Shown: one piece after another, positions 1 to 64,000 of the stretch | Layout of the letters: the number at the start of each line of letters is the position of its first letter | Numbering within the stretch: position 1 is the first letter of the stretch | Assembly: GCF_900176005.1 (NCBI RefSeq) | Contig: NZ_LT838272.1 | Coordinates: 3,057,587-3,121,586, forward strand | Length of the DNA: 64,000 nucleotides | DNA from: Thermanaeromonas toyohensis ToBE | GTDB taxonomy: Bacteria > Bacillota > DSM-521 > Neomoorellales > Neomoorellaceae | Reading direction: 5' to 3' | Made by a program: the position numbers and the translations under genes | Notes under the pieces: model-generated | What the model saw: only the letters and a program-made list of their open reading frames with translations | What the model was told of the DNA's origin: nothing | The model's database searches: none

Positions 1-843
1 CGCCGGCTGGCGGAAGCAGCCCACCCTGGTAAGGAAGCAGTGATCCTGGGCGCCGGTCCCAGCGGTCTTAAAGCTATGGAAAGTTTGGTTTCCCGGGGCC
101 TGGGAGTGACCATGGTAGAGCTGGCGCCCCGCATATGGTCACCTGTTCTGGATACTGAAGCGGCAACCCTGGTAACCAGCTTCCTCCGTGAGAAAGGTGT
201 CCGGGTAATCCTAGAAGATACTATCCTAGGTGGAAGCCGTAAAGAAGGAGGAAAGCTTAAGCTTAATCTTAAGTCCGGTAAAGAGCTAGAAGCCGATCTC
301 CTGGTGGTGGCTATAGGTGTAAGGCCCAATGTGGAGCTCCTGGAACAGGCACCAGGGGTTACCCTGAAACGAGGGGTAGTAGTAGATGAGTACCTAAACG
401 TAGGCTTACCGGGGGTTTTCGCTGCCGGTGATGTAGTGGAAGGCAACCCGCCCCTTTTACCCCATGCTGCTGCGCAAGGTCGCCTTGCTGGCCGCAATAT
501 GGCTGGCGCCAAGGAAAAATATAAGGGAAGTTCGCCCTATAATGCCCTAGGGTTTTTAGGCCTACACATAATCAGCATGGGTATAACTAATTGCGAACCC
601 GGCCAGGGATATGAAATACTGGTCCAAAAGGAAGAAAAGAAAAGGGTTTATCGTAAGCTAGTGCTGGGGAACTCCTATCTGGTAGGCGCTCTATTTATAA
701 ACCGGGTAGATGGTGCTGGCCTTTACCGGTGGCTCATAGAGGAAAAAATAGATGTCCTCCCCTTTAAGGATAAGCTATTCCAAGATGATTTTGGTTTCCT
801 GGATTTGCCACCTGCATTGTGGGAACCTAGGCTTAAAGCTTAA
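1..843 (+). CDS. FAD/NAD-dependent oxidoreductase, 3' part (glutamate-synthase-like locus)
   Basis: The reading frame is open from the first base, so the gene starts outside the window; the GTG at 40 is internal. The visible part begins in the NAD-binding Rossmann fold (VILGAGPSG) and continues to the second FAD-binding motif (GVFAAGDVVEG, near visible residue 140). The C-terminal domain resembles that of NADH oxidase, nitrite reductase and rubredoxin reductase flavoproteins. It lies 43 bp upstream of a GXGXG protein related to the C-terminal domain of glutamate synthase. In archaeal-type split glutamate synthases a flavoprotein, a ferredoxin-like subunit, an FMN-binding subunit and a GXGXG subunit are encoded together. 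I infer this protein passes NAD(P)H electrons to such a complex. The real substrate cannot be told from sequence. Confidence 0.85.
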   Translation, partial: RRLAEAAHPGKEAVILGAGPSGLKAMESLVSRGLGVTMVELAPRIWSPVLDTEAATLVTSFLREKGVRVILEDTILGGSRKEGGKLKLNLKSGKELEADLLVVAIGVRPNVELLEQAPGVTLKRGVVVDEYLNVGLPGVFAAGDVVEGNPPLLPHAAAQGRLAGRNMAGAKEKYKGSSPYNALGFLGLHIISMGITNCEPGQGYEILVQKEEKKRVYRKLVLGNSYLVGALFINRVDGAGLYRWLIEEKIDVLPFKDKLFQDDFGFLDLPPALWEPRLKA

Positions 844-886
844 AGAATGAAACCGAAAGTTTAAGGGGAAGGAGGCAAAAACCTAA

Positions 887-1627
887 GTGAAAAGGCTCAA
901 TGCCCAAGGCTTAAGTTATCGGGAGCTTAATGAGAAGATTAGAGCCCTCCTAGACAACGGGGAAAAAGAAGTGATCATCGAAAACGTCAATGGACAGAGA
1001 TATATTGGAACAGGTATTAAGGCTCAAGCCCGGCTGGTGATCCACGGCGTTCCCGGTAACAACTTGGGTGCTCTTATGGACGGTCTTCATATAGAAGTAT
1101 ACGGTAACGCCCAAGACGGTGTGGGCAATACCATGAATGAGGGGACTATAGTGGTACATGGTCATGCCACGGACATCACCGGTTATTCCATGCGGGGCGG
1201 GAAGATCTTTATCCGGGGCCATGTCGGGTATCGTGTAGGCATCCATATGAAAGCGTTCCGGGAAAAAAATCCAGTGATCGTTGTAGGCGGTAAAGCTGGT
1301 GACTTTTTCGGAGAATATATGGCGGGGGGAACCTTGGTTCTTCTGGGACTAGGTATTAAACCAGGTGAGCAAATAGTCGGGAATTATATAGCTACCGGAA
1401 TGCATGGAGGAGAAATCTTTATCCGGGGAAAATTAGATGACGATATTCTTATTGGCAAAGAAGCCAAGATTTTAGAGCCTGAGGAAAAGGATTATCGCCG
1501 TCTAGAGGTTCTTATAAAGGAGTTTGCGGAGTATTTCGACCTAGACGCCGACAAAATTTTGGCTGTTCCTTTTATTAAACTCATACCCTATAACAAACGC
1601 CCTTATGGCAACCTCTACGCTTATTAA
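887..1627 (+). CDS. GXGXG-motif protein, glutamate synthase alpha-subunit C-terminal domain type
   Basis: This 246-residue protein is built from the glycine-rich repeats that form the right-handed beta-helix of the glutamate synthase large-subunit C-terminal domain. Examples are the turns around GNTMNEGTIVVHGHA, GYSMRGGKIFIRGHVG and GMHGGEIFIRG. FwdC/FmdC-type subunits share the fold. As a stand-alone chain it is the gltB3-like subunit of split glutamate synthases, where the helix is structural. The start is GTG with GGAGG at 871, 43 bp after the flavoprotein gene, so the two are probably cotranscribed. The glutaminase and FMN/iron-sulfur parts are expected upstream of the window. Confidence 0.85.
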   Translation: MKRLNAQGLSYRELNEKIRALLDNGEKEVIIENVNGQRYIGTGIKAQARLVIHGVPGNNLGALMDGLHIEVYGNAQDGVGNTMNEGTIVVHGHATDITGYSMRGGKIFIRGHVGYRVGIHMKAFREKNPVIVVGGKAGDFFGEYMAGGTLVLLGLGIKPGEQIVGNYIATGMHGGEIFIRGKLDDDILIGKEAKILEPEEKDYRRLEVLIKEFAEYFDLDADKILAVPFIKLIPYNKRPYGNLYAY

Positions 1628-1707
1628 ATTCAGTTTTCACTGGTGAAGCCTAGCCAGGTCAAAAGTTAAGCAGCCGGGGCCTTGAGGCTAGAAATACATT
1701 AATCTAA

Positions 1708-1721
1708 GTCTAGCGCTAGAC
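1708..1721. repeat. 14-bp perfect palindrome upstream of ccsA
   Basis: GTCTAGCGCTAGAC reads the same on both strands. It lies about 70 bp before the GTG start of the ccsA-type gene, in the 163-bp spacer after the GXGXG gene. It could be a binding site for a dimeric regulator. No clear -35/-10 pair was recognised beside it. Confidence 0.35.
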
Positions 1722-1790
1722 AATAAAAGTAAAGTAAGTTAAGATGGTTACCAGAAGTACTTAAACAAATAACCGTGGAGGCTCTATAAG

Positions 1791-2588
1791 GTGGCGGAAA
1801 GTCTTTTAACCGGTGCCTTTATAGGGTACGTAGTGGGTTCAATCTTTTTTCTGGCCGGGCTAGTAGGTAAAAGCCGTTTATGGGCGAAAATTGCCTTTAT
1901 AGCTACACTCGTAGGATTTGTGCTATTAACCGGGGGCTTAGTAGCTAGGAGTCTCGCGGCAGGCCGTCTGCCTGTAGCCAATCTATACGAATTTTTGCTT
2001 CTTTTCACCTGGGGTATTGTAGGAGTATACATCTATACAGCAGTAAAATATAATCTCGCTGGAGCTGGAGCTGGAGCGGTAGTATTACCTTTGGTGGTAG
2101 GCATCCTCGGTTACAGCTCCCTCCTAGGTAGCGAGATCCGGCCCCTCCTGCCTGCCCTGCAGAGCTATTGGTTAAAGCTTCATGTCTTGACAGCTGTCTT
2201 GGCCTATGGTGCTTTTACCGTCGCCTTTGCCCTCTCCGTCCTTTATCTCTTAGGGATCTCCCTAAAGGAAGATAAAGGGCAGTCAGAGAAACTTCTTGAT
2301 AAATTAATCTATCAGCTTACCGCCTTTGGTTTCGCTTTTCTTACTCTGGTTATATTAACTGGTGCTATCTGGGCAGAAGAAGTCTGGGGTACTTGGTGGA
2401 GTTGGGACCCCAAAGAAACTTGGTCCCTCATCACCTGGCTCATTTATGCTTCCTACTTGCACTTAAGGCGGAGCCCTTACTGGCAAGGTAAGCGTGGCGC
2501 CTGGCTTTCTTGCCTAGGCTTCACTGCTGTGCTCTTTACCCTCCTCGGTGTAACTCTTCTTTTACCAGGCCTGCATAGTTACCGCTAA
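1791..2588 (+). CDS. ccsA: Cytochrome c biogenesis protein, CcsA/ResC (CcsB) family
   Basis: An integral membrane protein of 265 residues with about eight hydrophobic segments. Near residue 200 it has the tryptophan-rich heme-handling WWD signature (WGTWWSWDPKETWSL). Candidate heme-ligand histidines flank it (LKLHV, YLHLRR, GLHSY). In system II cytochrome c maturation CcsA and ResB/Ccs1 form the synthase that exports heme and attaches it to apocytochromes outside the membrane. No resB partner is visible in the window. Start is GTG with GGAGG about 8 bp upstream. The WWD motif separates it from HemX proteins of similar size. The DNA encodes a short Ala-Gly repeat (GAGAGA) around residue 90. 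Confidence 0.85.
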   Translation: MAESLLTGAFIGYVVGSIFFLAGLVGKSRLWAKIAFIATLVGFVLLTGGLVARSLAAGRLPVANLYEFLLLFTWGIVGVYIYTAVKYNLAGAGAGAVVLPLVVGILGYSSLLGSEIRPLLPALQSYWLKLHVLTAVLAYGAFTVAFALSVLYLLGISLKEDKGQSEKLLDKLIYQLTAFGFAFLTLVILTGAIWAEEVWGTWWSWDPKETWSLITWLIYASYLHLRRSPYWQGKRGAWLSCLGFTAVLFTLLGVTLLLPGLHSYR

Positions 2589-2659
2589 AGGAGAACTAAT
2601 ATGTCGCCAACGCTCACCATGGGAGTTCGGTAACTCGCCACCTTTACCTCGGAGGCCCC

Positions 2660-4372
2660 TTATTCCAGTAGATGGAAGCGACTCACGAGATTAAGTAAAG
2701 AATCTGCAATGCTCTGCAATTTTTCTATCACACCTCCTAGCCCTGCTGCAGTTGCTGCTTGTTCCTGGGCTGCAGCAGCCACCTCCTGGGTAGAAGCTGC
2801 TGTACTTTGGGCACCAGTGGCAAGATGGGCAGCTTCTTTAGCTACCGTCTCTGCCGCTGTTCCAGCCTTTTCAGCCACCTCCTTCACCTTCCCTGCCAAT
2901 CCTCCTACCTGCTCAGCATATACCATTATCTCCTGAAGCACTTTTATAACAGAATCTAGCTCTTCCCGCAAGCGCTGTACAGAGCGAACCTCCTCTCCCA
3001 CTACCTGCTCCACAGCTTGCATCCTCTCCCGCATCTCTAGGCTCAAAGCCTCAATCTCAGCAGCAGCCTGCCCAGAAGTACTAGCTAGCTTACGAACCTC
3101 TTCAGCCACAACGGCAAATCCGCGCCCTTGTTCACCCGCCCGCGCTGCCTCTATAGCTGCATTAAGGGCTAAAAGATTAGTCTGCTCCGCAACTTCCACA
3201 ATGACACGTAAAATTTCTTCAATGCGCTGGGCAGACTGAGCCATAAGTTGCACCATATTAACGGTGGTTTGGCTAACCTCTTCCACCGATTTTATCCCCG
3301 AGGATAAAACGCTCGCTCCCTCCTGGCCACGCTTAACCACCAATAGATTGTGGGTGCTAGCTTTCTCCATCTCGGTTGCTACTTCTAAAAGTTCACTTGC
3401 CGAAAGGTGCAATTCCCGCGAAGTATCCTTTAAGTTTTCTACTTGGGCACTTTGAGTATCAGCTCCTGAGGCTACCTGGCTAGCAGCCTGCGCAACTTCA
3501 TCCGCCGTCCTAGCTACGGTCCCCGCAGCTTCCTGCAGAGAACTGACCGTATCTTTTATCCCTCTACCTACCTCCCGGATCTCCCTAACTAATGTACTAA
3601 TACGGGAGACCAGCTGGTTAAAATCGTTGCTTAAACGGCCTACCTCATCTATGGCTGGTATCCCCAGGCTAAAACTTAAATCGGCCTGGTGGGCTGCAGA
3701 GGCTTTCGCCACAGCCTGGTAAAGCCGCTGTAAGTTCCTTCCTAGGCTAGCGTATAAAAAGGCACAGTAGATGAAGATCATCCCTGTGATCAAGAGGGAT
3801 ACCCAGGGTAAATGCCCGAAAAAGAAATGGCTAGCTACGTCCTTGTGCAAATAACCCACTACCGCCCCCCAAAGGCACATGGAAGAGCCACCGGCCACAA
3901 GGATTGTCCCCAGAGCTACCCGCAGCCATATGGGATATAATCTCTGGCCCCCGGCAACAAAATACCCTCGACTATATTCCCATTCCAAGAAGTAAGCTAC
4001 CAGCATAAACATACACCCTGTTACCAGGGCTGCTGTCCCTGTCCCTGAAGCTAAAATAGTCCATAGCTGAGCATGTTCCAATCTTTGCCCAGCTAGCATC
4101 AATATTCCTTCTCCTACAAAAAAGATAAGCATGATTATTAAATACTGTAATAAAATCCTCGGGAGGAGTAGTACTTCGCGATTTAACTTCCGCTGGCTTA
4201 AAACAACCCATACGCTAGAACCAAAAACAGCCACCGCTATCCAAGCTAAAACCCGGGGCTGCAGGGCTAGGCTTAGAGCTTTCTCTAGTTCAAGATATCC
4301 CCCGGCCCAAACCAGCAAAAACCAAAAAATTAATGTACCAAAGATGTTAAAGAGCATCACTGCCCACACCAT
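2660..4372 (-). CDS. Methyl-accepting chemotaxis protein with six-helix membrane sensor
   Basis: A chemoreceptor of 570 residues. The first ~215 residues form six hydrophobic helices with short loops, so no large extracellular ligand domain is present and sensing may take place in the membrane. A HAMP-like linker follows (about 215-270), then the cytoplasmic coiled coil with the hairpin-tip motif [20 protein letters not shown] near 395-415, which binds CheA and CheW. The ATG start has AGGAGG about 10 bp upstream. A sigma-D-like promoter lies about 75 bp before the start. It is convergent with ccsA and divergent from hsp20. The ligand is unknown. Confidence 0.92.
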
Positions 4373-4445
4373 AATAGCCAGCCCTCCTGATTATCAGCAC
4401 CTTATTAAGCCCCAAAACAAAAATGCTACTATATAAATGCTTACT

Positions 4446-4473
4446 AAATCGGAGTATACCAAAGGAATGCTTA
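4446..4473 (-). promoter_or_regulatory. Candidate sigma-D (flagellar) promoter of the chemoreceptor gene
   Basis: On the minus strand TAAG, a 16-bp spacer and TCCGATTT resemble the sigma-D consensus TAAA-N15/16-GCCGATAA. The second chemoreceptor gene in the window carries a better match with the same spacing (51312-51339), which supports this weaker site. Confidence 0.4.
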
Positions 4474-4545
4474 AACAGTCAAATGTTTCCGGAAATCCGC
4501 GAAAACTGGTCTTTAATAGCTAAAAACAGTCCAGAGATACCATTT

Positions 4546-4578
4546 ATTGACTATATTTGACCTTGACTTTCTTTGACT
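4546..4578 (+). promoter_or_regulatory. Two tandem CtsR-like heat-shock operators
   Basis: The CtsR consensus, read in reverse, is TTTGACY-NTN-TTTGACC. Bases 4546-4562 (ATTGACTATATTTGACC) match except for the first base. Bases 4562-4578 (CTTGACTTTCTTTGACT) match with two differences. The two 17-bp sites share one base and form a 16-bp imperfect direct repeat. They cover the -35 region of the hsp20 promoter, so binding should block transcription. Confidence 0.75.
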
Positions 4579-4592
4579 AATAACCTTAGAAT
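4563..4592 (+). promoter_or_regulatory. Probable sigma-A promoter of hsp20
   Basis: TTGACT at 4563-4568 and TAGAAT at 4587-4592 are separated by 18 bp, about 57 bp before the GTG start of hsp20. The -35 box is part of the second CtsR-like site. No CIRCE (HrcA) element was seen. Confidence 0.65.
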
Positions 4593-4648
4593 GAAAACGA
4601 AAGCTAGAGATGAAATAAAAATAAGTTTAACCTCGGAGGTGATTTACA

Positions 4649-5101
4649 GTGTTCGGCTTCGGTTTAGTACCTTTTTATGGAAGGAGGAAGGGCTTAAGGC
4701 CAATATTCTCCGACCTGGAAAACTTTATTGAGCGTATGTTCAACGAAGATCTTTTCTTCATCCCTGTTTTCGGTCAGCCTTTCCGGGCTGATGTCAAGGA
4801 GACGGAAAAAGAGTATATTGTAGAAGCCGAGCTCCCTGGCCTGGAAAGGGATAACATCAATCTTACGTATGAAGATGGAGTATTGACTGTCTCTGTAAAA
4901 CAGGAAACCATCATCGACGAGACCAGGGAAAACTTTATCCGCAAGGAGCGCCGGAGCGGAAGCCTAGAAAGGAAATTCTACTTGGAAAATGTAGAGGAAG
5001 ACAAAATTACCGCTACCTACAAAAATGGCCTTCTTACAGTAAAGCTACCTAAAAAGGATACCGGCTTGCGCCGCGGCAAAAACATTCCTATTAGCGAATA
5101 A
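4649..5101 (+). CDS. hsp20: Small heat-shock protein, Hsp20/alpha-crystallin family
   Basis: A cytoplasmic ATP-independent holdase chaperone of 150 residues, the usual size for bacterial Hsp20. The alpha-crystallin domain runs from about residue 45 to 140. It begins with FRADVKETEKEYIVEAELPG, and the conserved AxxxxGxL signature appears as TYKNGLLTVKLPK. The start is GTG with GGAGGTGA 8-10 bp upstream. The gene is monocistronic, with a CtsR-type operator pair in front and a bidirectional hairpin behind. Control by CtsR is inferred from the operators; no ctsR gene lies in the window. Confidence 0.95.
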   Translation: MFGFGLVPFYGRRKGLRPIFSDLENFIERMFNEDLFFIPVFGQPFRADVKETEKEYIVEAELPGLERDNINLTYEDGVLTVSVKQETIIDETRENFIRKERRSGSLERKFYLENVEEDKITATYKNGLLTVKLPKKDTGLRRGKNIPISE

Positions 5102-5107
5102 AAAGGA

Positions 5108-5143
5108 CTTAAAGCCCTGGGCTTTAAAACCCGGGGCTTTAAG
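5108..5143. terminator. Bidirectional terminator between hsp20 and the GlcD/GlpC gene
   Basis: A strong hairpin with arms CTTAAAGCCC-TGGG and CCC-GGGGCTTTAAG sits in the 49-bp gap between two convergent genes. A short T-rich stretch (TTTGGGTTT) follows on the plus strand. Confidence 0.75.
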
Positions 5144-5150
5144 TTTGGGT

Positions 5151-8100
5151 TTAGGCCCCCTTCTTCTGCTTTATCTCCTCTGCCATAACTTTAAGCATCC
5201 GATCCTTCATAAGCATAAGGAGGGCCGGGAGCACAGCAGGGAGCACGTTGTCCATAACTATGGGCAGCATCTCGGGAAGGAGCTTACACATACTGGGCGG
5301 CATATTGGGCATTTTTCTTTCCATGATTTTCTGCACGTCGGGTAGCATCTTGGGCAGCATCAGGGGCATCATTTTAGGCATCATCTTGGGCATCATGCCG
5401 CCAGCAGCTTTAAGCATTACATCCTGCAAGGGGCCCGGCATTTTCTTCATGGCGTTCATACCAGCTTTAAAGGTAACAGGCAGGTGCCCGAACATACCCG
5501 GCATGAGTTCCGTCATCATCTCGACCATGCCGTCCAGGCTCATACTTTGAATGGCCGTGGCAAAAACAGCCCACATTTCATGGACAATAGGTGTGGGATC
5601 TTTTACTTCATAGCCTAAGGCTTCTGCTACTAGATTGCTAAAATCCCGGATCTGTACTGGTATATTATTGCTCCGCGCACCAACCCGGAGCTGGAACTCG
5701 CAGCACGGGCAGGTAGTGATGATAGTTTCGGCCCCGATCTCCTGGGCCTCTTTAAGCCGCTGGCCAGCGATGATGTCCGAAGTAGGCGGCTCACCGATCC
5801 TGGTCAACACGCTCCCACAGCAGCGCCCGTTTTCCCGGTTAGAGACCATCTCCTGGAATTCCACTCCTGGGAGGGAGCGTAGCACCTCCCTCGGCGGGTC
5901 GTAAATCCCACCGTGGCGGCCTATATGGCACGGGTCGTGCCATGTGATTTTAAGGTTCAAAGGCCGTTTGAACTGTAAACGACCTTCCCGGACCAGATCG
6001 GCGGTTACCTCGGTAATATGCTTAATTTTCACTTTCCATTCCAGGCCAAGCTTGGGAGCCCACTGGGCATAGTAATGGTGCAAGGCCACCCAGCATCCGG
6101 GACAGGAGACAATAAGGGTCTTAACGCCTCGCTTCTGCAATTCGCTAATATTATGCCTTACAGCCTGCTCGAACACCTCCCATTTTCCGGCCACCAAGAA
6201 GGGCACTCCGCAGCAGGCTTCATCCTTGCCCAGGTAGGTGAAGGGGACTTGACCGTCCCGCAAGATCCGTACAGCATTCTCAGCTATATCGGTTTCTACG
6301 TAGGATGCCGTGCAGCCCGCCCAGTAACCTATTTCTGCTCTGTCCAGGACCTCGACGTCACCCGGCACCCAGGCATCACGGTCTTGGCGGAAGTTGGCCC
6401 AGATGTTGTGCTGGAGCCTGAAGGACGCGCCCATCATTTCAAAGGCCGGGAAGGTAGCGTAACCCTTTTCTTTAATGAGCACACCCCTCAGATCATCCCA
6501 TAATTCCTGGATGGGTATATTAACCTGGCATACCGGATCGCAGCGCTTGCAGGTAGTACATAAAAGAAAAGTGTTTACCAGATCCTGCGTAAGCTCAAGC
6601 TTTCCTTCGGCATACTTACGCAGAAGATACCACTTGCCCCGCGGCGAAGCGCTCTCCCACCCGCGTCCGCCGAAAAGGGTACACACGTTGCGGCAGTAAC
6701 CGCACTGGGCACAGGCATAGGCTTCATATAGAATATGCTTGGGCAGGGCCCGGGATTCCTTAGGCTTTTTAGGAGCCAAGTTTTCGGCCAGACCCAGCGC
6801 TGACCGAGTGAAGCGAGCCATCTTCAGGGCCAAGCGCAAGGCGCTCTTGTCTGCACCTAAGATCTTGTCTGGATTAAATAAGTTCTGCGGATCGATTTGC
6901 TTCTTGTAAGCCTCCAACCGCTTTCTCTGGGTTTCTCCTAAAATTTCCCCTGCCTGATCTCCAAAGAAAAGTCCTAGGGAATAAACCCGCCCCCCATATT
7001 TCCGAGCAAGGTCCGCTACGAACAGAGACTTGCTGTACCCTATGGTATAAGCCAAGGTTCTCTCGTCCGCGTCTAAGAACCCCAAGATGGTAACTGTCCC
7101 GTCGGCAATTAAGGTGCCTTCCAAGGCGAGGCCCTGGATGTTTTTCTCAACCTCTTGTAAGAAACCCTCTAGGTTCCCCAGGGGTACGATAGCTTCGCTT
7201 GGGATCAGGGAGGGGCCTAGACGTTTAAGCCGCATAGGGTAAAATCTTTCTTCCCACTCATGCTGGGCTAAGTCCTCGCTGAGAAGCTTGCCATGGTAAG
7301 CCCGGGCCAGAGCTTGGGCTTTCGCTCTCACTTCCCTTTCCCGCTTCCTGGGGTACACTACCAGGACCAAGGGCTGTTGATGGGGGAACTTCTCCTCCTT
7401 TAGGGCCTGCTGTTTCTTGGTAATAAATTCAGGGCTGCTGAAGGAAACATGCCAGGCAGGGAGCCTTCCGTTAATAAGGGTTTGTAAAAAGGCCAGAAGT
7501 TCCGGCCTCCCTGGGAAAGAGAAGAGCAGAGGCACATCCTCATCAGCCTTCCGGCACTTTAAGGTAATGCTGGTAATGAGCCCTGTTATCCCCTCTAGAC
7601 CGCATATAAGCTTGAGGTCCGAACCGGAAAACTTAGCTATCTCCCCGGAAGGCAAAATGGCTTCTACAGCTACTACGTTTGCACCAATAACCCCGTACTC
7701 GTAGCTACCGATGCCTACCCCACCTTCAGCCACCCATCCTCCTACTGTGGAGCCGGGTGCGCTGGTAGGATATAGGCGCAAAGCTAAGCCGACCCTACGC
7801 AAAACCTTTTCCAAGTCTTGCCAGACTACTCCGGCCTGTACTGTAACCTCCTCCTTTTCGGGGTCAACCTGTAATATCCGGTTAAACCGCGAAAACTCAA
7901 GTACCAAGCCCCCTCTCGTAGGAACAGCACCGCCGTATCCGCTGGTCCCTGCCCCCCGAGGCACTATGGGGAGGCCATTTTCCTGGGCCACTCGGACTAT
8001 AAACTGGACTTCCTCCACGGTTTCTGGTTGCACCACGGCATCCGGCAAGGTCTTAAATAACCTGGTTACCATTTCCGGGAGCGAAGCTACATCATGGCTA

Positions 8101-8174
8101 TAAAGTAGCCTTTCGGACTTAGTGAAAGTTATCCTCTGACCAAACTGGTTGGCAAGCAAGCTTTGCCAGTGCAT
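5151..8174 (-). CDS. FAD-linked oxidase fused to GlpC-type Fe-S/CCG reductase, with Met/Pro-rich C-terminal tail
   Basis: A 1007-residue fusion. Residues ~40-210 are an FAD_binding_4 domain of the GlcD / D-lactate dehydrogenase type (VPRGAGTSGYGG), followed by its oxidase C-terminal domain to ~450. Two 4Fe-4S clusters follow near 495-560 (CAQCGYCRNVC, CTTCKRCDPVC). Two CCG domains occupy ~640-880 (GCTASY...CCGVPF...CPGCW; DPCHIGRHGG...CCGS...CPCCE), as in GlpC, HdrD and LutA. The family oxidises 2-hydroxy acids and passes electrons to quinone or a thiol/Fe-S partner. The last ~140 residues are unusual: about 29 methionines and many prolines, with repeats such as MMPKMMPKMMP and a basic end. 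Start ATG with GGAGG 7 bp upstream. The substrate (lactate, glycolate or another acid) is not decided by sequence. Confidence 0.9.
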   Translation of the reverse strand: MHWQSLLANQFGQRITFTKSERLLYSHDVASLPEMVTRLFKTLPDAVVQPETVEEVQFIVRVAQENGLPIVPRGAGTSGYGGAVPTRGGLVLEFSRFNRILQVDPEKEEVTVQAGVVWQDLEKVLRRVGLALRLYPTSAPGSTVGGWVAEGGVGIGSYEYGVIGANVVAVEAILPSGEIAKFSGSDLKLICGLEGITGLITSITLKCRKADEDVPLLFSFPGRPELLAFLQTLINGRLPAWHVSFSSPEFITKKQQALKEEKFPHQQPLVLVVYPRKREREVRAKAQALARAYHGKLLSEDLAQHEWEERFYPMRLKRLGPSLIPSEAIVPLGNLEGFLQEVEKNIQGLALEGTLIADGTVTILGFLDADERTLAYTIGYSKSLFVADLARKYGGRVYSLGLFFGDQAGEILGETQRKRLEAYKKQIDPQNLFNPDKILGADKSALRLALKMARFTRSALGLAENLAPKKPKESRALPKHILYEAYACAQCGYCRNVCTLFGGRGWESASPRGKWYLLRKYAEGKLELTQDLVNTFLLCTTCKRCDPVCQVNIPIQELWDDLRGVLIKEKGYATFPAFEMMGASFRLQHNIWANFRQDRDAWVPGDVEVLDRAEIGYWAGCTASYVETDIAENAVRILRDGQVPFTYLGKDEACCGVPFLVAGKWEVFEQAVRHNISELQKRGVKTLIVSCPGCWVALHHYYAQWAPKLGLEWKVKIKHITEVTADLVREGRLQFKRPLNLKITWHDPCHIGRHGGIYDPPREVLRSLPGVEFQEMVSNRENGRCCGSVLTRIGEPPTSDIIAGQRLKEAQEIGAETIITTCPCCEFQLRVGARSNNIPVQIRDFSNLVAEALGYEVKDPTPIVHEMWAVFATAIQSMSLDGMVEMMTELMPGMFGHLPVTFKAGMNAMKKMPGPLQDVMLKAAGGMMPKMMPKMMPLMLPKMLPDVQKIMERKMPNMPPSMCKLLPEMLPIVMDNVLPAVLPALLMLMKDRMLKVMAEEIKQKKGA

Positions 8175-8296
8175 ATGGCCACCTCCAGGTTCTCCTTCAC
8201 TTAATGATATATATACGTAGTTAATCCCAAAATTCCTCCTTTACTTTATTATATATTCGCAAAAAATTTTACTAGCGAAGAACAGGGCAAAAAATA

Positions 8297-8316
8297 GGGA
8301 AGTATATAAACTTCCC
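8297..8316 (-). terminator. Rho-independent terminator downstream of ygfK
   Basis: On the minus strand GGGAAGT and ACTTCCC form a 7-bp stem with a 6-nt loop, followed by TATTTTTT. It lies about 40 bp past the ygfK stop codon. Confidence 0.8.
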
Positions 8317-8358
8317 CGCTGAAATACTGGAAGTAGATCCCCATAAAGCTCCCTTTAG

Positions 8359-11300
8359 TTATATGAACAAGTATTTATATCCCTTAAAAGCCGCCCAGAT
8401 AAGGTCCACAAGGCCTTTTTCAAGATCTGCATAAGCCTCACCAGCTGCATTAAATTTTACGGTGAACACATTACCCTCAATCCTCAGCTTAAAGACTGGT
8501 TCTTTGCCGTCTTCGATTAAAAGGAAACCGTTATTTTGACTGTTGGCAAAGTCTTCTTCATTCCAAAAGAGGGTTAACTTATCCTTATAAGGGGCACCAT
8601 CATAGGGACAAAATGTTGCACAGTTTCCGCATTCATTACACATTCCATCTACGTGAAGGATCTGGTTTAAACTCTTAAGGTTTTCGCTTTCCACTCCTAT
8701 AGCGATGTTGGCTCTATTGGGACATACCTCCACGCAAAGATTACAAACAAAACCGCACTCCAGGCACCTCTCGTGGTCTTTTTCCTGGAGGGAGTTTTTA
8801 AGGAACCCTTTTTTCTGGGTGATCTCTTTAAGCCTCCTTGTCTGGTCAAAGGAAGGCATTACCCTGCTTGATACAGGAGCCATACCCTCTTTCTCTAGAA
8901 TAGCCCTTGCCACCTTGCTTCCATCAGCAATGGCCTGAACTATGGTGGCGGGGCCCCTGAGGGCATCTCCGCCTATAAATACATTTTCTAGATTTGTTTC
9001 ATTGGTGGCAGGGTTGACGGCCACCTCCCCCCGCTCATTAACCTCAATACCGTTTTTCTTTAAGATCTCATAATCTACCCTTTGGCCGATGGCAGATATA
9101 ATGGTGTCAACGGGGATATCTTCAAACTCACCCTCTTTAGGAATGGCCATAAGCCTTCCCGAAGCATCGGGTTCGCCCAGTTCCATCTTTTGACACCTTA
9201 ACACGCCTTTAACCCAAGAATACGGGGACAAAAGCTCTTTAAGCACAGCTCCTTCCGCCAGGGCAGCTTTTAGTTCCTCTCTATTGGCCGGCATATATTC
9301 TTTAGTCCTTCTATAGATGATATAAACCTTTTCCACGCCTTTAACCCTCAAAGCTGCCCTAGCCGCATCCATGGCGGAATCCCCGCCACCTATGACAGCC
9401 ACATTTTTACCCAGCTCTAAAGCTTCGCTGTTTTTATTAAACTGTTCCAGGAATTCGAGGGCGCCTATGACTTTTTCTCTACCAGTCTTAAGTTCCAAAG
9501 GATTAGATTTGGTGGCTCCCAGAGCCAAATATACGTACTTATAGCCGTTCTTCTTTAGCTTATCCACAGAAAAATCGGGATCTATGCCTAGCTCGAACTT
9601 GACGCCCGTTCTCTTAATTAGCTCTAGGTCGTTTTCAATAGCTTCCCTGGAAATGCGGAAATGCGGAATAACATACTGTACGGTACCGCCCGGTTTTTCC
9701 TTTTGATCAAAGATGGTGACATCCAGGCCGGCCTTGGCCAGGAAATAACCCGCAGCGAGCCCCGAAGGCCCCGCCCCAATAATAGCCACCTTGGCCGGGG
9801 ACTTTGCTTCCACTTTTTTAAGTTTAGACAGGTAGGCCTGGTAACCTTCTTCAGCGGCCACCTTTTTTAGCTCGCGGATGCACACTGGCTCTTCATAATC
9901 AAGGCGGGTACATTTATAAGCACAAAACTGAGGACAAAGGGTTCCTGTTATAAAGGGGAGCGGGTTCTTTTGGGTTATGACTTCATAAGCCTCCAGGTAT
10001 CTTTTTTCGCCTACAAGCCTTATATACTCCGGAACATCCTGTCCAATAGGACACCCTACGGTACAGGGCGCCACAAAACAATCGGTCAAGGGTAAGGTCT
10101 TGGTTATCTTTCTGCCTTTTACCCTTCTCTTCTCTTTATGGTAATTAAGATCTTTAAAGGCGCTAGCCGCCAGTTCTTCCAGTTTCTCCACATCTATAAT
10201 CTCCTTCTGGCCATCCTCCAAATGATCTTCCAGCTCCTCGGCCATCTGCTTTAGCCTTAGGTAACCGCCAGGCTTTAAGAGAGTAGTGGCTACAGTAATA
10301 GGCCATATTCCCGTCTCGAAGATGCGGGCGATATTAAAAGCATCTACCCCGCCTGCGTAAGATACTTTAAGCCGACCGTTAAATTCTGCCGCAAGCTTGT
10401 AAGCCAAGTTAATAGTCAAGGGATATAAGGCCCGGCCTGACATATACATTTCCTCGCCGGGCAACTCACCCCTGGTTATTTTTACCGGCAAGGTATTAGA
10501 TAGTTTTACTCCAAAGAGCCTTTGTTGCTCATTAGCAAAGTCTTGAACCCGTTTTAATAAACCTATACCCTCTCTATATTGGAGATCGTGGGCAAAGGAC
10601 TCTTCTTTAAGCTGGATATAACTATAGCCCATTTGGTATAGGGCTTCTTTTACAAATTCATAACCTAAAAGGGTAGGGTTCAACTTTACAAAGGTATGGA
10701 GCTTCTTCTCGCCCAAAAGATACTTACAAATAGCTTCAATTTCCCCGGGTGGGCAGCCGTGCATAGTAGAAAGGGTGACGGAATTACATATATGAGGCGA
10801 AATCCCCTCAATAAATTCTTCATCTACGGCATGAAATCTCTTAATTTCTTCTTTTAAAACCCTCTTGCACTCTTGGAAAATAGGGGTATGGGAAGCATCC
10901 TTTAACCCCTCTATGAAGCTATCAACTTTACAAGATTTAATGCCTTCTAAGTTATAGCCCACGCTCATGTTAAATATAAAGGAGCGCAAGTTTACACCAT
11001 ATATTTCCTTTTCTAAAATGTGTAAAAGAAACCAGGCCTTGATATATTCTTCCAAGGCTTCTTCAACGGACAATTCAGTTGACCATTCCACATTGTAGCA
11101 TTCATCCTCGGCGTTAATGCAAGGTTTGGCCAGCTTAAGTCTATCCAATACCTGGACAGTCTTAAGTTCAAAAAACCTACCCCCACAAAGGTAGGAAGTA
11201 ACAATATTCTGGGCTAGCTGCGTGTGCGGACCGGCAGCCGGCCCAACTGGGTTTCCTAGATATTCTCCAAATAATTTAAGATAGCCTTCTCTTCTTTTGC

Positions 11301-11409
11301 GGAAGAATTTCTCCTGGGGTATGCCGAAAATAGTCCGGTATTTTTCATACTCCTCCATTACCCAGTTTAAAAGTTTCCTGAATGGGATAGGCCGCATCAG
11401 GTCACCCAT
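8359..11409 (-). CDS. ygfK: YgfK-type flavo-iron-sulfur oxidoreductase (putative selenate reductase subunit family)
   Basis: Its 1016 residues match E. coli YgfK in layout and start (MGDLMRPIPF). Residues 1-~440 form a dihydroorotate/dihydropyrimidine dehydrogenase-like barrel containing NPVGPAAGPHTQLAQNIVTS. A cysteine-rich N-terminal GltD-type Fe-S region follows (CFVAPCTVGCPIGQD). Next are an FAD fold (VAIIGAGPSGLAAGYF, ~550), an NADPH fold (VAVIGGGDSAMDAARAA, ~675), and a C-terminal 2x4Fe-4S ferredoxin (CLECGFVCNLCVEVCPNR, CNECGNCATFCP). In gut bacteria ygfK belongs to anaerobic purine degradation clusters with xanthine dehydrogenase-like enzymes. Here it shares an island with xdhABC but is a separate unit. 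I infer electron transfer linked to purine reduction or oxidation. AAGGAGG lies 8 bp before the ATG. Confidence 0.92.
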   Translation of the reverse strand: MGDLMRPIPFRKLLNWVMEEYEKYRTIFGIPQEKFFRKRREGYLKLFGEYLGNPVGPAAGPHTQLAQNIVTSYLCGGRFFELKTVQVLDRLKLAKPCINAEDECYNVEWSTELSVEEALEEYIKAWFLLHILEKEIYGVNLRSFIFNMSVGYNLEGIKSCKVDSFIEGLKDASHTPIFQECKRVLKEEIKRFHAVDEEFIEGISPHICNSVTLSTMHGCPPGEIEAICKYLLGEKKLHTFVKLNPTLLGYEFVKEALYQMGYSYIQLKEESFAHDLQYREGIGLLKRVQDFANEQQRLFGVKLSNTLPVKITRGELPGEEMYMSGRALYPLTINLAYKLAAEFNGRLKVSYAGGVDAFNIARIFETGIWPITVATTLLKPGGYLRLKQMAEELEDHLEDGQKEIIDVEKLEELAASAFKDLNYHKEKRRVKGRKITKTLPLTDCFVAPCTVGCPIGQDVPEYIRLVGEKRYLEAYEVITQKNPLPFITGTLCPQFCAYKCTRLDYEEPVCIRELKKVAAEEGYQAYLSKLKKVEAKSPAKVAIIGAGPSGLAAGYFLAKAGLDVTIFDQKEKPGGTVQYVIPHFRISREAIENDLELIKRTGVKFELGIDPDFSVDKLKKNGYKYVYLALGATKSNPLELKTGREKVIGALEFLEQFNKNSEALELGKNVAVIGGGDSAMDAARAALRVKGVEKVYIIYRRTKEYMPANREELKAALAEGAVLKELLSPYSWVKGVLRCQKMELGEPDASGRLMAIPKEGEFEDIPVDTIISAIGQRVDYEILKKNGIEVNERGEVAVNPATNETNLENVFIGGDALRGPATIVQAIADGSKVARAILEKEGMAPVSSRVMPSFDQTRRLKEITQKKGFLKNSLQEKDHERCLECGFVCNLCVEVCPNRANIAIGVESENLKSLNQILHVDGMCNECGNCATFCPYDGAPYKDKLTLFWNEEDFANSQNNGFLLIEDGKEPVFKLRIEGNVFTVKFNAAGEAYADLEKGLVDLIWAAFKGYKYLFI

Positions 11410-11461
11410 CTGGTAAACCTCCTTGATATTAAGAAAGTAGAGAAAGTATCTCTAAAAGTTA

Positions 11462-11476
11462 AGCAAAAGATTTGCT
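11462..11476 (-). promoter_or_regulatory. Inverted repeat upstream of ygfK, possible operator
   Basis: AGCAAA-AGA-TTTGCT has 6-bp arms and lies about 55 bp before the ygfK start. The neighbouring minus-strand sequence TTTTGCTTAACT partly resembles the core TTTTGTTRACT of the element found upstream of xdhB and of the importer unit. The link is weak. Confidence 0.3.
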
Positions 11477-11585
11477 CAGTAATACTTAAATTCTACCTAT
11501 AAGGGTAAATTCCTGCTTAAAAATATTAAATTCAGGCTGCCCATGGACCTTCTCGAAACTATTAAAGCAGTCCTGGCTTAAACCC

Positions 11586-11614
11586 TTGACTTTACAGGTT
11601 TCTATTCTTACTAT
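11586..11614 (+). promoter_or_regulatory. Promoter of the decayed toxin-antitoxin pair
   Basis: TTGACT at 11586-11591 and TACTAT at 11609-11614 are separated by 17 bp. The unit lies 37 bp before the ATG of the antitoxin reading frame, which has a GGTGGTGA ribosome-binding site. Confidence 0.55.
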
Positions 11615-11623
11615 AGCAGTAAG
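11607..11623 (+). promoter_or_regulatory. Inverted repeat over the -10 box, likely antitoxin operator
   Basis: CTTACT-atagc-AGTAAG, a perfect 6-bp inverted repeat with 5-bp spacer, overlaps the TACTAT -10 box. AbrB-fold antitoxins usually repress their own operon through such repeats, so this is the expected autoregulatory site. Confidence 0.5.
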
Positions 11624-11650
11624 ATTTATCCCCAAGGAAGGTGGTGAAGA

Positions 11651-11890
11651 ATGATTATTACAAGACTTTCCTCTAAAGGATAAGTAGTACTTCCTAAAAA
11701 TATTAGGGAACAACTTGCTTTAAAGGAAGGAGCAGAACTTAAGGTGGAGGTAATTAAAGGTAAGATAGTCCTCGAACCCTTATTTTTCACATCGGAACCG
11801 GGATGGCATCGCTGGAAAGGTGTCCTTAAGGGAAGTAAAGTATTAGAAGAACACCTGGCAGAACACGCTATCGAGGTGGAGCAAGAATGA
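11651..11890 (+). pseudogene. AbrB/SpoVT-fold antitoxin gene with in-frame TAA
   Basis: Reading from the ATG at 11651 gives MIITRLSSKG, then a TAA at 11681-11683, then VVLPKNIREQLALKEGAEL and on to a TGA at 11888. The pattern SSKGQVVLPKNIR is the hallmark of AbrB-type (MazE/VapB-like) DNA-binding antitoxins. A single CAA-to-TAA change at the conserved Gln explains the stop. The full frame would be 79 residues with a toxin-binding tail, and it overlaps the toxin frame by 4 bp (ATGA), as is usual for these operons. A sequencing error is possible but the toxin is also damaged. Confidence 0.75.
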
Positions 11891-12256
11891 TAAAGGTCAG
11901 GCGCTAGCTATATAAATAATCTAATGGCTAAAGCCGAGGAAAAAGCCCTAGAGATACTAATTTCAGCTATCAACATTGGTGAAATATACTACCGCCTTGT
12001 AAAGAGCGGTTACAATCACCTGGCGACTGCTTTTTTGTCAGATGTTAAGAAGCGGAAATTCCCTTGGAAAATCGTCCCTGCCAGTAACACTCGGGTTTGG
12101 CATGCAGCAAAGCTAAAAGCCCAATATAGAATGTCCTACGCGGATGCTTTTGCTGTTGGTTTAGCTATAGAGACCGGTGGTCAAATTGTCACCCGTGACC
12201 CAGAAATTATAGAAGCTAGTAAAGGAGCCAATTTTATTATAGACAAGATACTTTAG
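11887..12256 (+). pseudogene. PIN-domain (VapC-like) toxin lacking its N-terminus
   Basis: The expected start (ATGATAAAGGTC, overlapping the antitoxin stop) soon reaches a TAG, and the rest lies in another frame, open from about 11894 with an internal ATG at 11924. The surviving part has the mid PIN acidic motif (INIGEIYYRL) and the C-terminal motif (SYADAFAVGLA, then TRDPE). The first beta-strand with the catalytic aspartate (usually DxxALL) is absent, apparently through a deletion of some 20 codons plus a frame change. The ribonuclease should be inactive. A shortened 110-residue product starting at 11924 may still be made. Confidence 0.7.
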
Positions 12257-12317
12257 AGTAAAGGGCCTTGAAAGCTTAAAAGGGGCAAAAATGAGCTCTA
12301 GCAACCCCATTAAAAAC

Positions 12318-12340
12318 AAGGGAAGCATATAGCTTCCCTT
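12318..12340. terminator. Terminator between the toxin remnant and the thiolase operon
   Basis: AAGGGAAGC-atata-GCTTCCCTT forms a 9-bp stem. It is followed by AAAAAA on the plus strand and by GTTTTTAA on the minus strand, so it best serves the minus-strand DUF35 gene ending at 12376. Confidence 0.8.
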
Positions 12341-12375
12341 AAAAAATACTGCATGAATTATATAAACCTCAGGCG

Positions 12376-12708
12376 CTACTTAAAAATAAACCCGTAATAG
12401 TCTTTCCCTACCCCTTCTTTGACTATCCCCACTGTAGCCTTAACCTTCATACCGAGCGCGAGTTCCTCCTTATCCACCTGGCCTGCCACACGCACCCCAT
12501 TGGGGAACTCTACAATACCAAAGGTTAGCCAGGGTTTCATAAAGCCTTCTGGCAGGTTATATACCCTAGTATAAGTAACTAAGGTACCCTCTCCCTCCAG
12601 AGGAACAGGCTCAAACTCTCTTCCCCCGCATTGGCGGCAAACTAACCGGGAAGGATGGTAAAGCTTCCCACAATTTGTGCACCTATAAGCATACATCCTT
12701 TGTTCCAT
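12376..12708 (-). CDS. DUF35 zinc-ribbon/OB-fold protein, partner of the thiolase-fold protein
   Basis: A 110-residue protein with an N-terminal rubredoxin-like zinc ribbon (CTNCGKLYHPSRLVCRQCG) and an OB-fold (VRVAGQVDKEELALGMKVKA). DUF35 proteins act as non-catalytic, substrate-channelling partners of thiolase-fold enzymes, in the archaeal thiolase/HMG-CoA synthase complex and in the steroid side-chain aldolase Ltp2-ChsH2. The gene starts 2 bp after the thiolase stop and is last in the GNAT-thiolase-DUF35 operon. Its ribosome-binding site lies inside the thiolase 3' end. The tight coupling supports a physical complex. Confidence 0.9.
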   Translation of the reverse strand: MEQRMYAYRCTNCGKLYHPSRLVCRQCGGREFEPVPLEGEGTLVTYTRVYNLPEGFMKPWLTFGIVEFPNGVRVAGQVDKEELALGMKVKATVGIVKEGVGKDYYGFIFK

Positions 12709-12710
12709 AC

Positions 12711-13904
12711 TTAACCATCCTCCCTCGTAAGAATCGTAGCTATTACGTTGTTACCGAAACCTCCGAAGTTGACAGCCAAGGCATTTCTGGCTCTCTCTAC
12801 CTGGCGGCCCCCGGCTTCACCCCGTAACTGGCGTACAAGCTCCACTATTTGGGAAACCCCGGTGGCTCCCAGAGGATGCCCCTTGGCTTTGAGTCCCCCA
12901 GAAGTATTGATAGGAAGTTTCCCTCCTACCTTAGTTTCCCCGCGCCGCACGGCCAGATGGCCTTCTCCCTTGGGGAAGAAACCTACTTCTTCGGAGATGG
13001 CAATTTCGAGTATGGTAAAGGCATCATGCAGCTCGGCCACGTGGATGTCTTGCGGCCCCAAGCCAGCCATCTGGTAAGCCCGCTCGGCGGCGAGCCTTAC
13101 GGCCAGCAAATCTGTAGGAACTTCCCGTTCGGCTACTACGTGGGTGTCGGTAGCCTGCCCGATTCCAGCGATCCTCACCGGTCTTTTAGAGAAGCGGTCA
13201 GCTACATCCATAGCGCATAACACCAGGGCGGCAGCGCCATCAGAAACTGGACATACGTCGTAAACCCGCAAGGGCTCGGCTACATAAGGATTGATGACGT
13301 GGGCATCCTCATCTTCAGTAATGGCCTGGAAGTTGGGCACAAGGTGAATATGGGCCACCGGATTGTGCATGGCGTGCTCGTGATTCTTTACAGCCACCAT
13401 GGCCAGGTCTTTCTCGGTAACCCCGTATTTTTCCATATAAAGCCGGGTAAACATGCCCGCGAAGGCGGGGAGGGTAAGCCCATAGATATATTCGGCCTCC
13501 GGGTGAAGCATGGTGGCTACAAAATCCGTGGCCTCCCAGCCAGTGACCACCCGCATAAGCTCCCCGCCTACCACCAAAACCACATCGCACATCCCGCTGG
13601 CGATGGCCATATACCCCAGCTTCACCGCTGAGGCACCGGAAGCTGGTCCGTTCTCCACAGTTTCCGCCATAGCAGGTTGCAGGCTTAAAGTATCTACCAG
13701 GGCGGAGGCCACGCTGCTTTGGCGGTTAAGGATACCGGCCCCCATGCTGGCCACCAGCACTTGATCTACACCATGGCCTTTCCCGGGCTTAATCCCAGCA
13801 TCATCCAGGGCTTCCAGGGCGGCAGCACCCAGCATCTCTATAAGGGAGCCGTCCCACCGGCCAAATTTAGTATGGCCCACACCTACAATACCAACTTGTC
13901 TCAC
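12711..13904 (-). CDS. Thiolase-fold (SCP-x type) protein lacking the nucleophilic cysteine
   Basis: A 397-residue thiolase-fold protein (GIVGVGHTKFG at the N-terminus). The conserved histidine motif KGHPLGATG and the C-terminal glycine loop NFGGFGNN are present. The active-site nucleophile region, normally ENACASG or similar, reads ENGPASG: the cysteine that carries the acyl group is replaced by proline. Classical acetyl-CoA acetyltransferase chemistry is therefore unlikely. Together with the adjacent DUF35 gene this resembles the Ltp2 retro-aldolase group, thiolase-fold enzymes that cleave beta-hydroxyacyl-CoA (recalled knowledge). GTG start with GGGGG 9 bp upstream. Substrate unknown. Confidence 0.85.
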   Translation of the reverse strand: MRQVGIVGVGHTKFGRWDGSLIEMLGAAALEALDDAGIKPGKGHGVDQVLVASMGAGILNRQSSVASALVDTLSLQPAMAETVENGPASGASAVKLGYMAIASGMCDVVLVVGGELMRVVTGWEATDFVATMLHPEAEYIYGLTLPAFAGMFTRLYMEKYGVTEKDLAMVAVKNHEHAMHNPVAHIHLVPNFQAITEDEDAHVINPYVAEPLRVYDVCPVSDGAAALVLCAMDVADRFSKRPVRIAGIGQATDTHVVAEREVPTDLLAVRLAAERAYQMAGLGPQDIHVAELHDAFTILEIAISEEVGFFPKGEGHLAVRRGETKVGGKLPINTSGGLKAKGHPLGATGVSQIVELVRQLRGEAGGRQVERARNALAVNFGGFGNNVIATILTREDG

Positions 13905-13918
13905 GAAAGTTTACCCCC

Positions 13919-14593
13919 TTAGCGCCGGAAACCGGGGATCTGAGGATAGGTGGAAGGGAGGATCAGCTTCTTGGCTGTCTCCAGCATCTCTGGCGGCACG
14001 GGCCGGCGGCCAGTACACTTCATAGGCTTATGCTTCTCCCACAAAGCCTTGGTCAGTACATGGGTAGGCACACCACCAAGTTCGTGCCATATTTCCGGCC
14101 GGTACTCGAGCTCATATTCGATCATCCAGCGGCGGTAACCGATGGGGCTTTCGGCCACAATGTATACTTCTTCCTGGCCTAGATAATCGAAATGATATTC
14201 CATCTTAGCGGCGAAGAGCTGGGCTCCGATCCTTAGGCCTCTCTTGATGGCTAGAGTATGGTAGGACATCCCACGCTTTTCGTCTACCAGCCGACCATTA
14301 ACAATACCTACTATCTCGCCGTCGATGGTCCCTACCAAGACGTACTCATCCTTAACACGGTACCGGTAATAGCCGAGGAGTTCAGCGTACAACCGTGCCG
14401 CAACGATATCATAAAAGTCTTTTTCCACAGTTATAAGCGGCCTGACAGCTTCCAGAAGGCGCGGGATATCTTCCCGACCCACCTGGTGGACTACCATTCT
14501 CTCGCCAGAGGCCAAGGTAATATATTTGGGTGGATAAGGTGGCATAGGCGTCTCCGGTGGCCTTAGGGATTGTTCTAGCTTATCAACGAGCAT
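13919..14593 (-). CDS. GNAT-fold N-acetyltransferase-like protein
   Basis: About 224 residues when started at the ATG at 14593, which has GGGAGG 10 bp upstream; a longer frame from TTG at 14617 would swallow the ribosome-binding site. The middle shows GNAT features: a strand pair (EYVLVGTIDGEIVGIVNGR) followed by an acetyl-CoA loop-like LAIKRGLRIGAQLF. The C-terminal ~60 residues are proline-rich and unlike standard GNATs. It is the first gene of the operon with the thiolase-fold and DUF35 genes (14 bp to the next start), so it may modify the same CoA-linked substrate or protein. Acceptor unknown. Confidence 0.65.
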   Translation of the reverse strand: MLVDKLEQSLRPPETPMPPYPPKYITLASGERMVVHQVGREDIPRLLEAVRPLITVEKDFYDIVAARLYAELLGYYRYRVKDEYVLVGTIDGEIVGIVNGRLVDEKRGMSYHTLAIKRGLRIGAQLFAAKMEYHFDYLGQEEVYIVAESPIGYRRWMIEYELEYRPEIWHELGGVPTHVLTKALWEKHKPMKCTGRRPVPPEMLETAKKLILPSTYPQIPGFRR

Positions 14594-14655
14594 GGTCCAT
14601 ATTCCTCCCTTAAGCAATTTATAGTTCTACTTTAAATAATTAGCCCTGAAAAGCC

Positions 14656-14829
14656 TCAAACCTTTGTGGAATTTCTATAAAGTTGGTAGGTAGCGTTTTT
14701 AGGAACCGGACCAGCACGGAGAGAAAAACACAGGGCATTTTCGGCCGCAAACCTTTGCCAAAAGGCATTCCATTCGGCATAGTAGAAAGTAGCAGGAAAC
14801 TCTAAGGCGGGGTGAATACCCCGCCTATC
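14656..14829 (-). other. Spacer with a 58-codon open frame downstream of the UraA-type gene
   Basis: The spacer between the permease gene and the GNAT gene is open in the same frame as the permease stop codon, until TGA at 14656. It would encode an aromatic-rich peptide (EFPATFYYAEWNAFW, then AENALCFSLRAGP). No start codon with a ribosome-binding site was seen. It may be the decayed 3' end of a lost gene, or chance. Confidence 0.2.
14806..14825 (-). terminator. Hairpin downstream of the UraA-type permease gene
   Basis: GGCGGGG-tgaata-CCCCGCC forms a 7-bp GC-rich stem 5 bp past the stop codon on the minus strand. The tract that follows (TTAGAGTTTCC) is only weakly T-rich. Confidence 0.5.
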
Positions 14830-16134
14830 TCAGTGACTACTCGTTATCTTGGTGCCTTCTGAGTGGCTGTTTTTGACAGCAGGTATTTCTTCATTTAGCA
14901 GGCCGAGGCTGTTAAATAGATAAGCCACCAGGCTTATAACAATGCCCACAACCGCAGCCAAGGCCATACCTTTTAGCTCCACAGTGCCGATCATTATCTT
15001 GGCCCCGCTAACGCCGAAAGTAAAGACTACGGCCGAAAGCACTAGGTTAAAATTCCGGGAATAATCTACCGCTTGCTCCACTATCATCCGGAGACCGGCC
15101 GCCGCTATTACACCGAATAGCAAGATACATATACCACCCATAACTGGTACAGGTATGGCCTGAATGAGAGCCGCCAGCTTACCAACTAGAGAAAGGATTA
15201 TGGCAATAATAGCCGCACCCCGGATTACCCAGACAGCATACACCCTGGTGATAGCCATTACCCCGATATTCTCTCCGTACGTGGTATTGGGAGGCGATCC
15301 AGTAAAGCCAGAAAGCATATTAGAAAGCCCATCACCTAATAGTGATAAATGCAAGCCAGGATCCTTAACTAAGTCTCGCCCTGTAATATTAGCTGTCACA
15401 ATGAGATGCCCGATATGCTCAGCTAGGACTACCAGGGCAGCAGGGAAAACTATAGCTATAGCATTGAGGTTAAATACTGGGGCATGGAAAGTAGGTATCT
15501 TAAACCAGGGAGCATTAGCTATAATACTTACATCCACCATTCCCCAAGCGAAAGCCAAAACGTAACCTGCAATCACCGCGATAAGGACAGGGATGACCTG
15601 GAGAAAGCCCCGGAATACCAAAGAACCAAATACTCCTACCGCCAGGGTAAACATAGAAACTGTTATAGCTTTGGGATCTACCTTGTCGCCTACTAAGCCA
15701 GCCATCTGGGCGGCCACGGGTGCCAGCTCCAACCCTATTACCGCCACTACAGCACCCATAACGGGAGGTGGAAGTACTATATCTATCCACTTGGTCCCTG
15801 CCCACCGGATGATAAACGAAACGATAACAAAGAATAGGCCAAAGAATATATAACCGGACTGGGCAGCATTATAACCATATTTGGACATTATCAAAAAAGT
15901 TGGGGCAATAAAGGCGAAACTAGAACCTAGGTAAGCTGGTATCTTACCCTTGGTAACAAAACTATAAATCAGAGTCCCTATTCCGTTCATAAGGAGCGCA
16001 ATAGCCGGATCGATCTTAAACAAGAAGGGTACTAGGACAGTAGCACCAAACATAGCTAGCAAGTGCTGGAGAGAAAGAGGGATGGTCTCTAAGACAGGTA
16101 ATTTTTCCTCGATCTGGATAATCCGCCGCGCCAT
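14830..16134 (-). CDS. uraA: NCS2-family nucleobase permease, UraA-like
   Basis: A 434-residue permease with 14 predicted membrane segments of the NCS2 (nucleobase:cation symporter-2) family. PLSLQHLLAMFGATVLVPFL carries the conserved QH motif. PPNTTYGENIGVMAITRVY is nearly the UraA sequence; xanthine/urate members have a different motif here. The family signature therefore points to uracil, although the neighbouring xanthine dehydrogenase would suit a xanthine carrier. It is probably a separate transcript, with a hairpin on each side and no pyrimidine or purine riboswitch seen upstream. Confidence 0.9.
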   Translation of the reverse strand: MARRIIQIEEKLPVLETIPLSLQHLLAMFGATVLVPFLFKIDPAIALLMNGIGTLIYSFVTKGKIPAYLGSSFAFIAPTFLIMSKYGYNAAQSGYIFFGLFFVIVSFIIRWAGTKWIDIVLPPPVMGAVVAVIGLELAPVAAQMAGLVGDKVDPKAITVSMFTLAVGVFGSLVFRGFLQVIPVLIAVIAGYVLAFAWGMVDVSIIANAPWFKIPTFHAPVFNLNAIAIVFPAALVVLAEHIGHLIVTANITGRDLVKDPGLHLSLLGDGLSNMLSGFTGSPPNTTYGENIGVMAITRVYAVWVIRGAAIIAIILSLVGKLAALIQAIPVPVMGGICILLFGVIAAAGLRMIVEQAVDYSRNFNLVLSAVVFTFGVSGAKIMIGTVELKGMALAAVVGIVISLVAYLFNSLGLLNEEIPAVKNSHSEGTKITSSH

Positions 16135-16267
16135 TCCTTAATTCCTCCTTACGTTTTATCTTTTCTCAATTATGGAGATAAACACACAGTTTATAAAAGG
16201 TTTTCACCACCCCCCCTTTTCTTGCCCCACTAATCACTACCGTAAGGTTTTAGATAATCAGGGAACA

Positions 16268-16298
16268 CGGTGGGACTTAAAAGTTTCCAAGCCCACCG
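16268..16298 (-). terminator. Hairpin downstream of the xdhBCA operon
   Basis: On the minus strand CGGTGGG-CTT pairs with AAG-T-CCCACCG around a 10-nt loop, 15 bp past the xdhA stop codon. The following sequence (TGTTCCC) has no clear T tract. Confidence 0.55.
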
Positions 16299-16312
16299 CG
16301 CTCCTCAATTGA

Positions 16313-18667
16313 TTACTGTTTACACTTTTCTTGCCAGGCAAGGTAAACCTTCTCAGCAGTTAAAGGCCCCTCTAACATCTCTAGACCAATGGCATTGGCC
16401 AAGGCATTGGCTACGGCTGGTGCAACAGAGATCATGGGATGCTCAGCCACACCTCTTGCACCATAGGGGCCATCCAGTTGGGGGGTCTCCACAAAGTATA
16501 CTTCCATCTTCCTAGGTAAATCCTTAACTGTAGGTATTTTATAATCCACCAGGTTCCTGGTCAGAAGCCTACCCTGTTCATCGTAGATTAGATGTTCGGA
16601 AAAGGCCGTCCCCAGTCCCTGAACAATACCGCCAATGACCTGCCCCCTTACCAGGGTTTCATTCAACACCTTTCCAACATCAAAGGCGGAGACTACCTTG
16701 AGTACCTCGATATCGCCAGTATTGGTGTCCACTTCAATTTCCACCGCATGGGCGCCATAGGTCCAGTCCAGCGCAGGTAGCCCCTGTCCCGTTTCCGGAT
16801 CAAGGAAGGTCAACCCCTGGGCTATATATTTACCCCTACCGATAAGGGGGCCACCTACGGCGTTACCGTTCTCATAGGTATAACCAATGGCCAGTTGGCG
16901 ATAACTCAATCTCTTGTCCGGGTGATGCCTTAAGAATATTTCTTCCTGGCCGAACTCTAGCTCGTCCTCACTACAACGCAGTATGGAAGCCGCCAGGCTC
17001 CGCATCTGCGCCAGGAGATCATCGCAGGCCCGGATAAGGGCATTCCCAGCCATAAAGGTCAGCCGGCTGGCCACTGTCTGCCAGTCATAGGGCGCTGTCT
17101 CCGTGTTGGTTTCCCAAACCATGCGGACTTTCTCCAAGGGAAGGTGTAACCGTTCCGCTACAATCTGGGCCAAAGTAGTATAGGTGCCCTGCCCATAGTC
17201 AATGCCTCCTACCAAGACGTGTACCGAACCGTCTTCATTCATCTTTACTATGGCAGAAGACGCTGTCCATGGTGGCATGGCCGGGGCTTTGTGTAATACA
17301 GCTACACCTATCCCACGGTACTTGCCTGTTTCCTTTTCCTTGAGCTTTTCTTCCTCCGACTTAACCAAGGGCCACCCAATTTTTTCCGCCACAATGGCCA
17401 AACACTTATCCACTCGGCCTGTATTTTCGTAAATTTTCTCTCCCGTAATGGTCACTGAACCTGGCTTGAGCAAATTTTTCATACGGAACTCAACGGGATC
17501 CATACCCAATTCCTTAGCAATTAAATCCCGTTGGCGCTCTATAGCCCATAAGAATTCAGCATGGCCAAAGCCTCGGTAGGCCGTACCGAAGACGTGGTTG
17601 GTATAAATGGTGTAAGAATCTATCTTCACGTTCTCCACTTCGTAAGGCCCTACACCTGAATATCCTGCCGCCCGCCCGATGTTCACCCCGTAATCAGCAT
17701 AGGCACCAGCATCCCAAAGATATTCAATTTCCTCAGCTATAATCCGGCCATCTTTAGTAACGCCCGTTTTGATTCTAGCTACCAGACCCTGCCGGCACGG
17801 TAGGGTAGAACATTCTTCTTCCCTGGTGGCCGTAAGCTTAACAGGCCGGCCGCCGGCTGCTTTAGAAAGACAAGCTACCAACGCCTCTAAGTGAATCCCC
17901 GCCTTCCCACCGAAACCGCCACCTACATAAGGTACAATGACTTCAATCTGGCTCCGGGGGATACCTAAAGCCACACTCATTAAGTCCCGAACAGCGAAGG
18001 GTGACTGCGCACTGGTCCATACCTTTATACGGTCCCCTGCTGACCACTTAGCGATGGTCACATGGGTTTCCAAAGGCACATGGAAGACCTGGGGTTGGTA
18101 AAACTTGTTCTCAACTATTAAATCTGACTTGGCAAATCCTGCTTCGACATCACCCTTACGTACTTTAAAATGATTAGCTATATTAGTTCCCGGTTTAGGA
18201 AAATAAACACCTTTAATCCAAGAATAAGTCCCTAAGTCCTCATGAACTAAAGGAGCATCCTCTTTTATAGCTTCCTCTACATCTAATACAGCGGGTAAAG
18301 GCTCATATTCTACTTCAATAAGGTCTACCGCCTCTTGGGCCGTATCCAGGTCCACCGCAGCCACCGCCGCTACCGGTTCCCCAAAATAACGTACCTTGCC
18401 CACAGCCAGGACAGGACGATCGATCATATAAAGCCCTAGTTTGTAGGGAACATCCTGACCGGTAAGAACCGCCTTCACGCCTGGCAGAGCCCGGGCTCTG
18501 CTAGTATCTATGCGCTTAATGCGCGCATGGGCATAGGGGCTAGTCTTTAGTTTGGCATAGAGCATCCCTTGGATCTTAAGGTCATGCACATAAAGGGCTT
18601 CCCCAGTTACCTTTTCTACGCCATCAATCCTGGGGATCCCAGCTCCAATTAAGCTTTGGCAGGTCAT
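16313..18667 (-). CDS. xdhA: Xanthine dehydrogenase family, molybdenum-binding subunit
   Basis: The 784-residue catalytic subunit of a molybdenum hydroxylase. It starts with the aldehyde oxidase/xanthine dehydrogenase hammerhead domain (GVEKVTGEALYVHDL) and has the molybdopterin motifs PYVGGGFGGK (~250) and AYRGFGHAEF (~360). The catalytic glutamate near the C-terminus is in ARGVAEHPM. It hydroxylates hypoxanthine or xanthine; nicotinate- or aldehyde-type substrates cannot be excluded, but the purine setting and the AYRGFG motif favour purines. ATG overlaps the xdhC stop by 4 bp, so subunits are translationally coupled in the order xdhB-xdhC-xdhA. No Moco sulfurase or maturation gene is adjacent. 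Confidence 0.9.
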   Translation of the reverse strand: MTCQSLIGAGIPRIDGVEKVTGEALYVHDLKIQGMLYAKLKTSPYAHARIKRIDTSRARALPGVKAVLTGQDVPYKLGLYMIDRPVLAVGKVRYFGEPVAAVAAVDLDTAQEAVDLIEVEYEPLPAVLDVEEAIKEDAPLVHEDLGTYSWIKGVYFPKPGTNIANHFKVRKGDVEAGFAKSDLIVENKFYQPQVFHVPLETHVTIAKWSAGDRIKVWTSAQSPFAVRDLMSVALGIPRSQIEVIVPYVGGGFGGKAGIHLEALVACLSKAAGGRPVKLTATREEECSTLPCRQGLVARIKTGVTKDGRIIAEEIEYLWDAGAYADYGVNIGRAAGYSGVGPYEVENVKIDSYTIYTNHVFGTAYRGFGHAEFLWAIERQRDLIAKELGMDPVEFRMKNLLKPGSVTITGEKIYENTGRVDKCLAIVAEKIGWPLVKSEEEKLKEKETGKYRGIGVAVLHKAPAMPPWTASSAIVKMNEDGSVHVLVGGIDYGQGTYTTLAQIVAERLHLPLEKVRMVWETNTETAPYDWQTVASRLTFMAGNALIRACDDLLAQMRSLAASILRCSEDELEFGQEEIFLRHHPDKRLSYRQLAIGYTYENGNAVGGPLIGRGKYIAQGLTFLDPETGQGLPALDWTYGAHAVEIEVDTNTGDIEVLKVVSAFDVGKVLNETLVRGQVIGGIVQGLGTAFSEHLIYDEQGRLLTRNLVDYKIPTVKDLPRKMEVYFVETPQLDGPYGARGVAEHPMISVAPAVANALANAIGLEMLEGPLTAEKVYLAWQEKCKQ

Positions 18668-19137
18668 TTTCTCGCCCCCCTTGCGGCAGCAGCTTTAATG
18701 GCCTCGATAATGGGTACATACCCAGTACACCGGCATAAATTTCCTTCAATAGCTTCCTTGATCTCTTCTTCTGTAGGATTAGGATTACGGTTGAGGAGCG
18801 CCCTCGCAGCCATGATCATACCCGGTGTACAAAAACCGCACTGTAAGGCGTTATGCTCAATAAAGGCCTTTTGCAACTCGGAAAGTTGACCATCCTTAGC
18901 TTCACTCTCAATGGTATATACCTCAGCCCCGTCCGCTTCTATAGCCAAGACTAGACAGGAGTTTACTGCTTTCCCGTTAAAAATTACTGTACAGGCTCCA
19001 CACTCCCCGGCGCCGCATCCCTCTTTTGTCCCCGTCAAATTTAACTCTTCGCGGAGGAGCCATAAGAGAGTTTTATCAGGTTCCACCGCTGCGGTAACTT
19101 CTTCCCCATTAACTTTAAGCGTAATAAGTTTCTTCAT
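18664..19137 (-). CDS. xdhC: Xanthine dehydrogenase family, 2x[2Fe-2S] subunit
   Basis: The 157-residue electron-transfer subunit. The N-terminal plant-type ferredoxin domain has CGAGECGACTVIFNGKAVNSC (~40-60). The C-terminal helical domain has CGFCTPGMI (~98) and CRCTGY (~136). Length and all eight cluster cysteines are normal. It passes electrons from the molybdenum site of XdhA to the FAD of XdhB. It is separated from xdhB by 3 bp and overlaps xdhA. Confidence 0.95.
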   Translation of the reverse strand: MKKLITLKVNGEEVTAAVEPDKTLLWLLREELNLTGTKEGCGAGECGACTVIFNGKAVNSCLVLAIEADGAEVYTIESEAKDGQLSELQKAFIEHNALQCGFCTPGMIMAARALLNRNPNPTEEEIKEAIEGNLCRCTGYVPIIEAIKAAAARGARK

Positions 19138-19140
19138 AAC

Positions 19141-19992
19141 TTAAACCCCCTCGCTGAGAATACCCAGCACCTGACGCAACAAATACCTGGCCATAGCCAG
19201 CCGATATTCCCTGGAAGCCCTCTGGTCACTAATGGGGTCCACCTGCGCCATAACCTGTTCAATGATGGCTTTGGCTTTTTCTTCCTGCTTCAAATCTTCC
19301 CGACGGTAAATATCTAGACCCCGGGCCAAGATTGGCGTGGGAGCCATGGCTCCAAGAGCTAAACGTAACACACCTTCCTGGCTCAAGAACCCAGCCACCC
19401 CTACTTGAGCCAGGTCATGCCCCTTGATACGGGATTTTTTAAGATAAACGCCTTTCCCTTTAACAGGAGGTATCTCCACCCTCACCACGAGCTCATCAGG
19501 TTTTAGGGCATTACGTTTAACACCGGTAAAAAATTGCTCTACCGGTATCTCCCGCCATCCTGCTTGAGATACAACGACCACCCGAGCTCCCAGGACTAGG
19601 CTTGCCGGAGCCATATCAGCGGCAGGAGAAGCGTTACAGAGATTACCCACTAAAGTGGCCCGGTTGCGAATTAACGTGTTGGCCAGGCTTTTACCCGCCT
19701 GTACCAATATAGGATAATGCTCTACTATAGACTTAGCCTCCAATAGTTGATTGATAGTTACCGCTCCGCCGATGATTAGCCCCCTTTCAGGGGTGTAGCT
19801 TAACTCTTGCATCTCCGGAATCTTCTTAATATCTATCAAATACTTGACCTGCAAAACCCTATCCCTTAAATTCACAATGATATCTGTACCGCCAGCAAAT
19901 ATCCTGGCCTCACTGGCATACTTAGATTTAAGCTCAACGGCCTCTCCCAGGCTAGTAGGTCCAAAATATTCTATCCCGGCCAACTTGTGCAC
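19141..19992 (-). CDS. xdhB: Xanthine dehydrogenase family, FAD-binding subunit
   Basis: This 283-residue subunit carries FAD and hands electrons to NAD+ or another acceptor. The N-terminal FAD_binding_5 domain starts with the usual proline-containing strand and has the flavin loop IFAGGTDIIVNLRD (~33-46) and the pyrophosphate-binding ATLVGNLCNASPAAD (~112-126). A CO-dehydrogenase-flavoprotein C-terminal domain follows. It is first in the operon. A 44-bp element shared with the importer unit lies 66-110 bp before its start. Confidence 0.93.
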   Translation of the reverse strand: MHKLAGIEYFGPTSLGEAVELKSKYASEARIFAGGTDIIVNLRDRVLQVKYLIDIKKIPEMQELSYTPERGLIIGGAVTINQLLEAKSIVEHYPILVQAGKSLANTLIRNRATLVGNLCNASPAADMAPASLVLGARVVVVSQAGWREIPVEQFFTGVKRNALKPDELVVRVEIPPVKGKGVYLKKSRIKGHDLAQVGVAGFLSQEGVLRLALGAMAPTPILARGLDIYRREDLKQEEKAKAIIEQVMAQVDPISDQRASREYRLAMARYLLRQVLGILSEGV

Positions 19993-20322
19993 CCCCTGTT
20001 TATCAAGGCCAGCTGCTTAAATTGTTATTTCTTCTTTTGCAGCAAGACAACCTTCATAATAGTCAACAAAAATGCTAATCGTGAAACTAGATATTTTCAC
20101 CAACAGTAACAATTAATAAGGTAAAAACAAGAGCCCATATCTACTAAGATGGAGACTTTTTATAAGCCGTACTAAATTTTTTCGTCAAAGGTACGATTTT
20201 GGTGTTACTTAACAGATTCGCTATTTCCAGTTAAGCAAGGGCCGATAGAAGCTCCCTGTGTCGCAACCACGAGAAACGAAAGCCCGGATCAAAATTCAAA
20301 AAATAGGGAGGTCAGGCGTTTT
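19993..20322 (-). promoter_or_regulatory. 330-bp regulatory spacer before xdhB with shared element at 20058-20102
   Basis: No gene is seen here. Bases 20058-20102 match 25267-25310 at about 32 of 44 positions with one gap; minus-strand cores are TATCTAGTTTC and TTTTTGTTGACTATT. Both copies sit about 70 bp before a start codon, so they look like a common promoter/operator, for example for PucR. No good -10 box follows the TTGACT, so the promoter type is unclear. At 20278-20337 an imperfect AAGCCCG/CGGGCTT hairpin spans the end of the permease gene and may be its terminator. Confidence 0.5.
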
Positions 20323-21252
20323 CTAAGTGCGGGCTTCTCGGTCATAGGGTTTCATCAAGGATTGGGGCGCTTGGGCACCCCGGTAAGCTAGGATAGCGAC
20401 AATAACTACAAACAAATACGGCACCATTAAAAGGAACTGCGAGGGAATTGTTTTGACCGAGAGTAAAAGGCTATACTGGAGGCCTTCAACATACCCAAAA
20501 AGTAAGCCGCCCAGTAGAGTTCTAAAGGGTAACCACCGACCAAAGATGACCAACATCAGAGCAATCCAGCCCCGTCCACCAACCATCATATCCGTATAAG
20601 TGCCTGTAAGCATCATGGGAAGGAGGGCACCACCCGCACCGATAAGCATGCTACCGGCGAGAAGAGATAGATAGCGCATAACGAATACATTTACACCCTG
20701 TCCTTCCGCTGCGCGGGGGTTTTCCCCACAAGCACGTAGCCTTAGTCCCATGGGGGTGTAAAAAAGGAATAAATGTACCAGTACAGTGATCAGGAATGCA
20801 GCATACACGGGGCGAGGCAAGTTAAATATCCACGAACCGGGAAAGGCTGCCCCTCCCTCTGTCCAGCCACCAGTGTAAGTGGCGATCTTGGGCGGGACAA
20901 AGCGCAGGCCCACTACCAGGCGGTAGAGCAAAGAAGATAATCCTAATAAGAAAACATATAAGGACAAGCCGGTAGTGAGCTGGGAAGCCCGCAAGGAAAT
21001 AACTGCATAGCCCAATATAACTCCCACCACACCTGTTGCTACCATAGCCGCTAAAATACCTATTATATTAACACCTGTGTAGTAGGCAAGTAAGAAGCCC
21101 ACTACCGCACCCAAGGCCATCATGCCTTCTATAGCTACGTTCAAAACGCCCGAGCGTTCAATGAGAAGTTCTCCCTGGGCCGCCAAGAGGCATGGTGTAG
21201 AAACGATTAAAGCTAAACTTAAAACATGCTTATCCAGCAAGATCTCCCACAT
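20323..21252 (-). CDS. Nucleoside ABC transporter permease 2 (NupQ/YufQ-like)
   Basis: An inner-membrane permease of the BPD_transp_2 family, 309 residues from the ATG at 21252 (a TTG just before it would add one residue; GGGGGGG lies 8 bp upstream). It has about eight hydrophobic segments and the family pattern ERSGVLNVAIEGMMALGA near the N-terminus. It is the last gene of bmp-ATPase-permease-permease and should pair with the permease encoded upstream. The related B. subtilis NupNOPQ and streptococcal systems import purine nucleosides. Confidence 0.88.
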   Translation of the reverse strand: MWEILLDKHVLSLALIVSTPCLLAAQGELLIERSGVLNVAIEGMMALGAVVGFLLAYYTGVNIIGILAAMVATGVVGVILGYAVISLRASQLTTGLSLYVFLLGLSSLLYRLVVGLRFVPPKIATYTGGWTEGGAAFPGSWIFNLPRPVYAAFLITVLVHLFLFYTPMGLRLRACGENPRAAEGQGVNVFVMRYLSLLAGSMLIGAGGALLPMMLTGTYTDMMVGGRGWIALMLVIFGRWLPFRTLLGGLLFGYVEGLQYSLLLSVKTIPSQFLLMVPYLFVVIVAILAYRGAQAPQSLMKPYDREART

Positions 21253-21271
21253 CAAATTGTCCCCCCCTTCT

Positions 21272-22366
21272 TCATATGGTCAAACGTTCATGGCGTAAGC
21301 TGACGGCCTCCATAAGCAAAACAATCAAAACCGCTACCCCTTGCACCATAAAAACAGCACCAGCTGGCAATCCAATACTGCGCTGTAAGGAATCCGCCCC
21401 GGCCACCAGTACCCCGAAAATAAAGCTTACCGGAATCAAGGCTAGAGGTTGACCACGGGCCAAAACCGCGATAAGGATGGCCATAACCCCATAATTGGGA
21501 GTCAGCCCTAGCAAGACGCGCTCATGCACTCCTGCCACTTCAATGGCACCAGCTAGCCCGCCCAGGGCACCGCTTAAAGCTAGAGCCAAAAACTGAACTC
21601 TACGTACAGCAATCCCACCGAATAGGGACGCCCTCCAATTAGACCCCACGGCTCGTATTTCATAGCCCAGCACAGTGCGATACAATAGCCACCAGATGAG
21701 AATAGCTGTTAAGATGGCAATAATTACGCCTACGTGGGCTCCTCCTCGAGGTAAAAGCTTGGGTAATACAGCTCCTGGGGTAATAGGAACGCTCACCGCC
21801 TCCCCTGTCAGGGGATCGTTCCAGGGACCTGTAGTTAAAAATTCCACCAATAGAAGGGCCACAAAATTTAACATAACTGTAGTAAAAATTTCATTGACAC
21901 CCCAAACCATACGCAGGATAGCAGCAACTAAAATATATAGAGCCCCTCCCACTAAGCCTGCTATAAGCACAATAGGAACCTGTAGCCACGGAATATTAAC
22001 TCCACCGACCAGGAAAATTCCTACCCACCCGGCCAAAATCGCCCCTAAATAAATCTGCCCGTCTATACCAATATTAAACACCCCGCCACGCATGCCGATA
22101 GTAAAAGCTAATGAAGCCAGTAACAATGGTGTCATTCGGTTTAATGTCTGGGCAATCCCTCCAATACTAAATAACGAATCTTTAAGGGCTGCCTGATAAG
22201 CTACCAGGGGGTTGTATCCTAAGCCTATGATAAACAACGTCATAGTCAATAACATCACCAGTAAGGCCCCACCATAAGCTAGGATACCCCATATCAACTT
22301 TCTATACGCCTCACCCTTCCTAATCACCCTAACACAAGTTCCCTGAACATTTACTGAGCTTTTCAT
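21272..22366 (-). CDS. Nucleoside ABC transporter permease 1 (NupP/YufP-like)
   Basis: A 364-residue BPD_transp_2 permease with about nine membrane helices. It has the family signature GGVFNIGIDGQIYLGAILAG near residue 95. The longer N-terminus compared with its partner permease is typical of the YufP type. The start lies 17 bp after the ATPase stop, and 16-20 bp separate it from the second permease, so the genes form one transcript. With its partner it forms the heterodimeric pore. Confidence 0.88.
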   Translation of the reverse strand: MKSSVNVQGTCVRVIRKGEAYRKLIWGILAYGGALLVMLLTMTLFIIGLGYNPLVAYQAALKDSLFSIGGIAQTLNRMTPLLLASLAFTIGMRGGVFNIGIDGQIYLGAILAGWVGIFLVGGVNIPWLQVPIVLIAGLVGGALYILVAAILRMVWGVNEIFTTVMLNFVALLLVEFLTTGPWNDPLTGEAVSVPITPGAVLPKLLPRGGAHVGVIIAILTAILIWWLLYRTVLGYEIRAVGSNWRASLFGGIAVRRVQFLALALSGALGGLAGAIEVAGVHERVLLGLTPNYGVMAILIAVLARGQPLALIPVSFIFGVLVAGADSLQRSIGLPAGAVFMVQGVAVLIVLLMEAVSLRHERLTI

Positions 22367-22383
22367 TTACACTACACCTCTAT

Positions 22384-23952
22384 CTATATCCTAGTCTTAC
22401 CTAACATGGCTTGACCTATTTCATACCGATTGTAATTAGGGCCGGAGAACTGAGCGACTAGAGAACCGCGGTATAATACTGAAATCCTGTGACAGTTACC
22501 CATCAATTCATCTAAATCCTCGGATAGAAGTAATACAGCTCCTCCTTCTTGTGCAATTTGGCGCAAATATTTGTGCACCTGATGAACAGTCCGAATATCC
22601 AGTCCCTTAGTAGGATTGGCAGCTATCACTACCGGGTGGGGCTGGCGCTTAGCGGCCGTTACCGCCCGCGCTACCAATACTTTCTGTATATTGCCCCCGG
22701 ACAAGTAAGCTGTCTGCACATTTACATGGGGAGATTTAATCTCGTACTCTGCAATTGCTTTCCGTCCCAATTCTATAGCCTCCTGGGTACGGAAGCTAAG
22801 GCAAGGAAACAACTGCCGGTGTAAACCCAGTACAAGAGTCTCCCAGAGGCTCATATTGGGCAGAATACCATCTCGCAACCGGTCTTGAGGTATTAAACAT
22901 AGGCCAGCCTTAATCCTCTGGGCTATCGTGCTGGAGGTTATGTCCTTACCGTTTAGCCGGATGGTCCCGGAAGCTACCGGTACAACACCCATCAACACTT
23001 CCACCAGTTCCTGCTGGCCACTTCCAGTAATACCAGCAATCCCGTGTATTTCTCCTGCTGCCAACTGGAGATCAATCCCTTGCAAGCCCAGGTGGTCTTT
23101 CCCACCCTTAGTAGCCAGCCCGGAAATTTCCAGTAAAATCTCCTCTGATACTGTGTCCAGGCAAGGGGGGTTCTCCTCTAGCATTTCCTTGGAAATATGG
23201 CTGTCGCCCATCAGTTGTTGCACTAAAATATCTTCCGTAGCTTCTTCTCGCGTCAGGGTGGCCACTACTCGACCTGCGCGCATTACTGTTAAGCGGTGGC
23301 CCAAATACATGGCATCCCGGAGTTTATGGGTAATAAGTATTATGGTTAGACCGCTTGCGGCCAGACTTTTTAGAATCTCAAACAACGTGTCTATTTCCTG
23401 GGGCGTTAAAAACGTGGTAGGCTCATCTAAAATCAATACCCGTGCCTTGCGATAGAGGGCCTTTAAAATCTCCACTTTTTGTTGTTGCCCGATGGGTAAA
23501 CGGTCCACTCGAGCATTCCCATCTACCTCAATCCCCCATTTAGCAATAGCTTGCTGCACTACTTTCCGGTAATATCTGGGGTTTAAAAATAACAGGGAAT
23601 CTTCACATCCCAAAATAGTGTTTTCCCAGACTGTCATGTTTTGTATTTGCTCAAAATGCTGATGGACCATAGCTATCCCTAGAGCCACGGCATCCCTAGG
23701 GGAGCGTAAAACCACAGGTTTCCCGTAGATACGTATTTCCCCCCGATCCGGGCGATAAAAGCCGGCTAACACAGACATTAGGGAGGTTTTACCAGCGCCG
23801 TTTTCCCCCAAAATAACATGGATTTCACCAGCAAAAGCTTCAAAGGAAGCATCGGCCAGCGCTTGGACCGTGCCAAAGCGCTTCCAAATCCTCGACAATT
23901 GGACCACCGGCTGAGCTGCGGTCACCTCCACCCCCCCCTTACCCAACAACAT
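22384..23952 (-). CDS. Nucleoside/sugar-type ABC transporter ATPase, two nucleotide-binding domains
   Basis: A 522-residue duplicated ATPase. The first domain has Walker A GENGAGKTS (~55), signature-like IGQQQKVEI and Walker B VLILDEPT. The second has GITGSGQQE in place of a canonical Walker A and the signature LSGGNIQKV. The degenerate second site is normal for the monosaccharide/nucleoside transporter class. It energises the two permeases encoded just downstream. GTG-rich start region; 20 bp separate it from the bmp stop. Confidence 0.9.
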   Translation of the reverse strand: MLLGKGGVEVTAAQPVVQLSRIWKRFGTVQALADASFEAFAGEIHVILGENGAGKTSLMSVLAGFYRPDRGEIRIYGKPVVLRSPRDAVALGIAMVHQHFEQIQNMTVWENTILGCEDSLLFLNPRYYRKVVQQAIAKWGIEVDGNARVDRLPIGQQQKVEILKALYRKARVLILDEPTTFLTPQEIDTLFEILKSLAASGLTIILITHKLRDAMYLGHRLTVMRAGRVVATLTREEATEDILVQQLMGDSHISKEMLEENPPCLDTVSEEILLEISGLATKGGKDHLGLQGIDLQLAAGEIHGIAGITGSGQQELVEVLMGVVPVASGTIRLNGKDITSSTIAQRIKAGLCLIPQDRLRDGILPNMSLWETLVLGLHRQLFPCLSFRTQEAIELGRKAIAEYEIKSPHVNVQTAYLSGGNIQKVLVARAVTAAKRQPHPVVIAANPTKGLDIRTVHQVHKYLRQIAQEGGAVLLLSEDLDELMGNCHRISVLYRGSLVAQFSGPNYNRYEIGQAMLGKTRI

Positions 23953-23972
23953 CCTGGTACATTACCATATCC

Positions 23973-24995
23973 TTAATCCTTAAGCTCCTTTACCTCGGGT
24001 ATCTTTCTTTTGCCGCTAGCAACTTCATTAAAAACCTCATTCACCTTCTTGGCTATGTCTTCCGGAACGTTGCGTATGGGGGAAAGGGTCATGCCATTAC
24101 CTGGTCGCATCTCCTCATAACCGCCCCGGTTCCCTCTTAAGATTTCGTTAACAATACGGATGTACGGTACGTTAAAGTCAAAAAGCAGGGAGGTGGTAAA
24201 ATTGTTAGGTGCTAATTTGGTCTTATCCGTGTAAAAAGTAGTAAGCAGTACCTTTTTGTTTTGGGCAGCCTCGATTACTCCCTGGGCTCCTAGATTTAAT
24301 ATGATTATAATAAAATCCACTCCCGAGTTTATTTGAGCTTCCGCCGCCTGGCGAGCTTTAACGGGATCGTTATGATCCCCGGTAAAGGTATATAGCACTT
24401 GGGCTTGGGGGTTAAATTCGCTTACAGCCTGTTTGACTGCATTTACGCTGGCCGTAAAATCGGGTAACTTAAAACCGCTGATAACGCCGACCTTGTTAGT
24501 GCGGGTGGAGAGGGCACCTAAAACACCGTGTACATAGAATCCTTCGTAATATTTCCGCCCTATGTTCCAGACGTTTTTAGGCAGTTCAGGCATGGGGCCA
24601 GCCGTCTCCACAATGAAGGAAATATCAGGAAATTGCTTGGCCAGTTTATCCACTGTGGTAACAAACTGTCCCCCATGAAAAGCTATAATGGAATAGCCGT
24701 CATTAATGAATCCGCGAGCCACCCGCTCCGCCTCTGCCGGAGGCACCTTCTCTTGATACTTGGTCTCTAAACCCAGCTTTTCTTGTAACGTCTTGGTTAC
24801 TTGGTACCCCAAAAAGTTATAATCAGCATCTTCCACTGCACCTGGTAATATCATAGCCATTTTAACTTTTTGTGCCTTATTTTGTTCAGGCGCACTGGTT
24901 TTTTGTTCGCGACCGCCGGTAGCACATGCCGTTAATAGTAAACCTATACCCAAACAAACTAGCAGGGCCAATTTAAACTTTAATCTTTTTAACAT
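23973..24995 (-). CDS. BMP-family nucleoside-binding lipoprotein
   Basis: The substrate-binding protein of the importer. From the ATG at 24995 (GGGGG about 6 bp upstream) it has 340 residues and begins with a lipoprotein signal: positive MLKRLKFK, a hydrophobic stretch and lipobox LLTAC. The mature part has the BMP pattern KVKMAMILPGAVEDADYN and VGVISGFKLPDF. It should be anchored outside the membrane and deliver purine nucleosides to the permeases. The frame stays open for 61 more codons upstream, but that part encodes an amidohydrolase fragment and is not part of this protein. Confidence 0.9.
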   Translation of the reverse strand: MLKRLKFKLALLVCLGIGLLLTACATGGREQKTSAPEQNKAQKVKMAMILPGAVEDADYNFLGYQVTKTLQEKLGLETKYQEKVPPAEAERVARGFINDGYSIIAFHGGQFVTTVDKLAKQFPDISFIVETAGPMPELPKNVWNIGRKYYEGFYVHGVLGALSTRTNKVGVISGFKLPDFTASVNAVKQAVSEFNPQAQVLYTFTGDHNDPVKARQAAEAQINSGVDFIIIILNLGAQGVIEAAQNKKVLLTTFYTDKTKLAPNNFTTSLLFDFNVPYIRIVNEILRGNRGGYEEMRPGNGMTLSPIRNVPEDIAKKVNEVFNEVASGKRKIPEVKELKD

Positions 24996-25197
24996 ACATA
25001 TCCCCCTTTCTTTGTACTGTCTCCCCTTAAACCTCTCTTCTTCTCTCAGATTAATCTCGATAGCTTCCTGGAACGTACCAGAGACATTCGGACGCACCAC
25101 GTCCACAATCATGGTCTTGTCTAAATGAATATGGGGACCAATAAAGCCGGCGTGACTAATCTCCCTTGAGCCTCGCATTTCTAATGATAAGGTCCAT
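24996..25197 (-). pseudogene. Remnant of a cytosine deaminase-like amidohydrolase
   Basis: A good start (ATG at 25197, AGGAGG 10 bp upstream) gives MDLIIRNARLKG, the usual amidohydrolase N-terminus, then a stop. In another frame from about 25165 the sequence reads GFIGPHIHLDKTMI then RPNVSGTFQEAIEI, the metal-binding HxH strand of cytosine deaminase/N-isopropylammelide-type enzymes. Some 40 codons between them and everything after about residue 100 are missing. The remnant runs straight into the bmp gene in the same frame. It marks a lost first gene of the importer operon, probably a nucleobase deaminase. Confidence 0.75.
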
Positions 25198-25266
25198 ATT
25201 TGCTCATCCTCCTGTTTTTGTTTAATTTTTATTTAATTCTCAATAATGTCCCATCGTTCCTTGTAA

Positions 25267-25310
25267 AATAGTTAACAAAACCCTACTAGGAAAGTTAGAT
25301 ACCTTTACTA
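25267..25310 (-). promoter_or_regulatory. Second copy of the 44-bp element, upstream of the importer unit
   Basis: The minus-strand sequence contains TATCTAACTTTC and GGGTTTTGTTAACTATT, paralleling 20058-20102. It lies 70-113 bp before the amidohydrolase start, compared with 66-110 bp for xdhB. Matching distance and sequence suggest a common regulator. Confidence 0.5.
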
Positions 25311-25335
25311 AATTGCCTGAATAAATTCTTCACTC

Positions 25336-25429
25336 ATCGAGTAGGAAGGTGCGGCTAGCGCCCGTCCTCTCTCACACCACCTAATATGCGGAATCCGCAT
25401 CGGCGGTTTAACGCCCATGCCGGGCGCAC
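25336..25429 (-). mobile_element. Collapsed group IIC intron: 5' end joined to domain V-VI
   Basis: On the minus strand the element begins with GTGCGCCCGGCATGGGCGTT, the recognisable 5' end of bacterial class C group II introns (GUGYG plus conserved pairing). It passes directly into a domain V-like hairpin (ACCGCC...GCGGATTCCGC...GGTGGT) and then the domain VI/3'-end sequence GGGCGCTAGCCGCACC...CTACTCGAT. Only about 94 nt remain, so domains I-IV and the reverse transcriptase are gone. It sits 6 bp after a terminator hairpin, the known target of class C introns. It cannot splice or move by itself. Confidence 0.7.
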
Positions 25430-25434
25430 AATAA

Positions 25435-25476
25435 AAGCCCCCATATCTCATATCTAGTTTTAAAAAATGGGGGCTT
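25435..25476 (-). terminator. Terminator of the Uma2-type gene, intron target site
   Basis: On the minus strand AAGCCCCCAT and ATGGGGGCTT form a 10-bp stem with a 22-nt loop, followed by TTATT and then the intron remnant. It lies about 33 bp past the stop codon of the gene ending at 25509. Confidence 0.75.
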
Positions 25477-25508
25477 GGGCCATGAACCAGGCAGGCGCTT
25501 CCACCAAC

Positions 25509-26177
25509 CTAGATTATACCCATATCCTTAAGGCAAGCTATTACCGGCGGGGGAGGGTCCTGAAATAACCATTCAACTTTGAGCCAAAACCCGGAGATTA
25601 CTTCTGACCGGTAAATGCCGCTGGCGTCGGGTAGTATGGTTTGGTAACGACCATTATCTCCCAAACGATAAAACTCTGCCTGTTGCCGGTCGGGGTCAAT
25701 AAGCCAATATTCTCTTACACCGGCAGCTTCGTACTCCACATACTTTTCTCCCCTGTCCCGGGCCAGACTTTCAGGGGAAGTAATTTCAATAATCAAATCA
25801 GGAGCACCATCCATATAGGTTTCTTTTAAAAGGTGCAATTTTTCGTTACTAACGTAAAGGAGGTCTGGCTCCCGCCCCCGGCGCAAGGTTTCCGGCAATC
25901 GGACCAAAAAAGGGGCATCTAAAACTCGCCCCGCTTTTTTATAATATAAGAACTCACGTATAACGCTGTATAAGAAACCCTTAATCTCCTGATGTCTTCT
26001 CGCTGCTGGGGTCAAGATAATGACCTCCCCGTCCACCCACTCTGCCCAGGTGTCCTCGTCGCACCAAACCAGGAATTCTTCGAAAGCCATCTTGCCCGGT
26101 GGCAAGGGTTTACCTGTATCGTAAGTTAAAGCTGCCTCCTTGATTACTGCGTCCACCCGCTTTATACCCCCTTTCAA
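25509..26177 (-). CDS. Uma2-family (DUF820) endonuclease-like protein
   Basis: A 222-residue protein of the Uma2 family, which has a PD-(D/E)XK nuclease fold. The fold motifs are GREPDLLYV (~115), PDLIIEITSPES with the catalytic-type D/E (~140) and GVREYWLIDPDRQQ (~165). The family is widespread in cyanobacteria and thermophilic Firmicutes; its function is poorly known, with links to mobile DNA. It stands alone between the intron remnant and the cyclase operon and does not look part of the purine pathway. Confidence 0.85.
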   Translation of the reverse strand: MKGGIKRVDAVIKEAALTYDTGKPLPPGKMAFEEFLVWCDEDTWAEWVDGEVIILTPAARRHQEIKGFLYSVIREFLYYKKAGRVLDAPFLVRLPETLRRGREPDLLYVSNEKLHLLKETYMDGAPDLIIEITSPESLARDRGEKYVEYEAAGVREYWLIDPDRQQAEFYRLGDNGRYQTILPDASGIYRSEVISGFWLKVEWLFQDPPPPVIACLKDMGII

Positions 26178-26327
26178 AGCCGGGCTCTATTCCGGAGTCT
26201 TTGATAGAACATACACTCTCCTGGCCTTTAGTATACCATACATTGTTTTTTCTTTCAGCCTAACACCACTTTTTCCATTCCACTTCTCCTTCCCAAAGCT
26301 CCCCGTTTACTTCTCCCAAATAAAAAA

Positions 26328-26356
26328 AGCCCCCTCTTTATGTACGACAGGGGGCT
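26328..26356 (-). terminator. Terminator of the oxamate/cyclase operon
   Basis: AGCCCCCT and AGGGGGCT form an 8-bp stem with a 13-nt loop, followed on the minus strand by TTTTTTTATTT. It lies 70 bp past the cyclase stop codon and is a textbook intrinsic terminator. Confidence 0.88.
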
Positions 26357-26425
26357 GAACCTTTTCTATTCTAAGGAGGGAGTCTTTTAACATTAAGAGA
26401 CTAGCATGAGGGGATTACTCTCGTT

Positions 26426-27211
26426 TTACTTCTCGTCAAAGGCTACAATCCGGCAGATAGAGGACTCGCCGCCCACAAACCTCCAGGGGAAGCAGCCAAT
26501 GATGACTCTCTTATTTAAAATCTGGTCAATGTCTCCCCCTACATTTTCAGCATGGATTATATCATAGGGGAAAAGGGCAATATGCATGACTTGGTAATCT
26601 TCCGGCGGGAAGAAGTCGTCTAAGCCCTTGCCGTATTTCTCCCGCAGGTACTTGTCCGCTTCCCGGGCCTGCACAGGCATCCACTCGCGGATCTTGGTGT
26701 TCATAGGATGGTCGGCCGAGCCGCAGTCTACCCCCAGCCACTTGATTTTCATTTTTAAACACCACTCGGCAAATTCCCGTGTAGGACCCGGGTGCTTGAT
26801 CATATAGCGCACTTCATCGGCTTCCGGTTGGTCCCAAGCATAATGGTGATATCCTGTATGGATGATCAAGATATCCCCTTCCCGTACTTCCACCCGGTCC
26901 ATGATATCCTTAGAAGTATAGATCCCATAATCCTCCGCTATGTCGCTCAAATCCACCACTACCCCCGGCCCCACCAGGAAATCCAAAGGCAGGCTGGCGA
27001 TGTCCTTGCCGTGGGTGCAGAAGTGCAGCGGTCCATCTAGATGCGTACCCACATGGTTGGAAGTAGTAATGAGCTGTCCGTTGGCCCCGTTAGGAGCTAG
27101 CCGCTTGAAGAACTTGATCTGCAGCGGTTCATAAGTTGGCCAAGGCGGGGTAAGATGGCTCAGAGGCTGGGTTAGATCATACATCTTTACCTTGTCCCAG
27201 AAGGAAAGCAT
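26426..27211 (-). CDS. Cyclase-family (KynB-like) metal-dependent amide hydrolase
   Basis: A 261-residue protein of the Cyclase superfamily, which includes bacterial kynurenine formamidase and isatin hydrolase. The metal-binding motif HVGTHLDGPLHF (~53-64) and the second conserved site GVDCGSADHPM (~160) are both present, so the enzyme should be active. It is the last gene after the oxamate carbamoyltransferase genes, 116 bp beyond allG. I infer hydrolysis of an amide or ring in the same pathway, for example oxamate to oxalate and ammonia or a ureide ring opening; the sequence alone does not choose. Confidence 0.85.
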   Translation of the reverse strand: MLSFWDKVKMYDLTQPLSHLTPPWPTYEPLQIKFFKRLAPNGANGQLITTSNHVGTHLDGPLHFCTHGKDIASLPLDFLVGPGVVVDLSDIAEDYGIYTSKDIMDRVEVREGDILIIHTGYHHYAWDQPEADEVRYMIKHPGPTREFAEWCLKMKIKWLGVDCGSADHPMNTKIREWMPVQAREADKYLREKYGKGLDDFFPPEDYQVMHIALFPYDIIHAENVGGDIDQILNKRVIIGCFPWRFVGGESSICRIVAFDEK

Positions 27212-27327
27212 AAGATAAACCCTCCTTAGGATGTTTATTTAATATAGTCCCTAAGAGCCTTATAGCTTTTACAAAAGCCTCCGGCCCCCATAGTGACCAA
27301 AAGCAAACAGAAATTTTTAAGATAGCT

Positions 27328-28734
27328 TTAAGTGTACTGTTCAGCAAAAGCCAACAAGGCCTTCTCAAAACATTCCCAGGGCGGATTGACTAGTCCAGCA
27401 CCCACCTGGCCTATACCCGGGTCTTTATGGGCGATCCCGGTATTGATCTGCGGTAGAATACCCGTCTCTATCACCTTGCGTATATCTATCCCGGTGGCCG
27501 TACCCCGGAAGCCTAATACAGGGATGGTAAAGAACCTGTTTTCCCCTGCCGTGATACTGTACATCTTGCGGGAAAACTCAAGGGCATCTTCTGGGGTACC
27601 GCCTACAAACTGTACTATAGGAATGGCCGCGGCCATGGCGAATCCACCCAAACCCGCAGTTTCCGTAATGGCAGAATCTCCTATGTCAGGGTTAGCATCC
27701 TCCTCGGTGAACCCGGGGAAATACAGCCCCTTAACCTTTTGGGCAGGCCCAGTAAACCACCGGTCACCCAACCCGCTTACCTTGATCCCGAATTCTGTAC
27801 CGTTGCGGGACATGACCGTGACTATGGTGCTCTTAGGGATCCCATGGGCCGCCTCCAGCATAGCTTTGGCTGCTGGCATGGAAAGATTAAGGAAAAAGTG
27901 GTCATTCCCGTTAATAAATTCCAGAACCCGCCGGAGATCGGAGAGGGGATAACCCGTCTCTAAAATATAAGGAGCGATGGTCCGCATAAACAAAGAGGTG
28001 GCCGCTTTATTACGGTTATGCACTTCATCCCCCATATGCAGGGCCTGGGCGATAAGGGATTTTAGGTCCACCCCCCCAGCAAGCTTTATGGCTTTCCCGA
28101 GCACAGGGGCTAGAACATCACCCATCCATTTTAATCTTTCCAAAACCTCAGGACTATAGGCCCCATAGCGGAGAACCTTCCCTAAGCCCTCATTTAAGGT
28201 ACAATAGGCCCGATTGCCATGGGTCTTATTTTCCACTATAAACACCGGCATGGAAGGTGAGACCACACCGGCCATAGGACCGACACTAGAATGCTCATGG
28301 CAGGGCGAATATTCTATCTCCCTAGCAGCCAGCCTTTCCGCTTCCTGCGGAGTTTTAGCCCATCCTTCAAAGAGGATCGCCCCTATTATGGCTCCCCTCA
28401 AAGGCCCTGACATCCTATCCCAGGTTATGGGGGGTCCTGCATGGAGGAGCATACGCTCCTTAAAGCCTGGTATAACCTCTCCTGCTTTACCGATCCCTAT
28501 AAGCACCGGCTGGGCGGCATGGTAACGCTCTAAGGCCTGCCGGTTAGCCTCCTCGATATCCTCCCGTCCAATTAGCCTATCTAAAATCTTGATAAGTTCC
28601 ACCTTGCCCCGCGCCGGTGGCTCCCACCTAACTTGATAGACAGTCGCTCCCTGTTCACGCATAGACCTGGCAAATACTTCACTTCCTAGGTTGACCACTT
28701 TAAGCGCCGGCGGCCAGTTGGCCAGGTATGCCAT
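27328..28734 (-). CDS. allG: Oxamate carbamoyltransferase subunit AllG (YlbE, DUF1116)
   Basis: A full-length 468-residue DUF1116 protein related to E. coli YlbE/AllG. Typical stretches are SPCHEHSSVGPMAGVVSPSM (~145) and GTEFGIKVSGLGDRWFTGPA (~310). In E. coli AllF, AllG and AllH together catalyse phosphorolysis of oxalurate to oxamate and carbamoyl phosphate. The gene follows fdrA by 46 bp on the minus strand and belongs to the arcC-allH-allF-allG-cyclase unit. Confidence 0.9.
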   Translation of the reverse strand: MAYLANWPPALKVVNLGSEVFARSMREQGATVYQVRWEPPARGKVELIKILDRLIGREDIEEANRQALERYHAAQPVLIGIGKAGEVIPGFKERMLLHAGPPITWDRMSGPLRGAIIGAILFEGWAKTPQEAERLAAREIEYSPCHEHSSVGPMAGVVSPSMPVFIVENKTHGNRAYCTLNEGLGKVLRYGAYSPEVLERLKWMGDVLAPVLGKAIKLAGGVDLKSLIAQALHMGDEVHNRNKAATSLFMRTIAPYILETGYPLSDLRRVLEFINGNDHFFLNLSMPAAKAMLEAAHGIPKSTIVTVMSRNGTEFGIKVSGLGDRWFTGPAQKVKGLYFPGFTEEDANPDIGDSAITETAGLGGFAMAAAIPIVQFVGGTPEDALEFSRKMYSITAGENRFFTIPVLGFRGTATGIDIRKVIETGILPQINTGIAHKDPGIGQVGAGLVNPPWECFEKALLAFAEQYT

Positions 28735-28780
28735 TTTTTGCGCCTCCTTAAGCCAGTAAGTTCGCCTTGGTGCAGTTTAT

Positions 28781-30325
28781 TTAGCTCGACAAGGAGCCCT
28801 GGATAAGTCTTGCTACTAATTGGGCTGCAGCATAATTAGAATAAAGCACAGTAGCGCCTGCTTCGCGCAATATTTTTTCCTGCTCCCGCAAACCTTGCGG
28901 ATCTCCTTCCGTACCTACCAGGACAGCTATCTGGATAAGTTGCCGTCCCGATTGCCTGGCTATTCTCGTGGCCTCCCGTACAGCCTCTGCGGTTACTCCT
29001 GCTGGGTCAGGATGACACCCAAAGCCCAAAACTACATCGAATAGGAGTATAGCTACTTCCTCGTCCTGGGCCTCCTTAAGGTAACGGGGCACCCTTAGAC
29101 CAGGCTCCAGCATAGGATGGGGTCTGCCGCGGGTAAAATAATCATCTCCCAAATCCAGGCAGGAATGGGCTCGGCTTTCTTCCGGACTTTTAAGCAGAAG
29201 TTCTGGCTCCCAAGCTACATTAGAGTAGACCGGGATCCCTTTATGAGCTAAAAAAGTAAGGGTCTCATCACATAAAGTACCCCCGCAGTACAGGCCCCGC
29301 AGATACCCCCGTACTGGTCGGCCACCGGTAAGGTCCCGCGCTAGTTCCTCAATATCTTTTTCTTGGTAATATAAACTTCTTTCCTTCCCGGAAACCATAG
29401 AGCAGGCCAGGACTGCAGCCTCCTCTAGGCTCCTGGCAAACTTAACTTTACCTCTATCCTCGCCCCCCATCTCGCCCATAAAGCATACAACCGCAGGCTT
29501 ACTACCTTCCTCCAGGGCTCGGACCACCTTCTCCCGCACCTCAGGCGCTGGTGGCTTAGAGATAACTACTTTAACCTTAGTATTCTCATCCTGCTCTAGC
29601 ATTTCCAGGGCGAGTAAAGTTGTTATACCGCCCACTTCCTGCCGGAGATCGCGGCCACCAGTGCCTATGGCATGGGTAATCCCTTCGCCCAGCCGATCTA
29701 TTACTGCTAAAACTTGCTGGAGCCCTGTTCCCGAGGCAGCCACGATCCCTATGTGACCGGGTCTTACTTTATTAGCAAATCCTAGGCCTAGCCCTCCTAC
29801 AACTGCTGTCCCGCAGTCAGGTCCCATAACGAGAAGCCCTTTTTCCTGCGCTAACTTCTTTAACATTACCTCCTCTTCCAAGGAAACGTTGTCGCTAAAC
29901 AGGAACACGTGAAGCCCATGCTCCAGTGCCTTTCTCGCCTCGCGCGCTGCATAGGCTCCGGGAACAGAAATGGCTGCTATGCCCGCCCCTTCCAGTACGG
30001 CTTCCTCCAGGGAATTATATATCTCCTCCTGTCCAGCAGCCCGGGACTGAACCCTGGGGGCCAACTTCTCCTCAATCAATTCTTCCGCTTCATATAAGGC
30101 TTCTTCGCTTTCTGCCCCTAGGGCGATAAGAAGGTCTGTAGCCGCAGCCTTCTCTACCTCTGGGGTATAAAATCCCATCCCTTTTAAACTCTCTTTATTA
30201 AGATCTGTAGCCATGCCCACCAGGGCTTCCCGAATACCGGGCAATCTCTGTATCTCCTGGGTCAGGCTCATCAAGGTTACGGAATCGTAATAGCTGTTAT
30301 GGCGCACCGTTATCCGTTTAAACAC
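28781..30325 (-). CDS. fdrA: Oxamate carbamoyltransferase subunit AllF (FdrA family)
   Basis: A 514-residue FdrA-type protein related to the succinyl-CoA ligase alpha subunit. It has a CoA-ligase-like nucleotide fold near the middle (VMGPDCGTAVVGGLGLGFANK, GIVAASGTGLQQVL, GTGGRDLRQEVGG), and a C-terminal domain with GFGCHPDPAG. In E. coli it is AllF, one of three subunits of oxamate carbamoyltransferase. Its start overlaps the allH end by 16 bp, so translation is coupled. No catalytic motif appears damaged. Confidence 0.9.
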   Translation of the reverse strand: MFKRITVRHNSYYDSVTLMSLTQEIQRLPGIREALVGMATDLNKESLKGMGFYTPEVEKAAATDLLIALGAESEEALYEAEELIEEKLAPRVQSRAAGQEEIYNSLEEAVLEGAGIAAISVPGAYAAREARKALEHGLHVFLFSDNVSLEEEVMLKKLAQEKGLLVMGPDCGTAVVGGLGLGFANKVRPGHIGIVAASGTGLQQVLAVIDRLGEGITHAIGTGGRDLRQEVGGITTLLALEMLEQDENTKVKVVISKPPAPEVREKVVRALEEGSKPAVVCFMGEMGGEDRGKVKFARSLEEAAVLACSMVSGKERSLYYQEKDIEELARDLTGGRPVRGYLRGLYCGGTLCDETLTFLAHKGIPVYSNVAWEPELLLKSPEESRAHSCLDLGDDYFTRGRPHPMLEPGLRVPRYLKEAQDEEVAILLFDVVLGFGCHPDPAGVTAEAVREATRIARQSGRQLIQIAVLVGTEGDPQGLREQEKILREAGATVLYSNYAAAQLVARLIQGSLSS

Positions 30326-31212
30326 CAGTTATCCCTCCTCTGCCACTCAAGGCTTAAGTACACTCCTAAGGCCATATCAAAGCCTGAACTTCCTCCCACC
30401 CCCAGAAGCTCTTCTACTGCTTCCCCCATCTCCCTGGGAGTTTTTCCCAAGACGCAGGCCAGAACCTTTTCAATAAATTCGTGTCCCCGGCCTTGCAGGG
30501 CCTCCTTTAGAAAAAAAGCGCTTAAGGGCAAGGTGCGTCCCAATAAAGAAGTCACCCTCTTTTCCCATATTCCTTCCTGCAACCCATAAGCTTTTCGCCA
30601 GATGGTCCGGGTAAGGCTTAAGCCCAAAATTAAATCATCTCCGCTGGGCGTAAGTCCAGGACCCCATCCTATTAACCCCTTTAAGGCTTCTTCTAGCCCC
30701 TCGGGATCTTGCAGCAATAGAGAGGTCCTTAATTTGTGTATTAACAGTATCAGCTCATTTTTACTTCCCGCCAATACTAATTTAAAGGGCGAAGGCACCG
30801 TACTCCCCTCTAAGGCCGCCTGCAATAACCTTAAGTTTTCTTCCTTTATATATAAAGGCGCCTTAATTCCCTTTAAGGGACTTTCCCAGGGGAGGCTAAG
30901 GCTAAAGTCAACTAAAACTTTAGGGGCGAGCCTTACCCGGTATCCATCTTCTGCCTCCACCTGGTAACCTGGAAAAAGGCCCAAGCCGGTAAAGGAAATG
31001 CCCCGGGATATAGCTATAGTGGCGTAACCTTCCCCGCCACCTCGCTCCTGGGGTAATAGCGCAAGAAAAGCTCCGTCGCTCACCAGGTTTATAGCCCGGT
31101 CAAATACGCTATGAATATAAAAGGGTTGTTTACCTTCTAGGAGTAGGGAAAAATATTTTCCTCGGCGAACAACTGGCAAATAATGGAGTATGCCCCCATG
31201 TTCAGTGCACAA
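30310..31212 (-). CDS. allH: Oxamate carbamoyltransferase subunit AllH (DUF2877)
   Basis: A 300-residue DUF2877 protein (E. coli YlbF/AllH type). The family signature GWGPGLTPSGDDLILGLSL lies near residue 190. It overlaps the carbamate kinase gene upstream by 11 bp and fdrA downstream by 16 bp, which fits subunits made in fixed proportion. Family knowledge assigns it to the AllFGH oxamate carbamoyltransferase; its own catalytic role is not evident from sequence. Confidence 0.88.
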   Translation of the reverse strand: MCTEHGGILHYLPVVRRGKYFSLLLEGKQPFYIHSVFDRAINLVSDGAFLALLPQERGGGEGYATIAISRGISFTGLGLFPGYQVEAEDGYRVRLAPKVLVDFSLSLPWESPLKGIKAPLYIKEENLRLLQAALEGSTVPSPFKLVLAGSKNELILLIHKLRTSLLLQDPEGLEEALKGLIGWGPGLTPSGDDLILGLSLTRTIWRKAYGLQEGIWEKRVTSLLGRTLPLSAFFLKEALQGRGHEFIEKVLACVLGKTPREMGEAVEELLGVGGSSGFDMALGVYLSLEWQRRDNWCLNG

Positions 31213-32152
31213 TAGCTGTCCCTGCCTGCCCCTGCAGAGCTTCCCGGGCTTCTTCCAGGAGACCTATAATCGCCTTCTGGCCTCCTTGCTCAAGGAAAGT
31301 AATAGCCGCCTCTACTTTAGGGCCCATGCTTCCTGGTGGAAAATGCCCCTCCTTAAAGTACCGCTTTGCTTCCTCTACGGTCATGCAGTCAAGCTCCTTT
31401 TGCCCGGGCCTCCCAAAGTTAATAATTACCTTCCTAACGCTGGTCAGCATCAGCAATACATCGGCCCCGATATCGCTGGCTAGCCTGGCTGCTGCTAAAT
31501 CTTTATCGATGACCCCTTCTACCCCCTTAAGATGCCCTTTCTCATCCTGTACTACAGGTATCCCTCCTCCGCCAGCTGCTATCACTACAAAACCTTCCTC
31601 CAGCGCCTTGCGGATGGCCTTCCTTTCCACAATGGCTAAAGGCCGGGGAGAAGGAACTACACGCCGCCACCCGCGTCCGCTATCCTCTACCATACGGTAC
31701 CCTCTAGTTTTTTCCATCTGGCGAGCTTCCTCAGCTGTATAAAACGGCCCCACAGGCTTGGTAGGATTATAAAAGGCAGGATCGTGAGGATCTACTACCA
31801 CCTGGGTAACGAAAGTTACTATTTCCTTCTCGCATCCCTTCTCTAGAAGTACATTCCTTAACTGCTGCTGAATCCCGTAACCCAGGGATCCTTGTGTATT
31901 AGCTACGCACACATCCAAGGGCATGGGGGGGACCACGTCCTTGGCTAGCTCATTTTTAATCAAGAGATTCCCGACCTGAGGGCCGTTGCCGTGGGTAATA
32001 AGGACGCGGTACCCAGCTATTACTAGCTCCGCTATAGATTCGGCAACCTTAGCAATATTCTTAAGTTGTTCAGGAAAGGTGCCCCGCTCTCCTACCCTGG
32101 TTATGGCGTTCCCCCCTAGCGCCAGTACCACCGTCTGCATTTTATTTTCCAC
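31202..32152 (-). CDS. arcC: Carbamate kinase
   Basis: A normal-length carbamate kinase (316 residues) of the amino acid kinase fold: VLALGGNAI at the N-terminus, ITHGNGPQVGNLL (~52), VIAAGGGGIPVV (~213) and the nucleotide-binding VIDKDLAAARLA. It turns carbamoyl phosphate and ADP into ATP, carbon dioxide and ammonia. Here it is the first gene of the oxamate carbamoyltransferase operon and corresponds to E. coli AllK (YbcF). This step is the ATP-yielding end of anaerobic ureide breakdown. A terminator for pucR sits about 110 bp upstream, so it must have its own promoter, which was not clearly located. Confidence 0.95.
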   Translation of the reverse strand: MENKMQTVVLALGGNAITRVGERGTFPEQLKNIAKVAESIAELVIAGYRVLITHGNGPQVGNLLIKNELAKDVVPPMPLDVCVANTQGSLGYGIQQQLRNVLLEKGCEKEIVTFVTQVVVDPHDPAFYNPTKPVGPFYTAEEARQMEKTRGYRMVEDSGRGWRRVVPSPRPLAIVERKAIRKALEEGFVVIAAGGGGIPVVQDEKGHLKGVEGVIDKDLAAARLASDIGADVLLMLTSVRKVIINFGRPGQKELDCMTVEEAKRYFKEGHFPPGSMGPKVEAAITFLEQGGQKAIIGLLEEAREALQGQAGTAIVH

Positions 32153-32260
32153 TCCTGGACCTTTAGTTTTGATTTGATATAGATCTTCCGAGAAGACCCC
32201 GCTTAAACCTTTGTAGAAGAGCTATAAAATTTATCCGTTACCCATTATTAAAAGATAAAA

Positions 32261-32286
32261 CCCCTCATCCACTAGGGAATGAGGGG
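32261..32286 (-). terminator. Terminator of pucR
   Basis: On the minus strand CCCCTCAT(TCC) and (GG)ATGAGGGG form a stem of at least 8 bp with TTTTATCTTTT following. It lies about 20 bp after the pucR stop codon and separates the regulator from the carbamate kinase operon. Confidence 0.88.
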
Positions 32287-32305
32287 AAAAAGATTAAAAA
32301 GAAGA

Positions 32306-33994
32306 TTATTTATTAAATATCTTGAACAACCTCAAGGCTGCTTGCAAAGTAAGCCTTTGTTCGGGATCATCCGGATCAAAGCCGGTGATCTGCTTAATTT
32401 TAGTTAACCTATATAGAACGGTATTATAATGGGTAAATAAGAGCTCTGCAGTACGTTTAATGTTGCAATTTGTCTGGATATATACTTCTAAGGTCTTTAG
32501 AAGTTCCCCACCTTTAAAGGTATCATATTCGTACAGCGGGCCCATGATTCTTAAGGCGAAACGCTTTTGCTCCTCTGGTCCCGCTTGGCCAAGAAGAAGC
32601 CCGTAAATCCCCAGGTTATCGTAATAGATATCTTGACCTGGTCCAAATATAATCTGTCCCAGTTCCAAGGCTATCCGGGCCTCGTAGTAGCTTCTCTTAA
32701 GCCCAGCTATACCCTTGCCCGGCCGACCTATGCCAATGGTAACTGACCAACGGGAGAGGTTTTGACGTAACTTCTTAACCATCTCTTGTGTCCAGGAGAT
32801 ACTCTCCCCTTGGCCCGCACCTTGAGGGTGAAGGCCAAGAAGGATACCCGAAGAATGGCTAGTTAAAATATGCTTTAAACTATTCCTCCGGCAAAAGTCA
32901 TCAATTAAAGTAATCGCCTGGCTTTTTACTAGCTGGGATATTCTCTCATTTTGGGTCAGATCTTTCATTTTCTTTACGGGCAATACATTAAGTAATAAAA
33001 CTATATATTCCAGAGTAAGGTCCCAGCCAAAGGTTCTACCGCGGGCGATGAAAGTAGCCTCATCAGAGATATTCTCACTCATAAGCAACTGATCCAAAAA
33101 CTCTGTTTTATATTTTTGCTCTACCTGGGCAATACCATGGCAGCGGATTACATCCAGGGCTATAAAAAAGCATACCCGTTCTAAGTTCAAAAGGTCTAGA
33201 AAAGAAAAACTATCGTCGAACTTAAGTGCTTTTATACATCCATAATGCTCATTTCCCACTACCAAAGGTATCCTTATTAGCTCTGCCTGGTAGCCCTCCG
33301 CTTCTACCCGTTCCCGCTGGAAAGTCATTACTGGACCTTCTATTTTATCCCTCAAAGTTTCCGTAACTGAGAGCTCCGTCGGCCTTTCTAAGAGAGCTAA
33401 GGCTAAGGTTTCCGTTCCTTTAGCCCAATTTAGCCCTGCGAGTTCCCGCCGTAAGTTTAAAGTGTCCTCTACTAGTACCACCGCCTTAAGAAGTTTAGCC
33501 AAAGCATTCCCCATCTGTTTTAGAGAGCCGCCTTCTAAAATTAGATTCGCAAATTGCCGGTGGACACCCATGCTCCTCCTTAAGAACCGAGCCTGGCGGT
33601 TAACGATTTGAGCTAAGACAGCTGACATGAGGTCCGAAAAGCTAACTTCATACGGTAATTCTAAAAGAGGCAAACCGCAACTGTTAGCTGCCTCTACCAT
33701 ATAGGAGGGTACCGTATCAATATACCGCTTTGGTTTAAAGGCTAAAGCTGCCAAGCCCTTAGCGGCAAGTTTAGGCACCAGTTCCCGCTGGGCTTTAAGA
33801 TCATCTCGGATGGCATAGCCCGTTGTTAGGAGAAGATCCCCTTCCCGGATCCAGTCTAGTATATCGGGGACTTCCATAACGTTTACGTTGGTAACAACAC
33901 GGCCTAAACCTTGCCTTCCGCCGACCACCTTAACATTTTTAAATTCTGCGAGGCTAAGGATTTCTTCAACAGTAATACCTACTTCGTGGAACAT
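32306..33994 (-). CDS. pucR: PucR-family transcriptional regulator
   Basis: A 562-residue regulator with the N-terminal purine-catabolism (PucR) domain (~1-130; VTVEEILSL, DWIREGDLLLTTGYAI). It has a long central sensor region of GGDEF-like/CdaR topology and a C-terminal PucR helix-turn-helix (~490-550; NIKRTAELLFTHYNTVLYRL). PucR in B. subtilis controls purine degradation genes and responds to ureides. It is therefore the natural candidate regulator of the xdh, importer and oxamate operons here. It follows the DUF169 and HAD genes by 27 bp and may be cotranscribed with them. Confidence 0.9.
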   Translation of the reverse strand: MFHEVGITVEEILSLAEFKNVKVVGGRQGLGRVVTNVNVMEVPDILDWIREGDLLLTTGYAIRDDLKAQRELVPKLAAKGLAALAFKPKRYIDTVPSYMVEAANSCGLPLLELPYEVSFSDLMSAVLAQIVNRQARFLRRSMGVHRQFANLILEGGSLKQMGNALAKLLKAVVLVEDTLNLRRELAGLNWAKGTETLALALLERPTELSVTETLRDKIEGPVMTFQRERVEAEGYQAELIRIPLVVGNEHYGCIKALKFDDSFSFLDLLNLERVCFFIALDVIRCHGIAQVEQKYKTEFLDQLLMSENISDEATFIARGRTFGWDLTLEYIVLLLNVLPVKKMKDLTQNERISQLVKSQAITLIDDFCRRNSLKHILTSHSSGILLGLHPQGAGQGESISWTQEMVKKLRQNLSRWSVTIGIGRPGKGIAGLKRSYYEARIALELGQIIFGPGQDIYYDNLGIYGLLLGQAGPEEQKRFALRIMGPLYEYDTFKGGELLKTLEVYIQTNCNIKRTAELLFTHYNTVLYRLTKIKQITGFDPDDPEQRLTLQAALRLFKIFNK

Positions 33995-34021
33995 AATAAT
34001 AACACCCGATTTCCCATAATC

Positions 34022-34489
34022 CTAGGGTCTTAGGGTGGCCACAGCCCTTTGAGGCTTAAGCAAGAAATCCAAGGCAGCGATAATACTGGGGAACACTATA
34101 TGGGCAGCCATAAGGGCGCTCATAGCTGCACCTTCTTCCCCTAGTACCAGTAAGCTTAAAGCCGCTTCCTTAAACATAAGCGCATCATTATGACCGTTGC
34201 CCACAGCAGCCGTATGCTGAGCCCCTAGTTCCTTCACTAGCCTAGCCTTGTCCGCCCCGCCCTCTCGTGCATTCACCCGGACCATCTTCACAGGAAGGCC
34301 AGCACACTCTCGGGCAGCGCTACCAAAGGTATCAGCAGTAAAGACGTGGAGTTCGGCGAACTTCCCTAAATCTTGAAGCCTTTCCTTGACCCCCGGCAAC
34401 AAAACCCCATCCAGGGCCAGGGTCCCATTGAAATCTAGTACAATATGCTTAATCTCGATAGCCTGGTGGGGCAACTGAATTTGAAGCAT
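34022..34489 (-). CDS. HAD-family hydrolase (soluble P-type ATPase-like, COG4087)
   Basis: About 155 residues when started at the ATG at 34489, which has GGGGAGAAG 4-5 bp upstream; a longer frame to 34558 would overlap the DUF169 gene. HAD motif I is DFNGTLALDG, with Asn in the place of the usual second Asp, as in the soluble P-type ATPase-like group. Motif II is VFTADT and motif IV VGNGHNDALMF. These proteins resemble the P domain of ion pumps; their substrate is unknown. The gene lies between DUF169 and pucR. Confidence 0.8.
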   Translation of the reverse strand: MLQIQLPHQAIEIKHIVLDFNGTLALDGVLLPGVKERLQDLGKFAELHVFTADTFGSAARECAGLPVKMVRVNAREGGADKARLVKELGAQHTAAVGNGHNDALMFKEAALSLLVLGEEGAAMSALMAAHIVFPSIIAALDFLLKPQRAVATLRP

Positions 34490-34544
34490 CTGCTTCTCCC
34501 CTCCCCAGTAAAATAGGTCCAATCCCCTTTGACCTTTACCATTA

Positions 34545-35321
34545 CTAAATTTGCTCAAGGTCCTCAGGTTGTATAGTATAAGCGGGAACCATAGTAGGTG
34601 TCCAAGCCATGAAGGGGCCCACTGGGTAAACTTGTCCTCCTGCCATTTGGAGACTCTCTAGATTTTCAACCAAGGTCTGGAAAAAGTTATACGGGAAAGC
34701 AAAGACCAATTCATCCTTTTGCGTGCCACCGAAGGTACGGTCCCCAGCACAGGGGAACCCAATGATGGGCCGCTCTTCTCCTAGGGCAAATCCTATAGAA
34801 GAACACAGGGCTGCTTCCGCAACTGTATCTGCCTTAACGCACTCGCCAGTCTCAAAAACACAACCATGTATCAGGCGCATCACCTGGGCTGGATTGGCGT
34901 AGATCACCACTACGTCCGGGTCCAGATCCTTAAACCCGGCCAAGGGCCCTATATAAATAGCGTCATATTGCTTGCCCTTATCACCTAACTTATAAGTATT
35001 AGCCATAAATTTACGGCCCGCAGCCTCGTCAGCCACATACCGGCCCACCGCTGCCTTTCCATTAGTGAATCTTTCCGGTGTTTTGATAAGCCCCGTGCAG
35101 GCAGCACCAATAGCGCACACCATCAAATCCGGCGTCCCAGAATTAAACTTTCCCTGGTAACGAGCCTGGCAGACCAGCTGGCAGATATTCACCTTCCAGT
35201 TAAGAGGCCGCCGGGGCAGTTCCTCCCTCGAGCGGTAAAGCTTAACTCCTACAGGGTTAGTATCTAGCCGTAAAAGCTCCACTAACCGTTGGGTTAAAAG
35301 CTTCTTGTCAACATCGGGCAT
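34545..35321 (-). CDS. DUF169-domain protein
   Basis: A 258-residue DUF169 protein with the family motif LDTNPVGVKLYRSREELP at the N-terminus. Several conserved cysteines (NICQLVCQARYQ, DLMVCAIGAACTGL, CVFETGECV, GFPCAGDRTFGG) may bind metal or a cluster. Function is unknown; in anaerobes the family is found next to methanogenic or corrinoid and redox genes. It heads the possible DUF169-HAD-pucR unit. Confidence 0.82.
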   Translation of the reverse strand: MPDVDKKLLTQRLVELLRLDTNPVGVKLYRSREELPRRPLNWKVNICQLVCQARYQGKFNSGTPDLMVCAIGAACTGLIKTPERFTNGKAAVGRYVADEAAGRKFMANTYKLGDKGKQYDAIYIGPLAGFKDLDPDVVVIYANPAQVMRLIHGCVFETGECVKADTVAEAALCSSIGFALGEERPIIGFPCAGDRTFGGTQKDELVFAFPYNFFQTLVENLESLQMAGGQVYPVGPFMAWTPTMVPAYTIQPEDLEQI

Positions 35322-35391
35322 TTGTTCCTCTCTCCTCTCCCCTGCAAAATTATCCTCCGTAAATCAATTTGTCTGGACGTCTCTCTTTCTG

Positions 35392-37422
<2,031 letters not shown>

Positions 37423-37435
37423 TTACTCCTCCACC

Positions 37436-39628
37436 TCACACCTTCTGTAAAGGTGCATACCTTAGGAGTAATTCTTTAAGCCCCAATCCGGCAAAATCTA
37501 CCATAACCTGGACATCTTCCCCCTCCCCCTTTATACGGACTACTACACCGATACCAAATTTAGCATGGCGTACCTTATCCCCTACTGCCAAGGAAGTAAT
37601 AGAAGCTCTGTCTCTCCCTGGAGCGGCCTTGCCGCCAGGGAGGACTTTAAGTTCAGGCTTGGCTACCGGAAAAGCAAATTCTTTCCGGGTGTACCTCTCG
37701 CCCCAGGGCTGTATTACCTCAGAGGGTATTTCCTGTAAAAACCGGGAAGGAGGGCTATTTAAGGTTGTACCATAAAAATGCCGGCAAGCAGCATAGGTAA
37801 GGTACAGCACCTCCTGGGCCCTGGTCATACCCACATAGCACAAGCGGCGCTCTTCTTCTAACTCTTCCTGATCAGTGAGGGAACGGAAATGGGGGAACAC
37901 ACCTTCCTCCATACCCGCCAAAAATACTACCGGAAATTCTAAACCTTTAGCTGTATGGAGAGTCATCAAAGCCACCACATCACCGCCGCTGAAACTATCG
38001 GCTTCGGCCACCAGGGCCACCTGGGACAGGAAGCCTTCCAAGCTTTTTTCCCCTTCTTGGGCATCATAAGAACGTGTAACCGTAAGAAGTTCCTTTATAT
38101 TCTCTAAGCGAGCTAGAGCTTCAGGGGTCTTCTCCGCTTCCAGCTCTGCCTGGTAGCCAGTTTCTACAAGGACCTTTTTTACTAGCTCAGTTACAGGTAG
38201 TATATCCTTTTCCTGCCTTAAGCTTTCTAGTAATTTCCCCAATTCCTTAAGGGTAAGTATTTTTTGCCAAGCCAAGCCGGGGATCTCTTCTGCCCTATTT
38301 AAAGCCTCTACTATAGTCACACCCTTCTCCCGGCAGAAGAGTTCTAGCTTAGACCACGTAGCTTCGCCTATCCCCCTTCGCGGAACGTTGATGACGCGCT
38401 TTAAGCTAAAGGTATCCGCAGGGTTAGCTACCACCCGCAAATAAGCCAGTATGTCCTTAATTTCTTTTCGCTGGTAAAACTTAAGGCCTCCTATAATCTC
38501 ATAAGGTATACCTAGATGAATGAAAGCCTCCTCTAGAGCCCGGGACTGGGCGTGAGTTCTATAAAGAACGGCAAAAGAACCGAAGGGGCGGCCTTCTTCA
38601 CGATGGCGCCTTAAAATCTCCTGGGCAATAAAATTACCTTCATCCTGCTCATCCTGGGCTTCATAGAGGTATAGGGGTTCCCCTTCTTTCTTTCTGGTCC
38701 ACAGCTTCTTCTCCTTGCGCCCCACGTTGTGCTTTATTACTTCATTGGCGGCATGGAGGATGGGCCAGGTGGAGCGGTAGTTTTCTTCCAGAAGAATTAC
38801 CTTCGCATTGGGGAAATCTTCTTCAAAAGCCAAGATATTTCCAATGTCCGCCCCTCGCCAGCCGTAAATGGATTGATCTGGATCACCTACTACACATAGG
38901 TTATCTCCTCTGCCTGCTAAAAGCCTTACTAATACGTATTGGGCATGGTTGGTATCCTGGTACTCGTCGATCAGAATATGCTCAAAGCGGTGCTGGTAAT
39001 AGCGCAAAACCAAGGGATTCTCTTGAAATAAGGTTACAGTAAGCATCAGAAGATCATCAAAATCCAGGGCATTTAATCCCTTTAACCTCTCCTGGTAAGC
39101 CCGGTAGATGGTCGCTACCTTCTCTTCAGCATAGGTACTAGCTAAAGCCGCATAATCCACTGGATTGTACAGGGCATTTTTAGCATTACTAATAGCAGCA
39201 GCCACCGAACGGGGTGGAAATTTCTTTTCATCTATATTTAATTCCTTCAAAACTTCCCGCAATAAGGCTAGCTGATCGTCTGTATCGTATATAACAAAAT
39301 TAGGACTATATCCTAAAAGGCGGATGTCCCGCCTTAAGATCCGCACGCAGGCTGAATGAAAAGTGCTCACCCATAAGTTCTGGGCCGCCTCACCTACTAG
39401 CTTTTCCAGCCGTTCCTGCATCTCCTGGGCCGCTTTATTAGTAAAGGTAACGGCCAGGATAGCCTCCGGCTCTACACCCTCCAGAAGCAGATGAGCCACA
39501 CGATAAGTAAGGACCCGGGTCTTGCCGCTTCCGGCCCCGGCCAAAACCAACAAGGGAGCACCCCGGTGACATACTGCTGCCAGCTGCTGGGGATTCAAGG
39601 TATTTAAGAAATCAAACAAAGCCTCCAC
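37436..39628 (-). CDS. pcrA: UvrD/PcrA-type superfamily 1 DNA helicase
   Basis: A 730-residue 3'-5' helicase with all SF1 motifs. Walker A is AGAGSGKTRVLTYR (~31-44), motif II DEYQDTNH (~225), motif III GDPDQSIYGWRGAD, motif VI VGMTRAQEVLYLT (~600). The C-terminal Tudor-like segment VGDKVRHAKFGIGVVV is the PcrA RNA-polymerase-binding region. It acts in rolling-circle replication, repair and transcription-coupled repair. Followed immediately by ligA. Confidence 0.97.
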   Translation of the reverse strand: MEALFDFLNTLNPQQLAAVCHRGAPLLVLAGAGSGKTRVLTYRVAHLLLEGVEPEAILAVTFTNKAAQEMQERLEKLVGEAAQNLWVSTFHSACVRILRRDIRLLGYSPNFVIYDTDDQLALLREVLKELNIDEKKFPPRSVAAAISNAKNALYNPVDYAALASTYAEEKVATIYRAYQERLKGLNALDFDDLLMLTVTLFQENPLVLRYYQHRFEHILIDEYQDTNHAQYVLVRLLAGRGDNLCVVGDPDQSIYGWRGADIGNILAFEEDFPNAKVILLEENYRSTWPILHAANEVIKHNVGRKEKKLWTRKKEGEPLYLYEAQDEQDEGNFIAQEILRRHREEGRPFGSFAVLYRTHAQSRALEEAFIHLGIPYEIIGGLKFYQRKEIKDILAYLRVVANPADTFSLKRVINVPRRGIGEATWSKLELFCREKGVTIVEALNRAEEIPGLAWQKILTLKELGKLLESLRQEKDILPVTELVKKVLVETGYQAELEAEKTPEALARLENIKELLTVTRSYDAQEGEKSLEGFLSQVALVAEADSFSGGDVVALMTLHTAKGLEFPVVFLAGMEEGVFPHFRSLTDQEELEEERRLCYVGMTRAQEVLYLTYAACRHFYGTTLNSPPSRFLQEIPSEVIQPWGERYTRKEFAFPVAKPELKVLPGGKAAPGRDRASITSLAVGDKVRHAKFGIGVVVRIKGEGEDVQVMVDFAGLGLKELLLRYAPLQKV

Positions 39629-39713
39629 CTCTTGCCGAAGCTATAAGTGTTTTCGCTGCACCTTTGTTAATTTCCTGCCTCTATTTTTTTATTTTAACGC
39701 ATAAAAATATAAG

Positions 39714-39736
39714 GCCGCCAGGGATATCCTGACGGC
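39714..39736 (-). terminator. Terminator of the subtilisin operon
   Basis: GCCGCCAGG and CCTGACGGC form a 9-bp stem with one mismatch and a 5-nt loop. The minus strand continues with CCTTATATTTTTATG. It lies just past the stop codon at 39743. Confidence 0.75.
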
Positions 39737-39742
39737 TTCATT

Positions 39743-40069
39743 TTATTTCTCTTTCCATTCCCCCAGAAAATCCTTAAGGTCCTCGGGAAGCTCACCCCCC
39801 ATCTCTTGGACTAGGTGAGTATAGAGGTTGGCAATATTTTCTTTAATCCCAGGTGAAAGGCTTTGGCTTAGGGAAGTAATCAACTGGATAAGCTTTCCTT
39901 TATCACCAATGGCAGCGGGATCTAATCCTGCCTGGGCTAGTAATTGGGTTAATATATCTGGGTTATCTGGAGAGATACCCATCTCTTTCAAAACTTCTGC
40001 TAAGTTAGTCTTCCCCGCTGCTCTAGCTTCTAAGAGGCGCTCACGTAATCTTTCCAAATTACCCTCCAT
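39743..40069 (-). CDS. Small hypothetical protein downstream of the subtilisin
   Basis: A 108-residue acidic, helical, cytoplasmic-looking protein without a signal peptide, cysteines or known motif. The middle (DILTQLLAQAGLDPAAIGDKG) resembles a helical repeat. It overlaps the protease gene by 11 bp and has a terminator right after it, so it is translated with the protease. A role as chaperone or inhibitor is possible but not shown. I do not recognise the family. Confidence 0.65.
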   Translation of the reverse strand: MEGNLERLRERLLEARAAGKTNLAEVLKEMGISPDNPDILTQLLAQAGLDPAAIGDKGKLIQLITSLSQSLSPGIKENIANLYTHLVQEMGGELPEDLKDFLGEWKEK

Positions 40070-41216
40070 CCGAACTCACCCCCAACCACCCAGCATAAAC
40101 CAGCCCCGACCCCTGCTCATAAGGAGTCAAACCCGGGAGCTTATGAGCTGTCTCCTCTAAAATTCTACGGGCCTCCGTTGCCTTTAAACTAGGGTTAGCA
40201 GCAAGAATTAAAGCTAAAACCCCGCTCACATGAGGTGCAGCCATGGAAGTCCCGCTCATAACCTGGTAGCGGCCACCGGGATAAGTAGAAAGAATATTCT
40301 CCCCTGGTGCTGCCACTGTAACTTCCGGGCCCCGGCTGCTAAAGTCAGCTAAGGTGTCCTGCTTGGTGGTGGCCGTGACAGCAATAACCCCCGGATAGCG
40401 GGCAGGGTACAAAACTTCTCCATTCTTCCCCCCGTTACCGGCAGAAGCTACTAGGAGGATCCCAGCTTTCAAGGCTACTTCCACCGCCTTCTTCAAAGCT
40501 AGGCTCTGGGAACTGGTCCCCAAACTCATATTGGCAATATGGACTTTATTCTTGACAGCCCATTCCAACCCAGTCACGATGTCGGAAATATAGCCCTTTC
40601 CCCAGCGGTCCAAAATTTTTACAGCATAGATTTCCGCCCGGGGAGCTACACCTATTACTCCTAGGTTATTGTAGGCAGCAGCTATAATTCCAGCCACGTG
40701 GGTCCCATGGCCGTTGCCGTCCCCCGCTGGGTATCCTGGAAATTTAAGGTTAACGCGTCGTTTAAGGTTTCCCCTCAAATCAGGATGGGAAGAGTCCACT
40801 CCAGTATCTAAAACGGCTACCTTTACTCCGTCTCCCATAGTCCGTTCCCAGGCTGCTGGAGCACCAATACGTTCTACCCCCCAGGGAATATCCTCCCTAG
40901 TTAAGCTTGCAGGGCAAGGTAAGCCACAAGTCTCTGCTATCCCATCTTCCTCTAAAGCCTGGACTTGCGGATGCCTAGCTAAAGCTGCTAAAGCTTCTCG
41001 TTCGGGAGGAAACTCCGCCACTACACCGTTAATAAGGGGTAACTCCTTTACCACCCGGCCACCATGGGATCTTACTATCTGGTAGCCCCTTTCCTGAGAA
41101 ACCTCTGGGGAAAATAAGATAATCTTTCGCTCCTTTGCACCGGAAGTCAAGAGCTGGCTGGCCTCCCAAGCCAGGACTACCGTGTACCAAAGGATAAATA
41201 AAGGTAACACGAGCAT
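40059..41216 (-). CDS. S8-family subtilisin-like serine protease
   Basis: A 385-residue subtilase. It begins with a hydrophobic signal or anchor (residues 1-~22), then an I9-type propeptide (IILFSPEVSQERGYQIVRSHGG ends with VQALEEDG near 95). The catalytic triad is complete: Asp in VAVLDTGVDSSHPDL, His in GHGTHVAGI and Ser in SGTSMAAPHVSG. It is likely exported and self-processing. The gene is first in a two-gene unit with the small protein behind it. Confidence 0.93.
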   Translation of the reverse strand: MLVLPLFILWYTVVLAWEASQLLTSGAKERKIILFSPEVSQERGYQIVRSHGGRVVKELPLINGVVAEFPPEREALAALARHPQVQALEEDGIAETCGLPCPASLTREDIPWGVERIGAPAAWERTMGDGVKVAVLDTGVDSSHPDLRGNLKRRVNLKFPGYPAGDGNGHGTHVAGIIAAAYNNLGVIGVAPRAEIYAVKILDRWGKGYISDIVTGLEWAVKNKVHIANMSLGTSSQSLALKKAVEVALKAGILLVASAGNGGKNGEVLYPARYPGVIAVTATTKQDTLADFSSRGPEVTVAAPGENILSTYPGGRYQVMSGTSMAAPHVSGVLALILAANPSLKATEARRILEETAHKLPGLTPYEQGSGLVYAGWLGVSSDGG

Positions 41217-41264
41217 TCCTCCCGGAAGTTTAGTCCTTTATACCTTACATTTTATGCGTGGGGT

Positions 41265-42845
41265 TCAGGGTGGATACTTTCTTAAAGGGAATAGCTTTAC
41301 AAAAATTTCTATAAGGTGCGGGTCAAACTGCTTACCCGCGCACCTCTTAAGCTCTTGTAACGCCTCCTCGTGGGTTAAGGGACGGCGGTAAGGCCTCTTT
41401 AACGTCATGGCATCATAAGCATCAGCTATAGCCAGGATGCGGCTCAAAAGGTGAATTTGCTCTCCCCGCAAGCCCTGGGGATAACCCCGCCCGTCCCACC
41501 GCTCATGGTGCTGAAGAATATAAGGAGCTACTCTGGCCAGCTCCCCGGAAGAGAGGGCAATACGGTACCCCACCTCAGGATGCCGCCGGACTTCTTCCCA
41601 TTCTTCTTCTGTAAGAGGACCAGGCTTTAATAAGATACTGGCTGGCACTACCAGCTTGCCGATGTCGTGCACATCCACCAGGAGGCGGAGATTATCCATT
41701 TCTTCGCGTGATAGACCCATCGCTTCCCCCAACAGGCAAACCATCTTTTTCATACGTTCCGTGTTGTGAAAGTCTTTCTCCGCCAGGGCTGCCTTAAGGG
41801 CGCGAATTACCGCCGCCCGCGGGTCTTTCCCGCTAGCTAGCTTGTTCATATACATCGCATCATCTGCTTCCTTGTATACTTCTCGGAGAGGCCGGGAATT
41901 ATCTTCTGCTGTTGCTGCCCCCACAGAAATGCTTAAAGGAAGGTCCGGGTGCTGGGCGGTATCCTTTTCTGCAGCTTCAATTATACGCCTGGCCACTTCC
42001 TCAGCTGTCTTCCGGCCTGTTTGGGGAAGGATTATGGCAAACTCGTCTCCGCCAACCCGGGCCACTACATCAGACCCCCGGACGCAGCCCGCGATCACCT
42101 TTGCCGCGCGGCGTAAAAGCTCATCACCCTGCTCGTGCCCCAGCATGTCGTTGACTATTTTTAAACCGTCAAGATCGCAAAGAACAAGGCTTATAGGGAA
42201 GGAGCGGCCCTTTTCCAGTCGCTGTAGCTCTTCTTCAAAAAAGGCCCGGTTATAAAGGCCTGTAAGGGCATCGCGCGTGCTCCAAAGCCTTAGTTCCTCT
42301 TCCATCCTCTTGCGCTCGCCAATGTCGCGGATGCACTGGACTGCTCCTAAGAGGTTTCCCCTATCGTCGTGTATAGGGGCTACAAGCGTCCAGAAGTGAA
42401 GCCCCCTCCCGCCATAGGCACAAGGGGCAAAACCTTCACCAATAAGAATATGGCCCTTCCTCTCCACCTTTTCATATTCCTGTTCCCACTCTTTACCATT
42501 ACCGAGCAAAATATCTACAAGGATGGGCCTCTGTATCCCATAAAACGGGATAGCGTAAGCATATTCTCCCTTTCCCAAAATTTCTTCCTTCTTGACGCCC
42601 GTCATTTCCTCCATGGCCAGGTTCCACACTAGCACCCTCCCCTGGCGGTCAACGGCAAGGGTAGCGTCCGGGAGGCAGTCGATGATCCTTTCCAGAAGAT
42701 GAAGCCTTTCCACTAAGCCTTCTGGCGGGATGCCGCTTCCGTGATTAAGGAGGAGTGTCAGCACTTCCTTGGCTACCTCGGTTTTCTCCTCCGGTAGAGC
42801 CTCTACCAGTTGGTGAAGTTCATCTTTTCGTTGGCTTAGGTTCAT
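41265..42845 (-). CDS. PAS-GGDEF-HD-GYP cyclic-di-GMP signalling protein
   Basis: A 526-residue cytoplasmic protein with a helical N-terminus, a PAS sensor (~50-175; LPDATLAVDRQGRVLVWNLA), a GGDEF diguanylate cyclase (~185-345) and an HD-GYP phosphodiesterase (~355-520). The GGDEF site is intact (ARVGGDEFAI) with the RxxD inhibitory site five residues before it (RGSD). HD-GYP residues are intact: VHDIGKLV and WDGRGYPQG. It may both make and break c-di-GMP under PAS control. It is the last gene of the signalling block. Confidence 0.92.
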   Translation of the reverse strand: MNLSQRKDELHQLVEALPEEKTEVAKEVLTLLLNHGSGIPPEGLVERLHLLERIIDCLPDATLAVDRQGRVLVWNLAMEEMTGVKKEEILGKGEYAYAIPFYGIQRPILVDILLGNGKEWEQEYEKVERKGHILIGEGFAPCAYGGRGLHFWTLVAPIHDDRGNLLGAVQCIRDIGERKRMEEELRLWSTRDALTGLYNRAFFEEELQRLEKGRSFPISLVLCDLDGLKIVNDMLGHEQGDELLRRAAKVIAGCVRGSDVVARVGGDEFAIILPQTGRKTAEEVARRIIEAAEKDTAQHPDLPLSISVGAATAEDNSRPLREVYKEADDAMYMNKLASGKDPRAAVIRALKAALAEKDFHNTERMKKMVCLLGEAMGLSREEMDNLRLLVDVHDIGKLVVPASILLKPGPLTEEEWEEVRRHPEVGYRIALSSGELARVAPYILQHHERWDGRGYPQGLRGEQIHLLSRILAIADAYDAMTLKRPYRRPLTHEEALQELKRCAGKQFDPHLIEIFVKLFPLRKYPP

Positions 42846-42961
42846 GTCCTCCCCGGTCTCCTTTATGCTCCTCTTTTCAGGGTATTTTCCCTTTTTCGAG
42901 AATCTAAAAAGTGTGATCCTCGGTTATACTCTGGCCACCACAGTTCAACTCTTTAGGTAAA

Positions 42962-42979
42962 CTCCACTATTTAGTGGAG
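42962..42979 (-). terminator. Perfect 8-bp hairpin after the GGDEF remnant
   Basis: CTCCACTA-tt-TAGTGGAG is perfectly paired, followed on the minus strand by TTTACC. It lies in the 422-bp gap between the two HD-GYP genes and may end the upstream transcript. A second small hairpin (CCATCC-tca-GGATGG) lies at 43001-43015. Confidence 0.4.
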
Positions 42980-43006
42980 AGAAGAGAACGGGCGTCTTTA
43001 CCATCC

Positions 43007-43174
43007 TCAGGATGGTAGGCTAGCCCTTGCCCTTAAAACTTCATCCCCTACCTGGTAGCCCAGGGTATCGTTTATCTGTTTCATGTTATCCAGGTTCAGG
43101 ACGACATAGCTGACCAATTTGGTAGCATACGCTACGAATTTAAGCTCGTTTGGAAAGTATATTACTGTTACCGC
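43007..43174 (-). pseudogene. Decayed GGDEF-domain fragment
   Basis: The minus strand encodes SYVVLNLDNMKQINDTLGYQ followed by VGDEVLRARA and a stop at 43009. This is the substrate-binding segment of a diguanylate cyclase (compare LAILDLDNMKEINDTWGHQ in the gene at 45501). No start codon, signature GGDEF loop or C-terminus remains, and a stop bounds it upstream. Sequence between 43175 and 43320 in the frame reached by adding one base to the G tract (NTFFTAADTL) also resembles a GGDEF N-terminal helix. The fragment is likely the leftover of a gene or domain behind the HD-GYP protein. Confidence 0.7.
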
Positions 43175-43267
43175 CTAGGTTACACGGCGCGCTATCCAGT
43201 GTTTGCCAGCCTTCCTGTTTATCCCAAGCGGTCGTTGCCCTCTCTAGCATGGTATGCCCGGTTCGGG

Positions 43268-45409
43268 TCAGCGTGTCCGCCGCAGTAAAAAAAGTATTTC
43301 GCCAAGCAAAGCTATCAGGGTACCCCCCCCCCCCGGTGTAGCAATATCTTCCATTTCCTCCTGCGGTATCCGCAGAAATGCCTCTACCACCCGGGGGTCA
43401 AATTGCCGGCCTGCACACTGTTTCAGTTCCTCCCGCGCCTCCTCCGGGGTAAAGGCCTGCCTGTAAGGCCTTGCAGAGGTCATGGCGTCGTAAGCATCGG
43501 CCACACGAATAATGCGTGCAAGAAGCGGGATCTCCTCTCCTTGAAGGCCGGCGGGATAACCACCGCCCCCATAGTCTTCGTGATGATGCCGCACGGCTAA
43601 AATGACTGCCGCAGGGAACCGGGCCGGTTCCAGGATCCTGGCTCCTATTTCAGGATGAGCTTGCATCTCTTTTCTTTCTTCTGGGGTGAGAGGGCCCGGT
43701 TTGAGAAGAATCTCCTCTTGTATGCCAATTTTGCCCAGGTCGTGTAGAAGGCCAGCCAGGTAGACCTGTTCCTCTTCTTCAGCACTAAGTCCTAGTATAC
43801 GGGCGCAGGAGCGTGCCCATTTAGCTACCCGGATGGAGTGTCCCCTCGTGTATACGTCCTTGGCCTCCAAGGCCGCTGCCAGGGCCTGTACGGTACTTAA
43901 GTAGTATTCTCGCAGGGAGGAGTAAAGGCGGGCGTTCTCCAGGGCCAGCCCGATTTGAGCTGCAACGGTACCTAGGTATTCAACTTCCTCTTCCGACCAG
44001 CGGCGCGGTACAGGAGAATAAACCTTTAGTGTACCCAGTATCTTCCCGCCCGCTTTCACGGGCGCTACAATCAGGGCCCGCATTTCAAGGGCGTAGTAGG
44101 GCAGGTGCCCGCCGGATTCGCCTGCGGCCAGGTCCTCCACTACTATGGGCTCCCCTCTTTGGAGTACTTCACCCAGCAAATTGCCCTCCGGCCGGACGCG
44201 GGCGACCCTTTCTTGCAACTTAGGGCTCATACCTAAGCTAGCCTTAAGTACCAGTTCGCCGGTATTTTCGTCAAGCACCCGCAGGGCACACCACCGTGCG
44301 CCCAGCACGTCCCTCACGCTTGCCAGGGCCGATTCCAGTACTAGGTCTACATCAAGGTGGCTCGATAACACCTGCCCTACTTCGATTAGCCGTTCAAGCA
44401 TCGCTGCCCTTTCCTGCACTTTCCGGAAAAGCCGGGCATTTTCTAACGCCAGCCCCAGAATAGTGCCCAGGGTGGTCAGGAAGATGGCTTCTTCTTCGGT
44501 GAAGCGTTGCCCCCCTGGTTTACCTGCTAGGGTGAGTACCCCTGTTACTTTACCCCCAACTGTAAGCGGTATGGCAATTGCCGGTCGCCTTTCTTCGGGG
44601 GTGCTTTCTTTAGGACGGCTGTCAAAGTACGTGGCGATAGCTTCCCGCCCAACAGCAGCTATTATTTCCCCTGCTGGAATAACCTTTAAGTCGTTAGAGG
44701 GCTCCAGGGTAGCCGCCACTTCAAGAGCTGCCGCCCCTTGTTCCGCTTCGCTAAGCATTATCACCGACCCACTGGTGGCCCCGGTCAATTCCAGCACCGC
44801 CCGGAGCGCCTTCCGGGCGGCTTCGGCCACCTGAAGGCTACTAGAAACTGTTTTGCTGAATTCAAAGAGGGCGGTGAGTTCGTCTACCTTTTTCTGGAAT
44901 TCCTGCTTGGTGTACAGCAGCTGGGCTACGGTTTCTGTTACTGCCCGCATCATCTCCGCTGCAATCCAAAGTCGTTCTTCAGGCCAGAGAGATACTGTTT
45001 GGGCCGCTGCCCAAAGCTCTTCCCGGTCAATGCCTGTCTCCCGGGCCAGCCCGGCCACTCTCTCTTCTGTAAGGGGCTTAAGCGTCACATTCCCACCCAC
45101 CAGTACCGCTACTGTTTCTCCCGCTACCCGAAGGGGTACTGCCAGGTGCACCAGCCCGGCATGGCAGGTGTCGAGGACCGCCCTCCCTGCGTCCACGGCA
45201 GCCCTGGCAGAGATTACACGTGAAGCCGCACACCTGGCTCTTCCTTCCGGATTAGCATTAAGCAGAGCGCAGAAAGGGCATAGGTTGGAGGTTCTGGTGA
45301 GGGGGTTTCCTTCTTTATCGGTAACTAGAGCTGCCAGCCCCAGGGCCTGGCTCATGCTATCTTGAAGTCTTTGTAAGCCAAGCTGCTTTAGTTCTTCGTA
45401 GTATTGCAT
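43268..45409 (-). CDS. PocR-GAF-GAF-HD-GYP c-di-GMP phosphodiesterase
   Basis: About 713 residues from the ATG at 45409 (AGAGGG 6 bp upstream); an ATG at 45427 is the alternative, and the longer frame to 45571 is unsupported. Domains: PocR-type sensor with conserved cysteines (CPFCALLNANPEGRARC, ~40), two GAF domains (~190-345 and ~360-510), and an HD-GYP phosphodiesterase (~520-690; LLHDLGKIG, HHHEDYGGGGYPAG). The C-terminal end is encoded through a run of 12 G (ATPGGGGTL), then 18 residues without family likeness. A one-base change in the run would shorten or extend the protein. It follows the GGDEF gene closely. Confidence 0.88.
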   Translation of the reverse strand: MQYYEELKQLGLQRLQDSMSQALGLAALVTDKEGNPLTRTSNLCPFCALLNANPEGRARCAASRVISARAAVDAGRAVLDTCHAGLVHLAVPLRVAGETVAVLVGGNVTLKPLTEERVAGLARETGIDREELWAAAQTVSLWPEERLWIAAEMMRAVTETVAQLLYTKQEFQKKVDELTALFEFSKTVSSSLQVAEAARKALRAVLELTGATSGSVIMLSEAEQGAAALEVAATLEPSNDLKVIPAGEIIAAVGREAIATYFDSRPKESTPEERRPAIAIPLTVGGKVTGVLTLAGKPGGQRFTEEEAIFLTTLGTILGLALENARLFRKVQERAAMLERLIEVGQVLSSHLDVDLVLESALASVRDVLGARWCALRVLDENTGELVLKASLGMSPKLQERVARVRPEGNLLGEVLQRGEPIVVEDLAAGESGGHLPYYALEMRALIVAPVKAGGKILGTLKVYSPVPRRWSEEEVEYLGTVAAQIGLALENARLYSSLREYYLSTVQALAAALEAKDVYTRGHSIRVAKWARSCARILGLSAEEEEQVYLAGLLHDLGKIGIQEEILLKPGPLTPEERKEMQAHPEIGARILEPARFPAAVILAVRHHHEDYGGGGYPAGLQGEEIPLLARIIRVADAYDAMTSARPYRQAFTPEEAREELKQCAGRQFDPRVVEAFLRIPQEEMEDIATPGGGGTLIALLGEILFLLRRTR
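43323..43334. repeat. 12-nt homopolymer G tract in the HD-GYP gene
   Basis: Twelve consecutive C on the plus strand (G in the coding strand) lie 18 codons before the stop codon. Runs of this length are prone to slippage. With 11 G the frame ends at a TGA within three codons; with 13 G it stays open for about 60 more codons, through sequence resembling a GGDEF helix. Confidence 0.9.
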
Positions 45410-45500
45410 CAATTTCCCTCTTTCCATGAAGGAACCGCATACCTCCTGCTGGCAGTGCTCGCCAGAAAAGGCCTGGACTTCCATACTAGCAGCGGGAGTG

Positions 45501-46322
45501 TTAAATGCCGTTCCTTTTGTAGCCGCTCTTTGCTTCCTTGTCCGCGTACATCCTGGCGTCGGCCACCGCAAGCAGTGTATCTACGTCCTTCCCGTCTGCT
45601 GGAAACCGCGCTAGCCCCACCGATAGGCTCAAAGGTATCTCTGCGCCAGAAAAGCATATCGCTTTTAGATGCTTTTCCAGCCGGGCCCGGAGAGTTTCCA
45701 GGCGCGGCCCTTTATCGGGGAAGAGGATAACGAATTCATCGCCCCCGTAACGGGCTACCACGTCCCCCTCCCGGACGCTTTTCTGGATGGCCCGCGCTGC
45801 CTGCTTGAGCGCTTCGTCCCCACACTGGTGTCCCCAGGTGTCGTTGATTTCCTTCATGTTGTCCAGGTCTAGAATGGCCAGTGCCGGGCTGCGCCTTCCT
45901 GCTGAAGCTTCCTTAAGTACGCAATCTGCTGCAGCAAAAAAAGCCCGCCGGTTGTAAAGGCCGGTAAGAGGGTCGCTTTCGGCTTCACGCTGGTACTGAC
46001 ATGAAGTCCGGGCCAGCTCCACAACCATCAGAACCAGCGAGTAAAGGACCAAAGCGGTACCGGCATTGGCAAGGATGATTTCGCCTGCGATTCTTTTAAC
46101 CAGAGGGGAGAGGTAGAAAAACTCTCCTAAAAGGTCCAAGAAAATCCCGGCTAGTAATAAGGGCAGGCCGATAAAAAGCAAAACCCCGGCCGTTCTAACC
46201 TTAAGTTTAGAAGTACGGGTAAACCATTGCAGCCAGGTAAGTGCTAGGAGATAAATAAGGCCTTTGCTTCCCTTGCATATCACCCGCAGCCAGTCGATAG
46301 AGTAAACTCTTTCCAGGCTCAT
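45501..46322 (-). CDS. Membrane-anchored GGDEF diguanylate cyclase
   Basis: A 273-residue protein with three hydrophobic helices (about 20-35, 45-72 and 80-100) and a C-terminal GGDEF domain (~115-270). The active site RYGGDEFVILF is intact and an RxxD inhibitory site (REGD) lies five residues before it, so a feedback-controlled diguanylate cyclase is expected. It is the second gene of the signalling block, between the response regulator and the HD-GYP phosphodiesterase, pairing synthesis with breakdown of c-di-GMP. Confidence 0.92.
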   Translation of the reverse strand: MSLERVYSIDWLRVICKGSKGLIYLLALTWLQWFTRTSKLKVRTAGVLLFIGLPLLLAGIFLDLLGEFFYLSPLVKRIAGEIILANAGTALVLYSLVLMVVELARTSCQYQREAESDPLTGLYNRRAFFAAADCVLKEASAGRRSPALAILDLDNMKEINDTWGHQCGDEALKQAARAIQKSVREGDVVARYGGDEFVILFPDKGPRLETLRARLEKHLKAICFSGAEIPLSLSVGLARFPADGKDVDTLLAVADARMYADKEAKSGYKRNGI

Positions 46323-46398
46323 CCCCTTTTCTCCCGGCAGAAAATTTAGCCGCTATTACTTTACTCTCTATTGGTGATAAGCACTTTTTTCTTAAGTG

Positions 46399-47211
46399 CT
46401 AAGTGTCAGGAGGTTGCTGCTGAACAGACGCTCCAGGGTTTTTCTTCTCCCAGCTCTCTTTTAAAGAAGCTTCGGCGTAGGCGAAAAGCTCCTCCCCGTC
46501 CTTCCCATTGTCAGGGTATACCGCAATCCCGTAACTCCACGTCCCCGGCAAAAGCCCCGCCAGTTTTGTTATTACTACCTGTGCTCCTTCTTTCCCCGTA
46601 AGGGGAAGGACCAGCGCCAGCGTACTCTTACTCAGCTCTATGACGGTATCTATTTCGCGCAGGCGCCGCCGCGCCTGCCTGGCACATTCGCCTATCTTCC
46701 CCTTGCCCAACCCTTCAGACCTGGCCAGGACCAGGGCTAGCTTCAGCCCGCCCCTGCTCGCCCGGTTAATCTCGTTTCTAAGCACTTTATGGAGCAGCTC
46801 TATGGGAGTAAACTCTCCCCTGGCGCCTGGGCCTATCAGTTTCTCTACGCGGCGCACCAGCTCCTCTATCGAATAGGGCTTGCAGAGATACTCCACCGCC
46901 CCCAGCTCTATAGCCCGCTTGACCACTGATACGTTGCTCTCGACTGTCACCACCATGACTGGTACGTACTGATACTCCGGCAGGCTTTTAAGGTTCTCTA
47001 GCACCGCCAGACCGTCCATTCCCGGGAGGTGGATGTCGAGGATTACCAGGTCGTATGGTTCTTCCTTTTCCCTGGCCTTAACCAGCGCCTCCTGACCGCT
47101 TATAGCTTCGTCCACCAGGTAACCCTTTTCCTCTAGTGCCCTCCTGGAGGAAAATCTGGTGAGGGTTGAGTCCTCTACCAGTAAGATGCTTTTTTCCGGT
47201 AAAGCTAGCAA
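46399..47211 (-). CDS. Response regulator with REC domain and degenerate GGDEF-like output
   Basis: A 270-residue protein. REC domain at 1-~125: acidic LVEDS, phosphoacceptor Asp in VILDIHLPGMDG (~57), Lys in LCKPYS. The output domain (~135-255) has the GGDEF fold pattern, ending with GIAVYPDNGKDGEELFAYAE, but the signature is replaced by KSTLALVLP, so it should lack cyclase activity. It may act by binding c-di-GMP or a partner protein. Start TTG at 47211. No histidine kinase is adjacent. Confidence 0.82.
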   Translation of the reverse strand: MLALPEKSILLVEDSTLTRFSSRRALEEKGYLVDEAISGQEALVKAREKEEPYDLVILDIHLPGMDGLAVLENLKSLPEYQYVPVMVVTVESNVSVVKRAIELGAVEYLCKPYSIEELVRRVEKLIGPGARGEFTPIELLHKVLRNEINRASRGGLKLALVLARSEGLGKGKIGECARQARRRLREIDTVIELSKSTLALVLPLTGKEGAQVVITKLAGLLPGTWSYGIAVYPDNGKDGEELFAYAEASLKESWEKKNPGASVQQQPPDT

Positions 47212-47263
47212 GGAGGTTAGCCCCCTTTGGGACTGGTTTCTCGGTTTCCAAATCCAATCCCGA

Positions 47264-47480
47264 ATTTATCAAGGGTTTATATTCAACCCGTCTTCAGCGT
47301 CTCGAAACTTTCATATTGCTATGTTTCCGATCCCACTAATCACGTTATCTAGATTCGACATCAACTGCCAATTTCCTCCAAGGGCATCCCGTCTTCGACC
47401 ATTTTTATCGCTACTCAATCACAGCCTCCGGGCTCTGAGTTTCTGTAACAACAAAAATTCTCTTATACCCCTTGATAAAT
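47264..47480. repeat. 12-bp perfect inverted repeats enclosing a 193-bp spacer
   Basis: ATTTATCAAGGG at 47264-47275 is repeated inverted as CCCTTGATAAAT at 47469-47480. The enclosed 193 bp and the whole 354-bp divergent spacer (47212-47565) show no gene. No target duplication is seen. It may be a small MITE-like insertion or a paired regulatory site of the divergent genes. The right copy contains the -35 box of the GntR gene. Confidence 0.4.
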
Positions 47481-47500
47481 GTCAAAAGTAATTTTATACT
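47472..47500 (+). promoter_or_regulatory. Promoter of the GntR-TauE operon
   Basis: TTGATA at 47472-47477 and TATACT at 47495-47500, separated by exactly 17 bp, 66 bp before the GTG start. A strong sigma-A type match. Confidence 0.75.
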
Positions 47501-47507
47501 TGAAAAT

Positions 47508-47519
47508 TGGTATTAACCA
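47508..47519 (+). promoter_or_regulatory. GntR/HutC-type operator at the transcription start
   Basis: TGGTATTAACCA has the TGGT-N4-ACCA form of HutC-subfamily sites (compare TGGTCTAGACCA of DasR/NagR). It lies 7 bp after the -10 box, where binding would block initiation. The regulator encoded next is of the same subfamily, so autoregulation is likely. Confidence 0.6.
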
Positions 47520-47565
47520 GCATACCTCTGGCCTACTTAAGGGAAATTAACAGGAGGCCTTTGAT

Positions 47566-48336
47566 GTGCTCTATCCTGGGAGCAGCAAACCCTTGCATGA
47601 ACAGCTTAAAGACATTCTCAAGCAAAAAATAATTGAGGGAGAATTTAAACCTGGAGAAGCGTTACCAGGGGAAAGGCAACTTATGCATACGTACGGTGTG
47701 AGTCGGGTTACTGTAAGGCAAGCTATCGGCGAGCTGGTGAGTGAAGGCTTGCTCTACCGTCAGCATGGTCGAGGAACCTTTGTAGCCCCTCGCCGTATTG
47801 AACGTCCCTTAGCATATCTATTAGGGGTAGCCGAGGAATTAATCTTGGAAGGTCTAAAAGTTGGGATTAAGGTCTTAGAAGCCGGTCGGCAAGACCCACT
47901 CCCTGAGATCCGCCAGCAACTTAGGCTAAAAGAGGGAGAACAAGTTTTCCACGTGCTCCGGTTAATTATGACAGGCCCGGAGCCCCTCCTCCTAGATTTT
48001 AGCTTCTTCCCCTCTGTTATAGGCCAAATCCTTAAAGATATAGATCTATCTAAAGACCTTATTTACACCCACCTTGAACTCTACGGATATAAGATCAGTC
48101 ACGGTGTTCAATGGATAAGTGCTGGCCGCGCCTCCCAGGAGGAAGCACAATATCTCCAGTGTAAAAAGGGTAGCCCTGTACTGGTGGTCAGGCGTATAAC
48201 CTATGTCGAGGGTGAGCTACCTATTAGCGTCTCCCGTACCGTCTACCGGGCAGACCGCTACGAATACCGGGTTAACCTGTATAGGTACCCTTTAAAACCC
48301 AAAGAACTGCTTAAGTCAAACCCTACAAGTCCTTAA
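47566..48336 (+). CDS. GntR-family (HutC/UTRA) transcriptional regulator
   Basis: A 256-residue regulator with an N-terminal winged helix (PLHEQLKDILKQKIIEGEF; RVTVRQAIGELVSEGLLYRQ, to ~75) and a C-terminal UTRA ligand domain (~90-240). GTG start with AGGAGG 8 bp upstream. It is the first gene of a three-gene unit with the TauE-type exporter and a DUF1634 protein and probably controls them through the operator at 47508. Effector unknown; a sulfonate or other organic anion is possible given TauE. Confidence 0.92.
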   Translation: MLYPGSSKPLHEQLKDILKQKIIEGEFKPGEALPGERQLMHTYGVSRVTVRQAIGELVSEGLLYRQHGRGTFVAPRRIERPLAYLLGVAEELILEGLKVGIKVLEAGRQDPLPEIRQQLRLKEGEQVFHVLRLIMTGPEPLLLDFSFFPSVIGQILKDIDLSKDLIYTHLELYGYKISHGVQWISAGRASQEEAQYLQCKKGSPVLVVRRITYVEGELPISVSRTVYRADRYEYRVNLYRYPLKPKELLKSNPTSP

Positions 48337-48356
48337 AATACGGAGGTAATAGTAAA

Positions 48357-49196
48357 TTGATTAGTCTTACTTTTATAGGGATTATTTTGGGAGTTTCCAT
48401 TATAGCAGGTATCATCGGCGCCCTTTTAGGATTAGGTGGAGGGATTATTATTATCCCTGCTCTTACCCTGCTGTTAGGTGTAGATATCCGCTATGCCATA
48501 GGAGCTAGCGTAATCTCTGTGATCGCCACTTCCAGCGGCGCTGCTGCCACCTATATCCGCGACCGCATTACTAATGTACGTATAGGCATGTTTTTAGAAA
48601 TTGCTACCACCACTGGAGCTATCTTAGGTGCCTATTTGGCTGGTCTTATCCACGCCCGCTACCTCTACCTTATTTTTGCCCTGGTACTCGGGTATTCCAC
48701 TCTAGCTCTCTTTCGGAGGCGTAATGTGGAACTAGCTTCTGATGCCGTACCCCATCCCCTCGCCAAGAAGTTTAAATTGTTCGGTACTTACTATGATCCT
48801 GCTCTACAGCAAGAAGTAAATTATACTTCTTCTTCTGTTCCTTCAGGTTTCTTGGTTATGTTGGGTGCAGGGATCATCTCTGGATTACTAGGTATAGGAA
48901 GCGGGGTATTTAAGGTTTTGGCCATGGATATGTTTATGAAGTTGCCCATGAAGGTATCCACAGCTACAAGCAATTTCATGATCGGTGTTACCGCAGCAGC
49001 CAGTGCCGGTGTTTACTTTTCCCGCGGGTACATCAACCCGGCCATCGCTGGCCCCGTAGCCTTAGGTGTAGTTCTAGGTACTACAGTAGGGACTCACCTC
49101 ATGCTACGTCTCCGCAACGCTACCTTACGTAAGATATTTTTACCCGTACTTTTATATATTTCTTTAGAGATGCTGCTAAAAGGCATAGGAAGATAA
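48357..49196 (+). CDS. TauE/SafE-family (DUF81) membrane transporter
   Basis: A 279-residue integral membrane protein with about eight helices and the duplicated glycine-rich TauE/SafE motif (GALLGLGGGIIIIPALTLLLG near 25; GLLGIGSGVFKVLAMD near 180). The family exports sulfite, sulfoacetate or related anions, or imports organic acids. Start is TTG with GGAGG about 10 bp upstream, 20 bp after the regulator gene. Confidence 0.9.
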   Translation: MISLTFIGIILGVSIIAGIIGALLGLGGGIIIIPALTLLLGVDIRYAIGASVISVIATSSGAAATYIRDRITNVRIGMFLEIATTTGAILGAYLAGLIHARYLYLIFALVLGYSTLALFRRRNVELASDAVPHPLAKKFKLFGTYYDPALQQEVNYTSSSVPSGFLVMLGAGIISGLLGIGSGVFKVLAMDMFMKLPMKVSTATSNFMIGVTAAASAGVYFSRGYINPAIAGPVALGVVLGTTVGTHLMLRLRNATLRKIFLPVLLYISLEMLLKGIGR

Positions 49197-49210
49197 GGGG
49201 GTAACGCAAA

Positions 49211-49600
49211 GTGGCTCTGTTTTCCTATCAGTCCAAGAGTCAAGAAAAAATTTCTACCCTCGAGATAGAAGATTTCATAAGCCTTTCTTTACGGATAGGC
49301 GTTATTATTAGTAGCGGAATTATAGGTTTAGGTTTACTATTACTTTTGGTATCCGGTTATACCGGTTACCCAGACGGTAACTTCCCTAAAACTCTTCATC
49401 AGGTATGGACCGGATTGCTCCACCTTAAGCCCTTGGCCATTATCGCGGCGGGTCTACTGGTGTTACTCGCTACCCCCATTTTTCGGGTGGCTGCTTCCAT
49501 GGTGACCTTTTTTATCCAAAAGGATTACCAGTACACCTTTATTGCTGGTTATGTTTTATTTATGTTGCTCCTAAGCCTCTTTTTGGGGAAGGCTGAATGA
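49211..49600 (+). CDS. DUF1634 membrane protein, TauE partner
   Basis: A 129-residue protein with three hydrophobic helices (IISSGIIGLGLLLLLVSGY; LAIIAAGLLVLLATPIF; FIAGYVLFMLLLSLFLG). DUF1634 proteins are regularly encoded beside TauE/SafE transporters and may be an accessory subunit. It starts 14 bp after the transporter gene and ends 7 bp from the convergent chemoreceptor gene, with no terminator between. Confidence 0.82.
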   Translation: MALFSYQSKSQEKISTLEIEDFISLSLRIGVIISSGIIGLGLLLLLVSGYTGYPDGNFPKTLHQVWTGLLHLKPLAIIAAGLLVLLATPIFRVAASMVTFFIQKDYQYTFIAGYVLFMLLLSLFLGKAE

Positions 49601-49607
49601 TGTAAAT

Positions 49608-51281
49608 TTAAGCCCTAGGAACCAAATCGCTAGGAACCAAATTAGCGGCTAAAACCCCTACCAACTCCCCTTGTTCATTCTTTACAGGAACTGATATGGT
49701 AATAGCCAAACGATTAGTAGCCTGGGTTATGTATGGTTCGGTAGCAAACTTTTGCCCTTGCATAGCCACCTGAAACCAGGGCCGGAACGCCCAATTAGTG
49801 ATCTTGGTGGAAGGTCGACTATAAAGGGCTGTCCCGTCAGGCAGCACAGCAAAAAGAGTCTGTATTATAGAATGGTCCTCAAAGGCTTGGTCCAAGAGTG
49901 GCTGTAAAGTAGCAAGCTCCATACTTTGGACTTCCGGTTTGCTCGCCAGCCCTTCTAAAACCTCAAAGCCCCGGCGCGCAAGTTCCTGGCAGGTGGCTTC
50001 ATCCCAGCCGCCCTTCGTATATTCCGCCGCCATATTAAAGAAATTTTGAGCCATATCAGCGAGCTCTTGCCCACTTTTCTCCACTTTCGCCATATTAGTT
50101 TGCTGTTCGCTCGCCGCGGCCGACACCTCCTCAATACTAGCTGCTGTTTGTTGAGCTACAGCAGCTACCCGTCCAGCATCTTCGTTCACTACCCGCACCC
50201 GTTCTGCCTGCTGCTCCGCCCGGAGATTGATCTCCTCCATGGCTTGCACAGCTTTAGCTATGGCTTGTCCTATGGTCTCAAAAGCTGTCTTGGCATTTCG
50301 CCCCCTTTCAATATTGCCCTTTACTAGATGCACATTTCTTTCTACCTGGGAAGCTGTCTCCCTGGCTTCGGCCTGTATCTCGCTGGCCAGGCGGGTAATA
50401 TTCTGGGCTGCTGCCGCCGACTGTTCAGCAAGTTTACGTACCTCATCGGCCACCACAGCAAAGCCGCGGCCCTGCTCACCAGCCCGGGCAGCCTCAATGG
50501 CCGCGTTGAGGGAAAGAAGATTGGTCTGTTCAGCTATAGCAGTTACTATGCGCACGAATTCATTTATTTGGGACATCTTCTCTTCTAACTGGCGCATGTG
50601 CTGGGCAGCCCGCTCGTTGGAAAAAGCCGCCTCCTCAATCTCCTTAAGGAGCTGCTCTAACAGAGATCTCCCCTCCCTCTCCTTTTCCTGCACCTCGGCT
50701 GCCATCTGCGTACCTAACCGGGAGCGGTCAGCGATCTCTTCGGCCAAGTTAGTAAGGACTCCCATATTCTCCGCCACCCGCTGGGCCGCTCCAGCTTGCT
50801 CATCGGCGCCACCAGCTATTTCCTGCATCGCTAAAGTGATTTCCCGAAAACTGCTCTGGACAGAAGTTACACCTTTTAAGAGATTATTGACAAAGTAGTT
50901 TAGCTCATCTGAGCTGCGCTGCATATGTCCAATGATACGGAAAATATTATCCAACACACCTTTAACAGGCCCCTGTAAAGCCAAACTAAAACGTAGAGTA
51001 CTAACAAAGCGCTCGGCCTGGATCGGATTTCCTTCCCCTAAAATTTGGAGAAAACGCTCTAGGCTATTTAAAGGCCTGATCCACATGCGCCATAAGATGT
51101 ATAAGGTACACAAGCTTAAGATAAATCCTAAAGAAACAGCCACTACAGCTGCAGGAAGAAATTGTTGCCAAGAAATACCAAGCCGTGCTGTAAAGTAAGC
51201 CCCACCAACCGCAGGTACTAAAGTTAAAACGAGAAGGTAAAAAAAGCCACCCACTAAAATCTTCACCTGCGTTCCCTCCAA
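49608..51281 (-). CDS. Chemoreceptor with C-terminal Cache-like sensor domain
   Basis: A 557-residue methyl-accepting chemotaxis protein. Two membrane helices (about 8-28 and 33-58) are joined by a very short loop, so there is no periplasmic sensor. HAMP-like and coiled-coil parts follow, with the tip motif [20 protein letters not shown] near 245-265. After the coiled coil, about residue 430 to the end, comes a single Cache/PDC-like domain ([53 protein letters not shown]). Cache domains are usually outside the cell and N-terminal; here it must be cytoplasmic. A sigma-D-like promoter lies upstream. The last codons contain a 13-bp tandem duplication. Confidence 0.92.
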
Positions 51282-51311
51282 CTTAGTGTTTTGTTTTCTT
51301 CTTTAATGAAT

Positions 51312-51339
51312 AATTCGGCATCCCAGATGACCACCTTTA
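51312..51339 (-). promoter_or_regulatory. Sigma-D (flagellar) promoter of the second chemoreceptor gene
   Basis: Minus strand TAAA, 16-bp spacer, GCCGAATT, against consensus TAAA-N15/16-GCCGATAA, about 30-58 bp before the start codon. Expected for chemotaxis genes. Confidence 0.6.
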
Positions 51340-51424
51340 AGTCCCTTATCTTTATTTCTGTCCTCGGATCCTTTCCCCTTTTTCTTCAGGTACCTTCCCT
51401 AAGCCCACCCTAATTTTCTGTTTT

Positions 51425-52084
51425 CTAGCGTCTACGCCTGGCCAACTCCTGGGCCAGGTCTTGGGGCTCTAACCCATGGTAAGCTAAAAGGACCAAAGTA
51501 TGGTAATAGAGATCCGCTAATTCATAAAGTATCTCCTCAGCCCGGCCACCTTTAGAAGCTAAAACCACCTCCGTAGCCTCTTCCCCTATTTTCTTTAAAA
51601 TCTTATCTTGCCCCTCTTTAAATAGACGTGCAGTATAGGAATTTTCAGGAAGATCCTTCTTTCGTGCTTTAATAACCTCGAAAACCTCGGCTAATACTCT
51701 ACCTAAATCTTCCTTAGGTTTATCTTGCTCAGGTTCATCTTGTTCCGAGTCCGTTTTAAGGCGCAAGGGATGGTGGAAACAGGAGAACTCTCCTTCGTGA
51801 CAAGCCACCCCTTCTTGTCGGACCTGCACTAAAAGGGCATCCCCATCGCAGTCGTAGAATATATTAACTATGTGCTGGTAATGGCCAGAGGTAGCCCCTT
51901 TGTGCCACAGTTCTCCACGGCTGCGGCTGAAAAACCAGGTCTGCCCGGTAGAAAGGGATAAGCTTAAGGCTTCTTTATTCATATAGGCTAGCATGAGCAC
52001 TTGGCCTGTAGTTACATCCTGGACTATGGCAGGGATTAAGCCATCCCTGTTAAATTTTAATTCTTCCGGTATACCATAATCCAT
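51425..52084 (-). CDS. hisIE: HisIE: phosphoribosyl-AMP cyclohydrolase / phosphoribosyl-ATP pyrophosphatase
   Basis: A bifunctional 219-residue enzyme for the second and third steps of histidine biosynthesis. HisI domain ~1-115 with [35 protein letters not shown] and the metal-binding [11 protein letters not shown]. HisE domain ~130-215 with [16 protein letters not shown] and [13 protein letters not shown]. An acidic linker with a short repeat ([14 protein letters not shown]) joins the two. Last gene of the his operon. Confidence 0.95.
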
Positions 52085-52124
52085 AAGAAACCCACCTCAT
52101 CTCCCCTAAAGCATACTTCCTAGG

Positions 52125-52886
52125 TTAAACCAGCCTAACAGGGACACCGTGGTCCGCCAGGTATTTTTTAACTTCCGCAATGGTATAAGTCCCAAAGTGG
52201 AAGATGGAAGCTGCTAGTACAGCATCGGCCTGGCCTATGGTCAGGCCCTCTAACAGATGCTTAAGACTTCCCACTCCTCCGGAGGCAATAACTGGTATAG
52301 AAACGCTGGTACTGACCGCAGCAGTTAGTTCTAGATCATAACCCTCCTGGGTCCCATCGCAATCCATGCTAGTCAATAAAATCTCCCCCGCTCCCAAGGA
52401 AGCTACCTCGCGGGCCCAGGCTACTGCGTCTTTCCCCGTAGGCCGGCGACCGCCATGAGTCACTACTTCCCACCGTCCCGGCCCACAACGCCGGGCATCA
52501 ATGGCTACCACAATACATTGGCTACCGAACCGACGGGAGGCCTCTTCTACTAGACGGGGATTTTCCACAGCCGCTGTATTGAGGGAAATCTTATCTGCCC
52601 CGGCTGAAAGCATCCGGCGGATATCTTCTAAACTCCTTAAACCCCCACCCACAGTAAAGGGTATAAAAACCTGTTCAGCCACCCGCCGAGCGACCTCCAC
52701 CATGGTCTTGCGCCCCTCTGCTGAAGCGCTGATATCTAAAAATACTAATTCATCCGCCCCCGCCCGGTCATACGCCGCCGCCAGTTCCACAGGATCGCCG
52801 GCATCCCTTAAATTTAGGAAGTTAACTCCTTTTACAACTCGGCCATTATGCACATCCAAGCAAGGGATGATACGTTTGGTCAACAC
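52125..52886 (-). CDS. hisF: Imidazole glycerol phosphate synthase, cyclase subunit
   Basis: About 253 residues from the GTG at 52886, which has AGGAGG 8 bp upstream; a 13-residue longer frame is not supported. Barrel motifs: [16 protein letters not shown] at the start, [15 protein letters not shown] and the phosphate-binding VIASGGVGS near the end. With HisH it converts PRFAR to IGP and AICAR. Catalytic Asp residues in CLDV and LTSMDCDG are present. Confidence 0.96.
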
Positions 52887-52946
52887 AGCTCCGGCCTCCT
52901 CTAAATTTTGGAAACTGCGGGTCACTCCTACCCCTTGTCTTCTTAG

Positions 52947-53690
52947 TTACTTTCTTGCGCTTGCAGATTCACCCGCCGCCTTTATAGCTTCCGCCAGACT
53001 AAACCGGCCCTGATACAAGGCCCGCCCTATAATAACCCCTTCTACTCCATAAGGTTTAAGCTCCCGCAAGGAAGTTATATCTTCTAAAGTAGCTACTCCT
53101 CCCGAAGCAATAACGGGTAACCCAGAGGCTAGAGCTACTTCGCGGATGGCTTCTAAGTTAGGCCCTTTTAAGGTGCCGTCCCGGCTGATGTCAGTATATA
53201 TTAACCTTTTTACTCCCAGACCAGCTAGTTCCCGCGCCACCTCTACCCCTCTGCGGCTGGAAATCTCTGTCCATCCTTTAGTAGCTACCCATCCGTCCCA
53301 GCAGTCTACACCCACTACTATAGCTTCTCCGTACCTCCTACAAGCTTCCCTTACCAATTCCGGCTGCGTCACCGCTACTGTACCGAGGATGACCCGGGTT
53401 GCCCCCGCCATAAGCAAGGCTTCGATATCATCCAAGCTTCTCACTCCACCTCCCACTTGGACAGGGATCCCCGCAGCCACTATGATCTCCTGAATTAAGG
53501 GCAAATTTTTGCGCCGTCCCTCGAAGGCGCCATCCAGATCTACCACATGTAACCAGCTTGCGCCCTCCTTTACCCATAGTCTCGCCATCTCTACCGGGTC
53601 TTCAGAATAGACCGTCTCTGCCTCGGGCTGGCCTTGATATAACCGGACACAGCGGCCATCCCGCAGGTCAATGGCTGGAAAAACTATCAC
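52947..53690 (-). CDS. hisA: ProFAR isomerase
   Basis: A 247-residue barrel enzyme that converts ProFAR to PRFAR. It has the N-terminal FPAIDLRDGRCVRLYQG with the catalytic Asp, QVGGGVRSLDDIEALL and, in the second half, YTDISRDGTLKGPN with the second Asp, followed by VIASGGVATLEDI. GTG start overlapping the hisH end by 23 bp. Confidence 0.96.
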   Translation of the reverse strand: MIVFPAIDLRDGRCVRLYQGQPEAETVYSEDPVEMARLWVKEGASWLHVVDLDGAFEGRRKNLPLIQEIIVAAGIPVQVGGGVRSLDDIEALLMAGATRVILGTVAVTQPELVREACRRYGEAIVVGVDCWDGWVATKGWTEISSRRGVEVARELAGLGVKRLIYTDISRDGTLKGPNLEAIREVALASGLPVIASGGVATLEDITSLRELKPYGVEGVIIGRALYQGRFSLAEAIKAAGESASARK

Positions 53691-54300
53691 CGTACACCAG
53701 CCTCCCGAAGTTGGCCAGGAGCTTAAGCCCTAAAGTGCTACTTTTTTCTGGATGAAATTGGACTCCGAAGAGGTTGCCCTGTTCAATGGCTGCCACTATC
53801 TGTCCGCCGTATTCTGTTTCTGCTACTATTACCTCCAGGTTGCGAGGCTCTACATGGTAGGAGTGAACAAAATAAAAAAAAGACCCTTCTGGTATCCCCT
53901 TGAACAAAATACTCGGCCGTGGATACTTCACCTGGTTCCAGCCCATATGGGGTACCTTAATCCCTGCCGGAAGGCGTCTTACCTCTCCAGGTAGAAGGCC
54001 CAACCCGGGGACCCAACCTCCTTCTTCACTGACCTCAAATAATAGCTGCAAACCCAAACAAATACCCAAAAAAGGCTTACCAGATTGGCAAACCTCCTTT
54101 ATGGCTTCTTGCAACCCAGTAGCCTTTAAAGCAGCCATAGCATCCTTAAAGGCCCCCACCCCAGGTAAGATAACCCCAGGAGCTTTTATTACTTCTTCTG
54201 TCTTATTAGTGATGATAGCTGGAAACCCTAAAGCATCCAAGGCTTTTTGTACACTTAAAAGATTACCCATCCCATAATCTATAATCGCTATAGGTTTCAC
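53668..54300 (-). CDS. hisH: Imidazole glycerol phosphate synthase, glutaminase subunit
   Basis: About 210 residues from the GTG at 54300 (IAIIDYGMGNL follows directly); the longer frame to 54363 adds 21 unlikely residues. Class I glutaminase: nucleophile Cys in GKPFLGICLGLQLLFE, catalytic His and Glu in GVQFHPEKSS. It feeds ammonia to HisF. Sits between hisB and hisA in the operon. Confidence 0.95.
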   Translation of the reverse strand: MKPIAIIDYGMGNLLSVQKALDALGFPAIITNKTEEVIKAPGVILPGVGAFKDAMAALKATGLQEAIKEVCQSGKPFLGICLGLQLLFEVSEEGGWVPGLGLLPGEVRRLPAGIKVPHMGWNQVKYPRPSILFKGIPEGSFFYFVHSYHVEPRNLEVIVAETEYGGQIVAAIEQGNLFGVQFHPEKSSTLGLKLLANFGRLVYGDSFSSH

Positions 54301-54352
54301 TGTTACCCACACCTTCCGGAGAATACAACGTTTAAGTAACCGAACGAAAAAA

Positions 54353-54958
54353 TTACAACACACCTTTGGTAGAGGGTATCCCCACTACACCCGGATCCCG
54401 GCTGGCTGCCTGACGGAGGGCGCGCCCTAAAGCCTTAAACAAAGCCTCCGCCACATGATGAGCATTACGGCCAGCCAACTTCTTTACATGAAGAGTGATC
54501 CCGCCATGATTCACCAAAGCCCGCAGGAATTCCTCCAACAATTCCGCCTCTAGATCACCCAGGCGTTCCACCATTATATCCACTTCATAGGCGAGATAAG
54601 GCCGCCCGCTTAAGTCCACCGCCACTAGGATCAAGGCTTCATCCATGGGTAAAAGGGTACTACCATAACGGTTTATGCCCTCCTTAGTACCTAGCGCCTG
54701 GACTAGAGCTTGACCTAAGCAAATACCTATATCTTCCACAGTATGGTGGCTATCTACCTCCAGGTCTCCATGGACCTTAAGACCCAGATCAAACAACCCA
54801 TGCTTAGCGAACTGGGCTAGGAGGTGATCTAAAAAGGGGATGCCGCTCTTACCTTTAAAGCTTCCCTGACCCTCTAGGTTAAGCTCCACTTTTATCTCTG
54901 TTTCTGCTGTCTTCCGAGTAACCACAGCTCGGCGGCCATCTTGTCTGGGTTGCTCCAT
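54353..54958 (-). CDS. hisB: Imidazoleglycerol-phosphate dehydratase
   Basis: About 201 residues from the ATG at 54958 (AGGGG 8 bp upstream); the frame extends to 55048 but the extra part overlaps hisD. Metal-binding histidine motifs FLDHLLAQFAKHG, DSHHTVEDIGI and the late NHGGITLHV/NAHHVAEALFKAL are complete. It is the single-domain form without the histidinol phosphatase domain. Confidence 0.95.
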   Translation of the reverse strand: MEQPRQDGRRAVVTRKTAETEIKVELNLEGQGSFKGKSGIPFLDHLLAQFAKHGLFDLGLKVHGDLEVDSHHTVEDIGICLGQALVQALGTKEGINRYGSTLLPMDEALILVAVDLSGRPYLAYEVDIMVERLGDLEAELLEEFLRALVNHGGITLHVKKLAGRNAHHVAEALFKALGRALRQAASRDPGVVGIPSTKGVL

Positions 54959-55013
54959 AAGGATATCCCCTCTCTTTTTTGTTACCTTTCCTTTGCCCTC
55001 ATCCCGCACTTCC

Positions 55014-56297
55014 CTAATTTCTCGTACGCAGTGCAATAGCCCGCGCATGGGCTTCTAGCCCTTCAGCCCGGGCCAGCTCTTCTACTTCCCGTGCTATATC
55101 CAGTAGTCCTTGAGGATGGTAGGCGATAACGCTGCTTTTCTTAATAAAGGTATCTATACTTAACCCAGAATAAAACCGTCCTGTCCCTCCTGTGGGTAAA
55201 ACGTGACTGGGGCCGGCCAGGTAATCCCCCACCGGCTCAGGGGAATAAGGTCCCAAGAAGATGGCCCCGGCATTATACACCATCCCTAGCCACCGCCAAG
55301 GGTCAGTTACATAAAGCTCCAGATGCTCAGGAGCTAAGGTATTGGCTCTCTCCAAGGCCTGGTACATATCCTTCACTACTATAGCAGCCCCGTAATTTTC
55401 TAAAGCCCGACTAGCTATGGACGCCCGCGGCAAAAGCTTAAGCTGCTTGTTAAGTTCCTGTATTACCGCCTCGGCAAGGCTCCTTTCAGGAGTGATCAAG
55501 GCTGCCCCAGCCAAGGGATCATGCTCGGCCTGGGAAAGGAGGTCAGCCGCTACCCAATCTGGTCGGGCGCATTTATCAGCCACCACCACAATCTCGCTGG
55601 GGCCGGCCAGCATGTCAATATCCACCTGTCCATATACTTCTTTTTTAGCCAGGGTCACGTATAGGTTCCCCGGCCCTACAATTTTATCTACCGGGCGTAT
55701 ATACTCAGTACCGTAAGCCAAAGCCGCAATAGCCTGGGCTCCGCCCATTTTATAAATCTCTGTTACCCCAGCTTCCAGGGCCGCCACCAGCACTAGGGGA
55801 TGGACGCTACCATCAGGTCGCGGGGGTGTAACCAAAACAATCTCTTCTACACCAGCCACTTTGGCGGGAAGCGCTGTCATCAGGACAGAAGAAGGATAAG
55901 CAGCCGTGCCACCAGGTATGTAAATACCCACCCTTTGCAAGGGCCGGCAGATCTGGCCCAGGACATTACCCAATTTATCGGTCATAAACCATGAGTTGGG
56001 TAACTGGCGCCGGTGATAGTCCATGATATTTTCCTTAGCCCGCCGTAGGGCTAAAAGCATCTGGGAGTTTATAGATTCCCACGCCGCTACTAATTCTTCT
56101 TCCGTTACCCGAAAACTTTCCGGCGGCAAGAAAACCCCATCTAGCTCCTGGGTATAACGTACTACAGCCGCCTGGCCCTCCCGGCGAACATCCTCAACAA
56201 TAGCCCGCACGCGGGCCGCTGCCTCTTCCTGGGCCTTCAAACGTCCAGCCCAGGCTTTAAACCAAACCGGGTCCCAACCTTCTATAAGCCTTAGCAC
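55014..56297 (-). CDS. hisD: Histidinol dehydrogenase
   Basis: A 427-residue NAD-dependent enzyme for the last two oxidations to histidine. Family motifs: [19 protein letters not shown] (~120), [30 protein letters not shown], and the zinc/catalytic LSQAEHDP and ALAPEHLEL-like region ([10 protein letters not shown]). GTG start with GGAGAGGG upstream. Follows hisG by 88 bp. Confidence 0.96.
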
Positions 56298-56385
56298 AAA
56301 TTATTACCCTCTCCTATATGCTTTTTAAACCCTCGGGAACATTATAGCAGAAACTACAAAATGTCCCAAGCCCAGCCGCCTATGC

Positions 56386-57084
56386 TCAATTTAGGCTTTG
56401 ACTAGCCTGCCGTAACTTTTCTACCAGGGAATAAAGTTCCCTATAGCGTATCCGATAACTTACTCGATTAGCTATAAGCCGGGCGGTGGCCGGAAAAATG
56501 GAAGCTACTTCCACCAAGTCGTTTTCCTTTAACGTACGGCCAGTGGATACAATATCCACTATGAGGTCAGCTAAACCCACCTGAGGAGCCAACTCTATAT
56601 TTCCATGGAGTTTAATAATTTCCACCTGCTGTCCTAATTCGGCGAAGAAATTAGCTGCCACCCGGGGAAACTTAGTAGCTACCCTCCGCGAAATGCTTAG
56701 CAACGTCTCCAGGGACTGGCCCGCTTCCTCCCACTTAATACGAGGTGCAGCCAGCACAAAACGGCAGTAACCGAACCCTAGATCCACAAGCTCGAACACA
56801 TCGGCTCCGCTTTCCACCAACGTATCTTTACCCACAATACCTAAATCCGCAGCCCCGTACTCTACATAAGTGGGTACATCTGTAGGCCGGCAAATGATGT
56901 AACGCAGGGAAGCATCAGGGAAAGGAAAAACCAGTTGCCGGGTTTCGGTATCGACCCCTTCCACCGGTAACCCAGCGGTAGCTAAAAGTTTTAAGGCATC
57001 TTTCCCCAGTTTACCTTTAGGTAAAGCTATGGTAGTAAAGATGGCATCCACTTGTTTCCCCTCTCCCATAGAACCTAAGTTCAA
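56386..57084 (-). CDS. hisG: ATP phosphoribosyltransferase, short form
   Basis: At 232 residues this is the short HisG that lacks the C-terminal regulatory domain and needs HisZ, encoded just upstream. Motifs: [18 protein letters not shown] near the start and the PRPP loop [16 protein letters not shown] (~170). The longest frame starts with TTG at 57084; the ATG at 57069 or GTG at 57051 (AGAGGGG 6 bp upstream) may be the true start, giving 221-227 residues. Confidence 0.94.
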
Positions 57085-57160
57085 AAAACACCCCTAACCC
57101 GAAGTGAGTATTCTTCTTAAGGCTACCAGGCCGGCGCTAGCCTAAAGCATCTTAAAAAGC

Positions 57161-58333
57161 CTAGTTTTCAGCCCATGCTAAGATAAGACCCCGTTCTGTG
57201 GCTTCTCTTTTTGCCTCTTCTAAACTATTTATGCTACAAGCCAGTTCCACCCTAGCCCCTGTTCGGCGCAGTTCCCTAGCTTTTATAAGGGTAGCGGCCA
57301 GATCCTCCCCCGCCACTAAATAAGCTGGTTGCCTTTCTTCTAGGAAGATCTCCCCTCCTCTAGCTGCTAGCACACGCTCAAGCCCCAAGGCAAACCCGGT
57401 AGCTGGGCAGGGATAACCGAACTCCGCTAAAAGACCATCATATCGTCCGCCTCCTAGGACGGGAAATCCCAATCCCGGTACATATCCTTCAAAAACTAAT
57501 CCAGTGTAATAATCGAAATCACGTAAGATACCTAAGTCTATAAAGAGATAACGCCCCAATCCATAGCGTTCAAGGACTCCCAAAACTTCCTCCAACTGGT
57601 CTAAGGGTTCCCTGGCGGATTCCACCCCTAAGATCGGTATAGCCTCCCTTAAGTCTTGGCGGCCTCCATGTAAAGTAAAAAGCAACTCCAGGCGCTGACG
57701 GGCAGCCCCCCGCAAGCCATACTGGTCGCAAAGCCGGCTTAGGCCTACCCAATCCTTCCCTACTAAGGACTCCTTTACCGCTGCTAGAGCCTCTTCTTCT
57801 AACCCTAGATCAGCCAATACTCCTTTTGTAACGGCTACCTGGCCCAACCCCACCTGGAAATCCTTTAGCCCGCTCTCTAGCAAAGACTCTACCGCCAGGG
57901 CCACTACCTCTGCATCAGCACCCACACCGCTTCCACCTATCAGTTCTACTCCCGCCTGATGGAATTCCCGGCGTCGACCACGCGCTGGATCTTCGTAGCG
58001 AAAAACAGCTGCCACATAACAAAGGCGTAAAGGTAATTTTTCTTTTTTCAAGCGGGTAGCGACCAGGCGAGCTATGGGAGCTGTCATCTCCGGCCGCAGA
58101 GCTAAAACGCGGCCCTGCCGATCAATAAACCTAAAAAGAAGGTCCTCCCTTGCCGCTACTTGCCCAGCCTGAAAGGTTTCGGCAAATTCAAAGGTTGGGG
58201 TTACCACTTCCTGGTAACCCCAACCCGCAAAAAGGGCCAGCAACTTATTTTCCAAACTGCGTTTGGCTGCCGCAAGATCAGGCAAAAAATCCTCTACCCC
58301 CTCGGGCAGCTGTAAGTGCCGGTTATAGTTCAA
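57161..58333 (-). CDS. hisZ: ATP phosphoribosyltransferase regulatory subunit
   Basis: A 390-residue HisS-like protein without histidyl-tRNA synthetase function. Class II synthetase motifs remain (RPEMTAPIARLVATRL, RYEDPARGRRREFHQAGVEL, GGGRYDGLLAEFG). It forms the complex with short HisG and mediates feedback. TTG start with GAGGTGAG about 8 bp upstream. First gene of the his operon. Confidence 0.94.
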   Translation of the reverse strand: MNYNRHLQLPEGVEDFLPDLAAAKRSLENKLLALFAGWGYQEVVTPTFEFAETFQAGQVAAREDLLFRFIDRQGRVLALRPEMTAPIARLVATRLKKEKLPLRLCYVAAVFRYEDPARGRRREFHQAGVELIGGSGVGADAEVVALAVESLLESGLKDFQVGLGQVAVTKGVLADLGLEEEALAAVKESLVGKDWVGLSRLCDQYGLRGAARQRLELLFTLHGGRQDLREAIPILGVESAREPLDQLEEVLGVLERYGLGRYLFIDLGILRDFDYYTGLVFEGYVPGLGFPVLGGGRYDGLLAEFGYPCPATGFALGLERVLAARGGEIFLEERQPAYLVAGEDLAATLIKARELRRTGARVELACSINSLEEAKREATERGLILAWAEN

Positions 58334-58410
58334 AATGGTCTCACCTCAAGTGCCTGGATGCTTAAGGCATGTATTGTAAGCATATTACATGCTATAGCTA
58401 TATCACCGTA

Positions 58411-58440
58411 ATCATATCACCTCTTTAGAAAAACGGGCAA
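58411..58440 (-). promoter_or_regulatory. Likely promoter of the his operon
   Basis: Minus strand TTGCCC, 18-bp spacer, TATGAT, about 78 bp before the hisZ start. No histidine T-box is visible in the short leader. Confidence 0.55.
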
Positions 58441-58468
58441 GATCTAATTTGGCCAGTGTTTAGGGGTT

Positions 58469-58705
58469 CTACATTAAGAATCCCTTTAAGAGACGGGCAA
58501 TAGGTAAAAGTAAGCGTTCCATCCAAAAGGTGGGATTCGGGAGGGGCAAGTTTAGGAGCATAGCTAAACTTAAGGCAAAACTTAAAGACCAAATAGCGCC
58601 TGTAACAATTAATTCTTTGAAGCGTCGTTCACGATATAAAGGCGCTCCTTCTAAGTAAGCTATAAGGCTAAAAGCTCCTACCACGAGCAAAATGAACATC
58701 CCCAC
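58469..58705 (-). CDS. Small two-helix membrane protein, likely germinant receptor D subunit
   Basis: A 78-residue protein with two hydrophobic helices (about 2-18 and 32-54), starting directly at the end of the gerC-type gene. Some Bacillus and clostridial germinant receptor operons encode such a small two-helix D subunit, which modulates the receptor. The size, topology and position fit; sequence motifs are not conserved enough for certainty. Confidence 0.7.
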   Translation of the reverse strand: MGMFILLVVGAFSLIAYLEGAPLYRERRFKELIVTGAIWSLSFALSLAMLLNLPLPNPTFWMERLLLPIARLLKGFLM

Positions 58706-60010
58706 CTATCTACCTCCTGGGGAAACCATTTTACCACCTGTATTCCTACCTCCACCGCCAGCCGGGTTATAGCTCATACCGATCCGGCGGATAGAAACTT
58801 GGGCTTCCAATTTAACCTCAACACCTGTAAAAACCTCGTTCCAATTATCCTCAACCTTCCTCCAAAATCTCGGGTTCTCCCGGTGGAGAACTTCACCGAA
58901 CCCGAAAATATCGGTTTTTAGCTCCCTTTGGGCTTTCTTCAAGGCCGCCTGGACTCGCTTATCAAGCTCATGGTATAAAGCCTTCTCAAGCTCCTCTATC
59001 TTTTCAACAGCTACTAAGGACTCCTGACAAGTCTGTTCGATAAGGTCGCCTTCCGACTTAATTTTGACCAAAAAGGTTATCTTATCACCTTCAACCTGGG
59101 GGATGACCTTGGTTTGGGAACGATGAAACCGCACGGAAACCTGCCCCCCAGGGTGTTCAGGACAATTAAAGGTAAGCACACCTTCCTTAACTTCTCCCCG
59201 TAACCACATGGTGCCTAAAGTTTCCAAGTGATTTAGATATCCGATGAGCTTCTCTTTTCTAAAAACCCCAGCACCATCAAAGCGTATCGCAGCAGGCCCG
59301 GCCTTCTGCTGGGTGCGGCCCTCACCCCCACCAGCCCCTCCCTGTCCCTCCGGGTTCCTTCCGCCTGCACCTTGAGTCTTACTTCCGCTATGTTCCTGGG
59401 CAGAAACCAAAGTTACCCGTGGTAGCACCGGGTTATCACCTTTAGCTTGCCACATGGAAAGGAGCTCTTTAAGTTCTACTTTTAGGGTGACATGATTATT
59501 TAAAATCCCGGAAATGATCTCCCCTGGTATAAGCTCCACCCCGGGGGGTAAATCCAGGACTTGGCGCGCCTCCCCAGGTGCCAGGATCACCGGTGTAGTA
59601 AGGCGCATCTGGCGATCACGACTAAACCAATCTAGCCAGTTTAGACCCCGTCGGGCCAGTTTATCTCCCACGATAATGACCCGGTTATGAGCCCAGAAAA
59701 GGCGGCGGGGCACCTGTTCCTCGATACGGCGCGCCGCTTCTGTAAAATCACTTCCCGTGGTGCTCACGATCTCTCCAGGGACTTTGTTAGTACCGCCTCC
59801 TGCACCAGCCCCAGAAGGTTGTCCACCCCCGATCTCTCGCGGGTTGACTATAAATACACTAAGTCTTATATCCCTATCTCCTTCGGTATCGGCAGCTACG
59901 GCCATAACCAGAGCCAATTCTTCGATCTCCCGGCGGCTCCAGCACCCTGACAAAAACAGTACGCTAAGGAGTAAGAATATTAAATAGACCCGGGGGCGTT
60001 TAAGGAACAT
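58706..60010 (-). CDS. gerC: Ger(x)C-family spore germination lipoprotein
   Basis: A 434-residue lipoprotein (lipobox FLSGC at 19-23 after a hydrophobic signal) with the GerC N-terminal start CWSRREIEELALVMAVAAD and the usual GerC C-terminal domain. It is the C subunit of a nutrient germinant receptor on the outer face of the inner spore membrane. Two glycine-rich inserts (near 63-75 and 205-230, e.g. GGAGGGEGRTQQKAG) are longer than in typical family members. Overlaps gerB by 11 bp. Confidence 0.93.
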   Translation of the reverse strand: MFLKRPRVYLIFLLLSVLFLSGCWSRREIEELALVMAVAADTEGDRDIRLSVFIVNPREIGGGQPSGAGAGGGTNKVPGEIVSTTGSDFTEAARRIEEQVPRRLFWAHNRVIIVGDKLARRGLNWLDWFSRDRQMRLTTPVILAPGEARQVLDLPPGVELIPGEIISGILNNHVTLKVELKELLSMWQAKGDNPVLPRVTLVSAQEHSGSKTQGAGGRNPEGQGGAGGGEGRTQQKAGPAAIRFDGAGVFRKEKLIGYLNHLETLGTMWLRGEVKEGVLTFNCPEHPGGQVSVRFHRSQTKVIPQVEGDKITFLVKIKSEGDLIEQTCQESLVAVEKIEELEKALYHELDKRVQAALKKAQRELKTDIFGFGEVLHRENPRFWRKVEDNWNEVFTGVEVKLEAQVSIRRIGMSYNPAGGGGRNTGGKMVSPGGR

Positions 60011-61115
60011 TAGATTCCTTCCCCTTTACTTTCCTGATCACTGCCACCAAGGCTAGAAAGGTAGGAATACCAAATTCCCATAAGAATCCCCATATGGGTA
60101 TTATTTCTTCTAGATAAATAAGAAGGTGACTGATATTCTTAAAGAGCAAAATAGATAAGGTGACCATAAAGGCAGCTAAAGGAGCACATAAGGGCCTAAA
60201 ATCTGCAAGCTCCGTTACTGTGGCTAGGCCCAAAGCAGCGATATATAGGCTAAGGGTTACTTTAATAAAAATCCCGGCCACCCAGATGGCCATGAAAAGT
60301 ACTTCAATACGTTCTAGGAAATTGGCTATGCTTATCATGCGAGCTAAAGAGAAGACCGCAAAGGTAAGACGTCCTGTTTCTGCAGAACCAAAAACTAGAA
60401 TACTGCTTAAGACCACCAGCAAAAGGAAAAGAAATACACCGGCCAACCCCACCATTACACTCATCCTTACACCTTGGGGTGGATTTAGGAAACCGCTAAT
60501 ACCTGCCAGAAGGCTAATCTCCCCTGTAAATCCCAAAACTACTATAGCTCCTGCCAGAACCGGCTTAACTCCCCTTTCTAGCATAGGAAAGAGGTTCCGC
60601 CAGGACATTTCGGGCGTCACTAAGGAGAGAATGGTGAGGATAAAGACTACCATCAAGGGCATGACGAACTCCGCTGATCTGGAGATAACTTCCACCCCGT
60701 TACGCGCACCATAGACTGCCACTGCGGCCAGGGTAACTGTAAAGACAAGGAGAGGGGTCTCCGGCATAACTGCGGAAACCAGAAACTCGCTAAATTCGCG
60801 CAAGACCAGGGCGTTAAGTTGAATCAAAGCCAAGACGTAAAATATACTTATAGCTTTGCCCGCTACTTTGCCTAAAATGATCTCGCTATATTGAAATAAC
60901 GTAAGGTGGGGGAAACGGGTCCCTAACCAAATCAGGATAAAACCTAAAGGTAAGGTGAGTAAAACAGCTACAATGACTGCCAGCCAGGCATCCTGCTGAG
61001 CCCTCCTGGCTAGGAAACTGGGAAGGAAAATAATAGCTGTGGGCAAGACATTAAACCACATAAGAATAGCCGCCTGGCGGGCATGGATAAATCCTTCCTC
61101 CCGTATCCCCTGCAT
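60000..61115 (-). CDS. gerB: GerAB-family spore germination permease
   Basis: A 371-residue protein with about ten membrane helices, of the amino acid permease-like GerAB family. N-terminal EGFIHARQAAILMWFNVLPTA and the FPHLTLFQYSEIILG segment fit the family. It is the B subunit where germinant is thought to bind. The gene directly abuts gerA and overlaps gerC. Confidence 0.93.
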   Translation of the reverse strand: MQGIREEGFIHARQAAILMWFNVLPTAIIFLPSFLARRAQQDAWLAVIVAVLLTLPLGFILIWLGTRFPHLTLFQYSEIILGKVAGKAISIFYVLALIQLNALVLREFSEFLVSAVMPETPLLVFTVTLAAVAVYGARNGVEVISRSAEFVMPLMVVFILTILSLVTPEMSWRNLFPMLERGVKPVLAGAIVVLGFTGEISLLAGISGFLNPPQGVRMSVMVGLAGVFLFLLLVVLSSILVFGSAETGRLTFAVFSLARMISIANFLERIEVLFMAIWVAGIFIKVTLSLYIAALGLATVTELADFRPLCAPLAAFMVTLSILLFKNISHLLIYLEEIIPIWGFLWEFGIPTFLALVAVIRKVKGKESNVP

Positions 61116-62765
61116 CTATTCAGCTCCCCCTCTAGGTTCCTGATTGCTGCTGGTAGGAGGCGTGGGTCGTAAAGGCGCGCCTTGGCGCCAAGGATCACGA
61201 TAGCCGATGCGGGTGGGCCTGGTAAATCTTGCCCAAAGGGGGGTACGTACAAAGACATCTTTAAAATCCCGTACATGGTAAGGGGTAACTGGCGACAAGT
61301 AATCCACTCCGAAGGAACGTAAAGTAGTAAGGTGAATAAGTACAGCAAGAAGCCCTATCATAATGCCGTAAAACCCCAAAACCCCAGCTAAAATTAACAT
61401 AATGAACCTTAAGAGCCTGATGGTGATGGCCATGGCGAATATAGGCAGCGCAAAGGAACTGATACCTGTAAGGGCTACTACGATGACCATGGCCGGCGAG
61501 AATAGACCTGCACTCACCGCCGCCTCCCCAATTACCAAAGCGCCCACAATACTCACAGCCTGGCCTACCATACGAGGAAGTCTCACGCCTGCCTCTCGCA
61601 AAACTTCAAAGACCAGTTCCAAAAGAAGAGCCTCCACCAAGGCCGGGAAGGGTACACCTTCCCGTTGGGCGGCCAGGCGGATAAGTAAACGGGTGGGCAG
61701 CATCTCCTGATGATAAGTGCTCACTGCTACGTAAATGCTGGGTAAAAGCAGAGCAATATTTAAGACCACAAACCGGAGTAAACGTAAGAAACTAGCTAGC
61801 CAATATCGCTCATAGTAGTCTTCGGAAGCTTGCATGAACTGGATAAATACGGTAGGGACAATTAATGCATAGGGGGTATTATCGATAAGGAGGGCTACCC
61901 GGCCTTCTAGTAAAGCGGCCACCACTTTATCAGGCCGTTCAGTATGATCAATCTGGGGAAAGGGCGAGGCAGGATTATCCTCAATCAGTTCTTCGATATA
62001 GGCGCTTTCTAGGATACCATCAATATTAATGCGCTCTAGGCGGCGACGTACTTCCTGGAGCAAGGCCGGGTCGGCCAAAGTATGAAGGTATACTAAAGCC
62101 ACATTGGTTTGGCTATAGCGCCCCAAGCATAAGTTCTCTACTTTAAGGGCCGGTGTTTTCAAGCGACGGCGGATAAGGGCAGTATTAGTACGCAAATTCT
62201 CCACAAAGCCCTCGCGTGAGCCGCGTACCGCACTTTCCGTTAAGGGCTCGTCAATGGAACGGTGTTCCCAGGACCGGGTGCTGGTAGCTAAAGCCTTCGT
62301 ATACCCGTCAAAAAGAAGGACAGCATCCCCGCATAGGACATGGTTTACAATATCCGAAACGCTCTCCACAGGGGAAACGTCTGCTAAGGGTACTATAATC
62401 TCCACCACACGGTCCAGGGGTGCCGTCTTCTCCACCAACGTCCGTGCCAGGTCCGGGGGAATGTGCTGGAGGGTCCGGAGGAGAGTATCCTCGATCAATT
62501 TCTTATCGGCTAACCCGTCGATGTAAATAATAGCCGCTTTGGCCTGGCCTCCTATAAGGAAATCCCGTTTTACAACATCGCTGCTATTATGGAATATCTC
62601 CTTCAATTGCTGAAGGTTATCTTTCAAGTCTGGGGTTAAGATGTAATGATCAAGAGGGGGGTAGGGGAATTTTTTCCCCTGCCCCCCGGAAGAACCCCTG
62701 GAGCGGGACGCTCCCTTTTGACGATGCTGAAAAAGGCGGAGCGGTTTACGGTAAGGGCGAGGCAA
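61116..62765 (-). CDS. gerA: GerA/GerAA-family spore germination protein
   Basis: The 549-residue A subunit, with a soluble N-terminal half (~1-300) and four to five membrane helices after ~310. Typical GerAA stretches are DVVKRDFLIGG, VALLIDNTPYALIVPTVFIQF and PTRLLIRLAAQREGVPFPALVE. Pro-rich ends on both sides. TTG start with AAGGGGG 8 bp upstream. The operon gerA-gerB-gerC-small D gene lets spores sense nutrients, which shows the organism sporulates. Confidence 0.94.
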   Translation of the reverse strand: MPRPYRKPLRLFQHRQKGASRSRGSSGGQGKKFPYPPLDHYILTPDLKDNLQQLKEIFHNSSDVVKRDFLIGGQAKAAIIYIDGLADKKLIEDTLLRTLQHIPPDLARTLVEKTAPLDRVVEIIVPLADVSPVESVSDIVNHVLCGDAVLLFDGYTKALATSTRSWEHRSIDEPLTESAVRGSREGFVENLRTNTALIRRRLKTPALKVENLCLGRYSQTNVALVYLHTLADPALLQEVRRRLERINIDGILESAYIEELIEDNPASPFPQIDHTERPDKVVAALLEGRVALLIDNTPYALIVPTVFIQFMQASEDYYERYWLASFLRLLRFVVLNIALLLPSIYVAVSTYHQEMLPTRLLIRLAAQREGVPFPALVEALLLELVFEVLREAGVRLPRMVGQAVSIVGALVIGEAAVSAGLFSPAMVIVVALTGISSFALPIFAMAITIRLLRFIMLILAGVLGFYGIMIGLLAVLIHLTTLRSFGVDYLSPVTPYHVRDFKDVFVRTPLWARFTRPTRIGYRDPWRQGAPLRPTPPTSSNQEPRGGAE

Positions 62766-62862
62766 AAAACTTTCCCCCTTAAAGTGCTAACCCAATTTCT
62801 GGTTAAACTCAGGCAGAAGATTCTCCTTACAAGCTACGCTTTACTTCTACCTGAATCTTAGG

Positions 62863-64000
62863 TTAGCTCCTGGGAGAAAGTTTATACGCCCGCCAGCCGA
62901 TATCCCGGCGGTAGTGCTTACCAGGGAAGTGGATAACTTCGGCGGCTCTATAAGCATGGCTCAAAGCTTCCTCCAGAGTAGCGCCCCTGGCTGTAACCCC
63001 TAGCACTCGCCCCCCATTGGTGACCACCTGCCCACCCTTCCAAGCAGTTCCGGCGTGGAAAACTTCCACCCCTTCCGGTACCTGGTCCAACCCAGTAATT
63101 ATCTCTCCCTTGGGATAGTCCCCGGGATAGCCAGGGGCGCTCAAAACAACACAGGCGGCAAACCCAGGGTGCCACTCTAACTTAATCTCTTTTAACCTTC
63201 CTTCCAGGGCCGCGAGTATAACCTCCACCAGATCGGTCTTAAGGAGCATGAGCAAAGGCTGGGCCTCGGGATCGCCGAAGCGGCAGTTAAATTCCAGTAC
63301 CTTAGGCCCTTCTCGGGTGACCATCAATCCTGCATAAAGGACACCAACGTAAGGGTGACCGGCTTCCGCCAGAGCCCGGACTGCCGGACAGAGGATGGTC
63401 TCCTTCACTTCTTTAGCGAGCTCCGCATCATAGAAGGGAACGGGGGCATAAGCCCCCATACCCCCGGTATTGGGCCCCTGGTCGCCCTCGAAGACCCGCT
63501 TGTGATCCTGGGAGGCCACCATGGGGAGTACATTTTCTCCATCACAAAAGGCCAGAACGCTTACTTCTTCTCCCTCTAGCTTCTCTTCCAGGATAATCCT
63601 CCGACCTGCTTCCCCGAAGCGGCCGGCCAGCATCTCCTCTACCGCAGCCAAGGCTTGGGTTTCCTCCTCGGCTACCACCACCCCCTTGCCTGCCGCCAGC
63701 CCATCAGCTTTAACTACCACGGGTACTCCATGTTCTTTTATGTACTTCTGGGCAGCGGGGAGGTTGTCTACCACTGTATACCGGGCAGTAGGGATCCGCG
63801 CTTTGAGCATAAGCTCCTTAGCCCAAGCCTTGCTCCCTTCTATGGCTGCTGCAGCCCTGCTAGGACCGAAAATCCTTAAACCTTTAGCCTTAAAGGCATC
63901 CACAATGCCCGCCACCAAGGGCGCTTCCGGTCCCACTACGGTAAGATCGATATCAGCCCGGCGGGCAAAATCTACTAACCCTTCGATGTCATGAGCCACC
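62863..64000 (-). CDS. purD: Phosphoribosylamine-glycine ligase, C-terminal part
   Basis: The gene runs past the window end; the frame is open to base 64000 and the GTG at 63999 is internal, since the usual first ~55 residues (VVGGGGREHA) are missing. The visible part has the ATP-grasp motifs VVVKADGLAAGKGVVVAE, NTGGMGAYAPVPFY, GVLYAGLM and EFNCRFGDPEAQPLL. It makes GAR in purine synthesis. Its presence near purine catabolic genes is probably coincidental: it should head or follow a pur cluster outside the window. Confidence 0.96.
   Translation of the reverse strand, partial: VAHDIEGLVDFARRADIDLTVVGPEAPLVAGIVDAFKAKGLRIFGPSRAAAAIEGSKAWAKELMLKARIPTARYTVVDNLPAAQKYIKEHGVPVVVKADGLAAGKGVVVAEEETQALAAVEEMLAGRFGEAGRRIILEEKLEGEEVSVLAFCDGENVLPMVASQDHKRVFEGDQGPNTGGMGAYAPVPFYDAELAKEVKETILCPAVRALAEAGHPYVGVLYAGLMVTREGPKVLEFNCRFGDPEAQPLLMLLKTDLVEVILAALEGRLKEIKLEWHPGFAACVVLSAPGYPGDYPKGEIITGLDQVPEGVEVFHAGTAWKGGQVVTNGGRVLGVTARGATLEEALSHAYRAAEVIHFPGKHYRRDIGWRAYKLSPRS

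Follow-up and report, generated by a model that had tools for sequence, protein, structure and literature searches.

Here we describe a three-gene module from Thermanaeromonas toyohensis ToBE, found within a 64,000-nucleotide stretch of DNA (the window) and encoding a GNAT-fold protein, a thiolase-superfamily protein without the catalytic cysteine and a DUF35 protein. It is reasonably probable that this triplet, which is carried by many anaerobic bacteria, is the last module of an oxidative pathway that degrades a pyrimidine anaerobically and conserves energy, and that its thiolase/DUF35 pair decarboxylates malonyl-CoA. The observed basis of this model is the sequence, a conserved operon, mutually exclusive replacement modules and a fossil GNAT gene; we infer every reaction of the pathway together with its starting nucleobase.

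The thiolase-fold gene encodes 397 residues from a GTG start, with Pfam support for both Thiolase_N and Thiolase_C_1. The original prediction had read its nucleophile motif as ENGPASG, lacking the cysteine of thiolases, beside a retained KGHPLGATG histidine motif, and both readings hold. Within VENGPASG, Pro87 aligns with the cysteine of 7yvy, 6esq and 6hsj (HMMER, MAFFT); the nucleophilic cysteine of the CxS/CxG motif is absent from the family, and since NGPASG is invariant across several phyla (82/82 aligned sequences), the change to proline is not a matter of chance. DUF35-type thiolases from the same order carry cysteine in this column. His343 is likewise invariant, as is His293, which lies within an HDAF motif found in all 82 sequences. 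The family alignment offers no substitute cysteine at the nucleophile column; its sole invariant cysteine, Cys218, was considered as an alternative catalytic residue and rejected, as it belongs to an ordinary CPxSDG segment (here CPVSDG) with a similar Cys/Ser motif in cysteine-bearing thiolases. Foldseek matches the protein to 7yvy at an E-value of 1.3e-38, and its fold matches include 6ok1, 9myr and the malonyl-CoA structure of Trypanosoma brucei SLP (TbSLP), 5ab7. In the tree, the Cys-less family is a separate, well-supported clade (96/99), with the archaeal thiolase-like protein ST0096 as its closest branch (93/99, long branch). The thiolase-fold protein is likely the catalytic subunit of the proposed malonyl-CoA decarboxylase.

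The two partner genes lie close by, the GNAT-like gene ending 14 bp before the thiolase-fold gene and the DUF35 gene, as originally noted, following 2 bp after it. An acetyltransferase-like third component had also been predicted, and, judged from its AlphaFold model (pLDDT 93.5), this protein is a GNAT fold: the model has 210 PDB matches at E <= 0.001, the best at 9.9e-8, with N-acetyltransferases at the top. By sequence, the window protein has no Pfam or NCBIfam support and only chance matches in the PDB; a homologue at locus L123 scores 19.1 bits for PF00583, slightly below the 20.7 cut-off, and a search for the gene on plasmids gave no match. The canonical R/Q-x-x-G-x-G/A CoA loop is matched only partly by RGLRIGA, where the end residues agree and the middle glycine is arginine, a point against the model. 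The DUF35 protein shows both a C4 zinc ribbon and an OB fold (zf-ChsH2 and OB_ChsH2_C by Pfam; PF12172 and PF01796 above cut-off), and across 80 homologues all four ribbon cysteines are kept at about 98% or higher. GNAT and DUF35 genes flank the thiolase-fold gene in 73 of 80 loci, almost everywhere with GNAT before and DUF35 after. Furthermore, of 398 genomes of the phylum, 8 carry the thiolase-fold gene and precisely these 8 carry the type-1 GNAT; all of them belong to the 59 with AllG. The three proteins are presumably physically associated.

Table 1. The triplet and the surrounding operon, in window coordinates
Feature	Position	Strand	Remarks
DUF35 partner, ChsH2 C-terminal type	12376..12708	(-)	C4 zinc ribbon C-x2-C-x10-C-x2-C
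Cys-less thiolase-superfamily protein	12711..13904	(-)	Cys->Pro87; His293 and His343 kept
GNAT-fold protein	13919..14593	(-)	ATG start; TTG at 14617 upstream also possible
NCS2 permease, uracil permease family	14830..16134	(-)	NF007995, 651 bits, cut-off 477
XDH-family molybdenum hydroxylase, large subunit	16313..18667	(-)	nearest solved relative 4-hydroxybenzoyl-CoA reductase 1rm6; proposed uracil to barbiturate
XDH-family 2Fe-2S subunit	18664..19137	(-)	
XDH-family FAD subunit	19141..19992	(-)	
BMP/PnrA-type ABC importer (two permeases, ATPase, binding protein)	20323..25178	(-)	
PF04199 metal-dependent hydrolase, kynurenine formamidase/isatin hydrolase family	26426..27211	(-)	HVGTHLD metal motif; proposed barbiturate ring opening
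AllG-like transcarbamylase subunit	27328..28734	(-)	
AllF/FdrA-like transcarbamylase subunit	28781..30325	(-)	NF004760, 469.6 bits, cut-off 433
AllH-like transcarbamylase subunit	30310..31212	(-)	
Carbamate kinase, carbamoyl phosphate + ADP to ATP	31202..32152	(-)	TIGR00746, 415 bits, cut-off 358
PucR-type regulator	32306..33994	(-)	

The placement of these genes inside a nucleobase catabolism island is borne out by the neighbours: the triplet is the end of an operon of permease, molybdenum hydroxylase, PF04199 ring hydrolase, AllFGH-type transcarbamylase and carbamate kinase, with AllF, AllG and AllH homologues all present beside the kinase. The BMP/PnrA-type importer probably takes up nucleosides or nucleobases. 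The AtzD/barbiturase family PF09663 has no match in the organism's own genome, nor in any control genome, so this absence says nothing either way.

Sister operons point to the function of the triplet through what takes its place. Among 68 loci with the ring hydrolase and AllG, whose contents were scored by tblastn, the types of end module do not overlap: 45 have GNAT, thiolase and DUF35; four have a GNAT homologue with MmdA and a Na+-pump beta subunit; 14 have a nitrilase-type amidase (seven alone, three with a CoA-transferase III, four with CoA-transferase III and MmdA); one has a malonate decarboxylase; and no end module was seen in four. The malonate decarboxylase locus, L185, has a ring hydrolase 89% identical to that of the window and carries mdcA (TIGR01110, 884 bits, cut-off 789), malonate ACP (TIGR03130) and beta subunit (TIGR03133) above cut-off, and also gamma, biotin carrier and Na+-pump beta; a complete malonate decarboxylase in this operon thus names malonate as the metabolite. 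At L123, L124, L131 and L132, the GNAT homologue (roughly 40% identical to that of the triplet) adjoins TIGR01117/TIGR01109 decarboxylase subunits, and the Cys-less thiolase is absent from these genomes. The L175 operon, of the same family and 84-94% identical in DNA, has an amidase where the triplet would be and, upstream of it, a 26-codon GNAT fossil (69%, E 1.7e-6); no amidase orthologue was found in triplet genomes. Operon replacement suggests that the thiolase module decarboxylates malonyl-CoA. A point against the model is that a few triplets occur in genomes in which AllG was not found, although some of these genomes are probably incomplete. Isolated triplets adjoin glutamate dehydrogenase at L087, L090, L091, L101 and L105; a second pathway for such triplets was considered and rejected, several of these genomes having AllG elsewhere.

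In the proposed pathway, the pyrimidine, probably uracil (an assignment drawn only from permease and hydroxylase annotation), would be taken up through the NCS2 and ABC transporters and oxidised to barbiturate by the molybdenum hydroxylase. The PF04199 hydrolase would convert barbiturate to ureidomalonate, from which the AllFGH-type transcarbamylase would, with phosphate, form malonamate and carbamoyl phosphate, by analogy with the conversion of oxalurate to oxamate and carbamoyl phosphate; carbamate kinase would turn carbamoyl phosphate into ATP, NH3 and CO2. The GNAT-fold protein, as the proposed malonamate:CoA acyltransferase, would run acyl transfer in reverse and release ammonia (malonamate + CoA to malonyl-CoA + NH3), and the Cys-less thiolase/DUF35 pair would split malonyl-CoA into acetyl-CoA and CO2. 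Because the cysteine nucleophile is missing, an acyl-enzyme is impossible; His293, His343 and the oxyanion hole would keep the carbonyl of the thioester in place and stabilise an enolate, the mechanism also of KSQ ketosynthases, which have lost the nucleophile cysteine, kept the histidine pair and decarboxylate malonyl-thioesters. KSQ enzymes differ in their ACP-bound substrate, in having glutamine for cysteine and in belonging to the KS family of polyketide loading modules, whereas the window protein would use CoA, has proline and is a DUF35-type thiolase in a catabolic operon. Making a thioester from an amide is energetically uphill, and we know of no precedent for this step by a GNAT enzyme. 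We hold more tentatively, though as a serious possibility, that the reverse GNAT reaction proceeds without ATP, pulled by instant decarboxylation in a GNAT/thiolase/DUF35 complex, and that together with the ureidomalonate transcarbamylase it makes an undescribed ATP-yielding anaerobic route from uracil to acetyl-CoA in several bacterial phyla. None of the open-access papers covered, on barbiturate, malonamate or anaerobic uracil oxidation with carbamoyl phosphate, describes this route.

Several characterised systems resemble parts of this module. The archaeal acetoacetyl-CoA thiolase-HMGCS (6esq), P. furiosus PFC_04095 (7yvy) and the benzoylsuccinyl-CoA thiolase BbsAB (7pxp) share its fold, the KGHPxGATG motif and the histidine of the HxxF region at 28-39% identity, and 6esq and BbsAB also share the DUF35 partner; however, 7yvy and 6esq have the cysteine nucleophile, whereas the window family has its invariant proline and GNAT and pyrimidine gene neighbours. 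ST0096 (4yzo; 35-36% identity in structural alignment) has serine for the cysteine and differs in its DNTSGSG and HDMA motifs. TbSLP (5ab4-5ab7) likewise has a thiolase fold without the nucleophile, but differs in its YDCF motif, 24% identity and lack of operon context; it decarboxylates malonyl-CoA very slowly (kcat 0.005 s-1), and CtSal does not decarboxylate it (PMC12329534). TbSLP is the closest Cys-less relative whose activity has been assayed, and its slowness speaks against the model. AllFGH is the oxamic transcarbamylase of E. coli (PMC11326118), and its pathway, like the window, combines AllF, AllG, AllH and carbamate kinase homologues and draws ATP from carbamoyl phosphate; unlike in E. 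coli, the substrate suggested by the ring hydrolase, the molybdenum hydroxylase and the end modules that handle malonyl groups is ureidomalonate rather than oxalurate. The Na+-translocating (methyl)malonyl-CoA decarboxylases and malonate decarboxylase stand where the triplet would be in operons of this type, but are non-homologous, biotin-dependent and conserve the decarboxylation energy, whereas the thiolase module would be soluble and biotin-free.

The original prediction drew on the Ltp2-ChsH2 steroid aldolases, by which the thiolase/DUF35 pair would split a beta-hydroxyacyl-CoA. These enzymes and Sal-Shy (6ok1, 9myr) do share the Cys-less thiolase fold, the DUF35 partner and the lack of thiolase chemistry, but such retro-aldol cleavage is very improbable here: the catalytic tyrosine and acid residues of their YDHF (Ltp2) and YDCY (Sal) motifs (PMC12329534) are histidine and alanine in HDAF, and the operon contains no visible hydratase or other maker of a beta-hydroxyacyl-CoA, and no steroid or side-chain genes. 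Decarboxylation is further favoured over aldol cleavage because (methyl)malonyl-CoA and malonate decarboxylases replace the triplet in sister operons. Of the carbon-carbon lyase first proposed for an unspecified acyl-CoA, a lyase without thiolase chemistry thus remains probable, aldol cleavage falls away and the substrate narrows to malonyl-CoA or a close analogue. Within the triplet, the division of labour could differ, because GNAT-fold proteins such as MCD and CurA can decarboxylate malonyl-CoA; the GNAT protein, which is as conserved as the thiolase-fold protein, might perform both steps, leaving thiolase/DUF35 as a CoA-binding scaffold or proofreading partner. We consider this quite unlikely, since the active-site histidines of the thiolase-fold protein are invariant, the GNAT homologue of the MmdA-type loci is accompanied by a separate decarboxylase, and five loci keep the thiolase (and DUF35) with no GNAT found, although L070 runs into the end of its contig and for a few the MAG is probably incomplete; L063 has a FabD-like malonyl transacylase directly upstream of its thiolase copy instead.

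Also unlikely is an acyl-exchange cycle resembling malonate decarboxylase, in which GNAT would convert acetyl-CoA and malonamate to malonyl-CoA and acetamide, and thiolase/DUF35 would restore acetyl-CoA (net malonamate to acetamide and CO2). Such a cycle would be thermodynamically neutral, and the PF01425 amidase between ring hydrolase and GNAT at L100 could take the acetamide; however, most triplets have no adjoining amidase (L061 has a CN_hydrolase nearby), and the Na+-pump and CoA-transferase variants are equally compatible with net formation of acetyl-CoA or acetate. There is a modest chance that another cyclic ureide, such as thymine or a barbiturate-like ring, stands upstream and that the module acts on methylmalonyl-CoA or another 2-substituted malonyl-CoA: methylmalonyl-CoA is a substrate of MmdA family members, and the hydroxylase substrate is assigned by annotation only, but the permease scores as a uracil permease and L185, an operon of the same type, has its complete malonate decarboxylase. 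We give little credence to an ordinary allantoin/oxalurate pathway in which AllFGH yields oxamate and the triplet handles oxamate or an oxalyl derivative; E. coli AllFGH does act on oxalurate (PMC11326118), but the decarboxylase of L185 is malonate-specific, no allantoin genes were recognised in the window, and biotin-dependent or thiolase-fold decarboxylation is unfit for oxalyl-CoA because it has no alpha carbon for an enolate.

Decarboxylation of malonyl-CoA at the end of a pyrimidine pathway, if true, would assign a function to at least several hundred members of a family that currently carry the annotation acetyl-CoA acetyltransferase, as a biotin-free, soluble malonyl-CoA decarboxylase built from a thiolase, and would point to GNAT enzymes able to form a thioester from an amide. 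The assignment can be tested directly through the exchanges seen in nature, of GNAT for amidase and CoA-transferase and of thiolase/DUF35 for a Na+ pump. More broadly, the oxidative uracil/barbiturate pathway would gain an anaerobic equivalent that it has lacked, through which acetogens, spirochaetes and gut Clostridia would obtain ATP via carbamoyl phosphate.

The main new evidence on the role of the triplet that ends the operon (GNAT-like, thiolase-fold and DUF35 genes) comes from the modules that replace it in sister operons. DNA around AllG was taken from genomes of Bacillota, almost none of which carry the thiolase, and end modules were compared in the 68 loci having both the ring hydrolase and AllG. 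The triplet occupies 45 of these; at four others (L123, L124, L131 and L132, from two families of one order), a GNAT homologue of ~40% identity is paired with a Na+-translocating acyl-CoA decarboxylase comprising MmdA (TIGR01117), biotin carrier, gamma and beta (TIGR01109) subunits. A nitrilase-type amidase (PF00795) is present at 14 loci; at seven it is accompanied by a family III CoA-transferase, and four of these also carry MmdA. A single locus (L185) carries a complete malonate decarboxylase (mdcA, malonate ACP and malonate beta above curated cut-offs, gamma just below), and none of these end modules was seen at the last four. The triplet was mixed with another end module at none of the 68 loci, and amidase orthologues (>50% identity) were absent from the triplet and GNAT-homologue genomes tested. 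Each of the alternative modules would have malonamate, malonate or malonyl-CoA as its substrate. Two malonyl-CoA variant operons (L181, L186) also encode nitroreductase-like proteins of ~165 aa between the amidase and later genes.

One such exchange has left a trace. At L175, a locus from the window's own family whose operon DNA is 84-94% identical to the window's and whose ring hydrolase protein is ~100% identical, an amidase stands at the triplet's place. Directly upstream of it (~2480-2557, minus strand) lies a GNAT start of 26 codons, LDKKLEQSLWPPETSMPFYPPEYTYL against LVDKLEQSLRPPETPMPPYPPKYITL in the window (69%, E 1.7e-6), followed immediately by a stop. This pseudogene fragment in a near-identical operon records module exchange in place: in the L175 lineage, a GNAT has given way to an amidase.

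Upstream of the triplet, on the same strand, are genes for a uracil-family NCS2 permease, a three-subunit XDH-type Mo-hydroxylase, a BMP-type ABC importer, the PF04199 hydrolase, AllG, AllF, AllH, carbamate kinase and PucR. The same set surrounds the triplet in distant bacteria, e.g., Clostridium ragsdalei (L047) and Spirochaetae (L112). Isatin hydrolase, a cyclic-amide hydrolase, belongs to PF04199, and E. coli AllFGH is an oxamic transcarbamylase converting oxalurate and Pi to oxamate and carbamoyl phosphate (PMC11326118). AllG was not found in the genomes of some isolated triplets, many of them MAGs. Triplets of several deep lineages without neighbouring AllFGH adjoin a glutamate dehydrogenase gene, which lies upstream in some and downstream in others (L087, L090, L091, L101, L105), thiolase/DUF35 pairs without a GNAT occur in genomes where no AllG was found (L066, L073, L088), and a Spirochaetota operon has a PF01425 amidase between ring hydrolase and GNAT (L100, 4569-5909).

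Triplet genes and other features of the window
Feature	Position	Strand	Annotation
GNAT-like gene	13919-14593 (from ATG)	minus	recognised by no Pfam/NCBIfam family model; fold match
Thiolase-fold gene	12711-13904	minus	Pfam Thiolase_N, Thiolase_C_1
DUF35 gene	12376-12708	minus	Pfam zf-ChsH2, OB_ChsH2_C
PIN-domain ORF	11924-12256	plus	PF01850; adjoins DUF35; may be one partner of a toxin-antitoxin system
YgfK with FAD/4Fe-4S/CCG protein	8359-11409 and 5151-8174		YgfK (TIGR03315, 1589 bits) carries out reductive dearomatisation when urate is degraded anaerobically; beside pyrimidine island, outside conserved operon
Uma2-family endonuclease gene	25509-26177		PF05685; inserted between ABC importer and ring hydrolase
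Row of signalling genes	40059-46322		subtilase, GGDEF/HD-GYP, PocR/GAF/HD-GYP

The three genes lie where the original prediction placed them, with gaps of 14 bp (GNAT-like to thiolase) and 2 bp (thiolase to DUF35). The structural model of the GNAT-like protein (pLDDT 93.5) resembles N-acetyltransferases, with a best E of 9.9e-8. The thiolase scores below the cut-off of every curated NCBIfam thiolase model listed, and its structural model (pLDDT 85.3) best matches 7yvy, 6et9 and 4yzo, with further matches to BbsB, Ltp2, Sal, PhlC and TbSLP with malonyl-CoA. As first noticed, the nucleophilic cysteine is missing: in VENGPASG a proline aligns on the Cys of 7yvy, 6esq and 6hsj, while His343 (KGHPLGATG) is retained, as is His293 (HDAF). 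The sole invariant cysteine, Cys218, falls in the common CPxSDG segment and is no substitute for the nucleophile.

A genome scan returned 388 thiolase relatives. The best 80 of these (61-88% identity) come from Clostridia, Coriobacteriales, Spirochaetes, Bipolaricaulota, Acidobacteriota, Gemmatimonadota, Verrucomicrobiota and others; DUF35 lies downstream in 78 of the 80 loci and the GNAT upstream in 75, and in nearly every case the genes overlap or are separated by a short gap. NGPASG is invariant (82/82 aligned family sequences). A branch with good support (96/99) sets the Cys-less clade apart; next to it, on a long stem, comes Sulfolobus ST0096, in which Ser replaces Cys, and Cys-bearing DUF35-thiolases fall outside. 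Of 398 genomes from the window's phylum, 8 have the Cys-less thiolase, and the type-1 GNAT is present in these 8 and no others, although four of them belong to one genus and the independent count is smaller.

With Pro87 at the nucleophile position, no acyl-enzyme can form. The analogy originally drawn with the Ltp2-ChsH2 aldolases fares poorly: Ltp2 and Sal use a catalytic base Tyr within YDHF/YDCY, whereas the window family has HDAF, making aldol cleavage by their mechanism unlikely. Decarboxylation of a malonyl thioester requires an oxyanion hole for the enolate and no nucleophile, and KSQ domains perform it after loss of their Cys. Given that His293 and His343 are kept throughout the Cys-less family, its members may decarboxylate in the same manner. 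TbSLP, likewise a thiolase fold without Cys, decarboxylates malonyl-CoA slowly (0.005 s-1; PMC12329534).

In the variant operons, the amidase would convert amide to acid, the CoA-transferase acid to thioester, and the (methyl)malonyl-CoA or malonate decarboxylase thioester to acetyl and CO2. The aerobic oxidative uracil pathway, via barbiturate and ureidomalonate, ends in malonate. The simplest reading of these gene arrangements is that AllFGH would cleave ureidomalonate to malonamate and carbamoyl phosphate, that the GNAT would form malonyl-CoA and NH3 from malonamate and CoA, standing in for amidase plus CoA-transferase, and that thiolase/DUF35 would stand in for the decarboxylase. The L123 group, in pairing a GNAT with a Na+ pump, separates the roles: thioester formation for the GNAT, decarboxylation for the other module. 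A GNAT that converts an amide directly to a thioester would, to our knowledge, be new; an acyl-exchange cycle yielding acetamide in its place seems improbable. The starting nucleobase is assigned from the annotation of the permease and Mo-hydroxylase. No such pathway is described in the open-licence papers searched; its carbon balance closes, the C4 ring giving carbamoyl C, CO2 and acetyl. In a gut clostridial genome (L063), a FabD-like malonyl transacylase (6864-8000) directly precedes a GNAT-less thiolase/DUF35 pair, again a malonyl enzyme beside it, and there the thiolase/DUF35 enzyme may possibly be used in fatty acid priming.

Follow-up and report, generated by a model that had tools for sequence, protein, structure and literature searches.

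Near the 3′ end of a gene for a predicted c-di-GMP phosphodiesterase in Thermanaeromonas toyohensis ToBE stands a run of 12 G, and the question raised by this locus is what the run does to the C-terminus of the enzyme. An earlier note on the window, by which we mean the whole stretch of 64,000 nucleotides analyzed here, offered two readings, namely a phase-variation switch of the C-terminus or the scar of a broken HD-GYP/GGDEF fusion. Comparison of homologous genes supports the former, and we consider it probable (roughly 0.7) that poly-G slippage phase-varies the C-terminus of this HD-GYP enzyme. The tract is kept in place, it occurs at 8 to 16 G and in three frames, and the tail behind it is conserved in out-of-frame genes as well.

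The G12 tract and its host gene

The run was reported to lie 18 codons before the stop of its gene, and it is indeed present as C12 on the plus strand, equivalent to G12 of a gene on the minus strand, with 17 codons and the stop following it (Table 1). The Pfam search of the 719-residue protein returned PocR (2.3e-39), GAF_2 (1.9e-33), and HD_5 (6.9e-42), the last match covering residues 516-680. The tract thus comes at the 3′ end of the gene and after the complete HD-GYP domain, the arrangement of C-terminal phase variation of the Helicobacter canadensis type.

Table 1. Features of the locus, in positions of the window
Feature	Position	Strand	Remarks
PocR-GAF-GAF-HD-GYP gene	43268..45427	-	719 aa; start ATG at 45427 chosen by us; predicted c-di-GMP phosphodiesterase
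G12 tract (C12 on +)	43323..43334	-	position conserved; 17 homologous genes have 8-16 G
Conserved tail TLIALLGEILFLLRRTR + stop	43268..43321	-	state A: continues the frame of the body when the tract is G12, as here
Alternative reading YPDSFAWRNTFFTAADTL..., about 60 residues	43140..43322	-	state C, e.g., at G13; length unconserved in homologues, no Pfam match
Relic of a separate downstream GGDEF gene	42976..43114	-	two collinear pieces in different frames
PAS-GGDEF-HD-GYP neighbour gene	41265..42845	-	domain search
GGDEF neighbour gene, upstream	45501..46322	-	domain search

The solved HD-GYP relatives found by sequence were 5z7c and 4mcw, and Foldseek with the C-terminal 225 residues recovered the HD-GYP fold (9rbz, 1.8e-9; 4mcw, 3.3e-9), so that the protein carries both the profile and the fold. 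The HD-GYP signature reads HD...HHExxDGxGYP. Its HDLGK and HHE residues are present, and in the window gene and five aligned homologues GGGG replaces DGxG before YP, giving HHHEDYGGGGYP where 4mcw has HHERWDGTGYP. The gene therefore resembles the HD-GYP phosphodiesterases of known structure (4mcw, PA4781 4r8z, DvhD 9rbz, and V-cGAP3 5z7c) in the sequence and fold of this domain, and it is unlike them in having a PocR-GAF-GAF sensor part and a poly-glycine stretch with a hydrophobic tail. Its product is predicted, from sequence and model, to be an HD-GYP c-di-GMP phosphodiesterase, which agrees with the function given to it in the earlier note. The HD-GYP/GGDEF cluster around it (window 41265-46322) appears to be duplicated at G000:C1:1.70 Mb (L123), where the GGDEF gene downstream is intact and precedes a similar GGDEF-HD-GYP-type gene.

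The genome, a single contig of 3,334,024 bases, contains 153 exact G7 and 16 exact G8 runs, no exact run of G9, G10, or G11, and then four long runs of 12, 12, 14, and 12 G. Extrapolation of the trend from G7 to G8 predicted 0.002 runs of at least 12 G, and a generous ratio of GC/2 predicted 0.08. Since four runs of 12-14 G stand against these expectations, and since the run recurs at the same site in homologues, G runs this long are commoner than the trend of the genome predicts, and the G12 tract is beyond chance.

A change in tract length alters the product by frameshift, yielding three different C-termini. At the present length the body is read into the tail (state A), and with one G less the protein ends at once after the tract (state B). 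One extra base, as had been foreseen, opens a further frame running to about 43140 (state C). The sequence NTFFTAADTL in this frame had been likened to a GGDEF helix, a resemblance that did not hold up, the 60-residue peptide matching no Pfam family at E ≤ 1.

Tract, frame, and tail among homologues

In the paralogue of the same genome (G000:C1:1701008-1703173; 81% identity), a G12 run occupies the same codon, and the tract was found in all 13 distinct close homologous genes identified by the gene body (the window gene, the paralogue, G003, G007, G008, G010, G014, G016, G021, G048, G084, G260, and Desulfovirgula L013). Moorella mulderi and Desulfovirgula thermocuniculi are among the species represented. 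Duplicate loci were merged before counting (L009 = G010, L011 = G260, L012 = G084, L014 = G003, and, by 100% identity, L010 = G048). A DNA pattern of tract plus tail, constraining the first and second codon positions and leaving the third free, matched 14 of 398 genomes of the phylum, including those already known, and added five genes (G306, G184, G265, G288, and G276). The tract is missing from four homologues that are 49-56% identical, namely G023 and the second copies carried by G016, G002, and G008. The three of them with a readable end also have no conserved tail, their frames closing shortly past the domain; for the fourth (L167), the judgment rests solely on finding no G/C run longer than 5. 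Because of these tract-free homologues and their tail-free ends, tract and tail together look like a shared derived trait.

Among the 17 genes with a readable frame, the tract ranged from 8 to 16 G, as taken from assemblies, in which poly-G length can err. State A was assigned to five genes (window, paralogue, G016, G084, and G288), state B to five (G010, G007, G003, G306, and G184), and state C to seven (G008, G014, Desulfovirgula, G260, G021, G265, and G276); G048, the eighteenth tract gene, was excluded because its contigs break at the tract. These states are not clustered on the gene tree, where they need 9 changes against a shuffled mean of 8.2, a value as low being reached in 185 of 200 shuffles. 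In this body tree 10 of 14 inner branches are unresolved, and the weight is carried mainly by the sister pairs G184/G084 and G265/G288, both well supported and both with mixed states; the less certain group G016/G014/G007 is mixed as well. The locus thus combines a homopolymer beyond chance, frameshifted products, and on and off lengths across related genomes, as a contingency locus does.

The state-C extension was considered as a conserved product and rejected because its length varies among homologues: behind the tract, the seven genes have 16, 28, 34, 54, 97, 143, and 983 residues, the 16 of G021 being cut by the contig end. The longest belongs to Desulfovirgula, where the reading continues into the following HD-GYP-type ORF as a putative fusion. 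At this locus (D. thermocuniculi L013:4989-10046), the HD-GYP gene with its G16 is open into the next ORF as one reading frame of 1685 residues.

The tail of state A has the consensus TLIALLGEILFLLRRxR, about 17 hydrophobic residues behind a poly-glycine linker, and it ends at the present stop. No frame-A stop occurs within its 12-codon core in any of the 17 genes. Frame A closes at the stop in the 16 genes whose DNA reaches that point, with a different ending in G276, and the G021 contig ends before it. According to the earlier note, a fixed tract length together with homologues ending naturally at the present stop would speak against a switch; the stops proved to be natural, and the tract length is not fixed across homologues. 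With the window as reference and G021 and G276 left out, the tail DNA was more similar to the window than the 60 bases after the stop in 14 of 14 genes, including all 10 genes that carry the tail out of frame.

Selection on the encoded peptide was assessed in the 12 genes ascertained by their bodies, in which the tail had a pN/pS of 0.254, with none of 500 column shuffles as low. For the eight out-of-frame genes among them the value was 0.431 (12 of 500 shuffles as low), and the neighbouring frame gave a lower value of 0.334. Stronger codon tests on all 17 genes are partly a matter of ascertainment, since five of these genes came from the pattern that constrains codon positions 1 and 2, and when the tests were repeated on the 12 body-found genes only the pN/pS shuffles held.

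The tail has no known homologue, and in 22 genomes of the class the tail pattern occurred at eight sites only, all of them beside the tract. Its core, LIALLGEILFLL, is strongly hydrophobic. The full-length AlphaFold model was unusable (mean pLDDT 44), and a shorter model of the last 225 residues, comprising the HD-GYP part and the tail, was used instead. It consists of a confident domain and, past the glycines, a separate helix of low confidence (pLDDT 53-61). Judged only by the hydrophobic core and the separate predicted helix, the most likely role of the tail is to anchor the enzyme at the membrane or on a partner protein, which is the least certain step of our reading.

Weighing the explanations

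In the reading that we prefer, the G12 run would act as a simple-sequence contingency tract at the 3′ end of the HD-GYP gene, just past the domain and at the same codon in the paralogue and all close homologues. Its lengths differ by non-multiples of three, which places the sequenced genomes in three C-terminal states, namely a poly-glycine linker with the conserved tail (A), an immediate end (B), and an unconserved extension (C). Slipped-strand replication would add or remove G at a high rate, and a single clone would hold cells with and without the tail. The body and the catalytic domain would be made in every state, with the tail alone being switched, and the tail may change where or how strongly c-di-GMP is degraded. 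The tail is conserved although most sequenced genomes carry it out of frame.

The same conservation in out-of-frame genes could be explained without DNA switching if RNA polymerase or the ribosome slipped on the G run, producing a fixed mixture of tailed and tail-less protein at any tract length, and 8-16 G should in principle be long enough for this. Such slippage neither needs nor predicts a change of length in the DNA, whereas even sister genes are unlike in tract length and frame. Bacterial slippage on G runs is also weaker than on A or T runs, and we regard this explanation as unlikely. The frame differences might instead be assembly errors, all genes truly being in the tail frame and the run being a conserved glycine linker. 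Poly-G is error-prone, and in the metagenome assembly G048 the tract is the very point at which the contigs part, with G12 at the end of one (L010:7088-7099) and G16 at the beginning of another in its own orientation (L133:1-16); this split is equally expected from real heterogeneity. With a range of 8-16 G and only 5 of 17 genes in the tail frame, however, too many genes are off-frame for occasional errors. Moreover, a linker kept at the protein level would use all glycine codons and would not be pure GGG, since GGG makes up 34% of the glycine codons in the gene bodies. We therefore hold assembly error to be quite improbable.

A further possibility is that the run marks an unstable and unimportant gene end, with a dispensable tail conserved merely through recent common descent. 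In its favor, third-position changes did not reach significance in the unbiased 12-gene set (13 of 28; 1406 of 20,000 permutations as high), nor did their excess in the eight out-of-frame genes (8 of 22), and the post-stop DNA of G008, G014, G016, and G007 is likewise 70-75% identical to the window. Against it, the post-stop DNA of seven genes (the paralogue, G003, Desulfovirgula, G184, G084, G265, and G288) has fallen to or near the shuffled level, whereas their tails are still 61-90% identical, and the 12-codon core has stayed free of stops in every gene. This makes a dispensable end very improbable. The fusion scar proposed by the earlier note drew on a GGDEF segment downstream, and such a segment exists, VVLNLDNMKQINDTLGYQVGDEVLRA matching Pfam GGDEF at E = 2.6e-7 in a relic about 150-290 bases after the stop. 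The two pieces of the relic correspond to residues of about 137-167 and 227-243 in the GGDEF gene of M. mulderi. That gene is intact and separate at the loci of the paralogue, M. mulderi, and G007, where it lies 94-255 bases after the tract start; judged by this alignment, the window retains a copy of this separate gene from which an internal part has been deleted. None of the 15 homologous loci has a GGDEF motif in the same ORF as HD-GYP, placing the gene outside the HD-GYP/GGDEF fusions, and the tail closes at a shared natural stop. We therefore reject a broken fusion and give it practically no credence.

Known systems and other long G runs

Most known cases of phase variation by slippage concern surface structures of host-associated bacteria. 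The dominance of surface structures in studies of phase variation is also stated in the accessible part of a 2025 review, which adds an epigenetic case in E. coli (PMC11868660). C-terminal phase variation by poly-G itself is already known from Helicobacter canadensis, in which, according to the available portion of the report, eight genes, including an epimerase and flaG, have a 3′ poly-G tract with ranges of length in the reads of one strain (PMC2823697). The alternative C-termini described there are short, for example 4/1/18 or 17/4/2 residues, and one tract could fuse two neighbouring genes. As far as that portion goes, our locus shares with H. canadensis a run of at least 10 G close to the 3′ end of the CDS and a different short C-terminus for each frame, and the Desulfovirgula tract, which could likewise join neighbouring genes, parallels the fusion case. 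Here, in contrast, the tract belongs to a clostridial HD-GYP protein and has been retained in several families, and the tail is conserved; furthermore, lengths in H. canadensis varied in the reads of one strain, whereas the variation described here is known from assemblies of different genomes (PMC2823697).

In Clostridioides difficile, the available text describes pdcB and pdcC as c-di-GMP phosphodiesterases that are phase-variable through promoter inversion (PMC9286219; reviewed in PMC11868660). Stochastic switching of a c-di-GMP phosphodiesterase in Clostridia would be common to both cases. The invertible promoters of pdcB and pdcC set the amount of enzyme, as described there, whereas the coding poly-G tract would switch the C-terminus only (PMC9286219). 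Repeat-tract switching of a c-di-GMP enzyme was not named in the accessible parts of either source (PMC11868660, PMC9286219). A search of the literature, judged by the titles of the matches listed, returned nothing on poly-G or homopolymer phase variation in the Moorella lineage. Within the literature searched, an HD-GYP enzyme and this lineage are thus new as a target of poly-G. A lineage of thermophilic Clostridia appears to apply slippage switching to a second-messenger enzyme, and there to the tail instead of the expression. With a short conserved peptide that is switched by natural populations, one could test directly the role of a C-terminal tail in a c-di-GMP phosphodiesterase, and likewise why bet-hedging of the c-di-GMP level would suit an environmental anaerobe.

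Other long G runs were surveyed in five genomes, each consisting of one or two contigs (G000, G007, G011, G012, and G014). These genomes contain 28 runs of at least 9 G, of which 27 were examined and 16 are at least 11 G long. Four of these 16 lie in the tract-bearing HD-GYP gene. Others stand upstream of a gene, which is of HD type (Pfam HD_5) in five cases and a chemoreceptor gene, at a distance of about 500 to 1400 bases, in three; one more stands upstream of a pair of response-regulator genes. The remaining three are misfits, one associated with an EamA gene with low-complexity DNA, one with a UPF0236 gene, and one without a Pfam match. Because 13 of the 16 runs stand in or upstream of HD-GYP-type, chemoreceptor, or response-regulator genes, we tentatively propose, at somewhat less than even odds, that Moorella-type thermophilic anaerobes run a poly-G contingency system on c-di-GMP and chemotaxis signaling. 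If this were true, the second-messenger and chemotaxis state itself would be randomized, rather than surface antigens.

Many of the upstream runs sit within short ORFs with a leader such as MKDQIIITNKCQWGGGG, which suggests that leader-ORF runs may constitute a second, expression-type switch of the genes behind them. The two long G runs of the T. toyohensis genome outside the window gene and its paralogue are of this kind. A G12 run at G000:C1:186565-186576 (L124:3566-3577) lies in a short leader ORF 188 bases before an HD-GYP-type gene, and a G14 run at G000:C1:2326660-2326673 (L125, minus strand, 5328-5341) lies in another, about 500 bases before a chemoreceptor gene that is followed by a CheW-type gene. 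Related intergenic or leader-ORF runs of G12-G23 occur in other genomes of the Moorella family (L143, L144, L145, L150, L154, L155, L157, L162, and L142), mostly preceding HD-GYP-type, chemoreceptor, or response-regulator genes. G019, a genome of the same order, has 25 runs of at least 9 G, far more than the 0-6 per strand elsewhere in the class. A hydrophobic downstream reading (LLEINPLYILILFCLLFLCLARGKIILLFHNSP and variants) is common to three of the runs in G012.
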